Below, piece by piece: positions 1 to 64,000 of a stretch of DNA of 64,000 nucleotides. Location of the stretch: positions 124,001-188,000 of the forward strand of contig JANYGX010000017.1 in NCBI GenBank assembly GCA_025362295.1, given 5' to 3'. The notes beneath the pieces were generated by a model. It had not been told where the DNA came from. It was given only the letters and a program-made list of their open reading frames with translations, and did no database searches. Position 1 is the first letter of the stretch; each line of letters begins with the position of its first letter. This stretch comes from Sphingomonadales bacterium (GTDB lineage: Bacteria; Pseudomonadota; Alphaproteobacteria; Sphingomonadales; Sphingomonadaceae). The position numbers and the translations under genes were made by a program.

Positions 1-292
1 ATATCTTCAGAATAATTTTATCAACTGTTGCCCACTCTGCAACTGGTTTACCGTCAGCGCTTAAGTGAGGTTTGGCTTTGCCAAATTTTGCAATCATGTG
101 GGCTATCGATGAGCCGAATTTTGGTACTTCGCCAAGCTTACAAGTTGTACCTTCAATAACAGCCCCTGTTGTCAGCAGCACTTTACAATTTGCAATAACT
201 ATATCAGTGCCCTGCCCAAAGCACATGCCCACAAGCGAGCTCATCGCCAGCACGCCAAGAATCAAAACCCCTAAAACAAAAATCATCGTCAT
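1..292 (-). CDS. Small exported protein, partial (runs off left edge)
   Basis: I do not recognise the family. The frame is open from an ATG at 292 to the window edge (97 codons seen). The protein begins MTMIFVLGVLILGVLAMSSL, a hydrophobic N-terminus typical of a signal peptide or membrane anchor, followed by a small soluble part with two Cys (NCK, TTCK). GGAG lies 7 nt before the ATG at 292, which favours that start over the in-frame ATG at 304. An open frame on the opposite strand (72-401) is less likely because it has no signal or ribosome site. The gene's upstream region (345-395) closely resembles that of the small exported-protein gene at 29991-30425. Function unknown. Confidence 0.55.
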   Translation of the reverse strand, partial: MTMIFVLGVLILGVLAMSSLVGMCFGQGTDIVIANCKVLLTTGAVIEGTTCKLGEVPKFGSSIAHMIAKFGKAKPHLSADGKPVAEWATVDKIILKI

Positions 293-309
293 ATCTATCT
301 CCATTGCAA

Positions 310-332
310 AACCGAATCAATTCAATTCGGTT
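310..332. repeat. Inverted repeat in the 5' leader of the first gene
   Basis: AACCGAAT and ATTCGGTT form a perfect 8-bp stem around a 7-nt loop, 18 nt before the start codon at 292. There is no T-tract on the correct side for a terminator, so it may be an RNA hairpin in the leader or an operator. Confidence 0.4.
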
Positions 333-344
333 AAAAAACTAATA

Positions 345-395
345 TCACACAAACCGTATACTGTAGGAAAGCAGTTTTTTAAAAAAATTGCAACT
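345..395 (-). promoter_or_regulatory. Leader/promoter element, copy A
   Basis: This stretch matches 30481-30532 closely. Both contain CTGTAGGAAAG (reading the + strand), preceded by TCACA(C)AA/GCCGT/CATA/G and followed by an A/T-rich run ending TTGC/TA. Each copy lies just over 50 nt before the start codon of a small exported-protein gene on the minus strand, so a shared promoter or regulatory leader is likely. No clear -35/-10 pair could be assigned. Confidence 0.5.
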
Positions 396-538
396 CTATG
401 ATTTCATTTTGTAATTTTGGCTTATTGCCTACAGGAATCAAAAACGGGCATAATTATGCCACTTTTCGAACCGGATATGTGCTGTTACGATAAAGATGTA
501 GCAATATCGTCTTAAGTCACTCATTACAATAAATAGTC

Positions 539-615
539 TGGTAGCGGGAGAGGGATTTGAACCCCCGACCCCAGGATTATGATTCCCGTGCTCTAACCAA
601 CTGAGCTACCCCGCC
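539..615 (-). tRNA. tRNA-Met (CAT), elongator type
   Basis: Read on the minus strand, the 77-nt sequence folds as a tRNA. The acceptor arm starts GGCGGGG and pairs with the CTCCCGC region, the D-arm holds AGCTCAGTTGGTTAGAGC, and the anticodon stem CGGGA/TCCTG encloses the loop ATCATAA with anticodon CAT. The T-arm has GGTTCAAATCC and the 3' CCA is encoded. The G1 acceptor pair and the similarity to alphaproteobacterial elongator tRNA-Met argue against initiator Met. The lysidine-modified tRNA-Ile2 also has a CAT anticodon and cannot be fully excluded. Confidence 0.93.
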
Positions 616-655
616 ATACCATTCAAAAGCACATACCCGCTTCTACCGTGAGAGG

Positions 656-1825
656 TCAAGCAACCGCCCGTTCATCACACTTCGTCGTATGCAACGAGGC
701 TTCAGTGCTTGCAATCCAGCCACCGCCCAAAACTTTGGTGCCTTTGTAAAAAACGCAAGCCTGTCCGGCCGCAACACCTTCAACAGGTGTATCGAATGTA
801 ACTGTTGCTGTATCATCAGACAAAAATTCGACTTTTACAGATAGTTGAGGGCTGCCAGAGCGAATTTTGACGGTCAGGCCTGAAGCGACACATGCCTGAT
901 CGCGTGACGGCCCAAGCCAGTTTAAATCCTTCAATTGCAACGAAGCGGTTTCCAGAGCTGCACGCGGACCAACAATAACCTGTCGGCTTACCGCGTCTAA
1001 TTTCACAACGTAAACCGGTTCGGCAAGGCCGCCCACATCAATGCCGCGTCGCTGTCCGATGGTGTAATGAATAATGCCGCGATGCTTGCCCAACACCCTG
1101 CCATCAACATGCACGATATCGCCAGCCTCCGCCGCTCCTGGCCTTAACCGTTCTATGACATCGACATAACGCCCCTGCGGCACAAAACAAATATCCTGAC
1201 TGTCCGGTTTATCGGCGATTTGCAGATCATACAGAACGGCGAGTTGCCTAACCTCGGTTTTGGTCATGCTGCCCAGCGGGAATCGAAGATAATCCAACTG
1301 AGCTTGCGTGGTTGCGAACAAAAAATAACTCTGATCTTTATGAGGGTCAGCCGCGCAATGCATTTCTGTACCCTGATGCTCAAGCCGCCGCTCGACATAA
1401 TGCCCAGTGGCCAGACAGTCCGCACCCAGATCTTGAGCTGTGGTGAGCAGGTCCCGAAATTTAACGCGCTGGTTGCATCTTATACAAGGTATGGGCGTCG
1501 CCCCGGCAAGATAGGTATCGGCAAAATCCTCCATCACTTCGGCTTTGAAGCGGTTTTCAAAATCCAGCACATAGTGCGGAATGCCAAGTTTGGCGGCCAC
1601 CGAGCGCGCATCCTGAATATCAGATCCAGCACAACATGCTCCGGCTTTTTTCAAGGCCTCCCCCATATCATAGAGCTGCAATGTAATGCCGATAACGTCA
1701 TAGCCTTGTGCGCAGAGCAAAGCGGCAACAACAGATGAATCGACACCGCCGGACATCGCCACCACTACACGTGTTTGACTGGCTGGCTTGGCAAAGCCCA
1801 AGCTGTTGAGAGGAATATTTTGCAT
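656..1825 (-). CDS. mnmA: tRNA-specific 2-thiouridylase MnmA
   Basis: MnmA puts sulfur on U34 of tRNA-Lys, -Glu and -Gln in the cytoplasm, using ATP and sulfur relayed from a cysteine desulfurase. The N-terminal PP-loop motif SGGVDSS is present. The catalytic cysteines lie in the CIRCNQ and DICF contexts, and GQRRG and the C-terminal beta-barrel follow. With the start at 1825 the protein is 389 aa, normal for the family. A longer frame from 1885 would add 20 residues not seen in homologues and would cover the inverted GC-rich half-sites upstream of fliK, so I prefer the internal ATG ([10 protein letters not shown]). It is divergent from fliK, with tRNA-Met downstream. Confidence 0.96.
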
Positions 1826-1844
1826 TCCCAGACAATAGCTATTT

Positions 1845-1885
1845 TTGCCGGGTCCTACAAGCAATAGCCAGTCTCCACCCGGCAA
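1845..1885. promoter_or_regulatory. Inverted half-sites TTGCCGGG...CCCGGCAA upstream of fliK
   Basis: TTGCCGGG (1845-1852) and CCCGGCAA (1878-1885) are exact inverted copies. They match the half-sites of the 15-bp palindromes before fliF and flgK. They lie about 100 nt upstream of the sigma-54 promoter at 1982-1998, a position suited to an enhancer-binding activator such as FlbD. The assignment to FlbD is inference. Confidence 0.4.
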
Positions 1886-1981
1886 ACCTTACCCCTTTAG
1901 GCGCGCGCAAAACCTTAACAGCGCGACCATTTAAAGCGGTTAAACCACCGTATTGACTGATATATTTGGTTAACATTGCAT

Positions 1982-1998
1982 TTGGCCCACAGCTTGCA
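1982..1998 (+). promoter_or_regulatory. Sigma-54 promoter of fliK-flgD-flgE
   Basis: TTGGCCCACAGCTTGCA has GG (1984-1985) and GC (1996-1997) separated by exactly 10 nt, as required for a -24/-12 promoter, and matches TGGC-N7-TTGCA. Transcription would start near 2008, about 25 nt before the fliK start codon. Confidence 0.75.
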
Positions 1999-2032
1999 GT
2001 GCATGTCTTGATTTACAAAAAGGAATATCGTT

Positions 2033-3436
2033 TTGGTTGCTTTGCCATCCGCCACTGTACAATATGTAGCCTCATCACAAAGTGCTCCGCCAGCACCGGC
2101 TGTGAGACTGGGTGATACAGTGGAGTCAGGTGCAGATGCTAAGATTGCAGCCAGCACACCCCAAACCTTGAACAGCTTTGCAGACTTGCTCGTCAAAACC
2201 AATCTTGATGCTGCTGCACCCGTAAAAAGTCAGACTCTACCAGTCAATACAACAGCGTCTGCGACGACGAGTAAAGCTAACCCGACTGATCAGCAAAATG
2301 ATCCTCACATTTTTAATGTTCTGCAAACAGGGGCTTTTAATATTCAAACCGCCAAATCTACCGATAAAACCATACAATCCGAAGTTAAGCCATTGTCTGA
2401 TGCGTTGCTAAAAACTGAAGCAGGGAATGTAGCCGCGCCCGAAGATATTAACGCGACACTTGCGAGATTAATAACGTTTGGCCAATCTAAAACAAAATCA
2501 GTTGAAGCAACGTTAAGTCAGCCGGTGATAAAATCGACAGCACGTAAAAATGATAAAGAGTCCGGCGATACAGGAAAAACGAACACATCAGGCATAAATA
2601 CACAAGTGGATAACTCTGCATTAGCAACTCTTTCTGTCGTCGTGCCAGCTCAAGTGGCAACAGAGAAAAAATCTTCATCGATAGATATAAAAATTATACG
2701 ATCAGACAAGCATATCACAAATGTGACTAAAAATGAAGTCAACATGAACAAGAATGGGAGTGTAACTACAGACACTGAAAATATATTAAAAAGTTTTCAG
2801 CCTGATAAAACCACACAGCCTGTAGCCATACCCAATGCCGCGACTGCTTTTGACAAACTGCTCAATATCGATTCTAAAGCAATGCCACATATACAGTCAG
2901 CGAGCACACAAACAACCCTTGCGACACACAATACGACACTGTTGACGCAAGCGACACCTACGACCGCGCACACATCAAATATCATAACACTAACACCTCA
3001 TATGGCCACTATGGCGCACGAGGTTGGTCTTGAAATTGTCAAAGCGTCTCAAGTGGGCAAAACAGAATTCACAATTCGTCTCGATCCCGCCGAGCTCGGC
3101 CGCATCGAGATTAAACTTCATATGGATCATGATGGAAAAGTGCAGGCCGTACTATCCAGTGATAATCCACAAACCCATGATTTGTTACGTCGAGAAGCAG
3201 GCAGTCTGGCAAAAGCACTAACGGACTCAGGATTAAAAACCGAAGGCAGTGCTTTGAGTTTTAATTTACGTGACCAGAATCAAAATCAACGTGACAACCA
3301 GTATTTTCGCAATACTCACTCGTCAGACAACTCACCAGCAACTGTATTCAATACCGCAGATGGCGCCCCGACTAAAATTGTACAACTATCATTGCAAAAC
3401 TTCCTGAATGATAGCCGCATAAACGTAATTGCCTAA
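2033..3436 (+). CDS. fliK: Flagellar hook-length control protein FliK
   Basis: FliK is an export-apparatus-secreted ruler that measures the hook and switches the export gate to filament substrates. The first ~320 residues are low-complexity and rich in Thr, Ser, Asn and Lys, as usual for FliK. The conserved C-terminal Flg_hook domain follows, with LDPAELGRIEIKL, LRREAGSLAKAL and a Gln/Asn-rich tail. The start is TTG, preceded by AGGAA 8 nt upstream; the in-frame ATG at 2003 is followed by a stop two codons later, so TTG must be used. It is the first gene of fliK-flgD-flgE behind a sigma-54 promoter, with flgD 11 nt downstream. Confidence 0.9.
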   Translation: MVALPSATVQYVASSQSAPPAPAVRLGDTVESGADAKIAASTPQTLNSFADLLVKTNLDAAAPVKSQTLPVNTTASATTSKANPTDQQNDPHIFNVLQTGAFNIQTAKSTDKTIQSEVKPLSDALLKTEAGNVAAPEDINATLARLITFGQSKTKSVEATLSQPVIKSTARKNDKESGDTGKTNTSGINTQVDNSALATLSVVVPAQVATEKKSSSIDIKIIRSDKHITNVTKNEVNMNKNGSVTTDTENILKSFQPDKTTQPVAIPNAATAFDKLLNIDSKAMPHIQSASTQTTLATHNTTLLTQATPTTAHTSNIITLTPHMATMAHEVGLEIVKASQVGKTEFTIRLDPAELGRIEIKLHMDHDGKVQAVLSSDNPQTHDLLRREAGSLAKALTDSGLKTEGSALSFNLRDQNQNQRDNQYFRNTHSSDNSPATVFNTADGAPTKIVQLSLQNFLNDSRINVIA

Positions 3437-3447
3437 GGAATTATAGC

Positions 3448-4161
3448 ATGACAACAGCAATCGACACGACATCGACAACACTCAGCGCTTCAGCGACAGC
3501 TCAAAAAAGCTTATCAAGTAATTTTGACACGTTCCTTAAATTGCTGACCGCGCAGCTGCAAAATCAGGATCCGCTTAAGCCTCAAGATTCTTCTCAATTT
3601 ACCCAGCAATTGGCGACATTCAGTGGCGTTGAGCAATCTATCAAGCAAAATACAAATCTTGAAACATTGATTGGTGAAATCAAAACCAGCAACCTTTCAG
3701 CCGCAACAAATTATATCGGGCAAATAGCAACAGCCAACACGCCGAACCTGACATCAGATGGCAACGGCGGAACCTGGTCTTATAATTTAGGTGCCGCTTC
3801 TGCGACAACAGCGATAACGATTACAAACTCATCAGGTCACGCAGTGCGCTCAGCAACAGGCAGTACAGATAGTGGCCTTCACAGTTTTGTATGGGATGGT
3901 AAGGACTCCAATGGCAATGCATTGCCTGCAGGAGACTACACACTTTCTATTAAAGCTAAAACGGCAACTGATACGGATGTTATAACTTCAATTAGCCTTA
4001 CTGATAAAGTTAGTGCCATTGATAATGGACCATCAGGTTTAACAGTATTGATTGGCAAAACACCCGTAACATTAGATCAAATCACAAGTGTATCGCAGCC
4101 TGCTGCGAGCACAAATGCGACAACATCGCCACAGAATAGTGGCTCCACAACACTAAATTAA
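3448..4161 (+). CDS. flgD: Flagellar hook assembly (capping) protein FlgD
   Basis: FlgD caps the growing rod tip and guides polymerisation of the hook protein FlgE outside the cell. The N-terminal motif FLKLLTAQLQNQDPLKPQD is the family signature, followed by FTQQLATFSGVEQSIKQN. The middle part carries the FlgD Ig-like domain, with the WDGKDSNGNALPAGDYTLSI loop. The length of 237 aa is normal. AGGA sits 8 nt before the ATG. It lies between fliK and flgE in the hook operon. Confidence 0.96.
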   Translation: MTTAIDTTSTTLSASATAQKSLSSNFDTFLKLLTAQLQNQDPLKPQDSSQFTQQLATFSGVEQSIKQNTNLETLIGEIKTSNLSAATNYIGQIATANTPNLTSDGNGGTWSYNLGAASATTAITITNSSGHAVRSATGSTDSGLHSFVWDGKDSNGNALPAGDYTLSIKAKTATDTDVITSISLTDKVSAIDNGPSGLTVLIGKTPVTLDQITSVSQPAASTNATTSPQNSGSTTLN

Positions 4162-4186
4162 TTTTATTCTATTCAGGAGAAAAACA

Positions 4187-5548
4187 ATGAGTCTATACGG
4201 AGCTCTTTATTCAGGCGTCTCTGGTTTGAATGCCAACTCGATCGCACTGGGTGCAATTTCAGACAATATCACTAACGTGAACACAGTCGGTTACAAAGCC
4301 AATGATACCCAGTTTTCAACATTGGTGACTGAAGCCAAATCATCAACTGTCTATGTTCCAGGCGGTGTGAAAGCAAATGTGCGTCAGCTGGTTTCGCAAA
4401 CAGGTCTGTTGCAGTCCTCAGCATCACCAACTGACATTGCACTCGATGGTCAAGGTTTCTTTATCACGCGACCAAGTCCAACGTCTACTGATGTCGGGTT
4501 CACCCGCGCAGGATCATTTACCCAGGATTCTGCTGGCAACCTCAAAAACGCTGCCGGCAACTATCTTGTTGGATGGCCGCTGGATGCAGATGGAAAATAT
4601 ATCAATGATGGCAGCGTCAAAAGCTTGGTGCCAATATCGACATCAGGCTTGACTGGCACAGCAGAGGCAACATCATCGGTGCGGGTTCGTGCGAATCTAA
4701 ATTCTGGTCAAGCCGTAAGTTCTGATATTGCTAGTTACGACCCGACAAATGTAGCGCACAATTTAGCCAGTGGCACATTTAAACCAGATGTCGTTCAGTC
4801 AATTCAGGTTTTCGATCAACAAGGTGGCACACAGACTGTCAATATTGGTTATGTCAAAAGCGCTACGCCTAATACCTGGAATGTTGAAATCTATACGCCA
4901 GATGCATCCAGCATAGCGCCAGTTGCAGGCTTGCAGCCCGGTCAGCTTGCGACAGGTCAAGTCGTTTTTAATGCGGATGGTTCGCTCAATTTATCGACAG
5001 CACCAGCAACCACTTTATTGTCAACGCCAGCAGGTGGCCCACTCTCAGACACACTTAAAGTTAACTGGACAAGTGGTGCAGGTTCGAAACCTATAAAAAT
5101 ATCTCTTGGCACTAATGGTAAAATCGACGGCATAACTCAATTTCAAGCGCGCTCTCAGGTTATCTCGACTGATCATGATGGCGCTGTTTTTGGCAATGTG
5201 CTGGGTGTTAATGTAAAAAATGACGGCACAGTCACGGCTCAATTCAGTAATGGCGTAAGCCGCGATGTTTACAAAATACCAATTGCAACGTTTCAGGACC
5301 CTAACGATCTTGTGCGTCAGCAAGGCAATACCTACTCACAATCTAACCTTTCGGGCGCTTATGCACTGAATGAGCCAGGTCTGGGGGGCGCTGGCAGAGT
5401 GGCTCCATCTTCACTTGAAGCCTCAACAGTTGATTTGGCATCAGAGTTTACAAAACTCATTACCACACAACGTGCTTATTCTGCAGCCTCAAAAATTATT
5501 ACGACGGCAGACGAAATGCTGACAGAACTAAGCCAAATTAAACGATAA
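4187..5548 (+). CDS. flgE: Flagellar hook protein FlgE
   Basis: FlgE is the structural subunit of the hook, the universal joint between the rod and filament. The N-terminal rod-family signature is present (SLYGALYSGVSGLNANS, then ISDNITNVNTVGYKAND), as is the matching C-terminal helix (STVDLASEFTKLITTQRAY). The central FlgE D2 region contains IQVFDQQG. The length of 453 aa is typical. CAGGAG lies 8 nt before the ATG. It is the last gene of the fliK-flgD-flgE unit. Confidence 0.96.
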   Translation: MSLYGALYSGVSGLNANSIALGAISDNITNVNTVGYKANDTQFSTLVTEAKSSTVYVPGGVKANVRQLVSQTGLLQSSASPTDIALDGQGFFITRPSPTSTDVGFTRAGSFTQDSAGNLKNAAGNYLVGWPLDADGKYINDGSVKSLVPISTSGLTGTAEATSSVRVRANLNSGQAVSSDIASYDPTNVAHNLASGTFKPDVVQSIQVFDQQGGTQTVNIGYVKSATPNTWNVEIYTPDASSIAPVAGLQPGQLATGQVVFNADGSLNLSTAPATTLLSTPAGGPLSDTLKVNWTSGAGSKPIKISLGTNGKIDGITQFQARSQVISTDHDGAVFGNVLGVNVKNDGTVTAQFSNGVSRDVYKIPIATFQDPNDLVRQQGNTYSQSNLSGAYALNEPGLGGAGRVAPSSLEASTVDLASEFTKLITTQRAYSAASKIITTADEMLTELSQIKR

Positions 5549-5678
5549 TTTAGTGAAACTATAAACTTATGTTCATTTCTATTGATCTGCCATTAACCCC
5601 ACCGCTTAGACGTTCCTTAAAGTCCCTTGGGTATAACAGCAAATACAGGGTCAGGCATGGAGTAGAAAGTTAGAGACT

Positions 5679-5969
5679 ATGATGGAAAATCAAAAATTCA
5701 AAGCCCATCAGGTGATTGGTCCGCTTGGCGAACCACTCACACTCAACTCATTGCCGGCCGCCGGAACAACTCGTTGGGTTGTTCGTCGTAAGGCGGAGGT
5801 AGTGGCAGCTGTCAAGGGAGGTCTTCTCACTCTTGAAGAGGCATGTGAACGTTATAATTTGTCAGTGGAAGAATTGCTGACATGGCAACGATCAGTTGAA
5901 AAGAATGGTATGCCTGGGTTGCGCGTGACACGTATCCAGAATTACCGGATGGTTGATAATCGTATATAA
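5679..5969 (+). CDS. sciP: CtrA inhibitor SciP (DUF1153)
   Basis: SciP is a small helix-turn-helix protein found in alphaproteobacteria that binds the cell-cycle regulator CtrA and blocks its promoters after division, including flagellar class II genes. The protein is 96 aa and carries the conserved block TTRWVVRRKAEVVAAVKGG followed by LTLEEACERYNLSVEELLTW. Its place between the hook operon and the fliF operon is common in this class. Two adjacent ATGs (5679 and 5682) could both start it. A strong terminator follows at once. Confidence 0.93.
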   Translation: MMENQKFKAHQVIGPLGEPLTLNSLPAAGTTRWVVRRKAEVVAAVKGGLLTLEEACERYNLSVEELLTWQRSVEKNGMPGLRVTRIQNYRMVDNRI

Positions 5970-5981
5970 TACAGAATACAT

Positions 5982-6023
5982 AAAAAACTGCTGTTGCTAT
6001 TATTGTAGCAATAGCAGTTTTTT
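5982..6023 (+). terminator. Rho-independent terminator after sciP
   Basis: AACTGCTgTTGCTA and TAGCAAtAGCAGTT form a stem of about 14 bp with a short loop and a single offset, followed by TTTTTT. A run of A on the 5' side makes it potentially bidirectional. It separates sciP from the fliF operon. Confidence 0.9.
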
Positions 6024-6044
6024 ACATTCTATTAACTAAATAAT

Positions 6045-6059
6045 CGGCAAAATTTGCCG
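6045..6059. promoter_or_regulatory. Palindrome upstream of fliF, candidate FlbD site
   Basis: CGGCAAA-A-TTTGCCG is a perfect 7+1+7 palindrome, 93 nt before the fliF start codon. An almost identical palindrome lies before flgK at 34866. In Caulobacter, FlbD binds ftr sites, including one at the fliF promoter where it represses. Assigning this one to FlbD rests on that analogy. Confidence 0.5.
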
Positions 6060-6152
6060 AGCGTTCATATCTCCTTTACCTCATTCACATAAAGTCCTCA
6101 GTGTGAGAAGTATCAGCAGTCATGTTGGTTCAGGTCTATTGAGAGAATTCTG

Positions 6153-7862
6153 GTGGAACAAATAAAGCGTCTAATCGCCGATTTCGGCGCGCGAAAACTA
6201 ATTATTATTGGAGCAGTAACAACTATCGTTATTGCAAGTCTCATTGCCTTTACGGTAATTGCAAATAAACCACCAATGGCATTGCTTTATAGTGATCTTG
6301 AAAATTCTTCGGCTCAACTCATCATAGAAAAGCTTAAAACTCAGAAAATATTTTTTGAAGTGAGCAAAGACGGCACCAGTATAATGGTGCCTGAAGATAA
6401 ACTTGGTGAGCTTAGGTTGTCGCTTGCAAGCGAACGGCTTGGTGGTCAACTTGGCTATGAGCTATTAGACAAGCAAGATGCCTTAGGCACGACAAGTTTT
6501 CTTCAATCAATAAATAAGGCGAGAGCCATAGAGGGAGAATTAGCACGTACGATTCAATCACTTGAACAGGTTAAATCAGCGCGCGTTCATTTGGTATTGC
6601 CGGAAAAACAACTTTTTGAAAAGGAAGAGCACAAAGCTTCTGCCTCTATCACATTGCGAACACGTGGAAATTTACCCGTCAGTCAAGTGAATGCAATACG
6701 CTATTTGGTATCCGGCGCTGTTCCGGATCTTGACCCTGGCAAGATATCAATTGTTGATCAAAACGGAACGTTGCTCGCCAAATCGGATGGCAACGGGCTC
6801 GGTGATACTGCAAATAGTTTGATTGAACACCAAAACATCGCAGAACAAAAATTGCGTCAGCAAATAGAAACCATGCTTGAGCGCATAGTAGGGCAAGGGC
6901 ATGTGCGTGCTGAAGTGGCGCTTGAGCTTGATGCCAATCAAATTCGTCAAGATGCTGATATATATGACCCTGATAAACAAGTTGTTGCGCGCTCTACGAC
7001 CGTCGAGCACAATGACCAAAATCGAAATCAGGATAATGGCGGTGAAGTCACAGTTGGCAATAACGTGCCAACACCTGGCTCAGCTAACGGCACTACAACG
7101 GCACAGCCATTGCCTCAAGTGGCCGGCGGTTCGCAGTCCGCTTCAAAAGAATACTCTGAACAAGTTGAATATCAAAATTCCAAAACACACACTGTCACTG
7201 TGCGTGAATCAGGGACTATAAAGCATATTTCGGTTTCTGTAATTATTGACGGCATTTACAGTAACAATCCACAAGGAAAGACAACTTACAGTTCAAGATC
7301 GCAAAATGAAATTGATCAATTGAAGCGTTTGGTAGAAAGCGCTGTGGGCTATAATGCAGAGCGTGGTGATACTGTAGAAATTGCAAATATGCGCTTTATA
7401 GACAGCCAAATGGATAAATCTGATGTCGTAAAATCGGCATTTCCACTTGGTTTATCAGGCGCTGATGTCACCAAACTCGCACAAACAGGCATATTGGCTG
7501 TCGTTTCAATTCTGGCATTATTTTTTATTATTCGGCCACTGCTAAAATTGTTCACACATAATAAAAATTTAAGCCAGGGTAGTGGTGGACCACTGGGTAA
7601 ATCAGAAGATCAGTTGGCTTTGTTACCGCCAAATAAATTCGAGATAGAACAACTGATGTCAAAGGCAAACTCAGGTGATTCTGATGCGCTTTTACAATTG
7701 CAAAACTACAGAAACGAAATCGATCTGCCGCTGGAAAATGAGATTGATGTCGCGCAAATCGAAGGCAGGGTGAAGGCCGCTGCAATAAGAAAAGTAGGCG
7801 AAGTTATTGAGCGCCACCCGAGTGAAGCAGCTTCAGTGATTCGTCAATGGATGTATGGATAA
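6153..7862 (+). CDS. fliF: Flagellar MS-ring protein FliF
   Basis: FliF forms the MS ring in the inner membrane, the foundation of the basal body and the anchor for FliG. The protein is 569 aa. A first membrane segment lies at about residues 18-38, followed by the YscJ/FliF periplasmic domain with [15 protein letters not shown] and [10 protein letters not shown] variable periplasmic region and a second membrane segment at about 446-466 come next. The acidic C-terminal tail ends IRQWMYG and is the FliG-binding segment. The start is GTG with a GAGAG sequence upstream. It heads the operon, and its stop overlaps a possible fliG start by one base. Confidence 0.96.
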
Positions 7863-7876
7863 TGTCGAGGCAAAGT

Positions 7877-8899
7877 ATGACAGGAACATCAGTTCTGGAA
7901 CACGCTAAAATGAGTGGATTGGATAAAGCTGCCTCAATAATGCTGGCGCTTGGGCAAGATTATGGCAGGCCTATCTGGGATCAGCTGAGTGATGATGAAG
8001 TTAAAGAACTTTCAACAGCCATGTCTGGCTTGGGCGCTGTGCCAGCAGCCATTATAGAAAAATTGTTCATTCAATTTGCAGCCGACGTTTCTGTTGTTGG
8101 ATCTTTATATGGTTCGTTTGATAATACTGAAAAATTACTGACATCAGTTTTACCAGAGGATCGCGTTAATCAAATAATGGAAGAAATACGCGGCCCAGCT
8201 GGCCGTACAATGTGGGATAAACTTGGAAACGTTCATGAACAAGTGCTCGCAACTTATTTAAAAAATGAATATCCGCAAACTGTAGCTGTGGTGCTGCAGA
8301 AAATAAAACCCGAGCATGCAGCAAGAGTTTTAACGGCACTTCCTGATGAATTCTCTATGGAAGTTGTGATGCGTATGTTGCGAATGGAAGCTGTACAGAA
8401 GGATGTTTTAGACAAGGTGGAAAGCACACTACGTGTTGAGTTTATGTCTAATCTTGCAAGAACAGCGCGTCGTGATAGCCATGAAACATTAGCTGAAATA
8501 TTTAATTATCTTGATAGGCAATCTGAAGACAGGTTTCTTTTGTCATTGGAAGAAAGAAACCGTGATTCAGCCGAAAAAATTCGTGCCCTCATGTTTACAT
8601 TTGAAGACTTGTCCAACCTCGATCCAGGCGGCGTACAAACATTGTTGCGGAATATAGAGAAGAACAGGTTGGCATTAGCTCTAAAAGGGTCTTCAGAAAA
8701 ATTAAGAGATTTATTTTTCTCAAATATGTCCGAGCGTGCTGCTAAAATTATGCGTGAAGATATGGAATCCATGGGACCAGTTCGATTGAGAGATGTAGAT
8801 GAAGCACAGCAGCAAATGGTGCTGATTGCTAAACAGTTGGCAGAGACTGGTGAAATAATGCTTATTGATGCCAAAGGTGATGATGAGTTGGTATATTGA
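7877..8899 (+). CDS. fliG: Flagellar motor switch protein FliG
   Basis: FliG is the rotor protein that transmits torque from the stators and controls rotation direction. It contains the FliG N domain ([13 protein letters not shown]), the middle-domain motif [15 protein letters not shown] (usually EHPQT, here EYPQT) and the charged C-terminal torque helix ([20 protein letters not shown]). I chose the ATG at 7877, which has GAGG 6 nt before it and gives 340 aa. A start at 7862, overlapping the fliF stop as TAATG, would add five residues and is possible. fliH follows with almost no gap. Confidence 0.95.
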
Positions 8900-8901
8900 T
8901 A

Positions 8902-9552
8902 ATGAATAGTGTAAAATATCAATTTGATAAATATTTTGATGGTGGTTTGCAGGATTTAACATCACGCCTTCAAGAGCAGTTTGACCGTGATATTTTTCAG
9001 GTTCAGAAAGAGGCAGAGGCTAAAGGTTTTGATGAAGGGCAAAGGCAGGCATTATCTGAACTGAAAATCCAGGAAAATACTATTCTGTCAGCTATAGAAA
9101 GTGACCTTGAAAGAATATTTCAAGACATCAGCACAATGCACAGCCTGCTTGTAATTAAATCAGCTCAAGCGGTTAAAAAAATAACGCAAATACTGAGTGA
9201 AATTATCGATGATAAACTACTCTATGAACGAGTAGATTCTACGATTACATCGATAATGCCAGACTTAATTGAAATGCCACGCCTTGTAATGCGCTTGCCT
9301 GAAAATTTGATTGATATGATTCGAAACAAGATCGATTCCATTGCTTTGAATCAAGGGTATGCGGGTAAAATTATTTACGTACCTCTTCAGGGTAATATCA
9401 ATAGTCCGCCATCAATTGAATGGGCCAATGGCGGCGTGGTTATCGATAACGAAAACAAGAATGTGAAATTAAAAGAAAAGTTGGAAGAGTTCATAATATC
9501 AATACACAATAATAACGCGCACACAGAAGAAACTATGGTTGAACAGATATGA
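8902..9552 (+). CDS. fliH: FliH-like flagellar assembly protein
   Basis: FliH regulates the export ATPase FliI and links it to the C-ring through FliN. Similarity here is weak at sequence level. The features that fit are a 216-aa length, a charged Gln/Glu-rich N-terminal coiled-coil-like part (residues ~10-60, with EAEAKGFDEGQRQAL), a conserved C-terminal alpha/beta part with WANGGVVIDNE, and position between fliG and fliN. The ATG at 8902 follows the fliG stop by 2 nt; a TTG at 8896 overlaps it. fliI itself is not in this window. Confidence 0.72.
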   Translation: MNSVKYQFDKYFDGGLQDLTSRLQEQFDRDIFQVQKEAEAKGFDEGQRQALSELKIQENTILSAIESDLERIFQDISTMHSLLVIKSAQAVKKITQILSEIIDDKLLYERVDSTITSIMPDLIEMPRLVMRLPENLIDMIRNKIDSIALNQGYAGKIIYVPLQGNINSPPSIEWANGGVVIDNENKNVKLKEKLEEFIISIHNNNAHTEETMVEQI

Positions 9553-9908
9553 CTAGTGAAAACAACACCGAAGCTATGATATTAACGGAGCTCGAGAAGC
9601 AGAATAATCAGAATATAACTAACACAGATTTTATCAAATCGCCTGATGTGGAAACACATACAGCTCATAAACTACAGGCTGTGTTTGATATACCTGTAAA
9701 AGTTCAGGCTGTGCTTGGAAAATCATCTATGGAAGTTAATCAACTTCTGAGACTATCAACTGGTTCTGTTATAGAGCTTGATAGACGAGTTGGAGAAGCA
9801 ATAGACATTTACGTGAACGATCGTCTTGTTGCACGTGGCGAAGTGGTTGTCGTAGATGAACATCTAGGCGTAACCATGACTGAAATAGTCAAGCAAGATC
9901 ATTCATAA
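9549..9908 (+). CDS. fliN: Flagellar motor switch protein FliN
   Basis: FliN is the major C-ring component, at the base of the switch, and interacts with FliH during export. The SpoA domain occupies the C-terminal ~75 residues, with VQAVLGKSSMEVNQLLRL, the conserved GSVIELDRRVGEAIDIYVND and VARGEVVVVDEHLGVTMTEI. The protein is 119 aa with a short acidic N-terminus, normal for alphaproteobacterial FliN. Its ATG overlaps the fliH stop (ATGA). Confidence 0.95.
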   Translation: MTSENNTEAMILTELEKQNNQNITNTDFIKSPDVETHTAHKLQAVFDIPVKVQAVLGKSSMEVNQLLRLSTGSVIELDRRVGEAIDIYVNDRLVARGEVVVVDEHLGVTMTEIVKQDHS

Positions 9909-9940
9909 ATTGAATAATACTATTTATTGGAAAATATAAA

Positions 9941-11311
9941 ATGCGATTGTTAATGATAGGCGAATTAAGCGGTCAACTTGTAACAGCCTCAAAAATGGCT
10001 AAGGCAGCCGGTGCGAAAATTATACATGCAACCAATGTAGAGGCGGGCTTGGAAAGCTTGCGCACAAATGGTGCAGATTTAGTCATGATTGATGTCGTCC
10101 TTGATATCCGGTCATTTATATCGCAGCTTAGATTTGAACGCTTTTCAACAGAAGTTATTGCCTGTGGTATAGGCACAGATGCTCGCGCTGCTGTTCAGGC
10201 CATTCAGGCAGGCGCAAAAGAATATATTCCTCTGCCGCCAGATGCTGAACTGATAGCAGCCGTCATCAGGGCCATTTCTGATGACAGCTACCCACTTATT
10301 TTTCGTGATCAATCTATGGTGAAGGTTATAGCTTTGGTGAATCAGGTGGCGCCATCTGAAGCATCGATATTGATAACGGGAGAAAGTGGTACTGGTAAAG
10401 AGGTGATGGCTCATTACATTCATAAAAAATCTCACCGTGCAGACAAACCCTTTGTTGCTATCAATTGTGCGGCCATACCGGAAAATCTACTTGAATCAGA
10501 ACTATTTGGTCATGAAAAAGGTGCCTTCACGGGTGCAGTTGCAAGGCGAGTGGGTAAATTTGAAGAAGCTGAGGCTGGCACATTACTGCTAGACGAAATT
10601 TCGGAAATGGATATTAGGCTTCAAGCGAAATTACTGCGGGTTATTCAAGAGCGTCAGGTTGACCGTCTTGGTGGTAATAAGTCTACACCGATCAATATTA
10701 GAATTATTGCAACTTCAAACAGAAATCTGACAGAAGAAGTGAGTAAAGGCCGGTTTCGTGAAGATTTATTTTTTCGGTTGAACGTATTGAATATTAAAAT
10801 TCCACCTTTGCGTGAAAGACTGTCAGATTTAAAAGTTTTATCTGAATATTTTTCCAAGAAATATGCAGATCTTAATAATATAAAACATCGGCCACTCGAC
10901 GACGAAGCTATTGAAACGCTCATGGTCCACACATGGCCTGGAAATGTCAGAGAACTTGAAAACACAATTCATCGCGCTGTTCTTATTTCAACCACAGATA
11001 AAATTACAGCTGCAGCGATTGTCATGCCTGATGGCAGTCGGCCAGGTTTAGAGTCATATGATGGTGTTTCTGTTGATCAGGATGTAACAAGCCCCATCCA
11101 GCAGGATAGCAATTCTTTGGTAGGTAAAACAGTCGCTGATGTAGAGCGTGGATTGATTCTTGATACTTTGAAACATTGCTTGGGCAATCGCACTCACGCT
11201 GCCACTATTCTTGGCATCTCTATAAGAACCCTGCGTAATAAATTGAACGAGTATCAGTCTGAAAATATAGCTGTATCTGCAACACAGATAAGCGAGCGCT
11301 TGGCTAGCTGA
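9941..11311 (+). CDS. flbD: Sigma-54-dependent flagellar regulator FlbD
   Basis: FlbD activates late flagellar genes with sigma-54 and can repress early ones. A receiver-like domain covers residues ~1-115. The AAA+ domain follows, with Walker A GESGTGKE, the sigma-54 contact loop GAFTGA, Walker B TLLLDEI and the Arg finger region FREDLFFRLNV. A Fis-type helix-turn-helix lies at the end (NRTHAATILGISIRTLRNKL). The receiver is atypical, as in Caulobacter FlbD: the Asp in LVMIDVVLD is present, but the acidic pocket around it looks incomplete. Likely targets in this window are the sigma-54 promoters of fliK and flgK. Confidence 0.94.
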   Translation: MRLLMIGELSGQLVTASKMAKAAGAKIIHATNVEAGLESLRTNGADLVMIDVVLDIRSFISQLRFERFSTEVIACGIGTDARAAVQAIQAGAKEYIPLPPDAELIAAVIRAISDDSYPLIFRDQSMVKVIALVNQVAPSEASILITGESGTGKEVMAHYIHKKSHRADKPFVAINCAAIPENLLESELFGHEKGAFTGAVARRVGKFEEAEAGTLLLDEISEMDIRLQAKLLRVIQERQVDRLGGNKSTPINIRIIATSNRNLTEEVSKGRFREDLFFRLNVLNIKIPPLRERLSDLKVLSEYFSKKYADLNNIKHRPLDDEAIETLMVHTWPGNVRELENTIHRAVLISTTDKITAAAIVMPDGSRPGLESYDGVSVDQDVTSPIQQDSNSLVGKTVADVERGLILDTLKHCLGNRTHAATILGISIRTLRNKLNEYQSENIAVSATQISERLAS

Positions 11312-13413
11312 TGTCCGAAGAAACGATTGAAACGCCTCAAGGATTTCTTAGTGTCATTGGTGGTGCGCTACTTAAATCACGTGACCTTGCGCTTGGTATT
11401 GGCGTTGTTTGCATTATTCTTATGCTTATTGTGCCAATGCCCCCGTTCTTGCTTGATCTCGGTCTGGCGCTTTCTATAACTCTGGCTGTTATTATTTTGA
11501 TGACGGCATTGTTTATTGAGAAGCCTTTGCAATTATCGAGTTTCCCGACCATTCTTTTGGTCGTGACCATGTTAAGGCTGGGTTTAAATCTTGCCTCTAC
11601 ACGCTTAATATTGGCGCATGGTCATGAGGGTACACATGCAGCAGGCTCTATAATAGAAGCTTTTGGAACCTTTCTGATGGGTGGTGAAACTATTATCGGC
11701 ATCACTATTTTTATCATTCTGGTTATTATTAATTTCATTGTTATCACAAAAGGGGCGGGGCGTATTGCTGAAGTTGCTGCACGCTTTAGTCTTGATGCTA
11801 TGCCAGGTAAGCAAATGGCAATTGATGCAGATTTGTCAGCGGGATTGATAGATGAAGGGCAAGCGCGCTTTAGACGCAGTGAACTGGAAGACGAGAGTGG
11901 ATTCTTTGGTGCCATGGACGGTGCATCCAAGTTTGTCCGAGGTGATGCTGTTGCCGGTCTTTTGATTACAGCAGTCAATATTATTGTCGGTCTTATCGTG
12001 GGCGTGGGCACGAAAGGCATCGATTTCAAAACAGCATTTCACAGTTATACGGTTCTGACAGTTGGCGATGGTTTGGTCAGTCAAATACCAGCGCTGATTG
12101 TTTCTACGGCAGCAGGTATGTTGGTCACTAAAGGGGGTATGCGGGGTAAAACGCAAGACGCTTTGCTCAGCCAGCTAACGAAATATCCCAAAGCGCTTGG
12201 CGTTGCATCCGTTTTGTTGTTCGGCTTGAGCCTCATGCCAGGCATGCCATTTTTCATATTTGCCCTTATGGCGGGCGGCGCCGCTTATTCTGCGTATTGG
12301 CTTCAGAATAACACAAAAAAAGCGGATGCTGCACTTGTTATTGCTGCGCGAGCCAAGGACGTGGCAAGTGCTGTGCCTTCCGAAGAACCTATTTCAACAA
12401 CACTGTCAATTGATCAGATACGCTTAGAGTTGGGCTATGGTCTTTTGCCTTTGCTAAACGACCCGTCCGGTTACAGGCTCACGGATCAAATAAAAGCATT
12501 GCGGCGTCAACTTGCATCAGATCTTGGATTTGTAATGCCATCAGTGCGTATACTGGATAACATGGCACTCCCGACAAATAATTATGCCGTGTATCTTAAA
12601 GAATCTGAGATCGGATCAGGTGAAATACGGCCACAAATGCTTCTTGCTATGCATCCGACAGGTGAAACTGTAAACCTGCCTGGCGAGGAAACACGAGAGC
12701 CTGCCTTTGGTTTGCCTGCAACATGGATTGATCGTTCCTTGCGCGATGAAGCCAGTTTTAGAGGGTTTACTGTTGTCGACGCAGCAACGGTTATCACGAC
12801 ACATCTCACCGAGGTTATTAAAGATAATCTGTCGGAGCTTTTATCTTACACAGAGACACAAAAACTATTGGATGACCTGCCCAAAGAGGCTCAGAAACTT
12901 ATAGCGGATCTTATACCGCTCCGCATGACCGTGTCAGGTGTGCAGAGGATATTACAGAATTTGCTGAGTGAAAATATCTCAGTGCGTGATTTGCCAACTA
13001 TACTGGAAGGTATTGCGGATGCCACCGGCTATACGCAAAATATAATGTCAATTACAGAACATGTTCGTTCAAGGTTATCTAGGCAAATTTCTACAGCGCA
13101 GGCACGTTCCGGTGTCATTCCTCTTGTAACATTATCAGCAGGATGGGAGCAGCGATTTTCGGAGTCACTTCATGGGGCAGGGGATGACAGACAATTGGCA
13201 ATGGCTCCATCGTTGCTGCAAGAATTTATTGCAGCCATTCGGGATACCTTTGAGAGCCATGCAACATCTGGAGAACTTCCATGTTTGCTGACATCGCCTT
13301 CAGTCAGGCCGTATGTACGATCAATAGTGGAACGGTTTCGACCTGCAACTGTTGTACTGTCCCAAAATGAGATCCACCCCAAAGCACGCATCCGCGCATT
13401 GGGCACCCTCTGA
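11311..13413 (+). CDS. flhA: Flagellar export gate protein FlhA
   Basis: FlhA is the large polytopic subunit of the flagellar type III export gate and couples proton flow to secretion. The 700-aa protein has about eight membrane segments in the first ~330 residues. The family signature RFSLDAMPGKQMAIDADLSAG lies in the cytoplasmic loop, and the C-terminal ~350-residue cytoplasmic domain binds export chaperones (LGYGLLPLL, RELP-like MPSVRILDN region). The ATG overlaps the flbD stop (TGATG) and flhF starts at its own stop. Confidence 0.97.
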   Translation: MSEETIETPQGFLSVIGGALLKSRDLALGIGVVCIILMLIVPMPPFLLDLGLALSITLAVIILMTALFIEKPLQLSSFPTILLVVTMLRLGLNLASTRLILAHGHEGTHAAGSIIEAFGTFLMGGETIIGITIFIILVIINFIVITKGAGRIAEVAARFSLDAMPGKQMAIDADLSAGLIDEGQARFRRSELEDESGFFGAMDGASKFVRGDAVAGLLITAVNIIVGLIVGVGTKGIDFKTAFHSYTVLTVGDGLVSQIPALIVSTAAGMLVTKGGMRGKTQDALLSQLTKYPKALGVASVLLFGLSLMPGMPFFIFALMAGGAAYSAYWLQNNTKKADAALVIAARAKDVASAVPSEEPISTTLSIDQIRLELGYGLLPLLNDPSGYRLTDQIKALRRQLASDLGFVMPSVRILDNMALPTNNYAVYLKESEIGSGEIRPQMLLAMHPTGETVNLPGEETREPAFGLPATWIDRSLRDEASFRGFTVVDAATVITTHLTEVIKDNLSELLSYTETQKLLDDLPKEAQKLIADLIPLRMTVSGVQRILQNLLSENISVRDLPTILEGIADATGYTQNIMSITEHVRSRLSRQISTAQARSGVIPLVTLSAGWEQRFSESLHGAGDDRQLAMAPSLLQEFIAAIRDTFESHATSGELPCLLTSPSVRPYVRSIVERFRPATVVLSQNEIHPKARIRALGTL

Positions 13414-14399
13414 TGCGACTTAAAATTTACACCGGCACGTCAATGAAGGCTGCTATGGATGAAGTTCGCAAAGCTCTTGGTGATGATGCTATCATCGTCA
13501 ATATAGATAAACATAACCAAGGTAAACAGGTCCGCATTACAGCAGCACTTGCTGAAGTTGACCATACAGTATGTGAACCTCATCACTCTATTCCAACAGA
13601 AGTTTGCGATTACGATTCAAGCTATCTTGATGATATTCTAACGTTTCATAATCTGGATGCTCAATTCCTCATCAAGTTGCAGAAATCATCAATGGCGCGC
13701 TCAAATAACAGTCTGCAAGAAGCCCTTACACTTGGGCTTGATAGTTTGCTTAAGTTCAAATCTATCGACGTAACAACACAAGATGCACTTATGCTTGTGG
13801 GCCAGGGAGGGCAGGGGAAAACACTCGTAGCCGTCAGACTGGCGATGCAAGCAAGGCGTGCGCGTGGCAAAGTGCGCATTATTACAACTGATAGCGCATC
13901 AGCTGGATCGCTTGAACAGCTTAAAGCGTTTTGTCAGCCTCTCGATATTGATTTTGCCGCTGCTCACAACTTAGCTGACCTTCAGGATTATTTAAGTCAG
14001 GATTTTAATGGGTTTACAGTCATTGATACTGACGGGTTAAATCCTTACGCACTGGAGGAATTAAAAGCACTAGCCACATTCTGCGCCGCCAGTAAAGTTG
14101 AACTGGTTTGGGTTTTCGCTGCCAATAGCGATCAAGTTGATATCAGCGAAAGCGCAGAAATATTAAAGTCTATGGGTGTCAAGCGTTTTATAGCGACCAG
14201 ATGCGATACATCTAGGCGTTTCAGTACAATATTAAATGCTTTAAATAAGTCACAAATGACTTTGGCAGCGCTCTCGACCAGCCCCTATGTCGCAGATTCA
14301 CTTTTACCCGGCACAGCTCATTCTCTTGCACATGCCATGCTTCATAAAGCGTCAGCGAATTTTACCACTACTTCCCCTAAGTTTAAGGTTGCATCATGA
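13413..14399 (+). CDS. flhF: SRP-type GTPase FlhF
   Basis: FlhF is an SRP54/FtsY-like GTPase that sets the position of the flagellum, usually at a pole. The N-terminal MRLKIYTGTSMKAAMDEVRKALG is typical of FlhF. The P-loop here is VGQGGQGKT, with Gln in place of the usual Pro/Thr. VIDTDGLN (G3, normally DTAG) and KRFIATRCDTSRRFSTILNAL (TKLD/G4 region changed) follow. These changes suggest weakened GTP hydrolysis, so the protein may be a divergent FlhF. It is 328 aa and overlaps flhG by 4 nt. Confidence 0.88.
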   Translation: MRLKIYTGTSMKAAMDEVRKALGDDAIIVNIDKHNQGKQVRITAALAEVDHTVCEPHHSIPTEVCDYDSSYLDDILTFHNLDAQFLIKLQKSSMARSNNSLQEALTLGLDSLLKFKSIDVTTQDALMLVGQGGQGKTLVAVRLAMQARRARGKVRIITTDSASAGSLEQLKAFCQPLDIDFAAAHNLADLQDYLSQDFNGFTVIDTDGLNPYALEELKALATFCAASKVELVWVFAANSDQVDISESAEILKSMGVKRFIATRCDTSRRFSTILNALNKSQMTLAALSTSPYVADSLLPGTAHSLAHAMLHKASANFTTTSPKFKVAS

Positions 14400-15190
14400 T
14401 CGCCGCTCATCAATCCTATCGCTCACATTTACAGTCCGCAGAAGAGCGCTTGATCACAGTGGCTTCTGGAAAAGGGGGGGTTGGTAAAACGTGGTTTTCT
14501 ATTACGCTTGCGCATGCACTCGCAATCAACGCAGCGAAGGTCCTTATTTTCGATGGCGATCTTGGCCTGGCAAATATCGATATTCAACTTGGCCTGACAC
14601 CGGACAGAGATTTATCCCATGTTATGAGCGGTGAGTATGGATTAAAAGATATCATTGTGCGGCAAAGCATTTCGCCACAGGATAGCAAGGGTTTCGATGT
14701 CATTGCCGGCCGATCAGGCTCAGGTAATATGGGGTCCTTGCATCACCAGGCTGTCACATCGATGAAGAGTTCCCTGATAGAACTTGCAGAACAGTACGAT
14801 CATATCATTCTTGATCTCGGCGCAGGTATTGATACCAATGTTATGTCGCTTGCGCACCATAATGGGCTTACGATTGTTGTGGTTTCAACGGAACCCACAT
14901 CACTTACAGATGCCTATGCCTTTATAAAATTGCGTCATATGCGAGATCCAGCAGCAAAAATTGAAATTGTTGTCAATAACACAGCGTCAAAGAAAGATGC
15001 AGATCGTATTTTTGAGACACTCAGAAAAGCCTGCCAAAACTTTCTTGGTTTTACGCCTGGTCTGCTTGGCGTTATCAGGCACGATCGTCACGTTGTGGAT
15101 AGCATTCGAGCTCAAATGCCTATTCTCACCCGCTTTCAGAATAGTCCTGCATCTGAAGACGTCTTGGCTATTGCCAGACGGCTGCAATAG
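14396..15190 (+). CDS. flhG: MinD-like ATPase FlhG (FleN)
   Basis: FlhG limits the number of flagella, acting with FlhF at the membrane. The deviant Walker A VASGKGGVGKTW starts near residue 22, followed by the switch I-like FDGDLGLANIDIQLGL and Walker B HIILDLGAGID. The protein is 264 aa and ends without a long amphipathic C-terminal tail. The ATG overlaps the flhF stop, and the next gene begins 3 nt after its stop. Confidence 0.93.
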   Translation: MIAAHQSYRSHLQSAEERLITVASGKGGVGKTWFSITLAHALAINAAKVLIFDGDLGLANIDIQLGLTPDRDLSHVMSGEYGLKDIIVRQSISPQDSKGFDVIAGRSGSGNMGSLHHQAVTSMKSSLIELAEQYDHIILDLGAGIDTNVMSLAHHNGLTIVVVSTEPTSLTDAYAFIKLRHMRDPAAKIEIVVNNTASKKDADRIFETLRKACQNFLGFTPGLLGVIRHDRHVVDSIRAQMPILTRFQNSPASEDVLAIARRLQ

Positions 15191-15193
15191 TTT

Positions 15194-16969
15194 ATGGCAA
15201 CGGACGTTGGTAAAATTGTGACTCGATCTGCGAGCGTCAGCGATAAATCGATTGTTGTGAATTCAGGTCAGCCACAAAGCCAAAACGCAGGGCCGCAGCA
15301 GGATCAATCCAGGCAGGCTAAAATATCTGCGGAACCCACTATAAGCAAAGATAGCGTGGCCGTAGAGCTTGCTTCAAGTTTAGCTCGAGTTAAAGTTGGC
15401 GATGTTATTATTGGTTTTGTTGGGCATCAATCTGCCAATGGGACATCGTACTTAGTCACAGACCGGGGTATATTCACCCTGCCACCTGACATACATCTGG
15501 ATGTGAACACGACTGTTTCAATTGAAGTTACCAGTGTTAATAAAACAATTGTAGCTGTGATTACGCCCCAGGCGACAATAAACAGTGCTGAAAGAAGTCA
15601 GATAGCTAATGTTCAGCTTGCGCTTGTTGACACCACGGTATCGGCACATGACAGTTTTGGTGTTGTGGCTCTTGACCCATTGCCAGAGCTTGCAACAGTG
15701 GGGGATGCAACCATTCTCGTAAGGCAGGTTGCGGAATATTTTTCCGGTCAATCAAGCCTTTCAGCTGTACCATCAGAAATAGCCTTGTCACTGCCAGACA
15801 AGCCAATAAGCAATTTGATGATCGTGCCAGATGCGCCAGCGCCTTTGCTCTCAGGGCAGGTTCCAAGCACACCTGTGATTATACCGGCGACTAACGGTTT
15901 GCAGCCGCCGTCTATGGTGTCAAACGCCCCCACAGTTACATTGCCAATCAATGATAATATCGCATTGAGTGACTTTCGCGGCGTGCTATCATCCATGACA
16001 AACGATACTATTATAGCATCGACATTAGGAGGCATAAAAGCAGCACCAGTAACGCTTCTAGCCATATTGCCGCAGAGTTATGTCTTGCCCAATATTCAGC
16101 CCAGCCTGCTTGCAGGCGGCGCTACGTTGCCACTGACATCACTTGTGAGCAGTGGAAGGGCATTGCTTGCATCTGTCGTCAATAGGGTGGACGACACTCA
16201 TGCTGTCATTGTGCCGCTAAACCAGCCTCAAGAAAAATTCTTATTGCAAATATCCAGCAGCCGAATGGCAGATCTGCCGTTAAACGCGCATATTATTCTT
16301 CTGGTAGAAGGTGACACTACACTTGCAGGTGAAAAATCGAAGAACTTGCTTGTTGATACGCAGCACGCAAAAACGAAACTGCTTGTTTCTTTGATGAACG
16401 ACACTTTTGTATCAGCTCAATCAGTGCTCGGCGAGACGGGTTTAATCAATCACATTCCAGCGCCTGGCGACAAGCTAGCGGCACAAGTGGTTTTCTTGCT
16501 TCATGCTCTTAAGGCCAACAAAGTATTTGCATCACAAATGCAACTGAATACATCGCAGTCCGCACCATTGTCACGCCTGGCGGCCAGTATAGAAAATCTG
16601 ACGTATCGCGCCGCCGCCGCCAGCTCAGATACTCACGTATCGCAATCGCGCGTCACAATGGTTCCTTTGCGCATGGCAGATACGCTCGTGCCTTTAACCA
16701 TCATTGCGCCACATGCCTATAATGATGAGAAAGGCGATGAAGCTGATAGCAATCACAATGATGCAGAGCTTGAAAAGCAGTTTGAAATAAGCGTAAAATT
16801 TAACGAGGTCGGGAACATCAGAATGGTTGGTCGTGTGCGCACAACACACCTTGATATCAAAATAAGGTCAGATCAGGAATTTCCGGATACTTTGAAGACA
16901 ACAACGAAGAGTGTTTTTATGGATACACTTGCCGCAGAGGGTTTAACCGGCAAACTCAGCTTTTACTAA
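15194..16969 (+). CDS. FliK-like protein at the end of the fliF operon
   Basis: This 591-aa protein has a Ser/Gln-rich start, then a beta-strand-rich section (VKVGDVIIGFVG, YLVTDRGIFTLPPD), a long Pro/Ala/Thr/Ile-rich linker, and a C-terminal domain with NEVGNIRMVGRVRTTHLDIKI followed by LAAEGLTGKLSFY. That last part resembles the FliK/Flg_hook C-terminal fold, where a LG-x-(I/V)-x-(V/M) strand pair is followed by a helix. Proteins of this kind often follow flhF-flhG in alphaproteobacteria. A second length-control or export-switch role is inference. It starts 3 nt after flhG, and its 3' end overlaps the convergent PEP-CTERM gene by 14 nt. Confidence 0.6.
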   Translation: MATDVGKIVTRSASVSDKSIVVNSGQPQSQNAGPQQDQSRQAKISAEPTISKDSVAVELASSLARVKVGDVIIGFVGHQSANGTSYLVTDRGIFTLPPDIHLDVNTTVSIEVTSVNKTIVAVITPQATINSAERSQIANVQLALVDTTVSAHDSFGVVALDPLPELATVGDATILVRQVAEYFSGQSSLSAVPSEIALSLPDKPISNLMIVPDAPAPLLSGQVPSTPVIIPATNGLQPPSMVSNAPTVTLPINDNIALSDFRGVLSSMTNDTIIASTLGGIKAAPVTLLAILPQSYVLPNIQPSLLAGGATLPLTSLVSSGRALLASVVNRVDDTHAVIVPLNQPQEKFLLQISSSRMADLPLNAHIILLVEGDTTLAGEKSKNLLVDTQHAKTKLLVSLMNDTFVSAQSVLGETGLINHIPAPGDKLAAQVVFLLHALKANKVFASQMQLNTSQSAPLSRLAASIENLTYRAAAASSDTHVSQSRVTMVPLRMADTLVPLTIIAPHAYNDEKGDEADSNHNDAELEKQFEISVKFNEVGNIRMVGRVRTTHLDIKIRSDQEFPDTLKTTTKSVFMDTLAAEGLTGKLSFY

Positions 16970-17915
16970 TTCGTTTGCGCGACGCCAATAATCCAGTCAT
17001 TCCCAAAGCAATGATGGCTAATGAAGCTGGCTCAGGCACAGTCGCGTCTAACGGACGAATGCTAACTTTCAGCTGAACTTTAGCGGTGTTTATTTCGCCT
17101 GAAGATGTTGTGTAACCCTTACAGCCGGAACCAAGACCAGCTTGTCCGCAAGCTTCATCGGATAATGTTTGAAAAGCGTTACCCGCCCCGTCAACGCCTA
17201 AGAAACTAAACGTGTATTCATTGCCATTATATTTGACAACGTCTTTTGTAAAAGTTTTATTGTAATCTGCCAGTGACATAGCAAATATGTCATTACAACC
17301 ATTTGCACCAGTGGTGCCCGCTGCACAGCGGAATTGATTGCCAAATTGTGAGCCTAGGGGTGACGCTGCGAAAAAATCGAGCTTGAATTGTTTGGACATA
17401 GCCGCGGCACCACCGGGCATAGCCATTGAAAAATTACCGTCAATAGAAGCTGTCTTGAGAGTAGCAGAGTTATAAAACACGGATTGATGATTGTGCGTAA
17501 TCTCGGCAATGTTGAATGTAAGATCTGTGGATGAACCATTTGTTATAGTCGATACGGCTGGCGCAGAGGACATATTGGTAATTGTTATCCCGGATTTAGC
17601 GGCATCGCCACCTTTGCACACGCCATCACGACAATTAGCGCCAGATAAGCCATTTGATACTGTTGTTCCGCCACCTTGAAGCAGTTGCGTTGCCATTGAA
17701 GCTGTTCCGCCGCTGCTGGAACTGGAACCTTGGCTGCTTGGTGTCGCGTCGATGAATGTTTTATCCTGACCGCTGGTGTTGCTGAGTGAGTCGCGCCAGC
17801 TCGTGAAGCCGGTGTTTGCGGTCCAATCAAAAGTTGTCAATGCGGGTCCTGCATTAGCGAGACCAGCTATTCCGACTGAAATTCCCACCAATGTGGAATA
17901 AAATAAGGACCGCAT
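16956..17915 (-). CDS. PEP-CTERM sorting domain protein
   Basis: This is an exported protein of 319 aa with an N-terminal signal peptide (MRSLFYSTLVGISVGIAGLA) and a C-terminal tripartite sorting signal: VPEPASLAI, a hydrophobic helix and the basic end SRKRISKS. Such proteins are cut and sorted by an exosortase, usually in exopolysaccharide producers. The body is Ser/Thr/Gly/Asn-rich with paired cysteines (NCRDGVCKGG; QFRC...NGCND; EACGQ...GSGCKGY). GGAG lies 8 nt before the ATG at 17915, so I prefer this over longer frames. No exosortase is in the window. It converges on the last gene of the flagellar operon. Confidence 0.85.
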   Translation of the reverse strand: MRSLFYSTLVGISVGIAGLANAGPALTTFDWTANTGFTSWRDSLSNTSGQDKTFIDATPSSQGSSSSSGGTASMATQLLQGGGTTVSNGLSGANCRDGVCKGGDAAKSGITITNMSSAPAVSTITNGSSTDLTFNIAEITHNHQSVFYNSATLKTASIDGNFSMAMPGGAAAMSKQFKLDFFAASPLGSQFGNQFRCAAGTTGANGCNDIFAMSLADYNKTFTKDVVKYNGNEYTFSFLGVDGAGNAFQTLSDEACGQAGLGSGCKGYTTSSGEINTAKVQLKVSIRPLDATVPEPASLAIIALGMTGLLASRKRISKS

Positions 17916-18250
17916 TAACCAAACTCCCGTATACACAGCCATATAGCCTGAAATGCCACACAAAATCAAGGCAGCAATACATGGATAAATCAATGCAGTA
18001 ATTATGCCAATATAATAGCTCTATGGTTTTGAGCTGTTTATAATCAATTAACCATAAATTGAATATCAGACTTGTAAATCAATCCGACATGTAAAGTCGT
18101 TCTTTTCATACAAAATTAACCTGATTTTTCGGTCGTTATTCGAGGATCAACTTCTAAATTAGGCATGTTCTTAGCTAAGATTTTACGATTTCAAACTATC
18201 ATATTTTTAGTTCAAAAAAAACAAACACATTATTCTCAAAAGGTCTGAAA
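17916..18250. other. AT-rich intergenic region
   Basis: This 335-nt gap lies between two divergent exported-protein genes. It contains several TTAA-type and TATAAT-like tracts, and a partial CtrA-like box (TTAACCATAAATTGA, around 18048), but nothing I can assign with confidence. It must hold both promoters. Confidence 0.4.
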
Positions 18251-18628
18251 ATGATAAATAGGAAAAGCTTTTTTAACAGATTGTCTTTGGCTGCTCGCGT
18301 TGTTTTCGTTTTAGAAAGCGGCGCGCTGGTTTTTCCATCTAGTGCTCATGCTGACACGTCGAGCTGGCAACATCAGATCGTATCACTTGTTATGACCAAT
18401 CAATCCTATCCACGCATTGCGCAGGCCAGGAAAGAGGAAGGTGTTGCCAAAGTCAGGATGTTTCTCGAAGCTTCAGGCGCTGTAACCAAAGTTGAACTTG
18501 TTGCTTCATCAGGAAGTGATATTTTGGATAAAGAAACTGAGAAGTTGTTTCAAAAACTGGGTCAGCTCCCGCCGCCACCTCCGGGTGTAACAACTTTGGT
18601 CGTCCCGGTTTCATGGAAATTAAATTAG
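18251..18628 (+). CDS. Periplasmic TonB C-terminal-like protein
   Basis: A signal peptide covers about the first 34 residues (ending SSAHADT). The mature part (about 90 residues) resembles the TonB C-terminal domain: YPRIAQARKEEGVAKVRMFL, then ASGAVTKVELVASSGSDILDKET, then a Pro-rich stretch QLPPPPPG and the last strand VPVSWKLN. The proline-rich run sits inside the domain instead of in a periplasm-spanning linker. There is no membrane anchor beyond the signal peptide, so it is not a canonical energy transducer. AAGG lies 8 nt before the ATG. Confidence 0.7.
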   Translation: MINRKSFFNRLSLAARVVFVLESGALVFPSSAHADTSSWQHQIVSLVMTNQSYPRIAQARKEEGVAKVRMFLEASGAVTKVELVASSGSDILDKETEKLFQKLGQLPPPPPGVTTLVVPVSWKLN

Positions 18629-18646
18629 GTATATCAGCTGTGGCTC

Positions 18647-18675
18647 TTGACTCTGACTGGCATAAACTTTAGCAA
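18647..18675 (+). promoter_or_regulatory. Possible sigma-70 promoter of rpmJ
   Basis: TTGACT (18647-18652) is followed after 17 nt by TAGCAA (18670-18675), a weak -10. The rpmJ start codon is 36 nt further on. The -35 fits well; the -10 is poor. Confidence 0.3.
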
Positions 18676-18711
18676 ACGCTTTCACATATCAGATATTTAC
18701 TAGAGTTGTTT

Positions 18712-18837
18712 ATGAAAATCCGTAATTCCTTGAAATCCCTCAAGAGTCGCCATAGAGATTGTCGCGTTGTTCGTCGCAAAGGGCGTGTCTATGTCATCAA
18801 CAAGACAAACCGCCGTTTTAAAGCCCGTCAGGGTTAG
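18712..18837 (+). CDS. rpmJ: 50S ribosomal protein L36
   Basis: This 41-aa basic protein begins [14 protein letters not shown] and contains [20 protein letters not shown], the L36 family pattern. Only one Cys is present, so this is the zinc-free (C-minus) form, common in alphaproteobacteria. It stands alone, as usual for this form, upstream of a HAD phosphatase. Confidence 0.95.
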
Positions 18838-18869
18838 TTTATCTGAGCTTTTTTAAAGGTTGAGCAGTT

Positions 18870-19508
18870 TTGATAAAAGCTGTTGTTTTTGATATTGGCC
18901 ATGTTCTGGTTGATTGGAATATTCGTTACTTATACGAAAAGCTGATTTTTAATTCTGCCCGACTTAATCATTTTCTCGATCATGTCATCACACCCGAATG
19001 GCATTTTCAACATGATATGGGCAGACCTTCCGTAGACACGATTGCTGAGCTCATCCTAGAACATCCGCATGAAGCTGAACTTATAAAATTGTACGAACCG
19101 CGATGGCTTGAAACTATTGGTCGACCTGTTCCCGGCGTTTTTGAAATTATTGCAGAACTTCACAATCAATCTGTGCCACTGTATGCGATCACGAATTTTT
19201 CAGGTGAATTTTGGCCTCGCTTTGCTGCGGCATTTCCAGTCACACAATATTTCAAAGATGTGGTTGTGTCCGGCGATGAAAAAATAATGAAGCCAGATCA
19301 GCTTATTTATGTCTTGGCTCACAAACGTTTTGGTACCAAGCCCGGCGACGCCATGTTTATTGATGATCGGCTGGAAAATGTTATTGCAGCAGAAAAGAGC
19401 GGGTTTGTTGGCCACCACTTTGAGGGGGCTGCCAAATTATTAGAACATCTTGACGCTGTACTACCGCCTCATTTCAGTGTGCAACGGCTGCTTCTTCCTC
19501 ATAAATAA
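18870..19508 (+). CDS. HAD-family phosphatase, YihX-like
   Basis: A HAD-superfamily hydrolase of 212 aa. Motif I is FDIGHVLVDW, where the second Asp of DxD is Gly. This is also seen in the YihX and epoxide-hydrolase N-domain group (FDLGNV). Motif II is YAITNFS, the motif III Lys lies in KIMKPDQLIY, and motif IV is MFIDDRLENV. Sugar phosphatase activity is likely from family knowledge; the substrate is unknown. The start is TTG with AAGGTTGAG upstream. The 3' end overlaps the convergent glycerophosphodiesterase gene by 35 nt. Confidence 0.8.
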   Translation: MIKAVVFDIGHVLVDWNIRYLYEKLIFNSARLNHFLDHVITPEWHFQHDMGRPSVDTIAELILEHPHEAELIKLYEPRWLETIGRPVPGVFEIIAELHNQSVPLYAITNFSGEFWPRFAAAFPVTQYFKDVVVSGDEKIMKPDQLIYVLAHKRFGTKPGDAMFIDDRLENVIAAEKSGFVGHHFEGAAKLLEHLDAVLPPHFSVQRLLLPHK

Positions 19509-20244
19509 TATTGTCAGCGTGATCCTGCGCAATGACGCGTTCCTCGGCCGTGCGCACTGTCCAGGTGAGCAACGGAATATGATTGTCACGCAATTTCCGC
19601 GATAATGTACTGGGCAAATTTTTTACATTATACGCAATAAAATTGGGTTTGGCACGCCAGATAGCAAACAGCCGTAGCCAGCCCAGTCGCTCCAGCAGGT
19701 TATTGGAATTGGCTTCCTGGTCCGAGACCACCAGACCGCGAATAAGCTTGGGGGCATTGCGTCCAAACCACGAGACCACGCGCGGATCAAACGACATAAC
19801 AGCCACTGGCCCACGGTACCCTTCAAGAGCCCGGCGAATGGCAAAACATAGAGGGTGAAAATCAGTGTCGATACTGGATTTAGCCTCAATTAGAACCGGC
19901 ACCTGACCGCCTATAAGGGTTAGCACCATATCAAGACTGGGAATGTACTGATCGCTGTTCTTCAATTTCACATCACGCAAACGCGCACTGGTAAAATTGC
20001 CGATTGGCCCTTCGACATCGGTTAACCGCTCAAGTGTTTCATCATGAAAAACCATGGCAGAACCATCAAAGCTGACCTGCACATCAAGCTCTACCCCATG
20101 TCCGGCGGTCATGGCGCGCGTAAAGGCCGACATGGTATTTTCTGGCGCTGCTTGACCAGCATCATGCAAACCCCGATGCGCAAATGGCTGAGCCGTAAGC
20201 CAGGCCAATGGGTTTTTTTTGATTGGTTGGGATTTTGCAGCCAT
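19474..20244 (-). CDS. Glycerophosphodiester phosphodiesterase
   Basis: The enzyme hydrolyses glycerophosphodiesters to glycerol-3-phosphate and an alcohol. The TIM-barrel GDPD signatures are present: AHRGLHDAGQAAPENTMSAF near the start, VELDVQVSFDG with the metal-binding Glu and Asp, VFHDETLERLT with the catalytic His, and LIEAKS. The 256-aa protein has no signal peptide, so it is probably cytoplasmic. TWTV near the end is also conserved. RidA is upstream on the same strand. Confidence 0.93.
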   Translation of the reverse strand: MAAKSQPIKKNPLAWLTAQPFAHRGLHDAGQAAPENTMSAFTRAMTAGHGVELDVQVSFDGSAMVFHDETLERLTDVEGPIGNFTSARLRDVKLKNSDQYIPSLDMVLTLIGGQVPVLIEAKSSIDTDFHPLCFAIRRALEGYRGPVAVMSFDPRVVSWFGRNAPKLIRGLVVSDQEANSNNLLERLGWLRLFAIWRAKPNFIAYNVKNLPSTLSRKLRDNHIPLLTWTVRTAEERVIAQDHADNIIYEEEAAVAH

Positions 20245-20298
20245 ACGCTTAGATACTACTTAACAAAACCGTTGTAAAACAAGAATTATATGAATAAT

Positions 20299-20760
20299 TC
20301 ATGCCGCGATCACGAAGCTGGCTTCAACTTCGACACTAACACCGCGCGGCAGGCTATTCACCCCCACAGCTGCTCGTACATGGCGACCGCTGTCACCAAA
20401 TATTTCCACCATTAGATCTGAAGCGCCGTTTGCGACGAACGGTTGGTCCGTAAAGCTGTCAGCAGAAGCCACAAAAGCGCCCAGTCGCACCACCTGAACA
20501 ACCTTATCAAGGCTGCCAAGCTTTGCCTTCACCTGAGCAAGCAGGTTAAGGCCACATTGTCGTGCCGCAAATTTTGCATCTTCCGGTGTCACATCATGCC
20601 CGACCAGACCAGAGTGCAACAATCCGCTGTCGGTCATGGGTAATTGGCCGGAAATGTAGAGCATGTTGCCGACTATGATGGCTGGGACATAGCTCGCAAG
20701 GGGTGCCGGCGGCTTGGGCAAATCAATCCCAAGACGTTGGAGTTGCGCTTCAGCGCTCAT
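20299..20760 (-). CDS. RidA/YjgF family protein
   Basis: RidA-family proteins deaminate reactive enamine/imine intermediates from PLP enzymes. This one is 153 aa, of the longer alphaproteobacterial type, with LYISGQLPM, AARQCGLNLLAQVKAKLGSL, VVRLGAFVAS and the end RAAVGVNSLPRGVSVEVEASF. The Arg of the VRAAV motif, needed for activity in active RidA members, is present. GAGG lies 5 nt before the ATG. It precedes the glycerophosphodiesterase gene on the same strand. Confidence 0.9.
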   Translation of the reverse strand: MSAEAQLQRLGIDLPKPPAPLASYVPAIIVGNMLYISGQLPMTDSGLLHSGLVGHDVTPEDAKFAARQCGLNLLAQVKAKLGSLDKVVQVVRLGAFVASADSFTDQPFVANGASDLMVEIFGDSGRHVRAAVGVNSLPRGVSVEVEASFVIAA

Positions 20761-20795
20761 ATTTGCCTCGTCAATAAAATTTAATACTTGGTTGT

Positions 20796-21521
20796 CTAGT
20801 GCGTTTGCGGACTTAAGGCAACCGTTGCGGCAGGGGCTGTGCGTCGCCCAAAACCAGATTGTTTGAATGCAGGCTCCCAGCGTTTTGCCAGCATGGCATG
20901 GGCTGTCGCATAAGCCCGTTCAAGCGTAATATCAGCGCTGAATGTTGTGCAGCCGCCAATGGCCTGCACCTCAAGGCTATGCCCCCGATAAGAGATGCTA
21001 AGAGCGCTGACGGATGCCACAAGCTGTGCCGTCTTGGATGTCGCAAAATCACTCGGGCAATGCGTGAGAAGCAAGGCAAACTCGTGATGGCTGATCCGCG
21101 CAATAACATCGGAGCGTCGGGTAACGGATCTGAGTTCGTCTGTAATACGGTTCAATATAAAATTCTCGGCGGTTTCGCCATGAGTATGGCTGATGTCTGC
21201 CAGGCCATTGACCGCAATTATGATGAGCAATGCCGGATCGCCGTAGCGGCCAGCGGCGGCTGCTGCCCGACTAAACGCCAGCTGCATGCCCTTATGATTT
21301 TCAAGGCCCGTAACAGGATCGATCAGCGCTTGCGCCTCCATTTTGGCCAAGGCCATTTGTCGGTTGCCCAGTTCCTGCTCGGCGCGTGCGGCAAAGCGCA
21401 GGACTTCGCACAGCAGGTCACGGTTGCCGCTTGAAACACTGTCCATGTCCAATGAGTGCAGCAACCGGTTGGCCAAAGGCCCAAAAACGCCAATATCGTT
21501 GTTTTGCTGCGTCTCAATCAT
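20796..21521 (-). CDS. Degenerate GGDEF-domain protein
   Basis: This 241-aa protein has an N-terminal helical part (~80 residues) and a GGDEF fold: DPVTGLENHKGMQLAFSRA and later DVIARISHHEFALLL. The active-site motif GG(D/E)EF reads SHHEF, so diguanylate cyclase activity is unlikely; a GTP- or protein-binding role is possible. There is no membrane segment or receiver domain. AGGA lies 7 nt before the ATG at 21521, which is preferred over an ATG 14 codons upstream. Confidence 0.82.
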   Translation of the reverse strand: MIETQQNNDIGVFGPLANRLLHSLDMDSVSSGNRDLLCEVLRFAARAEQELGNRQMALAKMEAQALIDPVTGLENHKGMQLAFSRAAAAAGRYGDPALLIIIAVNGLADISHTHGETAENFILNRITDELRSVTRRSDVIARISHHEFALLLTHCPSDFATSKTAQLVASVSALSISYRGHSLEVQAIGGCTTFSADITLERAYATAHAMLAKRWEPAFKQSGFGRRTAPAATVALSPQTH

Positions 21522-21737
21522 AATATTATCCTGTTTGATGCGTGAAGTAAGAGAGTGCCACACAAAGGGTTACGGCACAGTTAAGGATAATAAGCTTTTA
21601 ACATGACATGCCGACCAGAGCGCATGAAGGCGGTATAGTCCAGCTTCGCATACTTCCATATTTTCTGCGTTGCCGTCGGGATTCAACAGGTATATTCAAA
21701 CATCTGAAAAGTAATAACGGGAACAGGACGAACTTTT

Positions 21738-23615
21738 ATGGCCACTGCGCTTAAGGCCTCTCATAATACGCAAGCCGCCAAACGCTCATCCGAATCCGTG
21801 GTGATGCGATTTGCCGGCGATTCTGGCGACGGGATGCAATTGACCGGTGGCCAGTTTACCCTTTCAACCGCTCTTACGGGCAATGATCTGGCTACCTTTC
21901 CAGACTTTCCGGCTGAAATCCGTGCGCCCACTGGCACATTATTTGGCGTGTCTTCATTCCAGATCAACTTTGGCGCAACCGATATCGAGACGGCGGGTGA
22001 TGACATAGACGTGCTTGTCGCCATGAACCCGGCTGGCCTTAAAACCAACGTTGGCGCAGTCAAGCGTGGCGGTACGCTGATTATCGATACCGGCGAGTTC
22101 AATGCGCGCAACCTGCAAAAGGCCAACTATGTGCAAAGCCCGATAGATGATGGCTCTTTGGGGGACTATCAGGTGCTGGCGTTCAACATCAGCCAGATGA
22201 CGGTTGATGCAGTGAAACAATTCGGGCTTGGCAACAAGGATGCACTGCGCTGCAAGAACATGTGGACGCTAGGATTGGCGCTGTGGATGTTTGATCGTGA
22301 TCGCGCGCCGCTGGTGGACTGGCTGAACACCAAGTTTGCTAAAAATCAGGTGCTGGCGGATGCCAACATTGCAGCCCTCAATGCCGGCCATGCATTTGGT
22401 GAAACGGCGGAGATTGGTGGCTTGGCCCAGACGACGGTTGATGCTGTGGCATCGGCGCCTGGCTTGTATCGCACAGTCACAGGTGCTGAAGCCTTGTCGC
22501 TGGGGCTGGTGGCAGGCGCTGAACTCTCCGGCCTCAAAATGTTTTTTGGTGGCTACCCGATCACGCCGGCATCGGCGATTTTGCATCAGCTCTCACGCTA
22601 TAAAGAATTTGGCGTCACCACATTTCAGGCAGAAGATGAAATCGCGGCCATCTGTTCAGCCATTGGTGCCTCCTACGCCGGTCAACTTGGCGTCACATCA
22701 TCCTCCGGCCCCGGCATTGCCCTGAAGGGCGAAGCGATGGGCCTTGCGATCATGACTGAACTGCCGCTGGTCATCATCAACTCGCAGCGCGGCGGGCCAT
22801 CAACGGGGTTGCCGACCAAAACCGAGCAGTCGGATTTGTATCAGGCCGTCTATGGCCGCAATGGTGATGCGCCGCTGTGTGTCATTTCAGCGCGCTCTTC
22901 AGCCGATTGTTTTGACGTGGCCATTGAAGCGTGCCGGATTGCCACCCAGTTTATGACACCCGTGATGCTGTTGACCGACGGCTATATTGCCAACGCCGCT
23001 GAGCCGTGGCGTGTGCCATCAATGGAAAATTACAAGTCGTTTCCGGTTGTGTTTCATGACAAGGCTTTAGCAGAGGGTGAAAAACTCAACCCTTATGCGC
23101 GTGATCCGGAAACATTGAAGCGCATCTGGATCAAGCCAGGCACAGAAGGGCTGATGCACCGCATTGGCGGAATCGAGAAAGATTTTAACAGCGGCAACAT
23201 CAATTACGAAGCGGCTAATCACCAGAAGATGACCGACACCCGCGCCAACAAAATTCTGGGCATTGCTGATCATATACCGCTGCAAACAGTAGATCAGGGT
23301 GATGATACCGGCGAGCTGGTGATCGTCGGCTGGGGTTCCACCTATGGGCCAATCCGCCAAGCGGTGCGCCGTGCCCGGGCGGTAGGCAAATCCGTCAGCC
23401 ACATTCATGTTCGCCATATCTGGCCGCTGCCGAAGAACCTCGGCGACCTGCTCAATGGTTTCAAGCACATCTTGGTGCCAGAAATGAACACCGGCCAGTT
23501 TAAAACATTGCTGCGCGACCAGTATCTGGTCGATGCCAAGCCGCTGAACAAGGTGACGGGACAACCCTTCAAGATTGCAGAGATCGAGGCGGCGATTGAG
23601 AAGTTGTTGATATGA
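21738..23615 (+). CDS. korA: 2-oxoglutarate:ferredoxin oxidoreductase subunit alpha (gamma-alpha fusion)
   Basis: With KorB it oxidises 2-oxoglutarate and CoA to succinyl-CoA, reducing ferredoxin. The 625-aa chain is the fused form. An N-terminal gamma domain (residues ~20-200; SVVMRFAGDSGDGMQLTGG) is followed by the alpha domain with the PFOR pyrimidine-type part (FFGGYPITPASAILHQLS, EDEIAAICSAIGASYAG, TSSSGPGIALKGEA) and the C-terminal transketolase-like part (VIVGWGSTYGPI). It heads a unit that also holds an isochorismatase-like gene, a toxin-antitoxin pair and korB. Confidence 0.95.
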   Translation: MATALKASHNTQAAKRSSESVVMRFAGDSGDGMQLTGGQFTLSTALTGNDLATFPDFPAEIRAPTGTLFGVSSFQINFGATDIETAGDDIDVLVAMNPAGLKTNVGAVKRGGTLIIDTGEFNARNLQKANYVQSPIDDGSLGDYQVLAFNISQMTVDAVKQFGLGNKDALRCKNMWTLGLALWMFDRDRAPLVDWLNTKFAKNQVLADANIAALNAGHAFGETAEIGGLAQTTVDAVASAPGLYRTVTGAEALSLGLVAGAELSGLKMFFGGYPITPASAILHQLSRYKEFGVTTFQAEDEIAAICSAIGASYAGQLGVTSSSGPGIALKGEAMGLAIMTELPLVIINSQRGGPSTGLPTKTEQSDLYQAVYGRNGDAPLCVISARSSADCFDVAIEACRIATQFMTPVMLLTDGYIANAAEPWRVPSMENYKSFPVVFHDKALAEGEKLNPYARDPETLKRIWIKPGTEGLMHRIGGIEKDFNSGNINYEAANHQKMTDTRANKILGIADHIPLQTVDQGDDTGELVIVGWGSTYGPIRQAVRRARAVGKSVSHIHVRHIWPLPKNLGDLLNGFKHILVPEMNTGQFKTLLRDQYLVDAKPLNKVTGQPFKIAEIEAAIEKLLI

Positions 23616-24151
23616 GCGCAACCGCCCTCCTCATCATCGATGTGCAAAAGGGGATGTTCACGCACAAGGAACAGCCGCATGAAGGTAATCTTTTGCTGGC
23701 GCGTATCTCCGGAATGGTAGAGCGGGCGCGCAACGCCCATGTACCTGTTATTTTTGTCCAGCACGATGGTGGCGCTGGGCATACGTTCGAAAAGCCAACG
23801 GAAGGCTGGCAACTGCATCCGGGAACCGGCTATCGTCATGCTGATGTTGTCGTCGAGAAACGCTATTGTGACGCCTTTCAGGAGACGCCGTTGCACGCGC
23901 ATTTGCAAACGAACAAGGTGAGCAGGATTATTATTGCCGGCATGCAGACTGAATATTGTATTGATACCAGTTGTCGCCGTGCCTTCTCACTTGGCTATGA
24001 GGTCATTCTGGCGAGCAATGCGCACAGCACATTCTCAAACAGCGCATTGTCCGCGGCACAAATCATAGCGCACCACAATATGGTTCTCGGCGATAATTTT
24101 GCGATCTTGCGCGCAGCAGAAGATATTGATTTTCAGCACGGGGAAAAATAG
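23612..24151 (+). CDS. Isochorismatase-family cysteine hydrolase
   Basis: The 179-aa protein has the family triad: Asp in LLIIDVQKGMF, Lys in VVEKRYCDAF and the nucleophilic Cys in GMQTEYCIDTSCRRA. HDGGAG and a short ordered core fit the nicotinamidase-like/YcaC subfamily; the substrate is unknown. Its ATG overlaps the korA stop (ATGA), so it is co-transcribed and translationally coupled with korA. Its stop is followed immediately by the left copy of the 16-bp repeat that flanks the toxin-antitoxin pair. Confidence 0.9.
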   Translation: MSATALLIIDVQKGMFTHKEQPHEGNLLLARISGMVERARNAHVPVIFVQHDGGAGHTFEKPTEGWQLHPGTGYRHADVVVEKRYCDAFQETPLHAHLQTNKVSRIIIAGMQTEYCIDTSCRRAFSLGYEVILASNAHSTFSNSALSAAQIIAHHNMVLGDNFAILRAAEDIDFQHGEK

Positions 24152-24167
24152 ATATGAACGATCTCAC
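24152..24167 (+). repeat. 16-bp direct repeat, left copy (antitoxin start)
   Basis: ATATGAACGATCTCAC is identical to 24984-24999 at the korB start. It supplies the start codon and the first residues (MNDLT) of the antitoxin. Confidence 0.9.
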
Positions 24168-24387
24168 GCCTGCGACCCGAGCCACACTTGAACGATTCAG
24201 TGCCGGTGAGATCTCACGAATTGAATTGGGACAATTGATTGGGGAACCCATCTCTTTTGGAGATATGTTAGCAATGCTGCACCAAGCGCATTTACCACTA
24301 CCGCGCTATGGTAGGCCGTTTAATCCTGTAGCAATACGGCTTGTGAAAGAGCTGGCCATCAAAAATGCTGCACCAAAGCTTCTCTGA
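24154..24387 (+). CDS. Putative antitoxin, UPF0175-like
   Basis: This 77-aa protein has a short DNA-binding-like core: SAGEISRIELGQLIGEPISFGDML followed by HLPLPRYG. That pattern resembles UPF0175 antitoxins, which pair with PIN-type toxins of the COG2405 kind. Its first six residues MNDLTP are the same as those of KorB because of the 16-bp repeat. The stop overlaps the toxin start (TGATG). Identification is by pattern and neighbour only. Confidence 0.65.
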   Translation: MNDLTPATRATLERFSAGEISRIELGQLIGEPISFGDMLAMLHQAHLPLPRYGRPFNPVAIRLVKELAIKNAAPKLL

Positions 24388-24989
24388 TGTCAGCATTGCG
24401 CATTTTGATCATGGATACCGGGCCACTGATTACGCTGGCTGCTGCTGGATCGCTGGACTATCTGTTACTACCGGGACTTCCCGTGCTTGTTCCTGATGCG
24501 ATTTTGTATGAAGCCACAATCAAGAGCGATGCGCTTGGGGCGGCAGATATATTGGATTGGTCACAAGACCGCGCGAAGCATATTCAAATCATTGCCACGC
24601 GCACTTTGACAGCTTATTTTGCCAGTCTTGAGCTCGGGATAAAGCCAGAAAGTGGGCTTGGTGAACGCGCTGCTGTGGAGGTCGCGCGCAATACACCCTA
24701 TTTGGGAGAAGACGAGCAGGCATTGTTGTTGACAGAGGATGATCGACTTATTCGCGGAACATTTGTGACCATGAATGACGATCAACGAATCATGCGCATG
24801 ACAACATTTGACTATCTCGACGCACTAGAACAGGCGCAGAAAATCAATTCAGCTGATGAAGTTTACAAACGTGCCGAAGATGCTGGGCGATTGGCATCGA
24901 AGCGAAGTCTGGAACAGGAAAAGCATGAACAAGCTTTATCTGCACTCAATAAAGTTCTTTCTAGCTCTGCAAATAGGAATTTAATATGA
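24387..24989 (+). CDS. PIN-domain toxin-like protein
   Basis: A 200-aa protein with a PIN-like fold. MDTGPLITLAAAGSLDYLL gives the first acidic residue, LVPDAILYEATIKS is the region with the conserved Glu, GLGERAAVEVA is the middle acidic motif, and LLTEDDRLIR carries the last Asp pair. PIN toxins are ribonucleases cutting tRNA, rRNA or mRNA. The pairing with the small upstream gene suggests a type II toxin-antitoxin module, here translated within the korAB unit. The C-terminal ~50 residues are charged and helical. The stop overlaps the korB start (ATGA). Confidence 0.75.
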   Translation: MSALRILIMDTGPLITLAAAGSLDYLLLPGLPVLVPDAILYEATIKSDALGAADILDWSQDRAKHIQIIATRTLTAYFASLELGIKPESGLGERAAVEVARNTPYLGEDEQALLLTEDDRLIRGTFVTMNDDQRIMRMTTFDYLDALEQAQKINSADEVYKRAEDAGRLASKRSLEQEKHEQALSALNKVLSSSANRNLI

Positions 24990-24999
24990 ACGATCTCAC
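24984..24999 (+). repeat. 16-bp direct repeat, right copy (korB start)
   Basis: ATATGAACGATCTCAC is identical to 24152-24167. It contains the korB start codon and, in another frame, the TGA stop of the toxin gene. Confidence 0.9.
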
Positions 25000-26005
25000 C
25001 CCACTCAAAGCTGATGATTTTGCCACCGATCAGGAAGTGCGCTGGTGCCCTGGTTGTGGCGACTATGCCATTCTTAAATGTATGCAACGCACGTTGCCGA
25101 CGCTTGGCGTTCGGCCAGAGAATACGGTGTTCATTTCCGGCATCGGCTGCTCGTCGCGGTTTCCCTATTACATGGCAACCTATGGCTTTCACACCATCCA
25201 TGGCCGCGCTCCAGCGGTGGCTACCGGTGTTAAACTGGCGAACCCTGAACTCGATGTCTGGCTGATCACGGGCGATGGCGATGCGCTGTCGATTGGCGGC
25301 AACCACACCATGCACCTGCTGCGGCGTAATCTGAATATTCAAATCCTGCTGTTCAACAACGAGATTTATGGGCTCACCAAAGGGCAATATTCACCAACAT
25401 CGCGCGTCGGCACCAAATCGCCATCAACGCCTTTCGGATCGGTTGATCGTGCGGCAAGTCCGGTGCTGTTTGCACTTGGGTCAGGCGCGCGTTTTGTTGC
25501 CCGCACGGTTGATACGGCACAAAAGCATATGCCGGAAATGTTCACACGCGCCTATCAGCACCAAGGCGCATCCTTTGTAGAAATTTTCCAGAACTGTGTG
25601 GTCTATAACGATGATGTCTTTGCTGATTTTACAGCGAAGCCAGTTGCCGCAGACAGCCAAGTGCTGCTCGAGCACGGCAAGCCAATGATCTATGGCAAGG
25701 ATAAAACCAAGGGCCTGCGGTTAAACCGTGATCATCTGCATCTTGAGGTCGTTACACTTGGTGAAAACGGCATTACCGAGGCTGACATTCTGGTGCACGA
25801 CGAAACAAATAAATCTGTCGCCCATATGCTGGGCGAGATGCAGTTTGCTGATGGTTATCCCGTCGCGATGGGTGTGCTCTATTGCAATCCGGCACCGACA
25901 TTTGACAGTGCCGTTATAGCACAGAACGCAGATATCGCGGCAAAGAAAGGCAAGCCAGATTTAAACAAGTTACTGCGGCATGGCCAGACTTGGACGGTCA
26001 AGTAA
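24986..26005 (+). CDS. korB: 2-oxoglutarate:ferredoxin oxidoreductase subunit beta
   Basis: KorB carries thiamine pyrophosphate and a [4Fe-4S] cluster. VRWCPGCGDYAIL and SGIGCSSRFPYY hold the cluster cysteines, and ITGDGDALSIGGNHTMH with LFNNEIYGLTKGQ is the TPP-binding region. The length of 339 aa is normal. AGGA lies shortly before the ATG, which overlaps the toxin stop. In most genomes korB follows korA directly; here three genes intervene. A ferredoxin-type KGOR in a flagellated alphaproteobacterium suggests low-oxygen or flexible TCA operation. Confidence 0.95.
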   Translation: MNDLTPLKADDFATDQEVRWCPGCGDYAILKCMQRTLPTLGVRPENTVFISGIGCSSRFPYYMATYGFHTIHGRAPAVATGVKLANPELDVWLITGDGDALSIGGNHTMHLLRRNLNIQILLFNNEIYGLTKGQYSPTSRVGTKSPSTPFGSVDRAASPVLFALGSGARFVARTVDTAQKHMPEMFTRAYQHQGASFVEIFQNCVVYNDDVFADFTAKPVAADSQVLLEHGKPMIYGKDKTKGLRLNRDHLHLEVVTLGENGITEADILVHDETNKSVAHMLGEMQFADGYPVAMGVLYCNPAPTFDSAVIAQNADIAAKKGKPDLNKLLRHGQTWTVK

Positions 26006-26006
26006 A

Positions 26007-26552
26007 TCAAGCCTTAATTTTGTAAACCAGTCGGCGTCGTGCAGGGTCATCAGCTGCCATCGTCGGATAATCAAAATCAGCTCTACTATCGTGTGTCATG
26101 TGGAGACGCTCCATCACCCGGCGCGAGCGTTTGTTGTCTGCTGCAGTGAGCGCGATGATTTCAGGAATGTGGTGCTCTCTCATGCCATGATTGAGAGCGG
26201 CTTGCGCTGCTTCTGTAGCATAGCCATGCCCCCAATGCTCGTGAACCAGCTGCCAACCCGTTTCAATCCAGGGTGCCGGTATGGCAGGAATATCAATGTC
26301 GCCGTGTTTGAGGCCGCAAATTCCGGCAAACTGTGTCATACCAGGCACCTCAATAACCCAAAATCCATAACCATGCTCGGCAAAATGAGATTTATATTTT
26401 TCGACTGTTGCAAGCGCCTCGCTCTGTGTTTTTATGCCACCAAGATGCTTCATGCCTTCAGTGTCTGAGGTCATGGCGACGTAGGGTACTAGATCATCCT
26501 CACGCCAATGGCGCAGTATCAGCCGAAGAGTGGTAAGGTTTTGTGTGGGCAT
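26007..26552 (-). CDS. GNAT acetyltransferase, RimJ/RimL type
   Basis: A 181-aa N-acetyltransferase. LRLILRHWREDDLVPYVAM at the start and the acetyl-CoA-binding WGHGYATEAAQAALNHGM are typical of the RimJ/RimL-like group, followed by IIALTAADNKRSRRVMERLHM. The target (protein N-terminus, antibiotic or metabolite) is unknown. GAGG lies 8 nt before the ATG. It converges with korB, leaving one base between the stops. Confidence 0.9.
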   Translation of the reverse strand: MPTQNLTTLRLILRHWREDDLVPYVAMTSDTEGMKHLGGIKTQSEALATVEKYKSHFAEHGYGFWVIEVPGMTQFAGICGLKHGDIDIPAIPAPWIETGWQLVHEHWGHGYATEAAQAALNHGMREHHIPEIIALTAADNKRSRRVMERLHMTHDSRADFDYPTMAADDPARRRLVYKIKA

Positions 26553-26607
26553 GGTGTTGTCCTCATGAAAATATAATGATGCAATTGATCATGATTACTA
26601 ACTCATT

Positions 26608-27504
26608 TCAAGTGGATACGAGCAGCAATCCGAGATTAATTAAAAAACCAAGCGGGACATTGCTGCGAAACAGCTGCAAGGCCGTTTTAGTCGTTATGGT
26701 TCTGGCTTGTCGGCCTTTGATGACTGTAAATATCAGTGCAGGTAGCAATATCAGGTTGTTTTTTCCGGCAAGGAAAATTGCGCTGCCAAATAATATAAAC
26801 ATGACACTATAGGCTGTGGCAATCAATGGAAGGGCATAACGTCCGGCAGCTCTTGCACTGGATTTAACACCGGCAAGGGCATCGTCTTCTATATCCTGCA
26901 AGGCATATATTGTATCATAGCCGAGTGTCCACGCAATACCTGCGCCATATAAAAGATATGCCGGTACATCCAGAGTGCCGGAGACAGCGGCATAACCAAC
27001 CAGTGTGCCCCAGTTAAACGCCAGCCCAAGCCACAGTTGCGGCCACCAGGTGATGCGCTTCATGAACGGGTAGGCCGCAACCAGTGGGATGGAGCCTAGA
27101 GCCACCATTTGAGCAAATCGGGGCAATTGTAGCAAAACGCCTAGGCCCAAAAGGCATAGCAAAATGATAAATCCCCATGCCTGTCGTACATTCATCTGGC
27201 CTGATGGTAGCGGTCTGCCACATGTGCGGGCAACTCTTGCATCAATATCGCGGTCGATGATGTCGTTGTAAGCACAGCCTGCGCCACGCATCACCACAGC
27301 ACCTATGAACAACAAAATAAGCCAGCGGGCTGAGTTTGTAGCAGTCCGGCCTGTCAGCAGCGCTCCCCAAGCGCATGGCCAATACAGCAGCCATGCGCCT
27401 GTCATGCGATCAAAGCGTGCCAATCGCATGTAGGGCTGCAAGCGTGGCGAGATACCATTCACCCAGCTGTCGGGCACGGCATCGGCTGGTTTTTGTTGGG
27501 CCAT
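26608..27504 (-). CDS. ubiA: 4-hydroxybenzoate polyprenyltransferase UbiA
   Basis: UbiA attaches the polyprenyl chain to 4-hydroxybenzoate in ubiquinone synthesis, in the inner membrane. Both Asp-rich motifs are visible: NDIIDRDIDARV and the second, DTIYALQDIEDD. The 298-aa protein has about eight membrane helices. It is divergent from rsmE, and the ubiA/rsmE/gshA neighbourhood is common in alphaproteobacteria. Confidence 0.96.
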   Translation of the reverse strand: MAQQKPADAVPDSWVNGISPRLQPYMRLARFDRMTGAWLLYWPCAWGALLTGRTATNSARWLILLFIGAVVMRGAGCAYNDIIDRDIDARVARTCGRPLPSGQMNVRQAWGFIILLCLLGLGVLLQLPRFAQMVALGSIPLVAAYPFMKRITWWPQLWLGLAFNWGTLVGYAAVSGTLDVPAYLLYGAGIAWTLGYDTIYALQDIEDDALAGVKSSARAAGRYALPLIATAYSVMFILFGSAIFLAGKNNLILLPALIFTVIKGRQARTITTKTALQLFRSNVPLGFLINLGLLLVST

Positions 27505-27566
27505 AACACAGTTATAGTTGGCACTGTTTCGCTTGTCGAAGGGCTTTTCGGCTTCTATCAGAGTTT

Positions 27567-28283
27567 ATGGCCAAACCTCTCATTCGCATATTCGTTGATC
27601 AACCCATGATAAGCGATGAAACTATAGTTTTGCCGCAGCCGCAGTCGCATTATGTTATTACAGTCATGAGACATCGCGCCGGTGACGCTCTTGAAGTGTT
27701 CAACGGCAACAATGGTGCATGGACAGCTTATATTATCGATGCCAACCGCAAACATTGTGTTTTAAAGCTTCAAACCCAGACGGCTGTGCAAGAAGTGCCA
27801 CCGGACCTGTGGTTGTGTATGGCACCCCTGAAAAAAGACCGCATGGACTGGGCTGTCGAGAAAGCCTGTGAGCTGGGTGTTGCACAGCTTATACCAGTGA
27901 TCACTGAACGCACTGTGGTTGGGCGGATCAACCTAGAGCGGCTGACAGCCCATATGATAGAAGCTGCCGAGCAATGTGGCCGCAATCACGTACCAAGCAT
28001 AAATGAACCAACAGATTTAATAAAGCTTCTGAAAGCCTGGCCGGACGATCGACAGCTGCTGTTTTGTGATGAGGCTGCATCAATGCCCACGTTCATGGAA
28101 AAGAATGGTGGCAAACACGCCATTCTTATTGGTCCTGAAGGTGGTTTTACAGATGCCGAACGAGGCTTTATCAATGCGATGCCGCAGTCCAGAACCATTT
28201 CTCTCGGCCCACGTATATTGCGCGCTGACACAGCGGCTGTGGCTGCGATAACCCTCTTTCAGTCAACAATCGGCGATTGGTGA
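27567..28283 (+). CDS. rsmE: 16S rRNA (uracil-1498-N3)-methyltransferase RsmE
   Basis: RsmE methylates U1498 of 16S rRNA using SAM. The SPOUT-type C-terminal knot is visible: ILIGPEGGFTDAER and SLGPRILRADTAAVAAI. The N-terminal PUA-like domain is residues ~1-70, and LKKDRMDWAVEKACELGV lies in the middle. The length of 238 aa is normal. It is divergent from ubiA and upstream of the glutamate-cysteine ligase gene. Confidence 0.95.
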   Translation: MAKPLIRIFVDQPMISDETIVLPQPQSHYVITVMRHRAGDALEVFNGNNGAWTAYIIDANRKHCVLKLQTQTAVQEVPPDLWLCMAPLKKDRMDWAVEKACELGVAQLIPVITERTVVGRINLERLTAHMIEAAEQCGRNHVPSINEPTDLIKLLKAWPDDRQLLFCDEAASMPTFMEKNGGKHAILIGPEGGFTDAERGFINAMPQSRTISLGPRILRADTAAVAAITLFQSTIGDW

Positions 28284-28362
28284 AACATATTGTTCTGTCC
28301 TAAAGAACGATTCGGCGGGGCTATCACTTGCTGGTTGCGCTGCAACAGTTTATTCAAGCTGT

Positions 28363-29733
28363 ATGAGCATACGCACCAAAGACCCTGATGAAGATGTTAT
28401 TATTGAGCATACAGACCAGCTTGGCGCGTATCTGGCGACTGGCAACAAGCCAAAGGCGGACTGGCGGGCTGGAACTGAGCATGAAAAATGGGTTTATCAC
28501 AAGGATAGCCTGAGGCCACCATCCTATGCTGAACCGTCCGGCATTCGCGAAGTGCTGGGTGCGCTCACCACGTTTGGTTGGGAGCCGGTGATCGAGAACG
28601 ACAATGTGATTGCACTGAAGCAGGGCTTGGCGTCGGTCAGCCTCGAACCCGGTGGCCAGCTGGAGCTGTCTGGTGCGCCTGTCGAAACACTGCATGAAAC
28701 CTGCGCTGAAACCGGCAAGCATCTGGAACAATGTGCAGCGCTTGGCAAAGTGCTTGGCCTTGGTTTTCTTGGCACCGGTTTTATCCCTGATAAGCGCCGC
28801 GACGAAATTCCAGTCATGCCCAAGGGCCGCTACAAAATCATGCTGAACTATATGCCAAAGGTTGGTTCGCTAGGGCTCGATATGATGCTGCGCACATGCA
28901 CGGTGCAAACCAATCTCGATTTCGCATCAGAAGCTGACATGGTAAAAAAGTTTCGCGTGTCGCTGGCATTGCAACCCATCGCCACCGCGCTGTTTGCCAA
29001 TTCACCATTCACCGAAGGTAAACCGAACGGCTACCTCAGCTACCGCTCACACATATGGACGGATACGGATAAAGGCCGCACGGGCATGTTGCCGTTTGTG
29101 TTTGAGGATGGCTTCGGCTTTGACCGTTACGCGCAATATATGTGTGATGTGCCAATGTATTTTGTTTACCGCGACGGCCAGTATATTGACGTGGCAGGGC
29201 ACAGCTGGCGCGATTTTATGGCTGGCAAGCTTGATGGCTTTGAGGGCCAGCGACCAACTTTAGCCGATTGGAAAGATCACCTCTCGACAGCCTTTCCGGA
29301 AGTGCGATTGAAAACATTTCTGGAAATGCGCGGTGCAGACTCCGGTCCGTGGGCAAGCATTTGTGCATTGCCAGCCTTGTTTGTTGGTTTGCTGTACGAT
29401 CAGACAGCGCTCGATGCCGGTTGGGATCTGGTGAGGGACTGGACCCCTGAGGAGCATCTTGCCATGCGCCGCGATGTGCCCCGCCTAGGTTTGCGCACGC
29501 CGTTTCGTGGCAGCACTTTATTGGATGTCGCGCGTCAAACTTTAGCGATAGCGGATACTGGCTTGAAGAACCGTGCACGGCTGGATGGCAGCGGCAACTC
29601 CGAACAAGGCTACCTGAATGAACTGCACCAAATGGTGGAGCAGAGCCAGACAAGGGCAGACAGATTGCTTGAGGCGTATCATGGCCGATGGGGTGGAGAT
29701 GTGATGAAGCTCTATGCGGAAGAGAGTTTTTAA
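28363..29733 (+). CDS. gshA: Glutamate-cysteine ligase, plant-type
   Basis: This enzyme makes gamma-glutamylcysteine, the first step of glutathione synthesis. The 456-aa sequence matches the plant/alphaproteobacterial class, with TEHEKWVY, SLEPGGQLELSGAP, LGTGFIPDKRRDEIPVMPKGRY, and FLEMRGADSGPW. This type is regulated by disulfide formation in plants; that is not assumed here. The ATG at 28363 lies about 80 nt after rsmE, so a shared transcript is possible. Confidence 0.96.
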   Translation: MSIRTKDPDEDVIIEHTDQLGAYLATGNKPKADWRAGTEHEKWVYHKDSLRPPSYAEPSGIREVLGALTTFGWEPVIENDNVIALKQGLASVSLEPGGQLELSGAPVETLHETCAETGKHLEQCAALGKVLGLGFLGTGFIPDKRRDEIPVMPKGRYKIMLNYMPKVGSLGLDMMLRTCTVQTNLDFASEADMVKKFRVSLALQPIATALFANSPFTEGKPNGYLSYRSHIWTDTDKGRTGMLPFVFEDGFGFDRYAQYMCDVPMYFVYRDGQYIDVAGHSWRDFMAGKLDGFEGQRPTLADWKDHLSTAFPEVRLKTFLEMRGADSGPWASICALPALFVGLLYDQTALDAGWDLVRDWTPEEHLAMRRDVPRLGLRTPFRGSTLLDVARQTLAIADTGLKNRARLDGSGNSEQGYLNELHQMVEQSQTRADRLLEAYHGRWGGDVMKLYAEESF

Positions 29734-29748
29734 AGGTTTTAATTTGTA

Positions 29749-30174
29749 GTGAAGATCAACAGCACCAAAACATTTCTGTCTATTTTCTGTCTTATGAACG
29801 CAGTACTCGTTTTTAAATATTCGTACGACCTTGAAGGTACAGAATTCAGCTCTGGATATCTAACCCGAATTTTACTCCTATTAAATGGCGCAGGTGGTCT
29901 TCTATTTGTTTTCACATCAATATTAATTTTTTTACGTTATAAATTTGTAAAAATAATAGTGTTCTTTGCAATCGCAGCTTGTTTGCCTCTTTACGTGTAT
30001 TTTATCATGCCGGATGCATTCCAGTATTTTTCTGAAGGCGAAAATTCCGTTAAACTTTCTGTAGTGCCTACAGAGAATATACGTGCAATGTTTGGTATTT
30101 TGCTACTTTCAATCACTGCCATTATTTTTTTGATAAAACCAGTTTTGAAAATTTCACCGGTTGTTGGCGGATGA
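29749..30174 (+). CDS. Small four-helix membrane protein
   Basis: I do not recognise this 141-aa protein. It shows about four hydrophobic helices (residues ~8-24, 38-62, 68-88, 112-130) and an exposed acidic loop (FSEGENSVKLS) between the last two. It starts at GTG, 16 nt after gshA, with a weak AAAGG upstream. Its last 184 nt overlap the opposite-strand gene at 29991-30425. The regular helix pattern through the overlap suggests this frame is the real one there. Confidence 0.5.
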   Translation: MKINSTKTFLSIFCLMNAVLVFKYSYDLEGTEFSSGYLTRILLLLNGAGGLLFVFTSILIFLRYKFVKIIVFFAIAACLPLYVYFIMPDAFQYFSEGENSVKLSVVPTENIRAMFGILLLSITAIIFLIKPVLKISPVVGG

Positions 30175-30425
30175 TCATCTTTCCCCCACCTCTGAATTGC
30201 CCGTGTGTCCGGCTCCAGCTCAATGAGTGCATAGGCTTTTGCCGCATGAAGCGTTGATGGCGCAGGTTTAAAGATTTCTGCCAGATACGTTGTTTGATCA
30301 CCATTGGCTTTATGAAAATAGAATGTTTCGGCAGCCGATCCAATTTGAGCAAATACACTCGGAATCACGTCAAACAAAAAAATGAGCTGGCTTATAAAAG
30401 CGCATAGCAAAGCAATAGCCGTCAT
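29991..30425 (-). CDS. Small exported protein with shared leader
   Basis: This 144-aa frame starts with a signal peptide (MTAIALLCAFISQLIFLFDV, cleavage near VFAQ). A soluble part follows (ETFYFHKANGDQTTYLAEIF, then HAAKAYALIELEPDT). GGAG lies 7 nt before the ATG. The last ~60 residues overlap a membrane protein gene on the other strand, so the natural C-terminus may be lost. Its 5' region (30449-30532) closely matches the leader of the exported-protein gene at the left edge of the window. Family not recognised. Confidence 0.55.
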   Translation of the reverse strand: MTAIALLCAFISQLIFLFDVIPSVFAQIGSAAETFYFHKANGDQTTYLAEIFKPAPSTLHAAKAYALIELEPDTRAIQRWGKDDHPPTTGEIFKTGFIKKIMAVIESSKIPNIARIFSVGTTESLTEFSPSEKYWNASGMIKYT

Positions 30426-30480
30426 GGGTCAACTCCTGTCAGATCAAACGAATCAATTTATGTTGGTATAAAATAACATG

Positions 30481-30532
30481 TCACAAGCCGCATGCTGTAG
30501 GAAAGAACTATTTTTATAAAAATAATTGTAGT
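30481..30532 (-). promoter_or_regulatory. Leader/promoter element, copy B
   Basis: This matches 345-395: TCACAAGCCGCATGCTGTAG versus TCACACAAACCGTATACTGT and the following G/A-rich run (reading the + strand). CGAATCAATT is also shared nearer the start codon (30449-30458 and 313-322), with similar spacing in both copies. Confidence 0.5.
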
Positions 30533-30563
30533 TTAAATTGAGTATATTAGAGGCTATTTCAGC

Positions 30564-31313
30564 TTAATGTTCGTACCCGATCATCTGAGCGCGGCTCTCA
30601 AGCAGGTCGAAAATTTCCATCTGGGCAACCATCGCTTGCTCGGCTCCAAACTGAATTGAGCGTTCAATATTCGGCTGCACTGTTTGCTTGTATGCAAGAT
30701 CAAACAGCCGTCTGCCGTTATCTGTCCAAACCCTCTCGACAGCAAAGAACGCTATATCCACAGGCCGCACGATTGGCTCATCGCGCAGAATGATACCAAG
30801 ATGATCAATTAAGGCCGACCAGATATAATCAGCAAGCATTAACGCGCCAACGGCAACCCCGAACCTGCCGGAGCTCGTCAGGTTCAGCATGCGATTTTTT
30901 GATTTTTTAATCAGCATTTCGGCTTCCATCAGGCGCGGTAAACCAGGTGGTCGGCCGATGGCTGTGCCAAAGCGCCTGAACTGGCCAAGGGCTGATTCGA
31001 GGGCATAACCGCCAGCATCGCTTTTGGCTGTGAGGCCAGTTGCAACCAGCAACGCCGATATGTCGTCACCTTGAACACCATGGGCAATAAGCCCGGCAAG
31101 CGCCTTTTCAAACATGTCTGGAACACTGGTGATGTACGGATCGCACAGATGGGCAAAATCGGCATACATGGTTTGCCGATGATTTTTGTCAGCACTGCGA
31201 AGCAAGGCGATATAATTCGTTGGCACGGCTTGCTCGGCATTTTCGCAAATGCTGTCGAACAAAGAGCTGCCTGACGTTGAATCTGATATTGTATAAGCGT
31301 GAACGTGTGTCAC
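30564..31313 (-). CDS. Conserved-looking protein of unknown function
   Basis: I do not recognise this 249-aa protein. It begins at GTG (MTHVHAYTISD), with AGGA about 10 nt upstream. It is mostly alpha-helical, with no signal peptide or clear membrane segment. Visible stretches are IALLRSADKNHRQTMYADFAH, FGTAIGRPPGLPRLMEAE and GVAVGALMLADYIWSALIDHLG, and the C-terminus is Gln/Glu-rich. It lies downstream of the Y-family polymerase gene on the same strand, 115 nt away. Base composition is like its neighbours, so it is probably a core or lineage gene. Confidence 0.6.
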   Translation of the reverse strand: MTHVHAYTISDSTSGSSLFDSICENAEQAVPTNYIALLRSADKNHRQTMYADFAHLCDPYITSVPDMFEKALAGLIAHGVQGDDISALLVATGLTAKSDAGGYALESALGQFRRFGTAIGRPPGLPRLMEAEMLIKKSKNRMLNLTSSGRFGVAVGALMLADYIWSALIDHLGIILRDEPIVRPVDIAFFAVERVWTDNGRRLFDLAYKQTVQPNIERSIQFGAEQAMVAQMEIFDLLESRAQMIGYEH

Positions 31314-31427
31314 GTGAGTTTAATCCTTTCTCCACCAACCATAATCTTAGATGAGAAAGGTTAGTAAGCCGCTAACAAGAGATGATTAACATACAGTTAG
31401 CTATAAATTATAGTTTAACAGTCTGCC

Positions 31428-32693
31428 TCATTCATGAAATTCAGCCTCATCAGGAATGCGCGTGAAAGCAATCTTGGTGCCGGTGTCACGGTTGACGGCA
31501 TTGCTTTGCCAGCGACCAAAGGCGATGGTGTCGCGGCCATAGCGCGCATTCAGTTCATCAAGAGCTGCACTCAGCTCAGGACGTTTGATATGCCGGAGTG
31601 CGGTTGCTGGCGGATCAAACAAATCCGCCACGTGCTCGGATGTGGGTTGCAGGCGCAGCAAGGTAACGGCGACTTTTTTGAAACGAACGGCACCTGGCAC
31701 TTCACGCATGAGGCGGGTCCACAAGGTTGCAAGGCTCGCCAGCAAGGCAAAGCTATCCTGGGTTGCCACGAATGATATTTCAAAAGCGAAACGAGGCCCG
31801 TGTTCAACACGCGTGCTTAACACCAGCACAGATGTAAACATCTCCATGCGCCTCAAACGGCTTGCAGCCTTGGCCAGCAGGCGGCGTGTGACCTGATAGG
31901 CGGCGTCTGCCCGTCGCAGGCTAGGCGCCAACATATGGCTGTGGCCAATGCTGCTGCGTTTGGTTGGCACCGTTGGCAGATCGTAACCGTGCAGCTCCAT
32001 CCACATTTTTTCACCCCCCACACTGCCCCAAATGGCGCGGGCCTGCTTGGGTGCGAGGGCCCAGAAGGTTGCCATGTCTGGCACCCCCGCCTGCACCAGC
32101 CGCACGATCATATTGCGACCTATGCCGGGTAGATCTGTTAATGGCAGCCCCACCAGTTGCTCATAAATCGTATCAGGGTGAATGATGGTCAGGCCATCCG
32201 GCTTTTGCATGTCGCTGGCGACCTTGGCTAGAAACGCATTGGGTGCAATACCCACGGAGGAGCGCAAACATTCACCCACCTCGCGCTGAATACCAGCCTT
32301 GATGGCTTTGGCCAAAGCGGTTGCCTTTTCCGGTGACTGCTCGTTTCCCATGAGCGAACAGGCAACCTCATCAATCGAACATACCCGTGTCACCGGCAGA
32401 TAACGGTCAATCGCTTTCAGAATGCGGTGATGATAGTGCACATATGCCTCATGCTGAGCCTGCACGACAACAAGACCAGGGCACATTTTGCGCGCTTCAT
32501 ATATTTTGGTGCCGGTTTTTACGCCGTAAGCCTTGGCCTCATAACTGGCAGCGATGGCACATGTCGAATCAGTGTTTGTAGGGGCAACAGCAATTGGCCG
32601 ACCTCGAAGGGCAGGGTTTAACTGTTGCTCGACACTGGCAAAATAACTGTTCAGGTCAAGAAAGAGCCATCGGAGGGTATTGGCAACTTGCAT
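31428..32693 (-). CDS. Y-family DNA polymerase (DinB-like)
   Basis: A translesion polymerase of 421 aa. The palm active site is present: FLDLNSYFASVEQQLNP with the first Asp and the SIDEV motif with the catalytic Asp-Glu. AIAASYEAKAYGVKTGTKI is typical. A helix-hairpin-helix region (LTDLPGIGRNMIVRL) and a little-finger domain follow. There is no clear C-terminal beta-clamp motif. A perfect LexA box lies 13 nt before the start codon, so the gene is very likely SOS-induced. The ATG at 32693 is preferred because it begins at MQVANTLRWLF and leaves the LexA box outside the gene. No imuA or dnaE2 lies beside it. Confidence 0.92.
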   Translation of the reverse strand: MQVANTLRWLFLDLNSYFASVEQQLNPALRGRPIAVAPTNTDSTCAIAASYEAKAYGVKTGTKIYEARKMCPGLVVVQAQHEAYVHYHHRILKAIDRYLPVTRVCSIDEVACSLMGNEQSPEKATALAKAIKAGIQREVGECLRSSVGIAPNAFLAKVASDMQKPDGLTIIHPDTIYEQLVGLPLTDLPGIGRNMIVRLVQAGVPDMATFWALAPKQARAIWGSVGGEKMWMELHGYDLPTVPTKRSSIGHSHMLAPSLRRADAAYQVTRRLLAKAASRLRRMEMFTSVLVLSTRVEHGPRFAFEISFVATQDSFALLASLATLWTRLMREVPGAVRFKKVAVTLLRLQPTSEHVADLFDPPATALRHIKRPELSAALDELNARYGRDTIAFGRWQSNAVNRDTGTKIAFTRIPDEAEFHE

Positions 32694-32705
32694 GATAACA
32701 GAGTA

Positions 32706-32720
32706 GAACAAAATAAGAAC
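32706..32720 (-). promoter_or_regulatory. LexA box (GAAC-N7-GAAC) of the polymerase gene
   Basis: GAAC (32706-32709), seven bases, then GAAC (32717-32720); on the gene's strand this is GTTC-N7-GTTC. That is the alphaproteobacterial LexA operator. Its position directly before the start codon fits repression of the DinB-like gene. Confidence 0.85.
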
Positions 32721-32831
32721 AGACACCAGTGTCAATTATTGATGTGGGCCATTGTTTTGATTGTGCTGAGACAGTATGAACGACCATGAAAATGATATGT
32801 TAAAATGATATAACAAAAGCAAGATCATGAT

Positions 32832-33530
32832 ATGCAAGGATTAATTCTAGCAGCCGGTATGGGAAGCCGGATCAGGGAGCTTGGCCCCAGCAAGCCACTT
32901 GTGATGCTGAACGGTAAACCTCTCATTGAACATTGCATGGAAAGACTCGCAGCCGCAGGCGTTGAGCGATTCGTTGTGGTAACGGGCTATGAGCGACACA
33001 ATCTTGAACCAGAGCTTGACAGAATTGCAGCCGTGCATGGCTGGGTGGTCGCCGTTGCCTATAACCCGGATTGGCAAAAACCAAACGGGTTGTCGGTGTT
33101 ATCTGCAAGGTCACTGCTATCTCCGCGCTTCGTGTTGACCATGGCTGACCACATTGTTGATCCGGCCCTGACGCGCCGTGTGATTGAGGCAGCCGTGACC
33201 GATGGCCGCCCGGCACTCGGCATTGATTTTGACCTGAACAACCCGCTTGTCGATATGGATGACGTAACGCGCGTTAAAGTGGAGGCTAACGTCATCACGG
33301 CTATCGGGAAAAATATTGCCGACTATAATGGCTTTGATACAGGCATATTTGTTGGCACAAGTGATCTTATAAACAGCCTTGATGAAGCCGCACAAACACA
33401 AGCACCATCGCTGAGTGATGGTGTGCGTTTACTGCCCATTCCAATGCACGCTGTTGATGTAACCGGTAAATTCTGGATTGATGTCGATGAGCCAAGGGCT
33501 TTTTCACAAGCACAGGCGTTAATAGCCTAA
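32832..33530 (+). CDS. Sugar/alditol-phosphate nucleotidyltransferase
   Basis: A 232-aa enzyme with the NTP-transferase fold. LILAAGMGSRIRELGPSKPL binds nucleotide, LNGKPLIEHCMERL follows, and MADHIVDPALTRRVI carries the metal-binding Asp. DVTRVKVEANVITAIGKNI and FDTGIFVGTS complete the pattern. It resembles CTP:inositol-1-phosphate/phosphocholine cytidylyltransferases more than MobA; the substrate is unproven. It converges with the epimerase-like gene, with 10 nt between the stops. Both could serve surface polysaccharide or flagellin modification. Confidence 0.82.
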   Translation: MQGLILAAGMGSRIRELGPSKPLVMLNGKPLIEHCMERLAAAGVERFVVVTGYERHNLEPELDRIAAVHGWVVAVAYNPDWQKPNGLSVLSARSLLSPRFVLTMADHIVDPALTRRVIEAAVTDGRPALGIDFDLNNPLVDMDDVTRVKVEANVITAIGKNIADYNGFDTGIFVGTSDLINSLDEAAQTQAPSLSDGVRLLPIPMHAVDVTGKFWIDVDEPRAFSQAQALIA

Positions 33531-33540
33531 GCGCAAGAAC

Positions 33541-34635
33541 CTATCCCGCCATTAACATTTTTACGGGCTTGGTGCGGTAGCTTCCATCCATAATACTGCG
33601 CCACCAATGTGGATGTGCCGCATACCAGCCGACCGTGCGATGAATATCGCTGGACAAGGATGTGTAAGCCGGAAATCCTAACTCATCATGCAGTCGCTTG
33701 AAATCATAATGTCTGGGTCTGTGATTCTGCCGCCTGTCCTGCACCATTGTAATCAGGTTGCGACTACTCATGTTTTGCGCTGCCGGCGCGCGCTGAAAAA
33801 AATTTGATAGCCCTGGTTTTTCTGCAAAGTGCATGTCAATGCTCGATGAAATCATACCAGCAAGATCGCGGAGGTTGATTGTTTCCCCAGCAATGCCATA
33901 GCGCCCGAAAGATTGCCGACGGGAGCAAATGTCTACAATGGCAGCGGCAGCTGTGAATACAGACACAAGATTGATTTGTTCATCGCCATTGCCATATATG
34001 GGTACACGCTTGCCTTCAAGCATAGCGCAAATTATTGCCGCAATACGTTTATCAGGAAACTGGCAAGGGCCGAATGCATTGGTTGGATGAGATATGGATG
34101 TTACCATTTTATATCGGTTCGTATAACCATGAACATAGGCTTCAGCCGCTGCCTTCGCTGATGCGAATAGTGTTTCGGGAGCGGCTGGTGAAAAATCATC
34201 TATGCTATTATCTTTGCCGGGCCCAAGTATGTCCGCACAAGAGACGTAATGAAAATGTGTACCGTGTGAATACTGCTTGCGAGACCAGTTTGCTTTTGCC
34301 GCTTCGAGCAATGTGAGTGTACCAACGACGTTTGAATCGAGCCAATGACCCACATCTTCTGCACGACCATCAACAAAAGCATCAGCTGCGCATTGGACGA
34401 TATGAGTTATATCGTGGCTGCGGATTAAATCATTCACAACGCCTGCATTACGAATATCACCAACCACAGATATAACGCGATCGTGATCCACGATCATATC
34501 AATGTTCCCAGAGTGGGATGTAGGCCCTAGAGAATCCAGCAGAACCAGCCGATCATGACTGTTCGCAACAACAAGCCGACTGGCAATTTGTGATCCTAAA
34601 AATCCTGCGGCGCCTGCAATCAAATAAGCCGACAT
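33541..34635 (-). CDS. NAD-dependent epimerase/dehydratase-like protein with altered active site
   Basis: Extended SDR fold, 364 aa. The NAD motif GAAGFLGSQIA is intact, as are VVGDIR and SHPTNAFGPCQFPDKR. The catalytic YxxxK reads FASAK: the codon is TTC, so Tyr is Phe. The Ser/Thr of the triad may be Ser in VSCADIL. The protein may therefore be a binding-only or altered-mechanism member. The start at 34635 is supported by AGGA 7 nt upstream; a longer frame from 34728 would run over the flgK sigma-54 promoter. Confidence 0.82.
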   Translation of the reverse strand: MSAYLIAGAAGFLGSQIASRLVVANSHDRLVLLDSLGPTSHSGNIDMIVDHDRVISVVGDIRNAGVVNDLIRSHDITHIVQCAADAFVDGRAEDVGHWLDSNVVGTLTLLEAAKANWSRKQYSHGTHFHYVSCADILGPGKDNSIDDFSPAAPETLFASAKAAAEAYVHGYTNRYKMVTSISHPTNAFGPCQFPDKRIAAIICAMLEGKRVPIYGNGDEQINLVSVFTAAAAIVDICSRRQSFGRYGIAGETINLRDLAGMISSSIDMHFAEKPGLSNFFQRAPAAQNMSSRNLITMVQDRRQNHRPRHYDFKRLHDELGFPAYTSLSSDIHRTVGWYAAHPHWWRSIMDGSYRTKPVKMLMAG

Positions 34636-34722
34636 ATATAATCCTTGATATTTATGTAAAGCATAACTGATTTTCCTAAAGGAACGATTAACTACGTTTG
34701 AGAAAAACAAATTTGAATGATC

Positions 34723-34739
34723 TGGCACATCAATTGCTT
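34723..34739 (+). promoter_or_regulatory. Sigma-54 promoter of flgK-flgL
   Basis: TGGCACATCAATTGCTT has GG (34724-34725) and GC (34736-34737) separated by 10 nt and matches TGGCAC-N5-TTGCW almost perfectly. The flgK start codon is about 155 nt downstream, with a palindromic FlbD-type site in between. Confidence 0.85.
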
Positions 34740-34865
34740 GTGTGAGTTTTGAATAAACACAAAGTTGATTGAAAATCGTATGAGAAACCCGCCTACATGC
34801 CAGAGTATCCTATATTTTTATGATGTACTGATCTCAGTTAAGAGCAAGTGTGCCTTGGTCAGCAC

Positions 34866-34880
34866 CGGCAATTATTGCCG
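34866..34880. promoter_or_regulatory. Palindrome before flgK, candidate FlbD (ftr) site
   Basis: CGGCAAT-T-ATTGCCG is a perfect 7+1+7 palindrome of the same design as 6045-6059. It lies about 115-120 nt downstream of the expected sigma-54 start site, where Caulobacter ftr enhancers are often found. Confidence 0.6.
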
Positions 34881-34895
34881 CGAGGTCTACACAGT

Positions 34896-37016
34896 ATGTC
34901 GTTAAACAGCATTTTAAATACAGCATACACCGGACTTTCAACATCACAGGATGTTCTGCGGTCGATCTCCAATAACATTGCCAATGTTAACACCCCTGGC
35001 TATGGCCGCGAGGTTGTGCACCTTGAGGCGTTGGCATACGGATCAGGCAGTGGTGGTGTTAAAATTTCTGAAATTGAGCGTGTTGCCAATCAATACTTGC
35101 AGCAGTCCGCACTCAGTGCAACATCCGATGCAGCGAGTTCAAGCGTTCTTGCAAGTTTTCACAAGCAGTTGCAGAATTTTATCGGCGACCCAAATGCTGG
35201 ATCGACAATTGCCAATCGCGTTAACACTTTATTCAGCAGTTTGAGTGAGGTCGCAAATTCACCAAGTGATATCGCTCTCAGGCGGCAAGCGGTGAATAGC
35301 TTGCAGGATTTACTTGGTGAAGCACAGACTTTAGGGAGCGATATCCAATCCCTGAGAACAGATGCCAGTAACCAACTGGATGCTTCGATTAAATCGGCTA
35401 ACGACCTGATCAGTCAGCTTGGAACATTAAACCAGCAAATATCGGAAAAAGAGGTGATTGGCCAAACACCTTCGGGATTATATGAACAACGTGATCTGGC
35501 AATCAGTAAGCTCTCAGAATTAATTGATGTTCATGCTGTCAAACAAAATGACGGCACTGTATTGTTGCAAACAACTTCAGGCGTTACTTTGCTGGATCGT
35601 AATACTCGACGCGCTCTGTATAACAGCCCTGGTGTTGTTGCTGCTGGAACCAGTTTCCCGGCGATCAATATCGTGAATGTGAACGCGAATTCGGGCACGA
35701 CGCAAGATACGGGATTCACTTTGGACAGCAATGTATCAAGCGGCAAAATACGGGGCTTGCTTGATTTGCGTGACGGTGATTTATCACAACTGGCAGATGA
35801 GCTTGGTTCATTTTCTGCAACATTTGTTGACAATCTGAATGCGTTGCATAATCAAAATTCGGCCGTTCCTCCGCCAACAGTGCTCAGTGGTAAAAATACT
35901 GGCTTGTTGTCCACGGATTTATCTGGCTTTACTGGTAAAACAACATTTGGCATTGTGGCGGCTAATGGCATTCTTGCCCAAAAATTTACACTTGATTTTG
36001 ACGGCCTGCCAGCAGGGGCGACAATAGCCGATATTACCACAGCTATAAACACTGGCCTTGCCGGGGCAGGCACAGCCAACTTTGTTGATGGAAAATTTAC
36101 ATTGATAGCGGCTGCCCCCAATACGGGCGTTACACTGGGCGAGGATGTGGCCACGGCGAGTAGCCGATCCGGTCGGGGTTTTTCACAAACTTTTGGTCTG
36201 AATGACCTTATCACAACGTTCCAACCGACAAACTTTGACACTGGGTTGCAGGGCACGGATGCACATGGCTTTAATGCTGGCGGCACAATCAGTTTTAATA
36301 TTCAGGATAGCAATAACGCTATTGTAAAAGCACAATCTGTGACTCTCAGCGGCAGCAGTGTTAACGATATTTTAACACAACTTAACGACCCGGCTGGTCT
36401 TGGCCAATATGTTACGTTTTCGCTCGATGCCAAAGGGCACTTATCCGAAATACCAAAACCCAATAAAGGTAATTTGATCGTCAATGTTATTTCGGATTCA
36501 ACATCACGAGGCAGCACAAAAATATCTCTATCACAATTTTTTGGACTAGGTCGCGGTATACAATCCTCTGCTGCCTTCAATAATACAGTGCGTGCCGATA
36601 TTGCAGCAGATCCATCAAAACTGGCGCTTGCGCAATTTGGCACGTCAACAGTTATTGGCGCTCAGGCCATCGGCGCCAACGATGGCCGAGGGGGCGCACA
36701 ATTACGTGATTTAAGTTTGAAGAGCATCGATTTTTCAAATTCTGGCGCGCTTGGCAAAGTTACCACAACGCCAACCGGCTATGTTGGATCATTTTTGGCA
36801 GATGCCGCACAGCGCGCGGCCCGGGCAACCACGAGTGATAAAGATAACACGGCCCTGCTCTCAGCAGCAGTGAAACAGCAACAAGATTTTCAGGGCGTTA
36901 ACCTCGACGAAGAGCTGGCACATCTTGTGGTCTACCAAAACAGCTATAACGCCGCTGCGCGGTTGGTGACCACGGCGCGCGATCTATACGATACTCTCAT
37001 TGGCATTCTTAAATAA
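34896..37016 (+). CDS. flgK: Flagellar hook-associated protein 1 FlgK
   Basis: FlgK joins the hook to the filament. The 706-aa protein has the rod-family N-terminus (LNSILNTAYTGLSTSQDVLR, NNIANVNTPGYGRE) and the matching C-terminus (NLDEELAHLVVYQNSYNAAARLV). LYEQRDLAISKLSELI lies in the conserved middle. I chose the ATG at 34896 (MSLNSIL); an upstream ATG at 34848 would translate through the palindrome. flgL follows 15 nt later. Confidence 0.96.
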   Translation: MSLNSILNTAYTGLSTSQDVLRSISNNIANVNTPGYGREVVHLEALAYGSGSGGVKISEIERVANQYLQQSALSATSDAASSSVLASFHKQLQNFIGDPNAGSTIANRVNTLFSSLSEVANSPSDIALRRQAVNSLQDLLGEAQTLGSDIQSLRTDASNQLDASIKSANDLISQLGTLNQQISEKEVIGQTPSGLYEQRDLAISKLSELIDVHAVKQNDGTVLLQTTSGVTLLDRNTRRALYNSPGVVAAGTSFPAINIVNVNANSGTTQDTGFTLDSNVSSGKIRGLLDLRDGDLSQLADELGSFSATFVDNLNALHNQNSAVPPPTVLSGKNTGLLSTDLSGFTGKTTFGIVAANGILAQKFTLDFDGLPAGATIADITTAINTGLAGAGTANFVDGKFTLIAAAPNTGVTLGEDVATASSRSGRGFSQTFGLNDLITTFQPTNFDTGLQGTDAHGFNAGGTISFNIQDSNNAIVKAQSVTLSGSSVNDILTQLNDPAGLGQYVTFSLDAKGHLSEIPKPNKGNLIVNVISDSTSRGSTKISLSQFFGLGRGIQSSAAFNNTVRADIAADPSKLALAQFGTSTVIGAQAIGANDGRGGAQLRDLSLKSIDFSNSGALGKVTTTPTGYVGSFLADAAQRAARATTSDKDNTALLSAAVKQQQDFQGVNLDEELAHLVVYQNSYNAAARLVTTARDLYDTLIGILK

Positions 37017-37031
37017 TAGCAGGATACATCT

Positions 37032-37955
37032 ATGACACGCATAGCCAGTTTTACTAGCAGCCAGACATTGATCGATGGTGCGCTCAATCGTCAGGGAGAA
37101 ATTGCCATACTTCAGAACCAGATCGCGTCTGGTAATAAATCAACACAATATCAGGGGTATGATGCTGATGTTGGAGCACTGGTGACAACAAAAGCTTATG
37201 ATGAGCGCACAGGCACGTACATAAAAACAAATAATGAGTTAAGTAACCGACTATCAGAAAATGATGCATTTTTAACCCAGGCTGTGGATTCCGCACGCAG
37301 TTTCAGGGATACGGTTTTTAACGCTATTGGGCAGCAGGATGGCACGGCATTTCGTCAAAATATTGATTCACAATTTCAGTCTGTGACCAGTGCACTTAAC
37401 GGACAATTCAATGGCCAGTATTTGTTTACGGGTTCGCAAACCAACAACAAACCTATTACGGTCAGCACATTGAACGATCTGGCGGCCCTGCCAACCTCCG
37501 ATGCGGCTTTTGCTAACGACACAGTCAAAGCAACAAGTCGTATCGCAGACGATACAGATATTTCGCATGGCGTTCTGGCAAGTGAAACGGCATCTGGCGT
37601 GTTCAAGGTTTTTCGAGATATTGCTCGATATGATGCATCTGCGAATGGACCACTCAGTGGAAAGTTGACCACGGCGCAGCAAACGTTTCTTGAAGGTAAA
37701 CTTGCTGAACTTGATACAGCCATACAGGCAACGCAGACACAGCAATCGCTGAATGGTATTAATCAAAAACGCGTTGACGAGGTAAACATTACGCAGAAAG
37801 CACGTAAAAATTCCTCGGAAAAACTAGTGGGCGATATTGAAGGTGTTAATTCTGCGGAAGCAATCAGTAAATTGACACTTGATCAAACAGCATTGCAAGC
37901 ATCGTATCAAATTATCAGCAGTCTTTCAAAACTTTCGTTAACGAATTTCCTTTGA
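37032..37955 (+). CDS. flgL: Flagellar hook-associated protein 3 FlgL
   Basis: FlgL is the second hook-filament junction protein and is related to flagellin. The N-terminus has the flagellin-like heptad region (LNRQGEIAILQNQIASGNKS) and FNGQYLFTGSQTNNKPI is the typical middle motif. The C-terminus (DQTALQASYQIISSLSKLSL) pairs with it in a coiled coil. The length of 307 aa is usual. It is the second and last gene of the flgK-flgL unit; no flagellin gene is in the window. Confidence 0.95.
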   Translation: MTRIASFTSSQTLIDGALNRQGEIAILQNQIASGNKSTQYQGYDADVGALVTTKAYDERTGTYIKTNNELSNRLSENDAFLTQAVDSARSFRDTVFNAIGQQDGTAFRQNIDSQFQSVTSALNGQFNGQYLFTGSQTNNKPITVSTLNDLAALPTSDAAFANDTVKATSRIADDTDISHGVLASETASGVFKVFRDIARYDASANGPLSGKLTTAQQTFLEGKLAELDTAIQATQTQQSLNGINQKRVDEVNITQKARKNSSEKLVGDIEGVNSAEAISKLTLDQTALQASYQIISSLSKLSLTNFL

Positions 37956-38049
37956 TTTACATAGTTAAATAAATTTTAATGTGATTAGTTTAAAATTTGA
38001 ATATTAACAGGTTGGTTAGGCCTGATGAAATGAGAGTTAAGGCTTGCGC

Positions 38050-39171
38050 ATGGCATACATAGACACTACGAAGCTCATTCAGCTTGCCTCAGAGCGCACA
38101 GTGACTGCAAAAACACAATTAACCAATGCCATTATAGATTTATTTCTGCCTGCCGATCAGCGGTTGACAGAACAGCAACGCGCCTTGATGGGCGATGTTT
38201 TAGGCAAGCTTGTAACATCAATTGAATCAGATGTGCGTGTTCACCTGGCAGAGGCCATTATGAATGCCGGTGTTGGTCTGCCTGACCTGGAACGTTTGCT
38301 GGCAAACGATGAAATCGAAATTGCCCGTCCGGTTCTGGAGGCAAGTCACGTCTTGCATGATCGTGACCTGATAGAAATTGTTATTAACCGTTCCGATGAA
38401 CACCGTTTGTCGATTGCATTGCGCGATCATGTTTCGAGTGATGTGAGCGAAGTTATTGTAGATCACGGCAGCCCGGATGTTATTGAAGCACTTTTGCGCA
38501 ACGAAAATGCCGTTATTTCCAGGCGCGCCATGGAATACCTTGTCTCTGAAAGCAAACGCTACGACCGCTTTCAGGAACCGTTGCTTAATCGTAATGACTT
38601 GCCAATTGAATTGGTTCATCGCTTGTATTGGTCGGTATCAGCCGCTCTCAAGCGGCATATATTGCGCAACTTTTCCGTTAATGAAGTACAACTTGATAAA
38701 TGTGTGCAAGACGCAGCGCGGCGCGCTATGGCTGAATATGAAACCGGGCAAAATGCACAAGCAAGAGCCATGCGTCTGGCTCGGCAGTTGCACGACGATG
38801 GTGAGCTCAACGATAATTTTTTGTTGAGAACCTTGCGACAACGACGCTTGAATTTGTTTGTTGCCTGTATTGCCGAGCGCGGCAGTATGAATTTTTTAAC
38901 GGCATGGAAAATCATATACGATACGGGATACGAGAGCTTTATTGTGTTGGCAAAAGCCATTGAGATGAGCAGGGATATCACGACATCAATTGTTTTGCTT
39001 CTTTCAGATGTGAATGCGCCTAAATCACCAAAAAACACTATGGTTTTGGGAGCTATTGTTGGTTTATTTGATGAGTTGGACCACCATCATGCTGAGCGTG
39101 TGTTGGCGCTATGGCAACGCGATATCGGCTATCAATTCGCCTTGGACGCGCTTGCCGAAGTCCATCAATAA
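38050..39171 (+). CDS. DUF2336 domain protein
   Basis: A 373-aa helical-repeat protein of the DUF2336 family, which is largely alphaproteobacterial. It contains HEAT-like repeats, for example LAEAIMNAGVGLPDLERLLANDE, ARPVLEASHVLHDRDLIEIV and HRLSIALRDHVSSDVSEVIV. The function is not established; similar proteins occur with two-component and cell-cycle genes. The ATG at 38050 has AAGG 7 nt upstream. The following histidine kinase begins 5 nt after its stop, so the two probably work together. Confidence 0.85.
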   Translation: MAYIDTTKLIQLASERTVTAKTQLTNAIIDLFLPADQRLTEQQRALMGDVLGKLVTSIESDVRVHLAEAIMNAGVGLPDLERLLANDEIEIARPVLEASHVLHDRDLIEIVINRSDEHRLSIALRDHVSSDVSEVIVDHGSPDVIEALLRNENAVISRRAMEYLVSESKRYDRFQEPLLNRNDLPIELVHRLYWSVSAALKRHILRNFSVNEVQLDKCVQDAARRAMAEYETGQNAQARAMRLARQLHDDGELNDNFLLRTLRQRRLNLFVACIAERGSMNFLTAWKIIYDTGYESFIVLAKAIEMSRDITTSIVLLLSDVNAPKSPKNTMVLGAIVGLFDELDHHHAERVLALWQRDIGYQFALDALAEVHQ

Positions 39172-39176
39172 GCGCC

Positions 39177-40790
39177 ATGCCGGATTTATGCACAGCTTTT
39201 AGTAATCCATATGTTGAAATTGCGCATAATGTAGACGCGATAATGCATCTGACCGAATCAGCTATTGTTAATGGAACACTGGCAGATATGACCCTGAATT
39301 TGGCAAATCAGGCAAAAATAGGTCTTGTGCATGTTGATATGCAAGGTGTGATTATTAATGAAAATATGCATTTTCAGGCCTTAAATAATCATTTGGGTGG
39401 CAATAAAAACATTATGGTGCCCGGTTTCAGAGCCGTTAGCAATCGCATGATTATGCAAGCTAAAATGATAACACGTCCGTTATTACTTGAGTTTTCAAAT
39501 GAAATCCGTCATTTCTGGGTTCGTTATAGCCCCGTTATGGATTCGGACAATAATGTGACAGGCGTATTTGGCGCATTTCAAGATTGGTCAGCAGAATTGT
39601 CTCGAATCAATGAGGCAATGCGCGATAAGGCACGTTTTCGTGATTTTGCGCGCGCATCCTCTGATTGGTTTTGGGAAACCGATATAGATTTTCGATTTAC
39701 GGCACTTTCTGACCGCATCACAGCCTTGGTCGGTATTCTGGCTTCTGAATTTATCGGCAAACCAATTGACACACTTGGTCGATTAATGCCGAATTTGAAT
39801 GGCGAAAAAACCATTCACCGTGCTCGGGCAGAATTTATTCCATTTCGGGATCAGTTATTCGAGATGCTTGATACAAACGGCAGTATAATCCGGTTTCACC
39901 TCGCGGGCGTGCCCCTTTACGACAGCGAAGGTAAATTTCGCGGTTATCGCGGTGCTGGTACGGACGTGACAAAAAGCTATACCATGGAAGCAGAAACAAT
40001 GCGGGCGCGACAAAGTCTGGAAATGACTATGACCGAACTGCAACGCAAGAATATTACCCTTGATATTACGTCCGGTCACGCACAGACAGCGCTTAAAGTT
40101 AAGAATGAATTTCTGGCTGCCATGAGCCATGAGCTTCGTACGCCTCTAAACGCGATTATAGGTTTTGCAGAGGCGATGCATTTGCAAGTCTTTGGGCCGA
40201 TTGAAAATCGTTATGCATCTTATGCTAAAGACATTGAAAATGCCGGCTTGCATTTGCTGGGCCTGATCAACGATGTACTTGATGTTTCAGTTATAGAATC
40301 TGGTGATATCACGCTTAGTAGAGATATTATTGATCTGCATCCCTTGGTCGTACAGGCCAAAGCACTTATAGCGTTGCGCGCTGATGCAAAGAAAATTAAT
40401 TTGGATGCTGTTGCCATCCCTGAAAATACACTAGCTTTTGCCGATGAAAGACGTGCTTTGCAAATACTGGTGAATCTTCTCACCAATGCCGTAAAATTTA
40501 CGCCAGAGAAAGGCATGATCGGTGTCGATATAAACCCTGATGTTATGGCTGGTCGTCATATGGCGTTGACTGTCTGGGATACAGGGCTTGGTGTGGCTGC
40601 GGAAAACCATGAGCGTATTTTTGAAAAATTCCAGCAAGTGACCGGCGAAGTCTATAAAGGCAAGCCTGAAGGCACAGGTCTTGGTTTGCATATCTCCCGA
40701 GAACTAGCACGGTTGATGCAGGGCGATATTACGCTGGAAAGTTCGATTGATAATGGATCACGTTTTACGGTTACTTTACCGCTTGAATAG
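39177..40790 (+). CDS. PAS-domain sensor histidine kinase, PleC/DivJ-like
   Basis: A cytoplasmic histidine kinase of 537 aa with no membrane segment. PAS-like domains lie at about residues 20-140 and 150-270 (FARASSDWFWETDIDFRFTAL, DSEGKFRGYRGAGTDVT). The H-box is MSHELRTPLNAIIGFAEAM with His318. The HATPase part contains LVNLLTNAVKFTPE, WDTGLGVAAENHERIFEKF and GTGLGLHISRELARLM. The H-box resembles PleC/DivJ/PdhS kinases that feed DivK and CtrA, but no receiver partner is adjacent. It is coupled to the DUF2336 gene. Confidence 0.9.
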   Translation: MPDLCTAFSNPYVEIAHNVDAIMHLTESAIVNGTLADMTLNLANQAKIGLVHVDMQGVIINENMHFQALNNHLGGNKNIMVPGFRAVSNRMIMQAKMITRPLLLEFSNEIRHFWVRYSPVMDSDNNVTGVFGAFQDWSAELSRINEAMRDKARFRDFARASSDWFWETDIDFRFTALSDRITALVGILASEFIGKPIDTLGRLMPNLNGEKTIHRARAEFIPFRDQLFEMLDTNGSIIRFHLAGVPLYDSEGKFRGYRGAGTDVTKSYTMEAETMRARQSLEMTMTELQRKNITLDITSGHAQTALKVKNEFLAAMSHELRTPLNAIIGFAEAMHLQVFGPIENRYASYAKDIENAGLHLLGLINDVLDVSVIESGDITLSRDIIDLHPLVVQAKALIALRADAKKINLDAVAIPENTLAFADERRALQILVNLLTNAVKFTPEKGMIGVDINPDVMAGRHMALTVWDTGLGVAAENHERIFEKFQQVTGEVYKGKPEGTGLGLHISRELARLMQGDITLESSIDNGSRFTVTLPLE

Positions 40791-40793
40791 GTA

Positions 40794-42608
40794 TTACTCG
40801 CTTACCTGCATCCCCTCAACAAGCGCTGCCAGTTCAAGCCAACGCTCTTCTTTAATATTCATGTCTGTTCGTGCTTTGCCAAGCTCTTCATTGAGCTTGT
40901 CAAAATGCCTCGGATTTTTCTGATACAGACCAGCATCAGCGAGCTGATTTTCATATATTCTGATCTGACGCTCAAGTGCTGTGATATCTTTGGGAAACGT
41001 GTCAAAATCACGCTGATCTTTATATGTAAGCTTAATCTGCTTTTTAACACTATGTGCTGTCTCAACTTTGGGAGAAGAATGAATAGAATATGATTTTAGT
41101 TTAACCTTGCGTTTTGCCAGCCAGTCAGAATATCCACCAGCAATTATGTCAACATTACCTTCGCCGTCTAGGCCCAGAACGACGTTCACCGTACGATCAA
41201 GAAAATCACGATCATGGCTGACGATAAGCACAGTACCATCATAATCACTGATCACTTCCTGCAGCAGGTCGAGAGTTTCAAGATCTAGATCATTGGTGGG
41301 CTCATCAAGCACCAATAGCGATGACATGCGAGCAAATTCCTTTGCCAGCAATATACGCGCGCGTTCGCCACCAGAAAGTGTTTCAACTTTTACCTCAGAG
41401 AGTTTTGGATCGAATAGAAAATCTTTGAGATAACTGGCAATATGCTTTCGCTCGCCGCGCACATCGAGCCAATCCGCGCCATTGGTCAGCACTTCACGCA
41501 CGGAGAGGCCAGGGATAAGCACGGATCTTTGCTGGTCAATGGTCACCATTTCATTGGTTTTTGCCAAGCGAACAAAACCCTCATCAGGCTCAAGTTTTCC
41601 GGTTAGCAAATTCAAGAGCGTGGTTTTACCCGCACCATTGGATCCTATGATACCAAGCCGATCACCACGCGCCACTTTCAGCGAGAACGGCTTGATAACG
41701 GTGCGGGTGCCGTACGTTTTCGAAATCGACTTTGCTTCAATAACAATTTTTGTTTTCTGGTCACCGGCTTCAAGCACAAGCTTTGCTGTATTGCTTTGGC
41801 CACTCATGGCTTTGCGTTGGTCTCGCATTTCATAGAGTTTTGCCAGGCGACCCTGATTGCGCCGACGTCGCGCTGTCACACCGCGCTCCAGCCAATGCTG
41901 TTCCAGTCGTAGTTTGGCATCCAGTTTGTCCGCTATTTTTGCTTCTTCTGCAAAAACCTGCTCTTGCCATTCCTCAAAGCCACCAAAGCCGATTTCCTTG
42001 CGGCGAAGGCTGCCACGTTCCAGCCAAAATGTGGTGCGGGTTAATTTTGAGAGAAAGGCACGGTCATGGCTTATAATCACTTGAGCACCGCTGAAACGCT
42101 GCAAACGTTCCTCCAGCCAGTCAATGGCCATTATGTCGAGGTGATTCGTTGGCTCATCAAGCAGCAACACTGATGGGTCCAGCGCCAGTGCCCGAACAAG
42201 TGCCGCACGCCTGGCCTCGCCGCCTGAGGCACGGGTAGACACCTTATCAAGATCAAGGCCCAGTTCGTCTGCAATGGCTTCTATCTCATGCGGTGCTGCC
42301 CCTTGAAGCGTGATTTTACCATCATTCACAACCGGGCTTAAAGCATAATCCCTGAGCGTGGCATAAAGCCATACAGGCGGTTCCTGCTCAAGATAAACAA
42401 CTGAAATGCCTGAATTAAGTCTTTTAATTCCCGCATCAAGTTCTTGTGTGCCAGCCAGCAAGCGCATAAGCGTGGATTTACCGGCCCCATTGCGGCCAAC
42501 CATCGCAACCCTGTCTTTGGGGGCAATATAAAGATCAATACCTTCAAACAACCATTGGGATGATTGTCGGACACCGGCATTTTCAAGGGAGAGAATCGGA
42601 GGAGCCAT
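40794..42608 (-). CDS. uup: ABC-F ATPase, Uup-type
   Basis: ABC-F protein with two ATPase domains and no membrane domain, 604 aa. The first domain has MVGRNGAGKSTLMRLLAG, SGGEARRAALVRAL and [13 protein letters not shown]; the second has [32 protein letters not shown] and [13 protein letters not shown]. The C-terminal coiled coil (~residues 530-600) is the Uup type and binds DNA or ribosomes in that subfamily. I chose the ATG at 42608 (MAPPIL...), the usual Uup start; an ATG four codons upstream is possible. Confidence 0.92.
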   Translation of the reverse strand: MAPPILSLENAGVRQSSQWLFEGIDLYIAPKDRVAMVGRNGAGKSTLMRLLAGTQELDAGIKRLNSGISVVYLEQEPPVWLYATLRDYALSPVVNDGKITLQGAAPHEIEAIADELGLDLDKVSTRASGGEARRAALVRALALDPSVLLLDEPTNHLDIMAIDWLEERLQRFSGAQVIISHDRAFLSKLTRTTFWLERGSLRRKEIGFGGFEEWQEQVFAEEAKIADKLDAKLRLEQHWLERGVTARRRRNQGRLAKLYEMRDQRKAMSGQSNTAKLVLEAGDQKTKIVIEAKSISKTYGTRTVIKPFSLKVARGDRLGIIGSNGAGKTTLLNLLTGKLEPDEGFVRLAKTNEMVTIDQQRSVLIPGLSVREVLTNGADWLDVRGERKHIASYLKDFLFDPKLSEVKVETLSGGERARILLAKEFARMSSLLVLDEPTNDLDLETLDLLQEVISDYDGTVLIVSHDRDFLDRTVNVVLGLDGEGNVDIIAGGYSDWLAKRKVKLKSYSIHSSPKVETAHSVKKQIKLTYKDQRDFDTFPKDITALERQIRIYENQLADAGLYQKNPRHFDKLNEELGKARTDMNIKEERWLELAALVEGMQVSE

Positions 42609-42676
42609 AAAAAAAGACATATGTTCATGTCGAATTCAGGCTGGCAAGTCATAATATGATCCGGTAAGGAGCAGTT

Positions 42677-42994
42677 ATGAAAAAAAATATAATATTAATT
42701 GGAATAATGGCCGTTTTAGAGGGTGGTTTTGGCTTTAGCCCTGCTTCGTTTGCTCAAGATCATGTTTCTGCATATCAGTGTGTCCAGTCTGGCCAATGCC
42801 TTCCGCTTGAACAAGTTCTCGCGGCTGTGCACGGGCGCTCGCAGGGTGAATTGATTGGCAACGACCTTGATGAAAGTCAGGCCAGATTTAGTATTTTCGT
42901 TTATCGCCTGACATTTTTGCGTCATAACGGCAAGGTTATGCGCATGGATGTCGATGCGCACAGCGGTAAGATTATTAATCAGGAAGGCCGCTAG
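42677..42994 (+). CDS. PepSY-like exported protein
   Basis: A 105-aa protein with a signal peptide (cleavage near SFAQD). The mature part has the PepSY-like ending LTFLRHNGKVMRMDVDAHSG followed by KIINQEGR, and two Cys (QCVQSGQC) near its start. Such small PepSY proteins are often encoded just before PhoPQ-like two-component genes and may act as periplasmic modulators. The response-regulator gene starts 27 nt after its stop. Confidence 0.8.
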   Translation: MKKNIILIGIMAVLEGGFGFSPASFAQDHVSAYQCVQSGQCLPLEQVLAAVHGRSQGELIGNDLDESQARFSIFVYRLTFLRHNGKVMRMDVDAHSGKIINQEGR

Positions 42995-43021
42995 AGCCTT
43001 TCCAGCTTCAAGGTACAATAC

Positions 43022-43684
43022 ATGCGATTGTTGATTGTAGAAGACGAGCCTGTGCTTGCACGGCAGCTCAACGAAGCCCTTGAAAACTTCGGCTATGCAA
43101 TTGATATGGCCGCTGACGGTGAGGAAGGGCATTTTCTTGGCAGCACAGAAGAGTATGATGCGGTTATACTTGATCTGGGCCTTCCGAAGCTTGACGGCGT
43201 TACTGTTCTGGAACGCTGGCGCATGGAAGGCAGAACAATGCCTGTGCTGGTGTTGACGGCGCGTGAAAGCTGGTCAGACAAGGTTGCCGGCCTTGATGCC
43301 GGTGCCGATGACTATTTAACCAAGCCGTTTAAGATGGAGGAATTGCAAGCTAGGCTCCGTGCGTTGATACGCCGTGCATCAGGTTTGGCATCTCCAGAAT
43401 TATCATGTGGTACAGTGCTGTTGGATACACGCAATAGCCGTGTAACAGTTGATGGCGCTGCGGTTAAACTGACAGCGCAGGAATATAAACTGCTTGGTTA
43501 TCTCATGCACCACAAAGGTAAAGTGATTTCGCGTACGGAATTGACAGAACATATTTATGATCAGGATTTCGACAGAGATTCGAACACTATTGAGGTTTTT
43601 ATCAACCGCATTCGCAAAAAAATGAATATAGACATCATCAAGACTGTTCGTGGTCTGGGGTATGTTCTTGAAGATCCAGCTTGA
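43022..43684 (+). CDS. OmpR/PhoP-type response regulator
   Basis: A 220-aa DNA-binding regulator. The receiver domain shows MRLLIVEDEPVLARQL with the acidic pair, the phosphorylated Asp51 in VILDLGLPKLDG, LTARE and the Lys in DYLTKPFK. The C-terminal winged helix contains LTAQEYKLLGYLMHHKGK and FINRIRKKMNIDIIKTVRGLGY. The closest type is PhoP/FeuP. The downstream kinase gene overlaps its end by 23 nt. Confidence 0.93.
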   Translation: MRLLIVEDEPVLARQLNEALENFGYAIDMAADGEEGHFLGSTEEYDAVILDLGLPKLDGVTVLERWRMEGRTMPVLVLTARESWSDKVAGLDAGADDYLTKPFKMEELQARLRALIRRASGLASPELSCGTVLLDTRNSRVTVDGAAVKLTAQEYKLLGYLMHHKGKVISRTELTEHIYDQDFDRDSNTIEVFINRIRKKMNIDIIKTVRGLGYVLEDPA

Positions 43685-45101
43685 AAACTTTTTTGTGGCC
43701 CGGCAAAAACAGACGAACCCTACCAGCAAACTGACCAAACAGGATTCCGGCAAATCGCTTAAACGTCGATTGGTTGCTGTTGCAGCTGCCTGGACTATTC
43801 CACTTTTGGTTTTAGGGGGTATTGGTCTTAACAAAGTTATCAGCAACGCTCTTACAACAAATTTTGACAAGCGCTTGTCTCAGTTTGTTGTCTCTTTAAT
43901 TGCAGCGAGCGAAATTGATCAGGCTGGTGATATTCACCTGACCAGGCCGCTGGGAGACCAGCGTTTTTTTGAAACTTTTTCGGGTCTCTACTATCAGGTT
44001 AATGTTAAAGGGCATCCGCCTTATCGTTCACGTTCCTTATGGGATCGTGCGCTTAATATAGATTTTGAGCAATTGTATTTCAGGGAGCATTTCAGTTCAC
44101 GGACCGAGTGGCCTACAGCAGAGCGATTACGTTTTGTTGAGCGTGATGCCATTTTGCCTGGCTCTTCAGAGGTGTATCGCTTCATCGTTGCCGAACGTGT
44201 TGATGAGCTCGAATTGCAGGTTGCCGGATTTCGAAAATCGCTAATATGGTCGCTGGTGGGGTTAGGCATCGGGTTGCTGGCGTTATCAAGTTTTCAGGCA
44301 ACGTATGGCTTGTCACCTTTAAACAGAATCCGCACGGCCCTGGAAAAAATTCGTACTGGAACGGCCAGACGAATGGCACACAACTATCCGATGGAAATTC
44401 AACCTCTGGCCAACGAAATCAACGCTCTTATAGAGCACACGGAAGAGGTGGCTGAACGTGCGCGCACCCATGCTGGTAATCTTGCACATGCGTTAAAAAC
44501 ACCTATGGCAGTTTTGATGAATGAAGCGCAATCAAGACCAGGGGCGCTTGCCGATATTGTTACGAATCAGATTGAAACTATGCAGCGTCATGTTGATCAT
44601 CATCTTGCGCGGGCACGTGCTTTGGGTCGTCAGGCAACACTCACTGTGCGCACCCCTGTCATCGTTTCGGCGAACGGTTTAAAAAGAGCGCTGGAGCGCA
44701 TTTATACCGATAAAAAAGTTTTAATATCAGTGGTTGGGGCTGAAACGTTGTCATTTAGTGGCGACAAACGTGATCTTGAGGAAATACTTGGTAATGTTAT
44801 GGATAATGCGTGCAAATATGGCGATGGTCAGGTGCTTGTGCAGGCTGTTGCAGATAATATTGATGATATATCTATGGTGAAAATTAGTGTTGAAGACAAT
44901 GGTGTAGGTATCCCTGACCCCGAACAGGTGCCCCTGTTTGAGCGGGGTGTCAGGCTAGATGAAAAGAAATCAGGCGCAGGCATCGGTTTATCCATTGTTA
45001 GAGATGTGGCCGAAATTTATGGTGGTCTGGCAAGCTTTGAAGCTTCTAAAGCGTTAGGTGGTTTGTGTGTGAATATATGGTTGCCAATGGCCGAGAAATA
45101 A
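43662..45101 (+). CDS. PhoQ/FeuQ-like sensor histidine kinase
   Basis: A membrane histidine kinase of 479 aa. Two membrane helices lie at about residues 40-60 and 190-210, with a periplasmic sensor of ~130 residues between them. HAMP-like and H-box parts follow: HAGNLAHALKTPMAVLMNEA carries His276, the typical PhoQ-group H-box. The ATPase part has LGNVMDNACKYGDGQ, VSVEDNGVGIPDPEQVPLFERG and GAGIGLSIV. The start is uncertain: the ATG at 43662 overlaps the regulator gene and a GTG at 43650 is also possible. The PepSY/regulator/kinase set resembles FeuPQ in rhizobia. Confidence 0.88.
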   Translation: MFLKIQLENFFVARQKQTNPTSKLTKQDSGKSLKRRLVAVAAAWTIPLLVLGGIGLNKVISNALTTNFDKRLSQFVVSLIAASEIDQAGDIHLTRPLGDQRFFETFSGLYYQVNVKGHPPYRSRSLWDRALNIDFEQLYFREHFSSRTEWPTAERLRFVERDAILPGSSEVYRFIVAERVDELELQVAGFRKSLIWSLVGLGIGLLALSSFQATYGLSPLNRIRTALEKIRTGTARRMAHNYPMEIQPLANEINALIEHTEEVAERARTHAGNLAHALKTPMAVLMNEAQSRPGALADIVTNQIETMQRHVDHHLARARALGRQATLTVRTPVIVSANGLKRALERIYTDKKVLISVVGAETLSFSGDKRDLEEILGNVMDNACKYGDGQVLVQAVADNIDDISMVKISVEDNGVGIPDPEQVPLFERGVRLDEKKSGAGIGLSIVRDVAEIYGGLASFEASKALGGLCVNIWLPMAEK

Positions 45102-45215
45102 AGGCTGAATTGTGTTAATTTTTGGCGTGCCGCAAATTTGCCATAAGCCATTCAGTATGAGTTCAGACAGAGTTTGATATGTAATAAACATAAATTATCA
45201 ACAAGGAAATCAATC

Positions 45216-45707
45216 ATGATTATTTCGCGGACACTCTCTAAATTCATGGCTATGCTTGGTATGGTGATATTAGTTTCAGCATGTGCAAATCAGAACATAG
45301 GCACCAAAGAAGCTGTTGGCACGCTCGGTGGAGCCGCACTGGGTGGCTTGGCAGGCGCATCAATTGGTGGGCACGGTGAGGGTCGGGGTGTCGGCATTAT
45401 TCTTGGAACACTTGTCGGAGGCGTGATCGGCAATCAAATCGGTAATGGTCTCGACAAGACGGATCGCTTGACAGCGGAGCGTAACGCGCAACATGCACTT
45501 GAAACATCACGATCGGGCGTACGCAGCGGTTGGTCGAACCCCGATAACGGTAACAGCGGTTATGTTGTTCCAAAACCTGCATACCAAGCCAGCAATGGAA
45601 ACACCTGCCGGGAATATCAACAGGCTATAACTGTGGCTGGCAGAACCCAGCAGGCCTACGGTACAGCGTGTCGGCAGCCGGATGGAACTTGGCGGATACA
45701 AAGTTAA
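45216..45707 (+). CDS. Glycine-zipper outer-membrane lipoprotein (17-kDa antigen type)
   Basis: A 163-aa lipoprotein. The signal peptide ends with the lipobox VSACAN. The glycine-zipper 2TM motif is AALGGLAGASIGGHGEGRG followed by GTLVGGVIGNQIGNGLDKTD. The C-terminus (NTCREYQQAITVAGRTQQAY, then GTACRQPDGTWRIQ) is the surface-antigen domain with a Cys pair. Such proteins stabilise the envelope. AAGGA lies about 8 nt before the ATG at 45216, which fixes the start. It follows the two-component system by 114 nt and may be one of its targets. Confidence 0.9.
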   Translation: MIISRTLSKFMAMLGMVILVSACANQNIGTKEAVGTLGGAALGGLAGASIGGHGEGRGVGIILGTLVGGVIGNQIGNGLDKTDRLTAERNAQHALETSRSGVRSGWSNPDNGNSGYVVPKPAYQASNGNTCREYQQAITVAGRTQQAYGTACRQPDGTWRIQS

Positions 45708-45751
45708 GCTTCGCTCTTGAATGCTCACATTGCAGGGGTTATGTGTCGAAC

Positions 45752-46750
45752 ATGACAATAATTCCTGTAACTGTTCTTACCGGCTTTCTCGGCGCTGGAA
45801 AAACCACACTTCTTAATCGCATTCTCACTGAAAACCATGGCAAAAAATATGCTGTGATTATCAACGAGTTTGGTGAAATTGGCATCGATAACGATCTTGT
45901 GGTCGATACCGATGAAGAGGTGTTTGAGATGAACAACGGCTGTGTGTGTTGCACAGTTCGCGGCGATCTTATTCGCATTATTGAAGGCTTGCTGAGGCGC
46001 AATCAAAAATTTGACGGCATACTGGTTGAAACAACGGGCCTAGCTAAGCCTGCACCGGTGGCTCAAACTTTTTTTGTGGATGATGATGTAAGGGCAAAAA
46101 CCAGCCTCGATGCTATTGTGACAGTTGTAGACGCTAAAAATATTTTGGAGAGGCTTGCAGATACAGAAGCGGCTGCCGAGCAAATTGTATTTGCGGATGT
46201 GATGTTGCTTAATAAAACTGATCTGGTGAGTGATGATGAACTGGCTAAAGTTGAATTAAGGTTGCGCAAACTGAACCCATTTGCTCATATCTATCAAACA
46301 AAAAACTCTGATATTGCGCTTGATAAGATACTGGGTCGTGGCGCGTTCGATCTTGAAAGAATTATTTCACTTGATCCGGCGTTTTTAGACGAACACGTGC
46401 ATCACGATCACGATCATCATCATCATCATCATAACCATGCACTAGATCACGATGAAGATATAACATCCTTGTCGCTGAGCACGGATAAGCCTTTGGACGG
46501 CGATATGTTTATGCGTTGGATCAACCAGTTATCCGCCGAAAAGGGCGCTGATTTGTTGCGCTGGAAAGGCATATTGAATTTCAAGGGCGAAGATAAGCGT
46601 TTTGTGTTTCAAGCCGTTCACATGATAATGGATGGGAATGTCCAGAAACCGTGGCGTGCGGATGAAAAACGCTTGTCCCGGCTTGTTTTTATCGGTCGCG
46701 ATCTTGATCGGGATGTTCTAAGGGCTGGTTTTGAAGGCACAATTGCATGA
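45752..46750 (+). CDS. CobW/G3E-family GTP-binding metallochaperone
   Basis: G3E GTPase of 332 aa, a zinc or cobalt chaperone. Walker A is TGFLGAGKTT at residues 9-18, the metal-binding GCVCC lies in EMNNGCVCCTVRGDLI, and the NKTD motif is LLNKTDLVSD. A His/Asp-rich run lies in the linker (DHDHHHHHHNH preceded by EHVHH) and would bind metal. The C-terminal CobW domain contains GADLLRWKGILNFKGEDKRFVFQ. ATG 45752 follows the lipoprotein gene by 44 nt. The WD40 gene overlaps its stop. Confidence 0.93.
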   Translation: MTIIPVTVLTGFLGAGKTTLLNRILTENHGKKYAVIINEFGEIGIDNDLVVDTDEEVFEMNNGCVCCTVRGDLIRIIEGLLRRNQKFDGILVETTGLAKPAPVAQTFFVDDDVRAKTSLDAIVTVVDAKNILERLADTEAAAEQIVFADVMLLNKTDLVSDDELAKVELRLRKLNPFAHIYQTKNSDIALDKILGRGAFDLERIISLDPAFLDEHVHHDHDHHHHHHNHALDHDEDITSLSLSTDKPLDGDMFMRWINQLSAEKGADLLRWKGILNFKGEDKRFVFQAVHMIMDGNVQKPWRADEKRLSRLVFIGRDLDRDVLRAGFEGTIA

Positions 46751-47748
46751 CAGCCGAGCAAGGGGGCTTGCTCGGTAAGCGCGGCATGGCATTGGCCCAT
46801 GGTGGCTATGGCTTAAGTGTCGTTGCTCTTAAATCAAGCGTTGCGATTGTTTATAGCGATGGACGAATAAGTTTTGGCGGTGAAAATCCCACTGTTGTCA
46901 CGAGCGATACAATTTTGTCATCTTGCTCAAGCACGGATACGGCAAGCATAGTCTTAGGTACAGACAAAGGCAGAGTATTAAGGGTGCAGGCGGATGGCAG
47001 GGTGGACGTTATTGCCAATATTGGCCTAAACAAATGGGTGGAGCATGTGGCGCAGTCGTCAGTGTCTCATGCTTTGGTCGCAGCCGTTGGCAAGCAAGTC
47101 TGCGTTATACAAGAGAATGCTGATCTTCAAATGTTTATAGCACACCCTAGTGCAATCACAGGTATTGCATTTGACCCTAAAGGCAAACGCCTCGCAGCCA
47201 GTCATTATGGTGGCGTGACGCTCAGCTGGGTGTCTGGCAGTGGGAGCGGAGTCGCATTACCATGGAAAGGATCTCACACAGCGCTTACGTGGTCACCGGA
47301 TGGCACACATGTTGTGACTGCAATGCAAGAATGCGCGCTGCACGGATGGCGCATCAAAGACAAGGCCAATATGCGTATGGCAGGCTACCCTGGCAAAACC
47401 CGGTCTATGGCCTGGACACATAAATCCCGCTGGCTCGCGACATCGGGCGCGCAGGCTGTCGTATGCTGGCCTTTTTTCCATAAAGACGGCCCTATGGGCA
47501 AGGCGCCACTTGAATTGCCCGGTCACGGGCCTGCCGTCACGCGCATCGCCGTTATGACAGACGACGATTACATCGCCGCTGGCTATGACGACGGTGCGGT
47601 TACCTTGTTCAGGTTCGAGGATCAAAGCGAACTTATGATCGCTCCAGAAAATGGTTCTCCAGTGAGTGGCGCAGCCTTTTCCCATGACGGCACAACACTT
47701 GGCTTTGTAAGGGAAGACGGCTCTGGAGGCATTTTGCCAATACGCTAG
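46747..47748 (+). CDS. WD40-repeat protein coupled to the CobW gene
   Basis: A 333-aa beta-propeller protein with about six or seven repeats, e.g. AITGIAFDPKGKRLAASHYGG, HTALTWSPDGTHVVTAMQE and SPVSGAAFSHDGTTLGFVREDG. There is no signal peptide. Its ATG overlaps the stop of the CobW-type gene. The pairing of a G3E GTPase with a WD40 protein recurs in alphaproteobacteria; joint metal handling is inference. The function is unknown. Confidence 0.85.
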   Translation: MTAEQGGLLGKRGMALAHGGYGLSVVALKSSVAIVYSDGRISFGGENPTVVTSDTILSSCSSTDTASIVLGTDKGRVLRVQADGRVDVIANIGLNKWVEHVAQSSVSHALVAAVGKQVCVIQENADLQMFIAHPSAITGIAFDPKGKRLAASHYGGVTLSWVSGSGSGVALPWKGSHTALTWSPDGTHVVTAMQECALHGWRIKDKANMRMAGYPGKTRSMAWTHKSRWLATSGAQAVVCWPFFHKDGPMGKAPLELPGHGPAVTRIAVMTDDDYIAAGYDDGAVTLFRFEDQSELMIAPENGSPVSGAAFSHDGTTLGFVREDGSGGILPIR

Positions 47749-47831
47749 AACACGCCGACAAAAGCATTTGTAGATTCAATCCGAAGTTTGCGCTAGGTTA
47801 TAACAATAAAACCAATAAACGGGAGTTGATA

Positions 47832-49661
47832 ATGATTTCAAATCGTCGCGAGTTTCTTCTTTATTCAACAGCAGCTGCAAGCCTTTCATCGTCATTTGTT
47901 TGCAACAGCGTTTATGGTGCAAAGGCAGGTTCCGGCAATCCGGCGCTTGCGACACTGCTGGCAAGTTTTGCTGATGAAATGCTGGCAAAGTCGCCAGAAA
48001 CATGCACCAGTCTTGGGTTGGATTCGGCGGCACGGGCTATTCAAAAAACCCGACTTGATGATCGCTCCCTTGGTTCTGTAACAACGCGCGTGGCAGACAG
48101 TATTGACCGTAAAAATCGTTTGCAAGCCATTGAACGGAATGCATTAAAAGGTTTAGATGCAACATATTATGACGCTGTCGTCTACAGTCTTGACAGTATT
48201 ATTGCCGGTGGCAAATTCAGCTATGGTGATCCAGCAGTGGTTTCCCCATATGTTGTCAGTCAGCAACATGGATCATTCAATGATTTACCAGAGTTTCTGG
48301 ATTCTCAACATTTGATCAGTAACAAGGCAGATGCAGACAGTTATCTTGTACGTCTTGAACTCATAGCCACGGCCATGGATCAAGAAACCGAACGTTTGAG
48401 CAGAGACGCCGCGCAAGGCGTTATGTTGCCAGATTATTTAATGGCAACAGCCCTTGGCGAAATGACGGATATACGCAATACCAAGCCAGCAGAAAGCCGC
48501 ATGGTCACGTCCGTTGCCTCCCGCGCGACTGCTAAAAACATTGCCGGTGATTACGCTAACGCAGCAGGCAAAATTGTTACTGATAAAATATACCCGGCAC
48601 TGGACAGGCAAATTGCTGCGCTCAAGGCTATTCAACCGAAGACTAATCATGATGCCGGTGTATGGAAATTGCCGGATGGTGAAGCCTATTATGCCTGGGC
48701 ACTTAAAAACGGGACCACGACCACGCTCACGCCCGACGAGGTGCACACTATCGGTCTTGACCAATCAAAAGAACTTGATGTGCGCATGGACGCACTGCTC
48801 AAAAAGCAGGGTATGAGCGTCGGCACAGTGGGTGAACGTATGGCGGCACTCACAAAAGATCCGCGCTTTGTTTTCCCAAACACCGATGATGGCCGAGCAC
48901 AGATCATCAGCTATCTGAATGGACGGATTGCAGCGCTGCGGCCCATCACGCGCAAAATTTCACGCATGGGTTTGAAGGCTGATGTGCAAGTCAAGCGCGT
49001 GCCGGTCGATATCCAGAATGGTTCAGCCTTGGGTTACATGAATTTCGCTTCTCTGGATGGTAAACGCCCAGCTATTTATTATGTCAATCTGGCCGACAAC
49101 GCCAACTGGCCGAAGTGGCAACTGCCATCGCTAACAGCGCATGAGGCTATTCCGGGCCATGCCTGGCAGGGTGCTTATTTGGCTGAGAAGCATGACGATT
49201 TGCCTCTGATTGCCTCACTTATGCAGTTCAATGCCTTTGTGGAAGGCTGGGCACTTTACGCAGAACAGCTGGCTGATGAATATGGTTTGTATGTTAATGA
49301 TCCCTTTGGCGAACTGGGCTATTTGCAGGCCATTAAGTTCCGTGCCAATCGCTTGGTGGTTGATACCGGCCTTCACGCCAAGCGCTGGGGCAGGGAGCAA
49401 GCGATTGACTGGATGACAGCTGCCAGTGGCCGCACCAAAAAAGCCATTACCAGCGAGGTTGATCGCTATAGTGCAGGGCCGGGTCAGGCTTGCGGGTACA
49501 AGATTGGCCAGAATGAAATTCTGCGCTTGCGCGAGAAAGCCAAAACAAATTTGGGTGGCAAGTTCGACATCCGTGATTTTAACGACCGGATCGTGCAAAC
49601 AGGCGGTGTGCCTCTGGCTGTGCTGGAGAGCGTGGTAGACCGCTATATTGCGGGTGCATGA
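47832..49661 (+). CDS. DUF885 family metallopeptidase-like protein, exported
   Basis: A 609-aa protein with a twin-arginine-like signal (SNRREFLLYSTAAASLSSSF, residues ~3-22) and cleavage near YGAKA. The catalytic HExxH-like motif is AHEAIPGHAWQ at about residue 437, followed by FVEGWALYAEQLADE with the third zinc ligand. DUF885 proteins include periplasmic peptidases. GGAG lies 7 nt before the ATG at 47832, which I chose over a TTG two codons upstream. Confidence 0.9.
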   Translation: MISNRREFLLYSTAAASLSSSFVCNSVYGAKAGSGNPALATLLASFADEMLAKSPETCTSLGLDSAARAIQKTRLDDRSLGSVTTRVADSIDRKNRLQAIERNALKGLDATYYDAVVYSLDSIIAGGKFSYGDPAVVSPYVVSQQHGSFNDLPEFLDSQHLISNKADADSYLVRLELIATAMDQETERLSRDAAQGVMLPDYLMATALGEMTDIRNTKPAESRMVTSVASRATAKNIAGDYANAAGKIVTDKIYPALDRQIAALKAIQPKTNHDAGVWKLPDGEAYYAWALKNGTTTTLTPDEVHTIGLDQSKELDVRMDALLKKQGMSVGTVGERMAALTKDPRFVFPNTDDGRAQIISYLNGRIAALRPITRKISRMGLKADVQVKRVPVDIQNGSALGYMNFASLDGKRPAIYYVNLADNANWPKWQLPSLTAHEAIPGHAWQGAYLAEKHDDLPLIASLMQFNAFVEGWALYAEQLADEYGLYVNDPFGELGYLQAIKFRANRLVVDTGLHAKRWGREQAIDWMTAASGRTKKAITSEVDRYSAGPGQACGYKIGQNEILRLREKAKTNLGGKFDIRDFNDRIVQTGGVPLAVLESVVDRYIAGA

Positions 49662-49694
49662 GTATTACTCTTCCAGCCAGGCGGCAGTAGCCCC

Positions 49695-51119
49695 TTGATA
49701 TCGACCACCTCGACTATAGTTTCTGGTGCGCGCAATACGGCACTTGCGTTCATTCTGCGCCTTGGTGGCCGCTTGCCATTTCTGCTGATTGCTGGCTGGC
49801 TTTATGGTGTATCGCCAATGGGTCGCTTTGCCTATGCAACTTGGGCGGCTGAGCTGGTTGGGGTGCTGGCAACCGTCGGTCTGCGGCATGGATTGACAGC
49901 ACATCTGACGGCAGCATTAGACAAAAATCGTGCGGCATGCGAAGGCCTGGCACTTGGCCTAGTGGCCGCACTGTTCAGTGCGCTGGTGTTGATGAAGCAC
50001 CCAGGCTTGATGTTTCCCTATGGTGCGCGCTCCATTGGCGAACGATTGTTTCCACTCATTATAATTGCGCTTGTTGCCAGTGATATTCTGTTGGTAAGTC
50101 TGGCTTACACACATAATCTGAAGCCGCAAATAACGGCGCGTGCCCTTGTTGAGCCTTGGGTGCTGACTATTTTTGCGCTCGGCTTCGCATATACGCGATA
50201 TAAGGCTGATGGATTGCTGATCGCTTATGTGCTCTCGCAACTGGCTGCGACAGCTGTATTTGTTCAAGCTTTTCGCGCATCTTTCAAACCTGTGATGGTA
50301 TCGGTTGCAGATGTTTTCCGGCTTATGATGAACAGTCTGACTTTATGGGCGGCTGATGCTGTCGAGCTTGGTCAGCGCCGTGTTGACGTGCTTATTCTCG
50401 GCCAGCTGGCCACACCCCATGCCGTGGGTTTGTATTACACTGCATTTCAGGTGGCGACCTTAGTGCAGAAAATGCGTTTGAGTGTCGAGCCGATTATGGC
50501 TCCCGTAATGGCAAAGCTTACGCAGGATCAAGATAAAAAAGCTGCCGCGATACAGCTTGATCAGGTGCGGTTCTGGCTGTTCTCAATCCAGCTGGGCATC
50601 GTGCTGGCGCTTGCCACGCAGGCTCATGTAATCATGGGGTTGATTGGCCCCAGTTTTGCCGAAGGTGCCATTGTGATGATCCTTATGCTTGTTGCCGAAC
50701 TGTTGTGGGGCAGCTTTGGCATTGCCGAAATCCCATTGTTGTATGCAACACCCCACCGCAACCTGCTGATCGGTTTTGCCGCGATTGTGCTGGAGACCAG
50801 TGTCGCACTTGTTCTCGTGCCAAGATACGGTGCCATGGGAGCGGCTATTGCGTTGATTTCAGCCTTTGCCCTGGCAGCCATCTGGAAAACGCTGGCGACC
50901 GCCAAACTTTTAGGTGCAAAACCGCACTTCCAACGCTTTATATGGCCGCTGATTGCGGGGGCTTTGGGTTTGCTTGTTTCACTCAGCGTCAGCCACTTTG
51001 TGAATGACCTCTCTGGTGCTATACTCAGTTTATTGTGTTTTATAGGGTTTTATGCCGGAACACTTTGGTTTTTGGGCTACAATGCTGAAGATAAGCAACT
51101 TTTTCGCCGACTCACATGA
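49695..51119 (+). CDS. Polysaccharide flippase (oligosaccharide exporter, MATE/Wzx-like)
   Basis: A 474-aa protein with about 12-14 membrane helices and Arg at the start of the fold (RNTALAFILRLGGRLPFL). VDVLILGQLATPHAVGLYYTAFQV and VLVPRYGAMGAAIALISAFA are typical of lipopolysaccharide/exopolysaccharide flippases. The start is TTG at 49695 with AGGCGG about 10 nt before it; no ATG is available in frame. No glycosyltransferase cluster is next to it. Confidence 0.8.
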   Translation: MISTTSTIVSGARNTALAFILRLGGRLPFLLIAGWLYGVSPMGRFAYATWAAELVGVLATVGLRHGLTAHLTAALDKNRAACEGLALGLVAALFSALVLMKHPGLMFPYGARSIGERLFPLIIIALVASDILLVSLAYTHNLKPQITARALVEPWVLTIFALGFAYTRYKADGLLIAYVLSQLAATAVFVQAFRASFKPVMVSVADVFRLMMNSLTLWAADAVELGQRRVDVLILGQLATPHAVGLYYTAFQVATLVQKMRLSVEPIMAPVMAKLTQDQDKKAAAIQLDQVRFWLFSIQLGIVLALATQAHVIMGLIGPSFAEGAIVMILMLVAELLWGSFGIAEIPLLYATPHRNLLIGFAAIVLETSVALVLVPRYGAMGAAIALISAFALAAIWKTLATAKLLGAKPHFQRFIWPLIAGALGLLVSLSVSHFVNDLSGAILSLLCFIGFYAGTLWFLGYNAEDKQLFRRLT

Positions 51120-51129
51120 AGGATTATCA

Positions 51130-52128
51130 ATGACTGAAAACACCACAGTTCGCCTTGCCAAACGACCAACAGGCATGGTTACAGCAGATTGCTTCACCAT
51201 TGCCAAAGAGCCTGTGCGCCAACCCGCGCATAATGAAGTGTTGGTGCGTGTGGATTACATCTCGCTTGATCCGGCAATGCGCGGTTGGCTTAATGAAGGT
51301 AAATCCTACATTCCGCCCGTCGGCATTGGCGATGTTATGCGCTCTGGCAGTGTTGGCGAAGTGCTTGCTTCTGGTTCATCTGAATTACAGGTTGGTGATT
51401 TTGTCTATGGCCCAATGGGTGTGCAATCTTACTACACCGGTTTGGCCAAAGAGCTCTCAAAAGTTGATCCGAACCTCGCACCATTGCCGCGCTATCTGGG
51501 TGGACTTGGTATGCCGGGGATGACAGCCTATTTTGGCCTTATGGAAACCGGCCAGTATAAGGATGGGGAAACGCTGGTGGTCTCCGGTGCATCTGGGGCT
51601 GTCGGCGCGCTTGTCGGGCAAATTGCCAAACTCAAAGGCGGCCGCGTTATTGGCATTGCCGGCGGGGCCGACAAATGCACATATTGTGTTGAAGAACTCG
51701 GTTTTGATGCGTGCATTGATTACAAGAACGAGAATGTACCAGCACGACTGAAAGAGCTCCTCCCCAAAGGTCTGGATGTTTATTTTGACAATGTGGGTGG
51801 TGATATTCTTGAGGCCTGCATGGATAATTTACGCCCTAAAGCCCGCGTGGTTATATGCGGAGCGATTGCCGGCTATAACGACTGGAGCAAAATAAAAGGC
51901 CCGCGCAACTATCTAAACCTGCTGGTTTACAACGCGCGCATGGAAGGCTTTGTGGTGTTCAACTTTGCCAATAGATACGCTGAAGGGCAGGCTGCGATGG
52001 TGAAGTGGATGTCTGAAGGCAAGCTTAAATTCCGTGAAGATATTCAAGAGGGTATTGAGCGTTTTCCAGAGGTGCTCAATATGCTGTTTACGGGCGCGAA
52101 TTTTGGCAAACTGGTTTTAAAGGTTTGA
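51130..52128 (+). CDS. NADP-dependent oxidoreductase (zinc-independent MDR family)
   Basis: A 332-aa medium-chain reductase of the CurA/prostaglandin reductase type. It has LDPAMRGWLNEGKSYIPPV, the coenzyme motif VVSGASGAVGALVGQIAKLKG and DVYFDNVGGDILEACMDNL, and ends with NFGKLVLKV. There are no zinc-binding cysteines. AAGGA lies 7 nt before the ATG at 51130. It is the last intact gene before the accessory island. Confidence 0.93.
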   Translation: MTENTTVRLAKRPTGMVTADCFTIAKEPVRQPAHNEVLVRVDYISLDPAMRGWLNEGKSYIPPVGIGDVMRSGSVGEVLASGSSELQVGDFVYGPMGVQSYYTGLAKELSKVDPNLAPLPRYLGGLGMPGMTAYFGLMETGQYKDGETLVVSGASGAVGALVGQIAKLKGGRVIGIAGGADKCTYCVEELGFDACIDYKNENVPARLKELLPKGLDVYFDNVGGDILEACMDNLRPKARVVICGAIAGYNDWSKIKGPRNYLNLLVYNARMEGFVVFNFANRYAEGQAAMVKWMSEGKLKFREDIQEGIERFPEVLNMLFTGANFGKLVLKV

Positions 52129-52261
52129 AGTCGCAACCAACGGCTGTGTGGTAAAAAGTGGCCTGCGGCCACGTGTGACAAAAGCTTTTCTCATTGATTA
52201 ATACCAACCGCCCGATGACGTGACTTGGTTTGGGAATTCATTGATATACACCTCCCTTCGT

Positions 52262-52283
52262 CATGCCGACATGCGTCGGCATG
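52262..52283. repeat. REP-like palindrome
   Basis: CATGCCGAC-ATGC-GTCGGCATG is a perfect 9-bp stem with a 4-nt loop. Its composition resembles REP sequences that are moved by RAYT (Y1-family) transposases. Confidence 0.6.
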
Positions 52284-52379
52284 GCGGGTGATAGCAATCA
52301 TCATCCCACGAATGATGCTGTGCGCAGATGCAAACCGACAGCACTCCATGTAAGTCAACTCATAGGGCAATTGGTATGG

Positions 52380-52415
52380 TCTCCAATAACGTCTATTCAT
52401 GGCACCTTTGGCTGG
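52380..52415 (+). repeat. 36-bp direct repeat, left copy
   Basis: This matches 55134-55169 at 34 of 36 positions. It includes ATGGCAC-C-TTTGGCTGG, which would read M-A-P-L-A-G before a stop. The other copy reads M-A-R-L-A-G, the start of many RAYT transposases. Confidence 0.75.
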
Positions 52416-52490
52416 AATCTAAAACCGGCCGAACCCTCGCCAAAGCCAAACCGGGGCCAAAGCCGATGAAGAAAAAAGGGGTTAGGTAAC

Positions 52491-53009
52491 GTGTCAGCGG
52501 AACCTACTGCCGTTCAGCAGCTTGCCGTGCACACCATCGGCGGTGCCGTGCAGGCGGCTCAGGCGTTGCTGGTGCTGGTGCCCAGAGATAGCCCGCTGGT
52601 GGTCGAGGCGCAGGTGGAGAACAAGGACATCGGCTTCCTGAAAGTTGGCCAGCCGGTGCGGGTGAAGATCGATGCCTTTCCGTTCACAGATTACGGCGTG
52701 ATCGATGGCACGCTTGTCGGCCTCTCCAACGATGCCATCCAAGATGATAAGCCAGCACCTGCCAGCGCTGGCGGCGCCGAGCGCAGCCGACCGCATCTCT
52801 ATTATCTAGCCCGCATCAGCCTGAAGCAGCGCAGCATCCGCGCCTGTGCAGGCCTCGGGCGGCGACAGGCGAGCCAGTGCCCGCGCCACATCCCGCTGCA
52901 GCCGGGCATGAGCGTGGAGGCAGAAATCCTCACCGGCAGCCGACCGATCATCAACTACCTGCTCAGCCCGATATTAAAGGGCATCGATGAAGCAGGGAGG
53001 GAGCGGTAG
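52491..53009 (+). pseudogene. Remnant of an HlyD-type secretion membrane-fusion protein
   Basis: Only the C-terminal ~150 residues remain. VQQLAVHTIGG, SPLVVEAQVENKDIGFLKVG, VRVKIDAFPFTDYGVIDG and PGMSVEAEILTGSRPIINYL are typical of type I secretion adaptor proteins (HlyD/PrtE). The usual N-terminal membrane helix and coiled coil are absent, and a stretch after DAIQDDK is replaced by unrelated Ala/Ser/Gly-rich residues and a displaced piece, indicating internal rearrangement. GC content is clearly higher than in the flanks. It is probably not functional and was acquired by transfer. Confidence 0.75.
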
Positions 53010-53553
53010 AACGCGAAGACATTAATTGAGTAACCCATCCCTTTCAGATGAGAGGCAAGGGGTGGAGCGGTCCAGCAGGCGATAATCTGGCTTAGAAACG
53101 CAAAATAGCTATACAGGCACTATCATCTTTTTTGGGCAATGGATTTTGATATTATCGCCCCATCCCTGACCCTCCCCCCTGAAGGGGATAGGACGCACCC
53201 GGAGCGTCGCATCATGCTCTAAAGGCAGCCGCCGGGTGTCATAAATATGCAATCAAACTGCAAACAGAAGTTTAAAGCGATTGCAGGCCGCCTGTCTATG
53301 ATTTTATGTTTCAGGATATAGCATTCCGCGAGCCTGTGTGCAACAGGCGCACAAACAAGCGGCTCGAACGCAGTGGCTGGGCCCGCTTGATTTTGTGATC
53401 GTCTGGTTTTGGGTTTCAAATTAATATCTATTAACTGCCGTCGGGGATTTATTAACAACTATGCAGATTCGTTGTTGATTGGGAATGAAAAGTGTGGGAT
53501 ATACAACTACTGTTTTGGTGAAGAAAATTTGCAGGTCTATGGTGAGCGGGCAG
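53010..53553. other. Intergenic stretch in the island
   Basis: No gene supported. It contains a C/G-rich inverted block (CCCCCC-TGAA-GGGG near 53177) of a kind seen as intergenic repeats, and AT-rich DNA before the next gene. Confidence 0.4.
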
Positions 53554-54972
53554 ATGTTGATGCTGATGAAAAAGTTTCACGGACTCATCCATAATCACAC
53601 ATGGAGAACTGCTGCATTTGCTGCTGCATTTATTGTGATCATGCTTGCTGCGTGGCTCGGTTGGCAGAGGGCACATTATGTGCAATTTGCAGATGGTTTG
53701 ATTATGCCAAATCAAAAAGATACGTATGCAGACTTAATCAATCACACACCTACGCTCATCGTCAATTACAGACCGGGTGAAGCGCCAAATAAAAAAATCA
53801 TTATGTCAACTATCAGGCGTTATGATAATTTCAGTACTTTTGTATATATGCTTGCTCAGCACTCTTCTCAATTAATCAATAAAGAAGAAACCACAGGGTC
53901 TATTTGGGCAGTCGATAACTTTGGAGTTATGGATGCTAACCCAATGCTCAATATTCTAAAGTGCGGAAGCAGCAAATATTATTATGTTAGTTTTCAAGGG
54001 GGCAACAATAAAAAAATCAATGAATATGACATTTTGCTAGACAGAAATGTTATTCAAAAAAATCACTCTGGCAGATTATTATATGATCGAGATGTTAGTA
54101 ACGATAAGCCAGGATACATACTCAAATATAAAAAATATAATATTACATATCAACTATTATCATATTCTAAACTTTACCAATCAGACTTGTGTGCTGAGAT
54201 GTCAGCCATTCATTCACATAATCCAGTTGCAAATTTGTTATATTCATCTGCTCTTATTGATGATTTTTCCATCACCATAGATATGCTGCTTATGCAAATG
54301 TCTGCCCCATATCATCTTTCTCCATGCGCTGGGTTGAATGGTGTATCATGTGGTGGTTATCATGGCGGATGTCTCTTTAAACCCTATTGTCAACTCAGAA
54401 AAATTGTACTTTCAGATATTTGCGATGCTTCTGATTATGATGTTTTTATAACCCTGCACTCATATGCATTATGGCAGACTAACAAGCTTGATAGTAAAAA
54501 ACTTACAGAGCGTCTATTTATACTTAACAATTATCTTAGGACATTATGTCCTGCAAATCACGGCGTTAATCAACAGGCAATTAAGTTAAAATATGCCGTA
54601 TCAAACTCGAAATCAGAAAACCTCAATTCTTTTTTACAAAATGTGCCATACACGCAGCCAAAATTACTTCATCCCGGTGCATTTCATCGGTTTGCGCCGA
54701 TAACCCCAATCGATTATTTGGCGCAGTTGGTAGACAAACAAAAACATGCAAAGTCTGATCCATATGTTCCGGCAATAAAAAGAGGTATTCATATGGACGA
54801 TTTTGCTTTTTTTGCAACAGATGCAGTTTACAGTTATTGTGAAATATATAAATCTATAGAAAAATCTCAAAGAAACTATTATAAAATCCTTCGCTATTCA
54901 GCGGTGCCGGATAATAATTTGTCTGAATGGTATGTTAGAAATGATACTGATTTGTTTGAAATTTTTTGCTAG
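53554..54972 (+). CDS. Unknown AT-rich protein with one membrane anchor
   Basis: I do not recognise this protein (472 aa from the ATG at 53554; starts at 53485, 53539, 53560 or 53566 are also possible). A basic N-terminus and one membrane helix (RTAAFAAAFIVIMLAAWLG) suggest an inner-membrane anchor with a large periplasmic domain. Notable features are a Cys-rich stretch (CAGLNGVSCGGYHGGCLFKP then YCQL and DIC) that could bind metal or form disulfides, and many Tyr, Asn, Ser and Lys codons. It is far more AT-rich than its neighbours and lies between the 36-bp repeats, which points to transfer. It is a long intact frame, so it is probably a real gene. Confidence 0.65.
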   Translation: MLMLMKKFHGLIHNHTWRTAAFAAAFIVIMLAAWLGWQRAHYVQFADGLIMPNQKDTYADLINHTPTLIVNYRPGEAPNKKIIMSTIRRYDNFSTFVYMLAQHSSQLINKEETTGSIWAVDNFGVMDANPMLNILKCGSSKYYYVSFQGGNNKKINEYDILLDRNVIQKNHSGRLLYDRDVSNDKPGYILKYKKYNITYQLLSYSKLYQSDLCAEMSAIHSHNPVANLLYSSALIDDFSITIDMLLMQMSAPYHLSPCAGLNGVSCGGYHGGCLFKPYCQLRKIVLSDICDASDYDVFITLHSYALWQTNKLDSKKLTERLFILNNYLRTLCPANHGVNQQAIKLKYAVSNSKSENLNSFLQNVPYTQPKLLHPGAFHRFAPITPIDYLAQLVDKQKHAKSDPYVPAIKRGIHMDDFAFFATDAVYSYCEIYKSIEKSQRNYYKILRYSAVPDNNLSEWYVRNDTDLFEIFC

Positions 54973-55133
54973 GCACTTTGGAAAAAATAGGAGATGAAAT
55001 ATTGGTAAATTAGTAAATGCAATACAGCAAACAACATATACAGACCCTCATACAAATATGGTGCATACTGAGTATTTTATTAAGCAGGTTCCGGTGACAC
55101 GTTACTTAACCGCTTTTCTTGACATCCGACTGA

Positions 55134-55169
55134 TCTCCCATAACGTCTATTCATGGCACGTTTGGCTGG
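55134..55169 (+). repeat. 36-bp direct repeat, right copy
   Basis: Matches 52380-52415 at 34 of 36 positions, with single differences at 55139 (C for A) and 55160 (G for C). Confidence 0.75.
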
Positions 55170-55377
55170 TCTTATGGTGCCCGGTATCCCCAACAGTCAA
55201 CCATCAACGAACATGACGTGGCGCTCCCAGCTTGACACCGCGGAACATCAGAACCTGAGAAGATGCTTCGCCAATGACGATGAGTCAATGCAAAGGGCTT
55301 TTGGTATTAGATGGAATCATAAACATCATCTTCAAGATTGTTTCAGACGGTGGCAAACGTGGCTGCGCTATCATTAG
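55153..55377 (+). pseudogene. N-terminal remnant of a RAYT/Y1 transposase-like gene
   Basis: The frame begins MARLAGLMVPGIP, very close to the MARLARxVxPGxPHHVTQRG start of REP-associated tyrosine transposases, then loses all similarity. GGTTCCGGTGACAC lies about 65 nt upstream; I recall similar sequence before such transposases but cannot confirm it here. The HUH motif and catalytic Tyr regions are absent, so it is a fragment. Confidence 0.5.
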
Positions 55378-56260
55378 TCTTTTCAGTTCCAAAGATTACG
55401 CCTGTGCCATATTGCACGATCCAGAAATTTTGCTCTCGTTTTGACGCTCTCGACAGAATTGCAAGAACCACAGAATCCCAAATGATTCCATTTTTCGTAC
55501 TTCTGACAGGTTTTAGTTTGTATTCCGGTTCCGGTGACAGCAAGTTCCCATTTCCTGTGCGATTTCCAATTTCTTATGATATGCGATGACGCTGATTTAA
55601 TTTCCTCTAACATGTTACCTTGCTCCCTACCTCGGCACCACTCCAGCCTGCAATTCCCCCTCATGTGCCATGCCTTCCACAAACGTCCTCCCCATGCGCC
55701 AGCGCTTGCCAACGATCGCTGATGATCACCCTGTCCCAAGGGGAGAAGGTATTCGTTGCGGTGCATTTGGGTCCGGTCCAGCGCAGCGACGACCTCGCCA
55801 CGAAGGCCGGTAAAACCAGCCAGGGTCTTCATCGCTGGGGTGGTGGGCCATAGCCTCAGCGCCAGTGTGGCGAACAGCAAAACGAGCACGATAATAAAAG
55901 AGAACATCATGGGAACTTTCAGGGTGATTTGATTGATTGAAGGGTAAATATAACCCATACCGCAAATATTGTCAACAATTATTTTCCGTTATATAATTTT
56001 TTTCACATCACAGCAAATCATGCTTCAAGATATTATGGCTTGATTTCGGCACTTATGGGCGACATGCGCTTCCATAACGAAAGCTCAAACGGCGATGCTG
56101 CTGGTTGCTTTGTGCTGGCGCGACGGGCATCAGGTTGTTACATGGTCTATCATATAAAAGTGACATGGTTTGGCTCATGGTTTTGCTGACAGTCCCATGG
56201 GCAGTCTGTGGGTCACAACCACATGCTTTTGTTATAAATTGTTTTTAAAGTGAGTGTATA

Positions 56261-57913
56261 ATGGCCTACCAATACGCCTTCGTTATGAAGGATCTGACCA
56301 AAACCTATGCCGGTGGCAAAGCAGTGCTTAAGAACATATATTTATCTTTTTACCCTGGAGCCAAGATTGGTATTATCGGTGCCAATGGCTCGGGTAAATC
56401 GACGCTGATGAAAATCATGGCAGGTATGGATACGGAGTTCACCGGCGAGGCCTGGGCGGCGGAAAACATCAACGTTGGCTATCTGGCGCAAGAGCCAGAG
56501 CTTGATTCTGAAAAAGACGTGAAAGCCAATGTGATGGTGGCGGTCGCCGACAAGCAAGCAATCATGGACCGCTATAACGCATTGATGGCCGATTATTCAG
56601 ATGAAAATGCCGACGAGCTTGGCAAGTTGCAGGATGAAATTGATGCAGGGGATTTATGGTCACTCGACAACCAGATTGAAATCGCCATGGATGCGCTGCG
56701 CTGTCCGCCGTCCGATGCTGATGTGACGAGTTTATCCGGCGGTGAAAAACGCCGTGTAGCGCTGTGCCGCTTGTTGCTGGAAAAGCCCGACATTCTGCTG
56801 CTTGATGAACCAACCAATCACCTTGATGCTGAATCCGTTGCCTGGCTGGAAAAACATTTGCAGGATTATGCCGGCACGGTGATTCTCGTCACCCACGATC
56901 GATATTTCCTCGACAATGTGGTCAAGTGGGTGTTGGAGCTTGATCGTGGGCAGGGCATTCCACACGAATGCAATTATTCCGGCTGGCTTGAGAAAAAAGC
57001 CAAGCGCATGGCGGCCGAAGAAGGCCAGGAAGAGAGCAAGCAAAAAGCTATGGAGGATGAGCTGGCATGGATTCGCTCCTCACCCAAGGCACGGCAATCG
57101 AAATCCAAAGCGCGTATCAAGGCCTATAATGAGATGATTGATGCGCAAGCCGATCGTGGCCCAGGCAAAGCGCAAATTCTTATTCAGCAACCTGAGCGCT
57201 TGGGTGGCACAGTCATCGAAGCGACGAATTTATCAAAAAGCTATGGTGATAAAATGCTGATTGACGATTTGACGTTTAGTTTGCCGCCTGGCGGCATCGT
57301 TGGCATCATTGGACCGAACGGGGCCGGTAAAACTACGTTGTTCAAAATGATCACTGGTGTCGAGCAGCCGGACAGTGGCAGCATTCGCATGGGCGAAACT
57401 GTGAAGCTAGGCTATGTTGATCAATCGCGCGATGCCCTGAAAGCTGACAACAATGTCTGGCAGGAAGTGTCAGGCGGTAACGAGCAATTTTATTTTGGCA
57501 AGCATCCGGTGAGCACGCGTGCCTATGTTGGGGCATTCAACTTCAAGGGCTCTGACCAGCAGAAAAAAGTTGGACAGCTTTCTGGCGGAGAGCGCAACCG
57601 GGTGCACATGGCAAAAATGCTAGCCAAGGGGGGCAATGTGTTACTGCTCGATGAGCCGACCAACGATCTTGATGTGGAAACCTTGCGTGCACTCGAAGAG
57701 GCGTTGGAAAGCTTTGCAGGCTGCGCCGTTGTTATCAGCCACGACCGTTTTTTCCTTGATCGGCTGGCCACACATATTCTGGCATTTGAAGGTGACAGTC
57801 ACGTTGAGTATTTTGAGGGCAATTTCGAAGCTTATGAGGAAGACCGACGGCGCAGGCTGGGCGATGCTGCTGACCGGCCGCACCGCATCAGCTACAAGAA
57901 ACTGACACGGTAG
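56261..57913 (+). CDS. ettA: Energy-dependent translational throttle protein EttA
   Basis: EttA is an ABC-F protein that binds the ribosomal E site and gates translation by ATP/ADP ratio. The 550-aa protein has two ATPase domains: [32 protein letters not shown] and [15 protein letters not shown], then [31 protein letters not shown] and [15 protein letters not shown]. The EttA arm (residues ~95-145) and the linker with [19 protein letters not shown] are present. Confidence 0.96.
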
Positions 57914-57918
57914 ATACT

Positions 57919-59154
57919 ATGGTAATGCCGCCTGACCCAAAAGCGTTGGAGGCCATTAAACGGTTTGAAGCGCGGCAATCATCGATACCATTAAAAAAGC
58001 AACCATTTGAAAGTAAAGTTACTCACCAACATACCCATCGTGTCTGGAAATTACTGATTTTTACTGGTGTGATCTGCACCGTTATAGTACTAATTTCAGT
58101 TTTTTCTGTTGAGTATCTCGTTGGTCAACCATGGCGCGTGCTGTACACAAAAGCGTTGGCACAACAAATTAAGTGGACAGAAAGTCGTCATCCGTTTTTA
58201 GCGCCCGCATTGTCGGTGCTTAAATGGCCATTGCTGGATGCGCTGCCTGCCGAACCTCTCATGCTTTATGCCAGCAACGAAGCGGAAGCGCATGACCCAA
58301 GCTACCACAAGTCCGTCCATCTGCCTGAGCGTTCACTCTCAGGTTATGTGGCTATGGCACGTGAGGGCGGCACATTGGTGTTGCCGCCAGGGCGCTACCC
58401 TGACTGCGCCGTGATTAACCAATCTGTCTTGACTATTCGAGCTGAAGTTCAGGGGCAGGCGCAATTTGATGGTGGTGCATGCCAAGGCAAGGCAGCGCTT
58501 GTTGCGCACGGCAACAACCTCACGGTTGATGGGCTTGTGTTCAAAAATATTCGCGTGCCGGATGGCAATGGGGCTGGTATCCGTCACGAGACCGGATCGC
58601 TTACTGTCAAAAACTCGATTTTTTATAATAGCGAGAACGGCATTCTCACAACATCTGACGATGGCCTTGATTTGACAGTTGATAAATCTTTATTCTCACA
58701 CCTGGGTGGATGTAAATTTTCCAGCGGGTGTTCGCACAGTATTTACAGCGGTACCATCAACAAGTTGACACTAACAAATTCTGTTTTCAAAAACAGCGCT
58801 GGTGGTCACTTTCTGAAGTCGCGCGCTCATTCGGTTCAAGTATCAGGCAACACATTTGACGATACGGATGGTGTAAGTTCATGTCTTATTGAATTGCCAT
58901 ATGGTTCAAACGGAGAAATTCAGAATAATCAGTTTGTAAAAGGCATTAAAGCCAGAAGTCGTTTTTGCTTTATCAAGGTTGGCGCTGAGGGTGCGAAAAA
59001 TGACAGTTCAAAACTTTATATTAACGGAAATACAGCTGAGGGTAAAACGCCTGTTTCAGTTTTTGTACAAAACAAAACGTCCGCACCGCTGTATGTAAAA
59101 GATAACAGCACAGTCGGCTTTATAATCTCAGCAACGGGTAAAACACGCCACTGA
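57919..59154 (+). CDS. Membrane-anchored right-handed beta-helix protein
   Basis: A 411-aa protein with a cytoplasmic N-terminus of ~43 residues, one membrane helix (~residues 44-66) and a large periplasmic part. Parallel beta-helix repeats occur from about residue 140, e.g. GGTLVLPPGRYPDCAVINQ, NNLTVDGLVFKNIRVPDGNG, SLTVKNSIFYNSENGI and LTLTNSVFKNSAGGHFL. Several Cys pairs lie in the helix. The fold is shared with pectate lyases and surface glycan enzymes; no catalytic residues could be assigned. It starts 5 nt after ettA. Confidence 0.8.
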   Translation: MVMPPDPKALEAIKRFEARQSSIPLKKQPFESKVTHQHTHRVWKLLIFTGVICTVIVLISVFSVEYLVGQPWRVLYTKALAQQIKWTESRHPFLAPALSVLKWPLLDALPAEPLMLYASNEAEAHDPSYHKSVHLPERSLSGYVAMAREGGTLVLPPGRYPDCAVINQSVLTIRAEVQGQAQFDGGACQGKAALVAHGNNLTVDGLVFKNIRVPDGNGAGIRHETGSLTVKNSIFYNSENGILTTSDDGLDLTVDKSLFSHLGGCKFSSGCSHSIYSGTINKLTLTNSVFKNSAGGHFLKSRAHSVQVSGNTFDDTDGVSSCLIELPYGSNGEIQNNQFVKGIKARSRFCFIKVGAEGAKNDSSKLYINGNTAEGKTPVSVFVQNKTSAPLYVKDNSTVGFIISATGKTRH

Positions 59155-59937
59155 TTATTTTGGTGGTGCAGCACCTGGCTCTGCATCATTATTTTCAAAA
59201 GGATCATCAAATTTTGCATCTTTAGGAGGCTTGCCGCCGGAAACCTTGTAAATGCGATTTTGCAGGTAAGCCGAGCGCAAAGTGATATAAGAATCTTCGC
59301 TGTTCTCAATCAACTTGTCTGCCGTACCAAGCAACTCAACTCGTAAATTCAATAAATTCGTTAAGTCATAAGGGGCAGATGCCTTCAAGCCAATTTTTTT
59401 GTTCAGCGTGTATGGCACGGGATCAAAAGCGATTTTAACACCAGACCCGAATGCATCCAGTGGCGTTGAGGGGCCGAGCAATGGCAGCATCAAATAAGGG
59501 CCCGACGGCACCCCCCATACCGAAAGGGTTTCACCAAGTTCTTTCTGGCTGCGTGGCACCCCCCACGTGCTGGCCACGTCGAAAATTCCACCGATGCCAA
59601 CTGTGCTGTTTATCAAGATGCGTCCAAGAGTTTCAAAAAACGGATCCCCCTTCGCTTGCAATAAAGAATTAATCAGCGTCCACGGTTCTTCAGCATTGTG
59701 CAAAACGTTTGACACTCCATCCTGCAAAAACTTTGGCGTAACCGCCTTGTAGGCCTTGGCTATCGGTTTTACGGTCGCATGATCGATCTTCACATTCGCT
59801 GTGTACATCCAACGGTTGTAACTTTCCCACGGATCGTGGATGTTGGGCGCAGCTGTATCAGCTTGCTGAGCCATGATCGGTAAATTTACAAAACTGACAA
59901 AAACCGTCACGATAGTTGGGTAGATTATTTTTCTCAT
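59155..59937 (-). CDS. mlaA: MlaA (VacJ) family phospholipid-transport protein
   Basis: MlaA is the outer-membrane component that removes misplaced phospholipids and passes them to MlaC. The 260-aa protein has DPWESYNRWMYTANVKIDH, NVLHNAEEPWTLINSLLQAK, GIGGIFDVASTWGVPRSQKELGETL and GVPSGPYLMLPLLGPSTPLD, all family signatures. The signal peptide ends near PIMAQQ and no lipobox Cys follows, so it is not a lipoprotein as in Escherichia coli. The start at 59937 is chosen because it begins a normal signal peptide. It is divergent from the sahR-met genes. Confidence 0.93.
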   Translation of the reverse strand: MRKIIYPTIVTVFVSFVNLPIMAQQADTAAPNIHDPWESYNRWMYTANVKIDHATVKPIAKAYKAVTPKFLQDGVSNVLHNAEEPWTLINSLLQAKGDPFFETLGRILINSTVGIGGIFDVASTWGVPRSQKELGETLSVWGVPSGPYLMLPLLGPSTPLDAFGSGVKIAFDPVPYTLNKKIGLKASAPYDLTNLLNLRVELLGTADKLIENSEDSYITLRSAYLQNRIYKVSGGKPPKDAKFDDPFENNDAEPGAAPPK

Positions 59938-59963
59938 ATGTTCACTTTTAACTTGACCATAAT

Positions 59964-59979
59964 ATAAAGATATCATTAT
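59964..59979. promoter_or_regulatory. Candidate SahR operator
   Basis: ATAAAGATATCATTAT is an imperfect palindrome centred on GATATC, 8 nt before the sahR start and within the 50-nt divergent gap to mlaA. It resembles the palindrome with an AAGATATCTT core reported for SahR in Proteobacteria (recalled, not checked). Confidence 0.45.
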
Positions 59980-59987
59980 ATGGTTAT

Positions 59988-60926
59988 ATGTTTGAAACTC
60001 TTACTGCTTACAAAGCTGTCGCCGACGCTAGTCGTTTGCGCATGTTGCTTTTGTTGGCACGAAACGAACTGGCTGTAACTGATCTAACGCGCATACTGCG
60101 ACAAAGCCAGCCACGAGTCTCCCGTCACCTAAAAATATTAACAGATGCTGGCCTTATTGAACGCTATAAAGAGGGGGCATGGGTATTTTATCGGCTCGCT
60201 GGAATGGGAAGAGCCGCTGAAGTTGCGCGTGGTCTGGTTGAAATGGCGGCGACCGACACCTTGGAGCACGCAAAAGATATTGAGCGCTTAAGCGAAATTA
60301 TTTCAATGCGAGCAGGTGAGGCCGATATTTATTTTGCCAGGCATGCTGATGAATGGGACCATATTCGTTCGTTGCATGTTTCCGAAACTGAAGTTGAGGC
60401 GGCCATTGTTGTAGCACTTGCCAAGTCTCCAATCGGGCATTTTCTCGATATAGGCACCGGCACAGGCCGCGTGCTTGAAATTATGGCACCTTACGTGAGG
60501 CGTGGCGTGGGTGTCGATATATCACGCGAGATGCTTGGACTGGCGCGCGCACGGCTACAGCAGCGTGGTTACGATCATTGTCAAGTACGTTTAGCTGATA
60601 TGTATGATTTACCAAAAGACAGCGAAGGTTACGATGCAATAACTTTACACCAGGTTTTACATTTTGCAGACGATCCACAGCAGGTGATCACAGAAGCGGC
60701 ATCTGTATTGCGCAAAGACGGCCAAATACTTGTGATTGACTTCGCGCCGCATGACAATGAAACTTTGCGAAATGAACATTCACATCGACGTCTGGGGTTC
60801 GCTGACGAGCAAGTGCTGTATTATCTATCGGAGACCGGATTGCGCGGCAACGTCATCAATCGGCTCACTGGCGGTGAATTGACAGTGACAATATGGCACG
60901 CCCAGAAAATTGGAGCAAGCGCATGA
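59988..60926 (+). CDS. SahR-like ArsR regulator fused to a SAM-dependent methyltransferase domain
   Basis: A 312-aa protein. An ArsR-type winged helix (residues ~1-75; ADASRLRMLLLLARNELAVT, SQPRVSRHLKILTDAGLIER) lacks metal-binding cysteines. The Methyltransf_11 domain (residues ~140-300) has LDIGTGTGRVLEIMAPYV, DALTLHQVLHF-like AITLHQVLHFADDP and ILVIDFAPHD. This two-domain form, placed directly before metF, matches the S-adenosylhomocysteine-responsive regulator SahR. It very likely controls the methionine genes that follow and its own promoter. Its stop overlaps the metF ATG. Confidence 0.85.
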   Translation: MFETLTAYKAVADASRLRMLLLLARNELAVTDLTRILRQSQPRVSRHLKILTDAGLIERYKEGAWVFYRLAGMGRAAEVARGLVEMAATDTLEHAKDIERLSEIISMRAGEADIYFARHADEWDHIRSLHVSETEVEAAIVVALAKSPIGHFLDIGTGTGRVLEIMAPYVRRGVGVDISREMLGLARARLQQRGYDHCQVRLADMYDLPKDSEGYDAITLHQVLHFADDPQQVITEAASVLRKDGQILVIDFAPHDNETLRNEHSHRRLGFADEQVLYYLSETGLRGNVINRLTGGELTVTIWHAQKIGASA

Positions 60927-61837
60927 ATATTTTGCAACCTGTTTTCAGACCCATGTATGCTGACATTGGCGGCAATATTAAAATATCATTCGAATTCTTC
61001 CCTCCTAAATCGGAGGCTATGGAGAGCACCCTTTGGCAGTCGATCAAAACCCTTGAGGCCTTGAATCCCGATTTTGTATCCGTCACATATGGCGCTGGCG
61101 GATCAACACGGGAGCGCACGCACGGGACTGTTTCGCGCATCATTCAAGAAACCACTTTGGTGCCAGCAGCGCACCTCACCTGTGTAGCGGCGTCGCGCGC
61201 TGAGGTGAACGCGGTTGCACAAACCTATTGGGACGCTGGTGTCCGCCATATCGTTGCCTTGCGTGGTGACCCGCCAGAAATAGGTTTAAAGTTTGAGCCG
61301 CACCCTGATGGTTACACCAGTGGGGCTGATCTGGTTGCTGGCCTTGCCAAACTGGCACCGTTTGAAATCAGTGTAGGCGCATATCCTGAAAGCCATCCTG
61401 ACAGCCCTTCCCGCATTGCGGATATTGAAAACCTTAAACGCAAAGTTGATGCTGGTGCCACACGCGCCATCACCCAGTGTTTTTTTGATCCTGATATGTA
61501 TTTTCGCTACATCGATCTGGTGCATGCAGCCGGTATCACGGTGCCCATTTTGCCGGGGATATTGCCGGTTACCAGTTTTTCTGGACTTAAGAAATTTGCT
61601 GCGGGGTGCGGTGCCACTGTGCCGGACTGGATGGGCCGGTTGATGAATGGGCTTGATGAACACCCGACTACACGGCAATTGGTGGCGGCGACTATAGCGG
61701 CAGAGCTTTGCGTTCGCTTGCATGAGCGCGGCGTGCGGGATTTTCATTTTTACACACTCAACCGGGCTGAGCTGACATTTGCAATCTGTCATATGCTGGG
61801 CGTGCGCAGTCAGGAGATAGTACATGCAACAGTCTGA
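60923..61837 (+). CDS. metF: Methylenetetrahydrofolate reductase MetF
   Basis: MetF reduces methylene-THF to methyl-THF, the methyl donor for methionine synthesis, with FAD. The 304-aa TIM-barrel protein has ISFEFFPPKSEAMEST, FVSVTYGAGGSTRERTHG, HIVALRGDPPE and RAITQCFFDPDMYFRYID. GGAG lies 8 nt before the ATG at 60923 (MNILQPVFRP), which I prefer over an ATG ten codons upstream. It is coupled to sahR and its 3' end overlaps the first metH part by 14 nt. Confidence 0.96.
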   Translation: MNILQPVFRPMYADIGGNIKISFEFFPPKSEAMESTLWQSIKTLEALNPDFVSVTYGAGGSTRERTHGTVSRIIQETTLVPAAHLTCVAASRAEVNAVAQTYWDAGVRHIVALRGDPPEIGLKFEPHPDGYTSGADLVAGLAKLAPFEISVGAYPESHPDSPSRIADIENLKRKVDAGATRAITQCFFDPDMYFRYIDLVHAAGITVPILPGILPVTSFSGLKKFAAGCGATVPDWMGRLMNGLDEHPTTRQLVAATIAAELCVRLHERGVRDFHFYTLNRAELTFAICHMLGVRSQEIVHATV

Positions 61838-62876
61838 TCGCGCAGCAATGCTCCGCCATGAAGCAACGAAGCGCATTCTTGTCAAAGATGGGCCATACGG
61901 TTCTATGATACAAAGTTATGAGCTTGATGAAGCTGATTATTGTGAGGGCCAAGTTTTTCGGATGGATCAGAAAGGCAACAATGACTTACTCAACCTTACA
62001 CGACCAGATATTATTGAAGAGATATGTAACGGTTACCTTGAAGCTGGTGCGGACATTGTTGCAACTAATACATTTAATGCCAATAGTATCAGTCAGAGCG
62101 ATTACGGTTTGGAAGACAAAGTACGCGATATTAATATAGCAGCTGCACGGATTACCAGGAAGGCAGCTGATATTTATACATTTAGAAACCAGAATAAACC
62201 TCGCTTCGTAGCTGGCGCACTGGGTCCAACAAACAAAACACTTTCAATTTCGCCTGATGTCAATAACCCAGGCTATCGTGCCGTGCACTTCGATGAGATC
62301 GTTGGCGTTTATACAGGACAGGTGGAAAGTTTGATTGAGGGCGGGGTTGATTTTATTCTTGTTGAAACCATCTTCGACACTCTAAATGCTAAAGCGGCCT
62401 TATTCGCAGTGGGAGACGTTGCTGAAAGACTTGGACGCGATATTCCAGTGATGATTTCGATGACTTTAACAGACTTGTCGGGCCGCAATTTAACTGGGCA
62501 AACAGTTGAGGCCTTCTGGCATTCTGTGCGCCATGCCAATCCTATTTCCATGGGTTTGAATTGCTCCTTTGGTGCAACAGAACTACGGCCTTATGTGGCA
62601 AGTTTAAATAAAATTGTTGATACCCTTCTGTGTGTTTATCCCAACGCAGGCTTGCCAAATGATATGGGTGGCTATGATGAACAACCAGAAATGACGTCTG
62701 CGCTTGTGAAGGCCTGGGCAGAGGCAGGCTTTCTCAATATCATAGGCGGCTGTTGCGGTACAACACCTGCACATATTGCGGCAATTTCAAAAGCTGTTGA
62801 GGGCTTGCCACCTCGCACACTGCCAGTTCTGGAACCACGCATGAGGCTTTCCGGCCTTGAGCCAATGTTGATTTGA
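61824..62876 (+). CDS. metH: Methionine synthase, homocysteine-binding part
   Basis: Cobalamin-dependent methionine synthase split into two genes, as in many alphaproteobacteria. This 350-aa part is the homocysteine/zinc barrel. [12 protein letters not shown] at the start, [18 protein letters not shown], and the zinc-binding cysteines in [15 protein letters not shown] and [14 protein letters not shown] are visible. It lacks the folate and B12 domains, which are in the next gene, starting 4 nt after its stop. Confidence 0.94.
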
Positions 62877-62880
62877 ATTT

Positions 62881-64000
62881 ATGACACATACAGGATCTTC
62901 TTTCGTCAATATTGGCGAACGTACTAACATAACAGGTTCCGCGCGATTTAAAAAATTGATAATGGCGGGCGATTATAACGCAGCTCTTGAAGTGGCGCGC
63001 CAGCAGGTTGAAAGCGGTGCGCAGGTGCTTGATATCAATATGGATGAAGGCTTGCTCAATTCTGAAGAGGCTATGGTAACGTTCCTTAAATTGGTTGCAG
63101 CCGAGCCGGATATTTGTCGTATTCCCATTATGATCGACAGCTCAAAATGGAGCGTGATTGAGGCTGGCCTGAAGTGTGTTGCCGGCAAGGCTATTGTAAA
63201 TTCGATCTCTATGAAGGAAGGCGAAGCCAAATTTCTCGAAGTTGCACGACGAGTCCGTCGCTATGGTGCCGCTGTAGTTGTAATGGCATTTGATGAAAAG
63301 GGCCAGGCGGACACTTATGAGCGCAAGCTAGAAATTTGTGGCAAGGCTTATGATTTACTCACACAAGAAATTGATTTCCCGCCAGAAGATATAATTTTCG
63401 ACCCCAATGTGTTTGCTGTTGCTACAGGTATTGAGGAGCATAATAATTACGGCGTAGATTTTATTCAAGCGTGCCGTGCGATAAAGCAGCGGTGCCCGCA
63501 TTGTCATATCTCAGGTGGTGTTTCAAACCTGAGCTTTTCATTTCGCGGCAATGAGCCCGTGCGCCGTGCCATGCACACGGTGTTTCTATACCACGCGATT
63601 CAAGCGGGTATGGACATGGGGATTGTCAATGCAGGTCAGCTTGATATTTACGATGACATTCCAGCGGAACTTAAAGAACATGCCGAGGACGTTGTGCTTA
63701 ACCGGCGCGCAGACAGCACCGAGCGCATGCTCGATATTGCTGCAAAATACAGCGGTGATGGCAAGACGGTGGTCAAGGAAACCGAGATATGGCGCACCTG
63801 GCCGGTAGCGGAACGTTTGTCTCACGCTATGGTAAAAGGCATGGATCAATATATAGTTGAAGACACCGAGGAGGCGCGGCAAAATTATCCAAGGCCTATC
63901 CAGGTGATCGAAGGTCCGCTGATGAACGGCATGAATATTGTTGGCGATTTGTTTGGCAGCGGAAAAATGTTTTTGCCGCAGGTTGTTAAATCTGCCCGTG
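62881..64000 (+). CDS. metH: Methionine synthase, folate/B12 part, partial (runs off right edge)
   Basis: Second half of the split methionine synthase; 373 codons are seen. The pterin-binding domain begins [20 protein letters not shown] and continues with [34 protein letters not shown] and [31 protein letters not shown] and [16 protein letters not shown] follow. The B12 cap helices start near the edge ([18 protein letters not shown]). The cobalamin-binding and activation domains would lie beyond the window. It probably forms an operon with sahR and metF. Confidence 0.95.

What the first reader, a model, noticed from the sequence alone, without database searches (positions are those of the whole stretch)
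53554..54972. Unrecognised AT-rich membrane-anchored protein with a Cys-rich motif in the island
The gene has an intact frame of 472 codons, a single N-terminal anchor and a CxxxxxxCxxxxxxC-type cluster (CAGLNGVSC...YHGGC). Its composition differs sharply from its neighbours. It matches no family I know and is the only intact gene in a decayed island, so selection may be keeping it.
Basis: seen in the sequence. Interest (0 to 1): 0.55.

Follow-up and report, generated by a model that had tools for sequence, protein, structure and literature searches.

The report
Orphan toxin-immunity gene beside broken exporter
A one-of-a-kind membrane-anchored gene sits in the place where related bacteria keep a gene thought to protect them from their own giant secreted toxin, and it looks like a shield that stayed behind after the toxin and most of its export pump were lost.

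Summary
The ORF is real: 53554-54972, 472 codons, 35.5% GC, one N-terminal anchor, 10 Cys. No homologue was found in four family libraries, PDB, phage, plasmid and contig collections or five genome searches. The decisive evidence is its neighbour: 52510-53009 is the 3' end of a type I secretion adaptor gene (hlyD), 96.6% identical to an intact copy on contig C11, with homology ending at the stop codon. In 16 loci of this exporter type (15 in relatives, plus C11), a short gene lies between hlyD and a large, mostly RTX ORF. It is lower in GC than hlyD in 16 of 16, N-anchored in 15 of 16, and its family tracks the large protein's variable N-terminal head (10 of 11 pairs versus 0 of 109; all ten from one five-locus class). 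Heads carry HExxH or GHSxG in 12 of 16. Two other genomes have islands of hlyD tail plus one gene without toxin; in one the gene is Imm11 and the order hlyD tail, immunity gene, RAYT, ettA matches the window. Best reading: an orphan immunity protein of a T1SS-exported polymorphic effector. Neutralisation is inferred, not shown.

The parts
53554..54972 (+). ORFan: N-anchored, presumably periplasmic 472-aa protein; proposed orphan immunity protein (start could also be 53560 or 53566)
   Evidence: real coding frame; no homologue; position after hlyD
53605..53670 (+). N-terminal transmembrane anchor (approximate)
   Evidence: hydropathy; helix 16-47 in the model, residues 21-40 being its only blocks with mean pLDDT above 70
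54325..54390 (+). Cys cluster C-x7-C-x6-C-x5-C
52510..53009 (+). 3' tail (last 165 codons and stop) of a type I secretion adaptor gene hlyD; frame open, 5' part missing
   Evidence: 96.6% identity to C11:1729-2228; TIGR01843 positions 281-422 of 422, 159.2 bits, below the full-length cut-off of 208.65; 17 differences, 14 at third codon positions
52411..52506 (+). remnant of the 3' end of a RAYT-like element (name recalled; Y1-type transposase) abutting the hlyD tail
   Evidence: 93.8% to L027:2305-2400; the gene there matches PF01797 Y1_Tnp
55083..55307 (+). remnant of the 5' end of a second such element, closing the island downstream
   Evidence: 74.5% to L027:1742-1843 over 55089-55190; 92% to C15:149915-150134 over 55087-55307; 44-nt inverted pair of 55083-55126 with 52465-52508, 82%
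54973..55082 (+). AT-rich (30% GC) tail after the ORFan with an AGGAG site at 54989-54993 and no long frame; could be the stub of a lost downstream gene (inference)
   Evidence: read
52199..52377 (+). dispersed repeat next to the left RAYT remnant
51052..52128 (+). left flank: oxidoreductase-like gene, open (name recalled from its sequence, not searched)
56261..57913 (+). right flank: ettA-like ABC-F gene, open (name recalled); 72.6% identical over 559 positions to the gene in the same relative place in L131

Best explanation
The gene works like an orphan immunity gene. It once stood between hlyD and a giant effector gene in a type I secretion locus. Such effectors carry an N-terminal head that differs between loci and often has an enzyme motif (lipase-like, HExxH peptidase-like, or an SLT domain), and the gene just upstream encodes a matching, usually envelope-anchored protein. 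Here rearrangement between RAYT-like elements removed the exporter ATPase, the 5' part of hlyD and the effector. What remains is the hlyD tail and this N-anchored, Cys-containing protein, which would face the periplasm and block the head of that effector when sister or rival cells deliver it. Shown: the hlyD tail, the slot in relatives, its co-variation with the head in one class, and two other toxin-less tail-plus-one-gene islands. Inferred: that this ORF is a slot gene, that it faces the periplasm, how the loss happened, and that the protein neutralises an effector.
For: hlyD tail 96.6% identical to the intact C11 copy, homology ending at the stop codon. C11 carries the end of a HlyB-type ATPase, hlyD, low-GC genes and an SLT-domain ORF. 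All 37 hlyD places listed from 308 genomes were looked at: 15 of 20 loci of the first batch have an ORF of at least 800 aa downstream. With C11, 16 slot genes: 16 of 16 lower in GC than hlyD; 15 of 16 with a single N-terminal hydrophobic segment versus 4 of 30 window genes. Slot family follows the head: 10 of 11 head-sharing pairs share it, 0 of 109 others. Large ORFs have 11-46 GGxGxD repeats in 14 of 16. HExxH or GHSxG in the first 560 aa of 12 of 16, 0 in the other 36,858 aa, 1 in 12,784 aa of window proteins. The five related GHSxG heads match a T6SS lipase effector, 7ubz, E 1.7e-4. Toxin-less parallels: L131 (hlyD tail, Imm11 at 25.2 bits with cut-off 22.1, RAYT, ettA) and L125 (hlyD tail, a 31% GC gene, then normal GC).
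Against: No sequence similarity to any slot gene or known immunity family. It is longer (472 aa) than every gene directly before a large ORF (114-430 aa). The cognate toxin is absent, and no effector or slot-gene remnant was found in 52100-56265. A 544-bp stretch without a gene, partly of ordinary GC, separates it from hlyD. All ten head-slot co-variation pairs come from one class of five loci; the eleventh head-sharing pair does not share the slot gene. Five of the six GHSxG heads are that same class. The second batch of 13 regions gave no intact RTX giant; one (L132) holds effector-like DNA in broken frames. In the two named plasmid loci opened (of 213 records), the slot gene misses my anchor threshold of 2.0 (1.92 with a lipobox-like site; 0.35), as does C11's (1.44), L125's gene (1.58) and the L131 Imm11 gene (0.21). 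Slot genes are lower in GC than the large ORF in only 10 of 16.
Confidence: 0.62

Rival explanations
1. It is an accessory or maturation factor of the same T1SS locus (for example a toxin-specific chaperone, anchor or processing protein), not an immunity protein.
For: Same position and co-variation with the effector head would also fit a dedicated chaperone or anchor; the HlyC gene found in the neighbouring slot of some loci is an accessory gene.
Against: Retention without effector or exporter is expected for immunity, not for a chaperone; the same place in L131 holds an Imm11-family gene with no effector; head motifs suggest enzymes against which the producer must protect itself.
Confidence: 0.15
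2. It is an unrelated ORFan that landed by chance between RAYT remnants next to an hlyD tail, from a phage, plasmid or other donor, with a function of its own.
For: 544 bp separate it from hlyD; no similarity to slot genes; RAYT remnants on both sides; a weak PHROG match, E 0.0026.
Against: No phage, viral-contig or plasmid homologue (one phage hit at E 0.6); anchor, low GC and position fit the slot; tail-plus-one-gene islands without toxin occur in two other genomes.
Confidence: 0.18
3. It is a dead gene, an open frame not yet decayed after loss of its locus (not exclusive of the best explanation for its origin).
For: The hlyD tail beside it is also open and cannot work alone; no expression data; promoter-like sites in 53000-56300 exceed shuffles (17 against 9.5, sd 2.6) but lie on both strands and none is a clear site for this gene.
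Against: 472 codons without a break while the large effector gene is gone entirely; the two hlyD copies differ mostly at third positions (14 of 17), so some time has passed since they parted.
Confidence: 0.3

Closest known systems
Orphan immunity protein of an Rhs/T6SS locus (Serratia Db10 2280; PMC10539506, abstract and passages seen)
   Same: single immunity gene kept without its cognate effector, protects against rivals' effector
   Different: T6SS, immunity gene downstream of an effector with C-terminal toxin; there protection was shown, here it is inferred; no match of the window gene to a named immunity family
CdzI of the Caulobacter Cdz type I secretion bacteriocin (PMC5380434, abstract and passages seen)
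   Same: alphaproteobacterial T1SS-exported antibacterial system with an inner-membrane immunity protein
   Different: Cdz toxins are small glycine-zipper proteins (86 and 84 aa) and CdzI is a small transmembrane protein; here giant, mostly RTX proteins and a 472-aa single-anchor protein
Imm11 family (PF07791) gene in locus L131
   Same: same relative place: hlyD tail, this gene, RAYT, ettA, with no effector
   Different: no N-terminal anchor (0.21) and 214 aa; no similarity to the window gene detected
Polymorphic toxin systems as surveyed in PMC3482391 (start of abstract and passages seen)
   Same: conserved trafficking part, variable toxin part, dedicated immunity gene
   Different: there the toxin domains are described as C-terminal; here the variable part is N-terminal and the candidate immunity gene lies upstream

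Membership tests
Immunity protein of a polymorphic toxin system | neutralises a cognate toxin | not testable with these tools
   needs an experiment
Immunity protein of a polymorphic toxin system | encoded beside its toxin | tested here: not met
   no effector or remnant found in 52100-56265; hence at most an orphan
Immunity protein of a polymorphic toxin system | match to a named Imm family | tested here: not met
   Pfam and NCBIfam scans
Slot gene of the hlyB-hlyD-slot-giant loci | follows hlyD of this subtype on the same strand | tested here: met
   hlyD tail ends 53009, ORF starts 53554, same strand
Slot gene of the hlyB-hlyD-slot-giant loci | N-terminal hydrophobic segment, no later one (common, not universal: 15 of 16) | tested here: met
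   hydropathy 2.72, no later segment
Slot gene of the hlyB-hlyD-slot-giant loci | abuts or overlaps the giant gene | tested here: not met
   giant gene absent; AT-rich DNA ends 110 bp downstream at a RAYT end
Slot gene of the hlyB-hlyD-slot-giant loci | homology to another slot gene | tested here: not met
   phmmer against ORFs of the loci, best E 5.1 and 0.21; blastp to the L125 gene alone E 0.097
Type I secretion adaptor HlyD (TIGR01843), for 52510-53009 | alignment to the model | tested here: met
   159.2 bits over model 281-422 of 422; truncated, so below the 208.65 cut-off
Phage or plasmid protein | homologue in phage, viral or plasmid collections | tested here: not met
   one phage hit at E 0.6 and one PHROG of unknown function at E 0.0026

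The most novel reading that the evidence does not exclude
In this bacterial family, T1SS-exported giant RTX effectors form a polymorphic toxin system built back to front: the variable enzymatic head is N-terminal and its immunity gene lies upstream, so the exchangeable unit (immunity gene plus head) sits between two conserved blocks, the hlyD tail and the RTX core. Toxin-less islands of hlyD tail plus immunity gene, like the one in the window, would then be a reservoir of cassettes that can recombine through the hlyD tail, and shields against non-self heads.
Probability: 0.35. Interest if true: 0.7.

Novelty: new variant of a known kind. Interest (0 to 1): 0.5.

Why it matters
If right, an ORFan with no detectable homologue gets a testable role from its context, and a little-described class of secreted weapons (T1SS RTX proteins with exchangeable N-terminal enzyme heads and upstream immunity genes) becomes visible in environmental alphaproteobacteria. 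It also gives a simple rule, 'hlyD tail plus one low-GC gene', for finding further orphan immunity genes that sequence searches miss.

Tried and rejected
Homology searches led nowhere: Pfam, PHROGs, NCBIfam, PADLOC, PDB sequences, phages, plasmids, viral contigs, genome contigs, the own genome, and samples of 59 (relatives), 397 (family), 396 (order), 385 (class) and 398 (phylum) genomes, overlapping and each counting the own genome; apart from the gene itself, E was never below 0.01 in the genome searches. The two contig-collection scans used six peptide patterns and reach close relatives only. Single-sequence AlphaFold2 failed (mean pLDDT 36.7), so no fold search was run. The genome-contig scan with the gene 49695-51119, meant to name the organism, found nothing. 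The gene 57919-59154 has relatives at 48% identity or less outside this genome in 40 genomes searched and gave no usable synteny. The second batch of hlyD loci was meant as a hold-out test of the slot rule; it had no intact RTX giant (two large ORFs were flagged, both without GGxGxD repeats), some regions were cut by contig ends (L129, L134) and one effector is in broken frames (L132), so it neither confirmed nor broke the rule, but it revealed L125 and L131. L134 is also an hlyD tail, followed by HlyC-like and slot-class genes up to the contig end, so it cannot be called toxin-less. Of the own genome's eight HlyD-like matches, only C11, the window copy and C28 were looked at; C28 has no giant gene in the 10 kb taken. 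Pfam gave no family for 10 slot or slot-like genes scanned.

Literature: the listings of ten searches (three returned no paper) showed no title on T1SS RTX effectors with variable N-terminal heads and upstream immunity genes. I opened five papers: passages of PMC3482391, PMC5380434, PMC10539506 and PMC9111745, and the outline of PMC7073777. PMC9111745 names T1SS among the routes used by its CRCT/CRCA toxin modules, so a link of polymorphic toxins to T1SS is itself already in print. The library is partial. One Fisher test printed was a placeholder and is not used.

Full report
The observation. The frame 53554-54972 encodes 472 residues; the first in-frame start after a stop is at 53479. Sequence simulated with the same nearest-neighbour composition never gave more than 181 open codons in 500 trials. 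GC is 35.5%, against 46-56% in the kilobase bins 50001-53000 and 55001-58000. Its codon-preference score is nevertheless inside the neighbours' range. It has one N-terminal hydrophobic segment with none later and 10 Cys, four in a cluster C-x7-C-x6-C-x5-C.

An ORFan. NCBIfam and PADLOC gave nothing and Pfam only E 0.08; PHROGs gave one match at E 0.0026 to a 99-residue family of unknown function, which I treat as chance. The own genome has one copy. In samples of 59 relatives, 397 family members, 396 of the order, 385 of the class and 398 of the phylum (overlapping, each counting the own genome), the best match elsewhere was E 0.0188. Phages, plasmids, viral and genome contigs and PDB gave no relative. 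A single-sequence structure model failed.

The neighbour is the key. Searching the own genome with the flanking DNA showed that 52510-53009 matches contig C11 at 96.6%. C11 is a 4.6-kb contig with the end of a HlyB-type ATPase (TIGR01846, 402 bits for the part present), a HlyD (TIGR01843, 336.8 bits, cut-off 208.65) and then low-GC genes up to an ORF with a transglycosylase SLT domain, cut by the contig end. The homology with the window ends at the hlyD stop codon. Of 17 differences, 14 are at third positions; 3 codons change the residue. So the window holds the last 165 codons of a second hlyD whose 5' part is gone. At 52411-52506 lies the 3' end, and at 55089-55190 the 5' end, of elements related to one on C15 whose gene matches Y1_Tnp, PF01797; I call them RAYT from recall.

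What normally follows this hlyD. A search of 308 genomes of the family with the C11 HlyD listed 37 places in 32 genomes including the own, at E up to 1e-40. All 37 were looked at: 20 loci, 13 regions covering 14 places, and three places in the own genome. In the first batch 15 of 20 have a downstream ORF of at least 800 aa; three others run into a contig end (L103, L112, L116) and two have none (L115, L121). Adding C11, where only 192 residues of the ORF are present, gives 16 loci. In 14 of 16 the large ORF has 11-46 GGxGxD repeats; L106 (880 aa) and C11 have none. Pfam confirmed RTX repeats in the four of these loci where it reached that part: L102, L109, L111, L113. Between hlyD and the large ORF lie one to four mechanical ORFs of 100 aa or more. 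One type is HlyC (PF02794, two scanned) or Sel1-like (one scanned, just under its cut-off). The gene just before the large ORF, called slot B here, ends between 19 bp inside it and 49 bp upstream of it. It has lower GC than hlyD in 16 of 16, but lower than the large ORF in only 10 of 16. It has one N-terminal hydrophobic segment in 15 of 16 (4 of 30 window genes, 6 of 18 other slot ORFs, 0 of 16 heads). C11's slot gene is the miss, and the L114 start was reset by me.

Slot B follows the head. Similarity among the large proteins is broad in the core but absent or limited to few loci over roughly the first 200-600 residues. Of 120 locus pairs, 11 share the first 200 residues; 10 of these share slot B, and none of the 109 other pairs does. 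All ten come from one class (L107, L108, L109, L113, L114), so this is one clear case of co-inheritance plus consistent absence elsewhere; the eleventh pair (L106, L120) shares heads but not slot B. Heads carry HExxH (6) or GHSxG (6, five of them that class) in 12 of 16; the rest of the large ORFs has neither in 36,858 aa. These motifs were not confirmed as families by Pfam or NCBIfam. The profile of the five class heads finds a T6SS lipase effector (7ubz, E 1.7e-4) and other lipases (E 0.02-0.07) in PDB. Two of 213 plasmid records with a HlyD match were opened: Sphingopyxis sp. DBS4 has an HELGH head behind a slot gene with a lipobox-like site (hydropathy 1.92), while Sphingobium sp. TomTYG46 has a slot gene without an anchor (0.35) and a head without these motifs.

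Toxin-less parallels. Among the second batch, which had no intact RTX giant, two loci mirror the window. In L131 an hlyD tail is followed by a gene of the immunity family Imm11 (25.2 bits, cut-off 22.1, E 1.2e-5), a RAYT gene and an ettA-like gene 72.6% identical to the window's. The window has the same order and orientation: hlyD tail, ORFan, RAYT remnant, ettA. Among the 35 loci L102-L136, which reach different distances downstream, only L131 has this ettA (E 1e-20) and only L131 has the RAYT (E 1e-5). In L125 an hlyD tail, about 350 bp from a tRNA-Thr, is followed at its stop by a 186-aa gene of 31% GC with a hydrophobic segment near its start (1.58, below my threshold) and, by eye, another near its end; GC then returns to normal. 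Neither island has similarity to the large ORFs or slot genes at E 1e-3; L125 ends with its contig some 2.4 kb after that gene.

Mechanism. From established knowledge: producers of secreted antibacterial enzymes keep an immunity protein where the enzyme acts, and orphan immunity genes can be kept because rivals still deliver the toxin; protection by an orphan was shown in Serratia (PMC10539506, passages), and a T1SS bacteriocin with an inner-membrane immunity protein is known in Caulobacter (PMC5380434, passages). Applied here, the ORFan would be an inner-membrane-anchored periplasmic protein that binds a lost effector head. Topology and binding are inferred. The AT-rich 110 bp after its stop, with an AGGAG site, may be the stub of the effector gene, cut by the RAYT end (inference).

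Weak points. The ORFan resembles no slot gene, is longer than all of them, and is 544 bp from hlyD. An unrelated insertion or a decaying frame remains possible. Confidence in the immunity reading is 0.62. I do not file it in any named immunity family, since the tests for a named family and for a neighbouring toxin were not met.

Noticed in passing
L069/L032 (contig C27) 2062-4188, minus strand: A Tox-URI2 toxin C-terminus (PF15653, 20.9 bits, cut-off 20) with an Imm39 gene (PF15568, 92.6 bits) directly after it: a second polymorphic toxin system in the same genome.
   Followed up: partly
L027 (contig C15) 3-1188, minus strand: Toxin-like C-terminal ORFs (by eye; the two scanned have no Pfam match) followed by a small membrane-anchored protein at the contig end; another candidate toxin-immunity pair.
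   Followed up: no
window 52199-52377 and own-genome copies: A dispersed repeat of up to about 190 bp with whole or partial copies at about ten other places in this genome, with a palindromic core by eye.
   Followed up: partly
window 52465-52508 and 55083-55126: Two RAYT element ends in the same orientation (3' end on the left, 5' end on the right) enclose the roughly 2.57-kb hlyD-tail/ORFan segment, a composite-like arrangement.
   Followed up: partly
L030 (contig C11) 2441-4645: Four low-GC ORFs after an intact hlyD, ending in an SLT-domain ORF cut by the contig end, with a Cys-containing secreted-looking gene just before it: a likely complete effector locus.
   Followed up: partly
L132 (G007) 1-8200: hlyD split into two frames followed by effector-like DNA in broken frames; either a decayed locus or sequencing indels.
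   Followed up: partly
L134 (G246): A further hlyD tail, followed by an antisense HlyC-like gene and a gene of the L107-L109 slot class, up to the contig end.
   Followed up: partly
window 57919-59154: N-anchored protein (beta-helix-like by eye, recalled) with two paralogues in the genome (C3, C2) at 40% and 37% identity.
   Followed up: no
window 16956-17993, minus strand: A secreted-looking protein with a C-terminal PEP-CTERM-like tail (recognised by eye).
   Followed up: no
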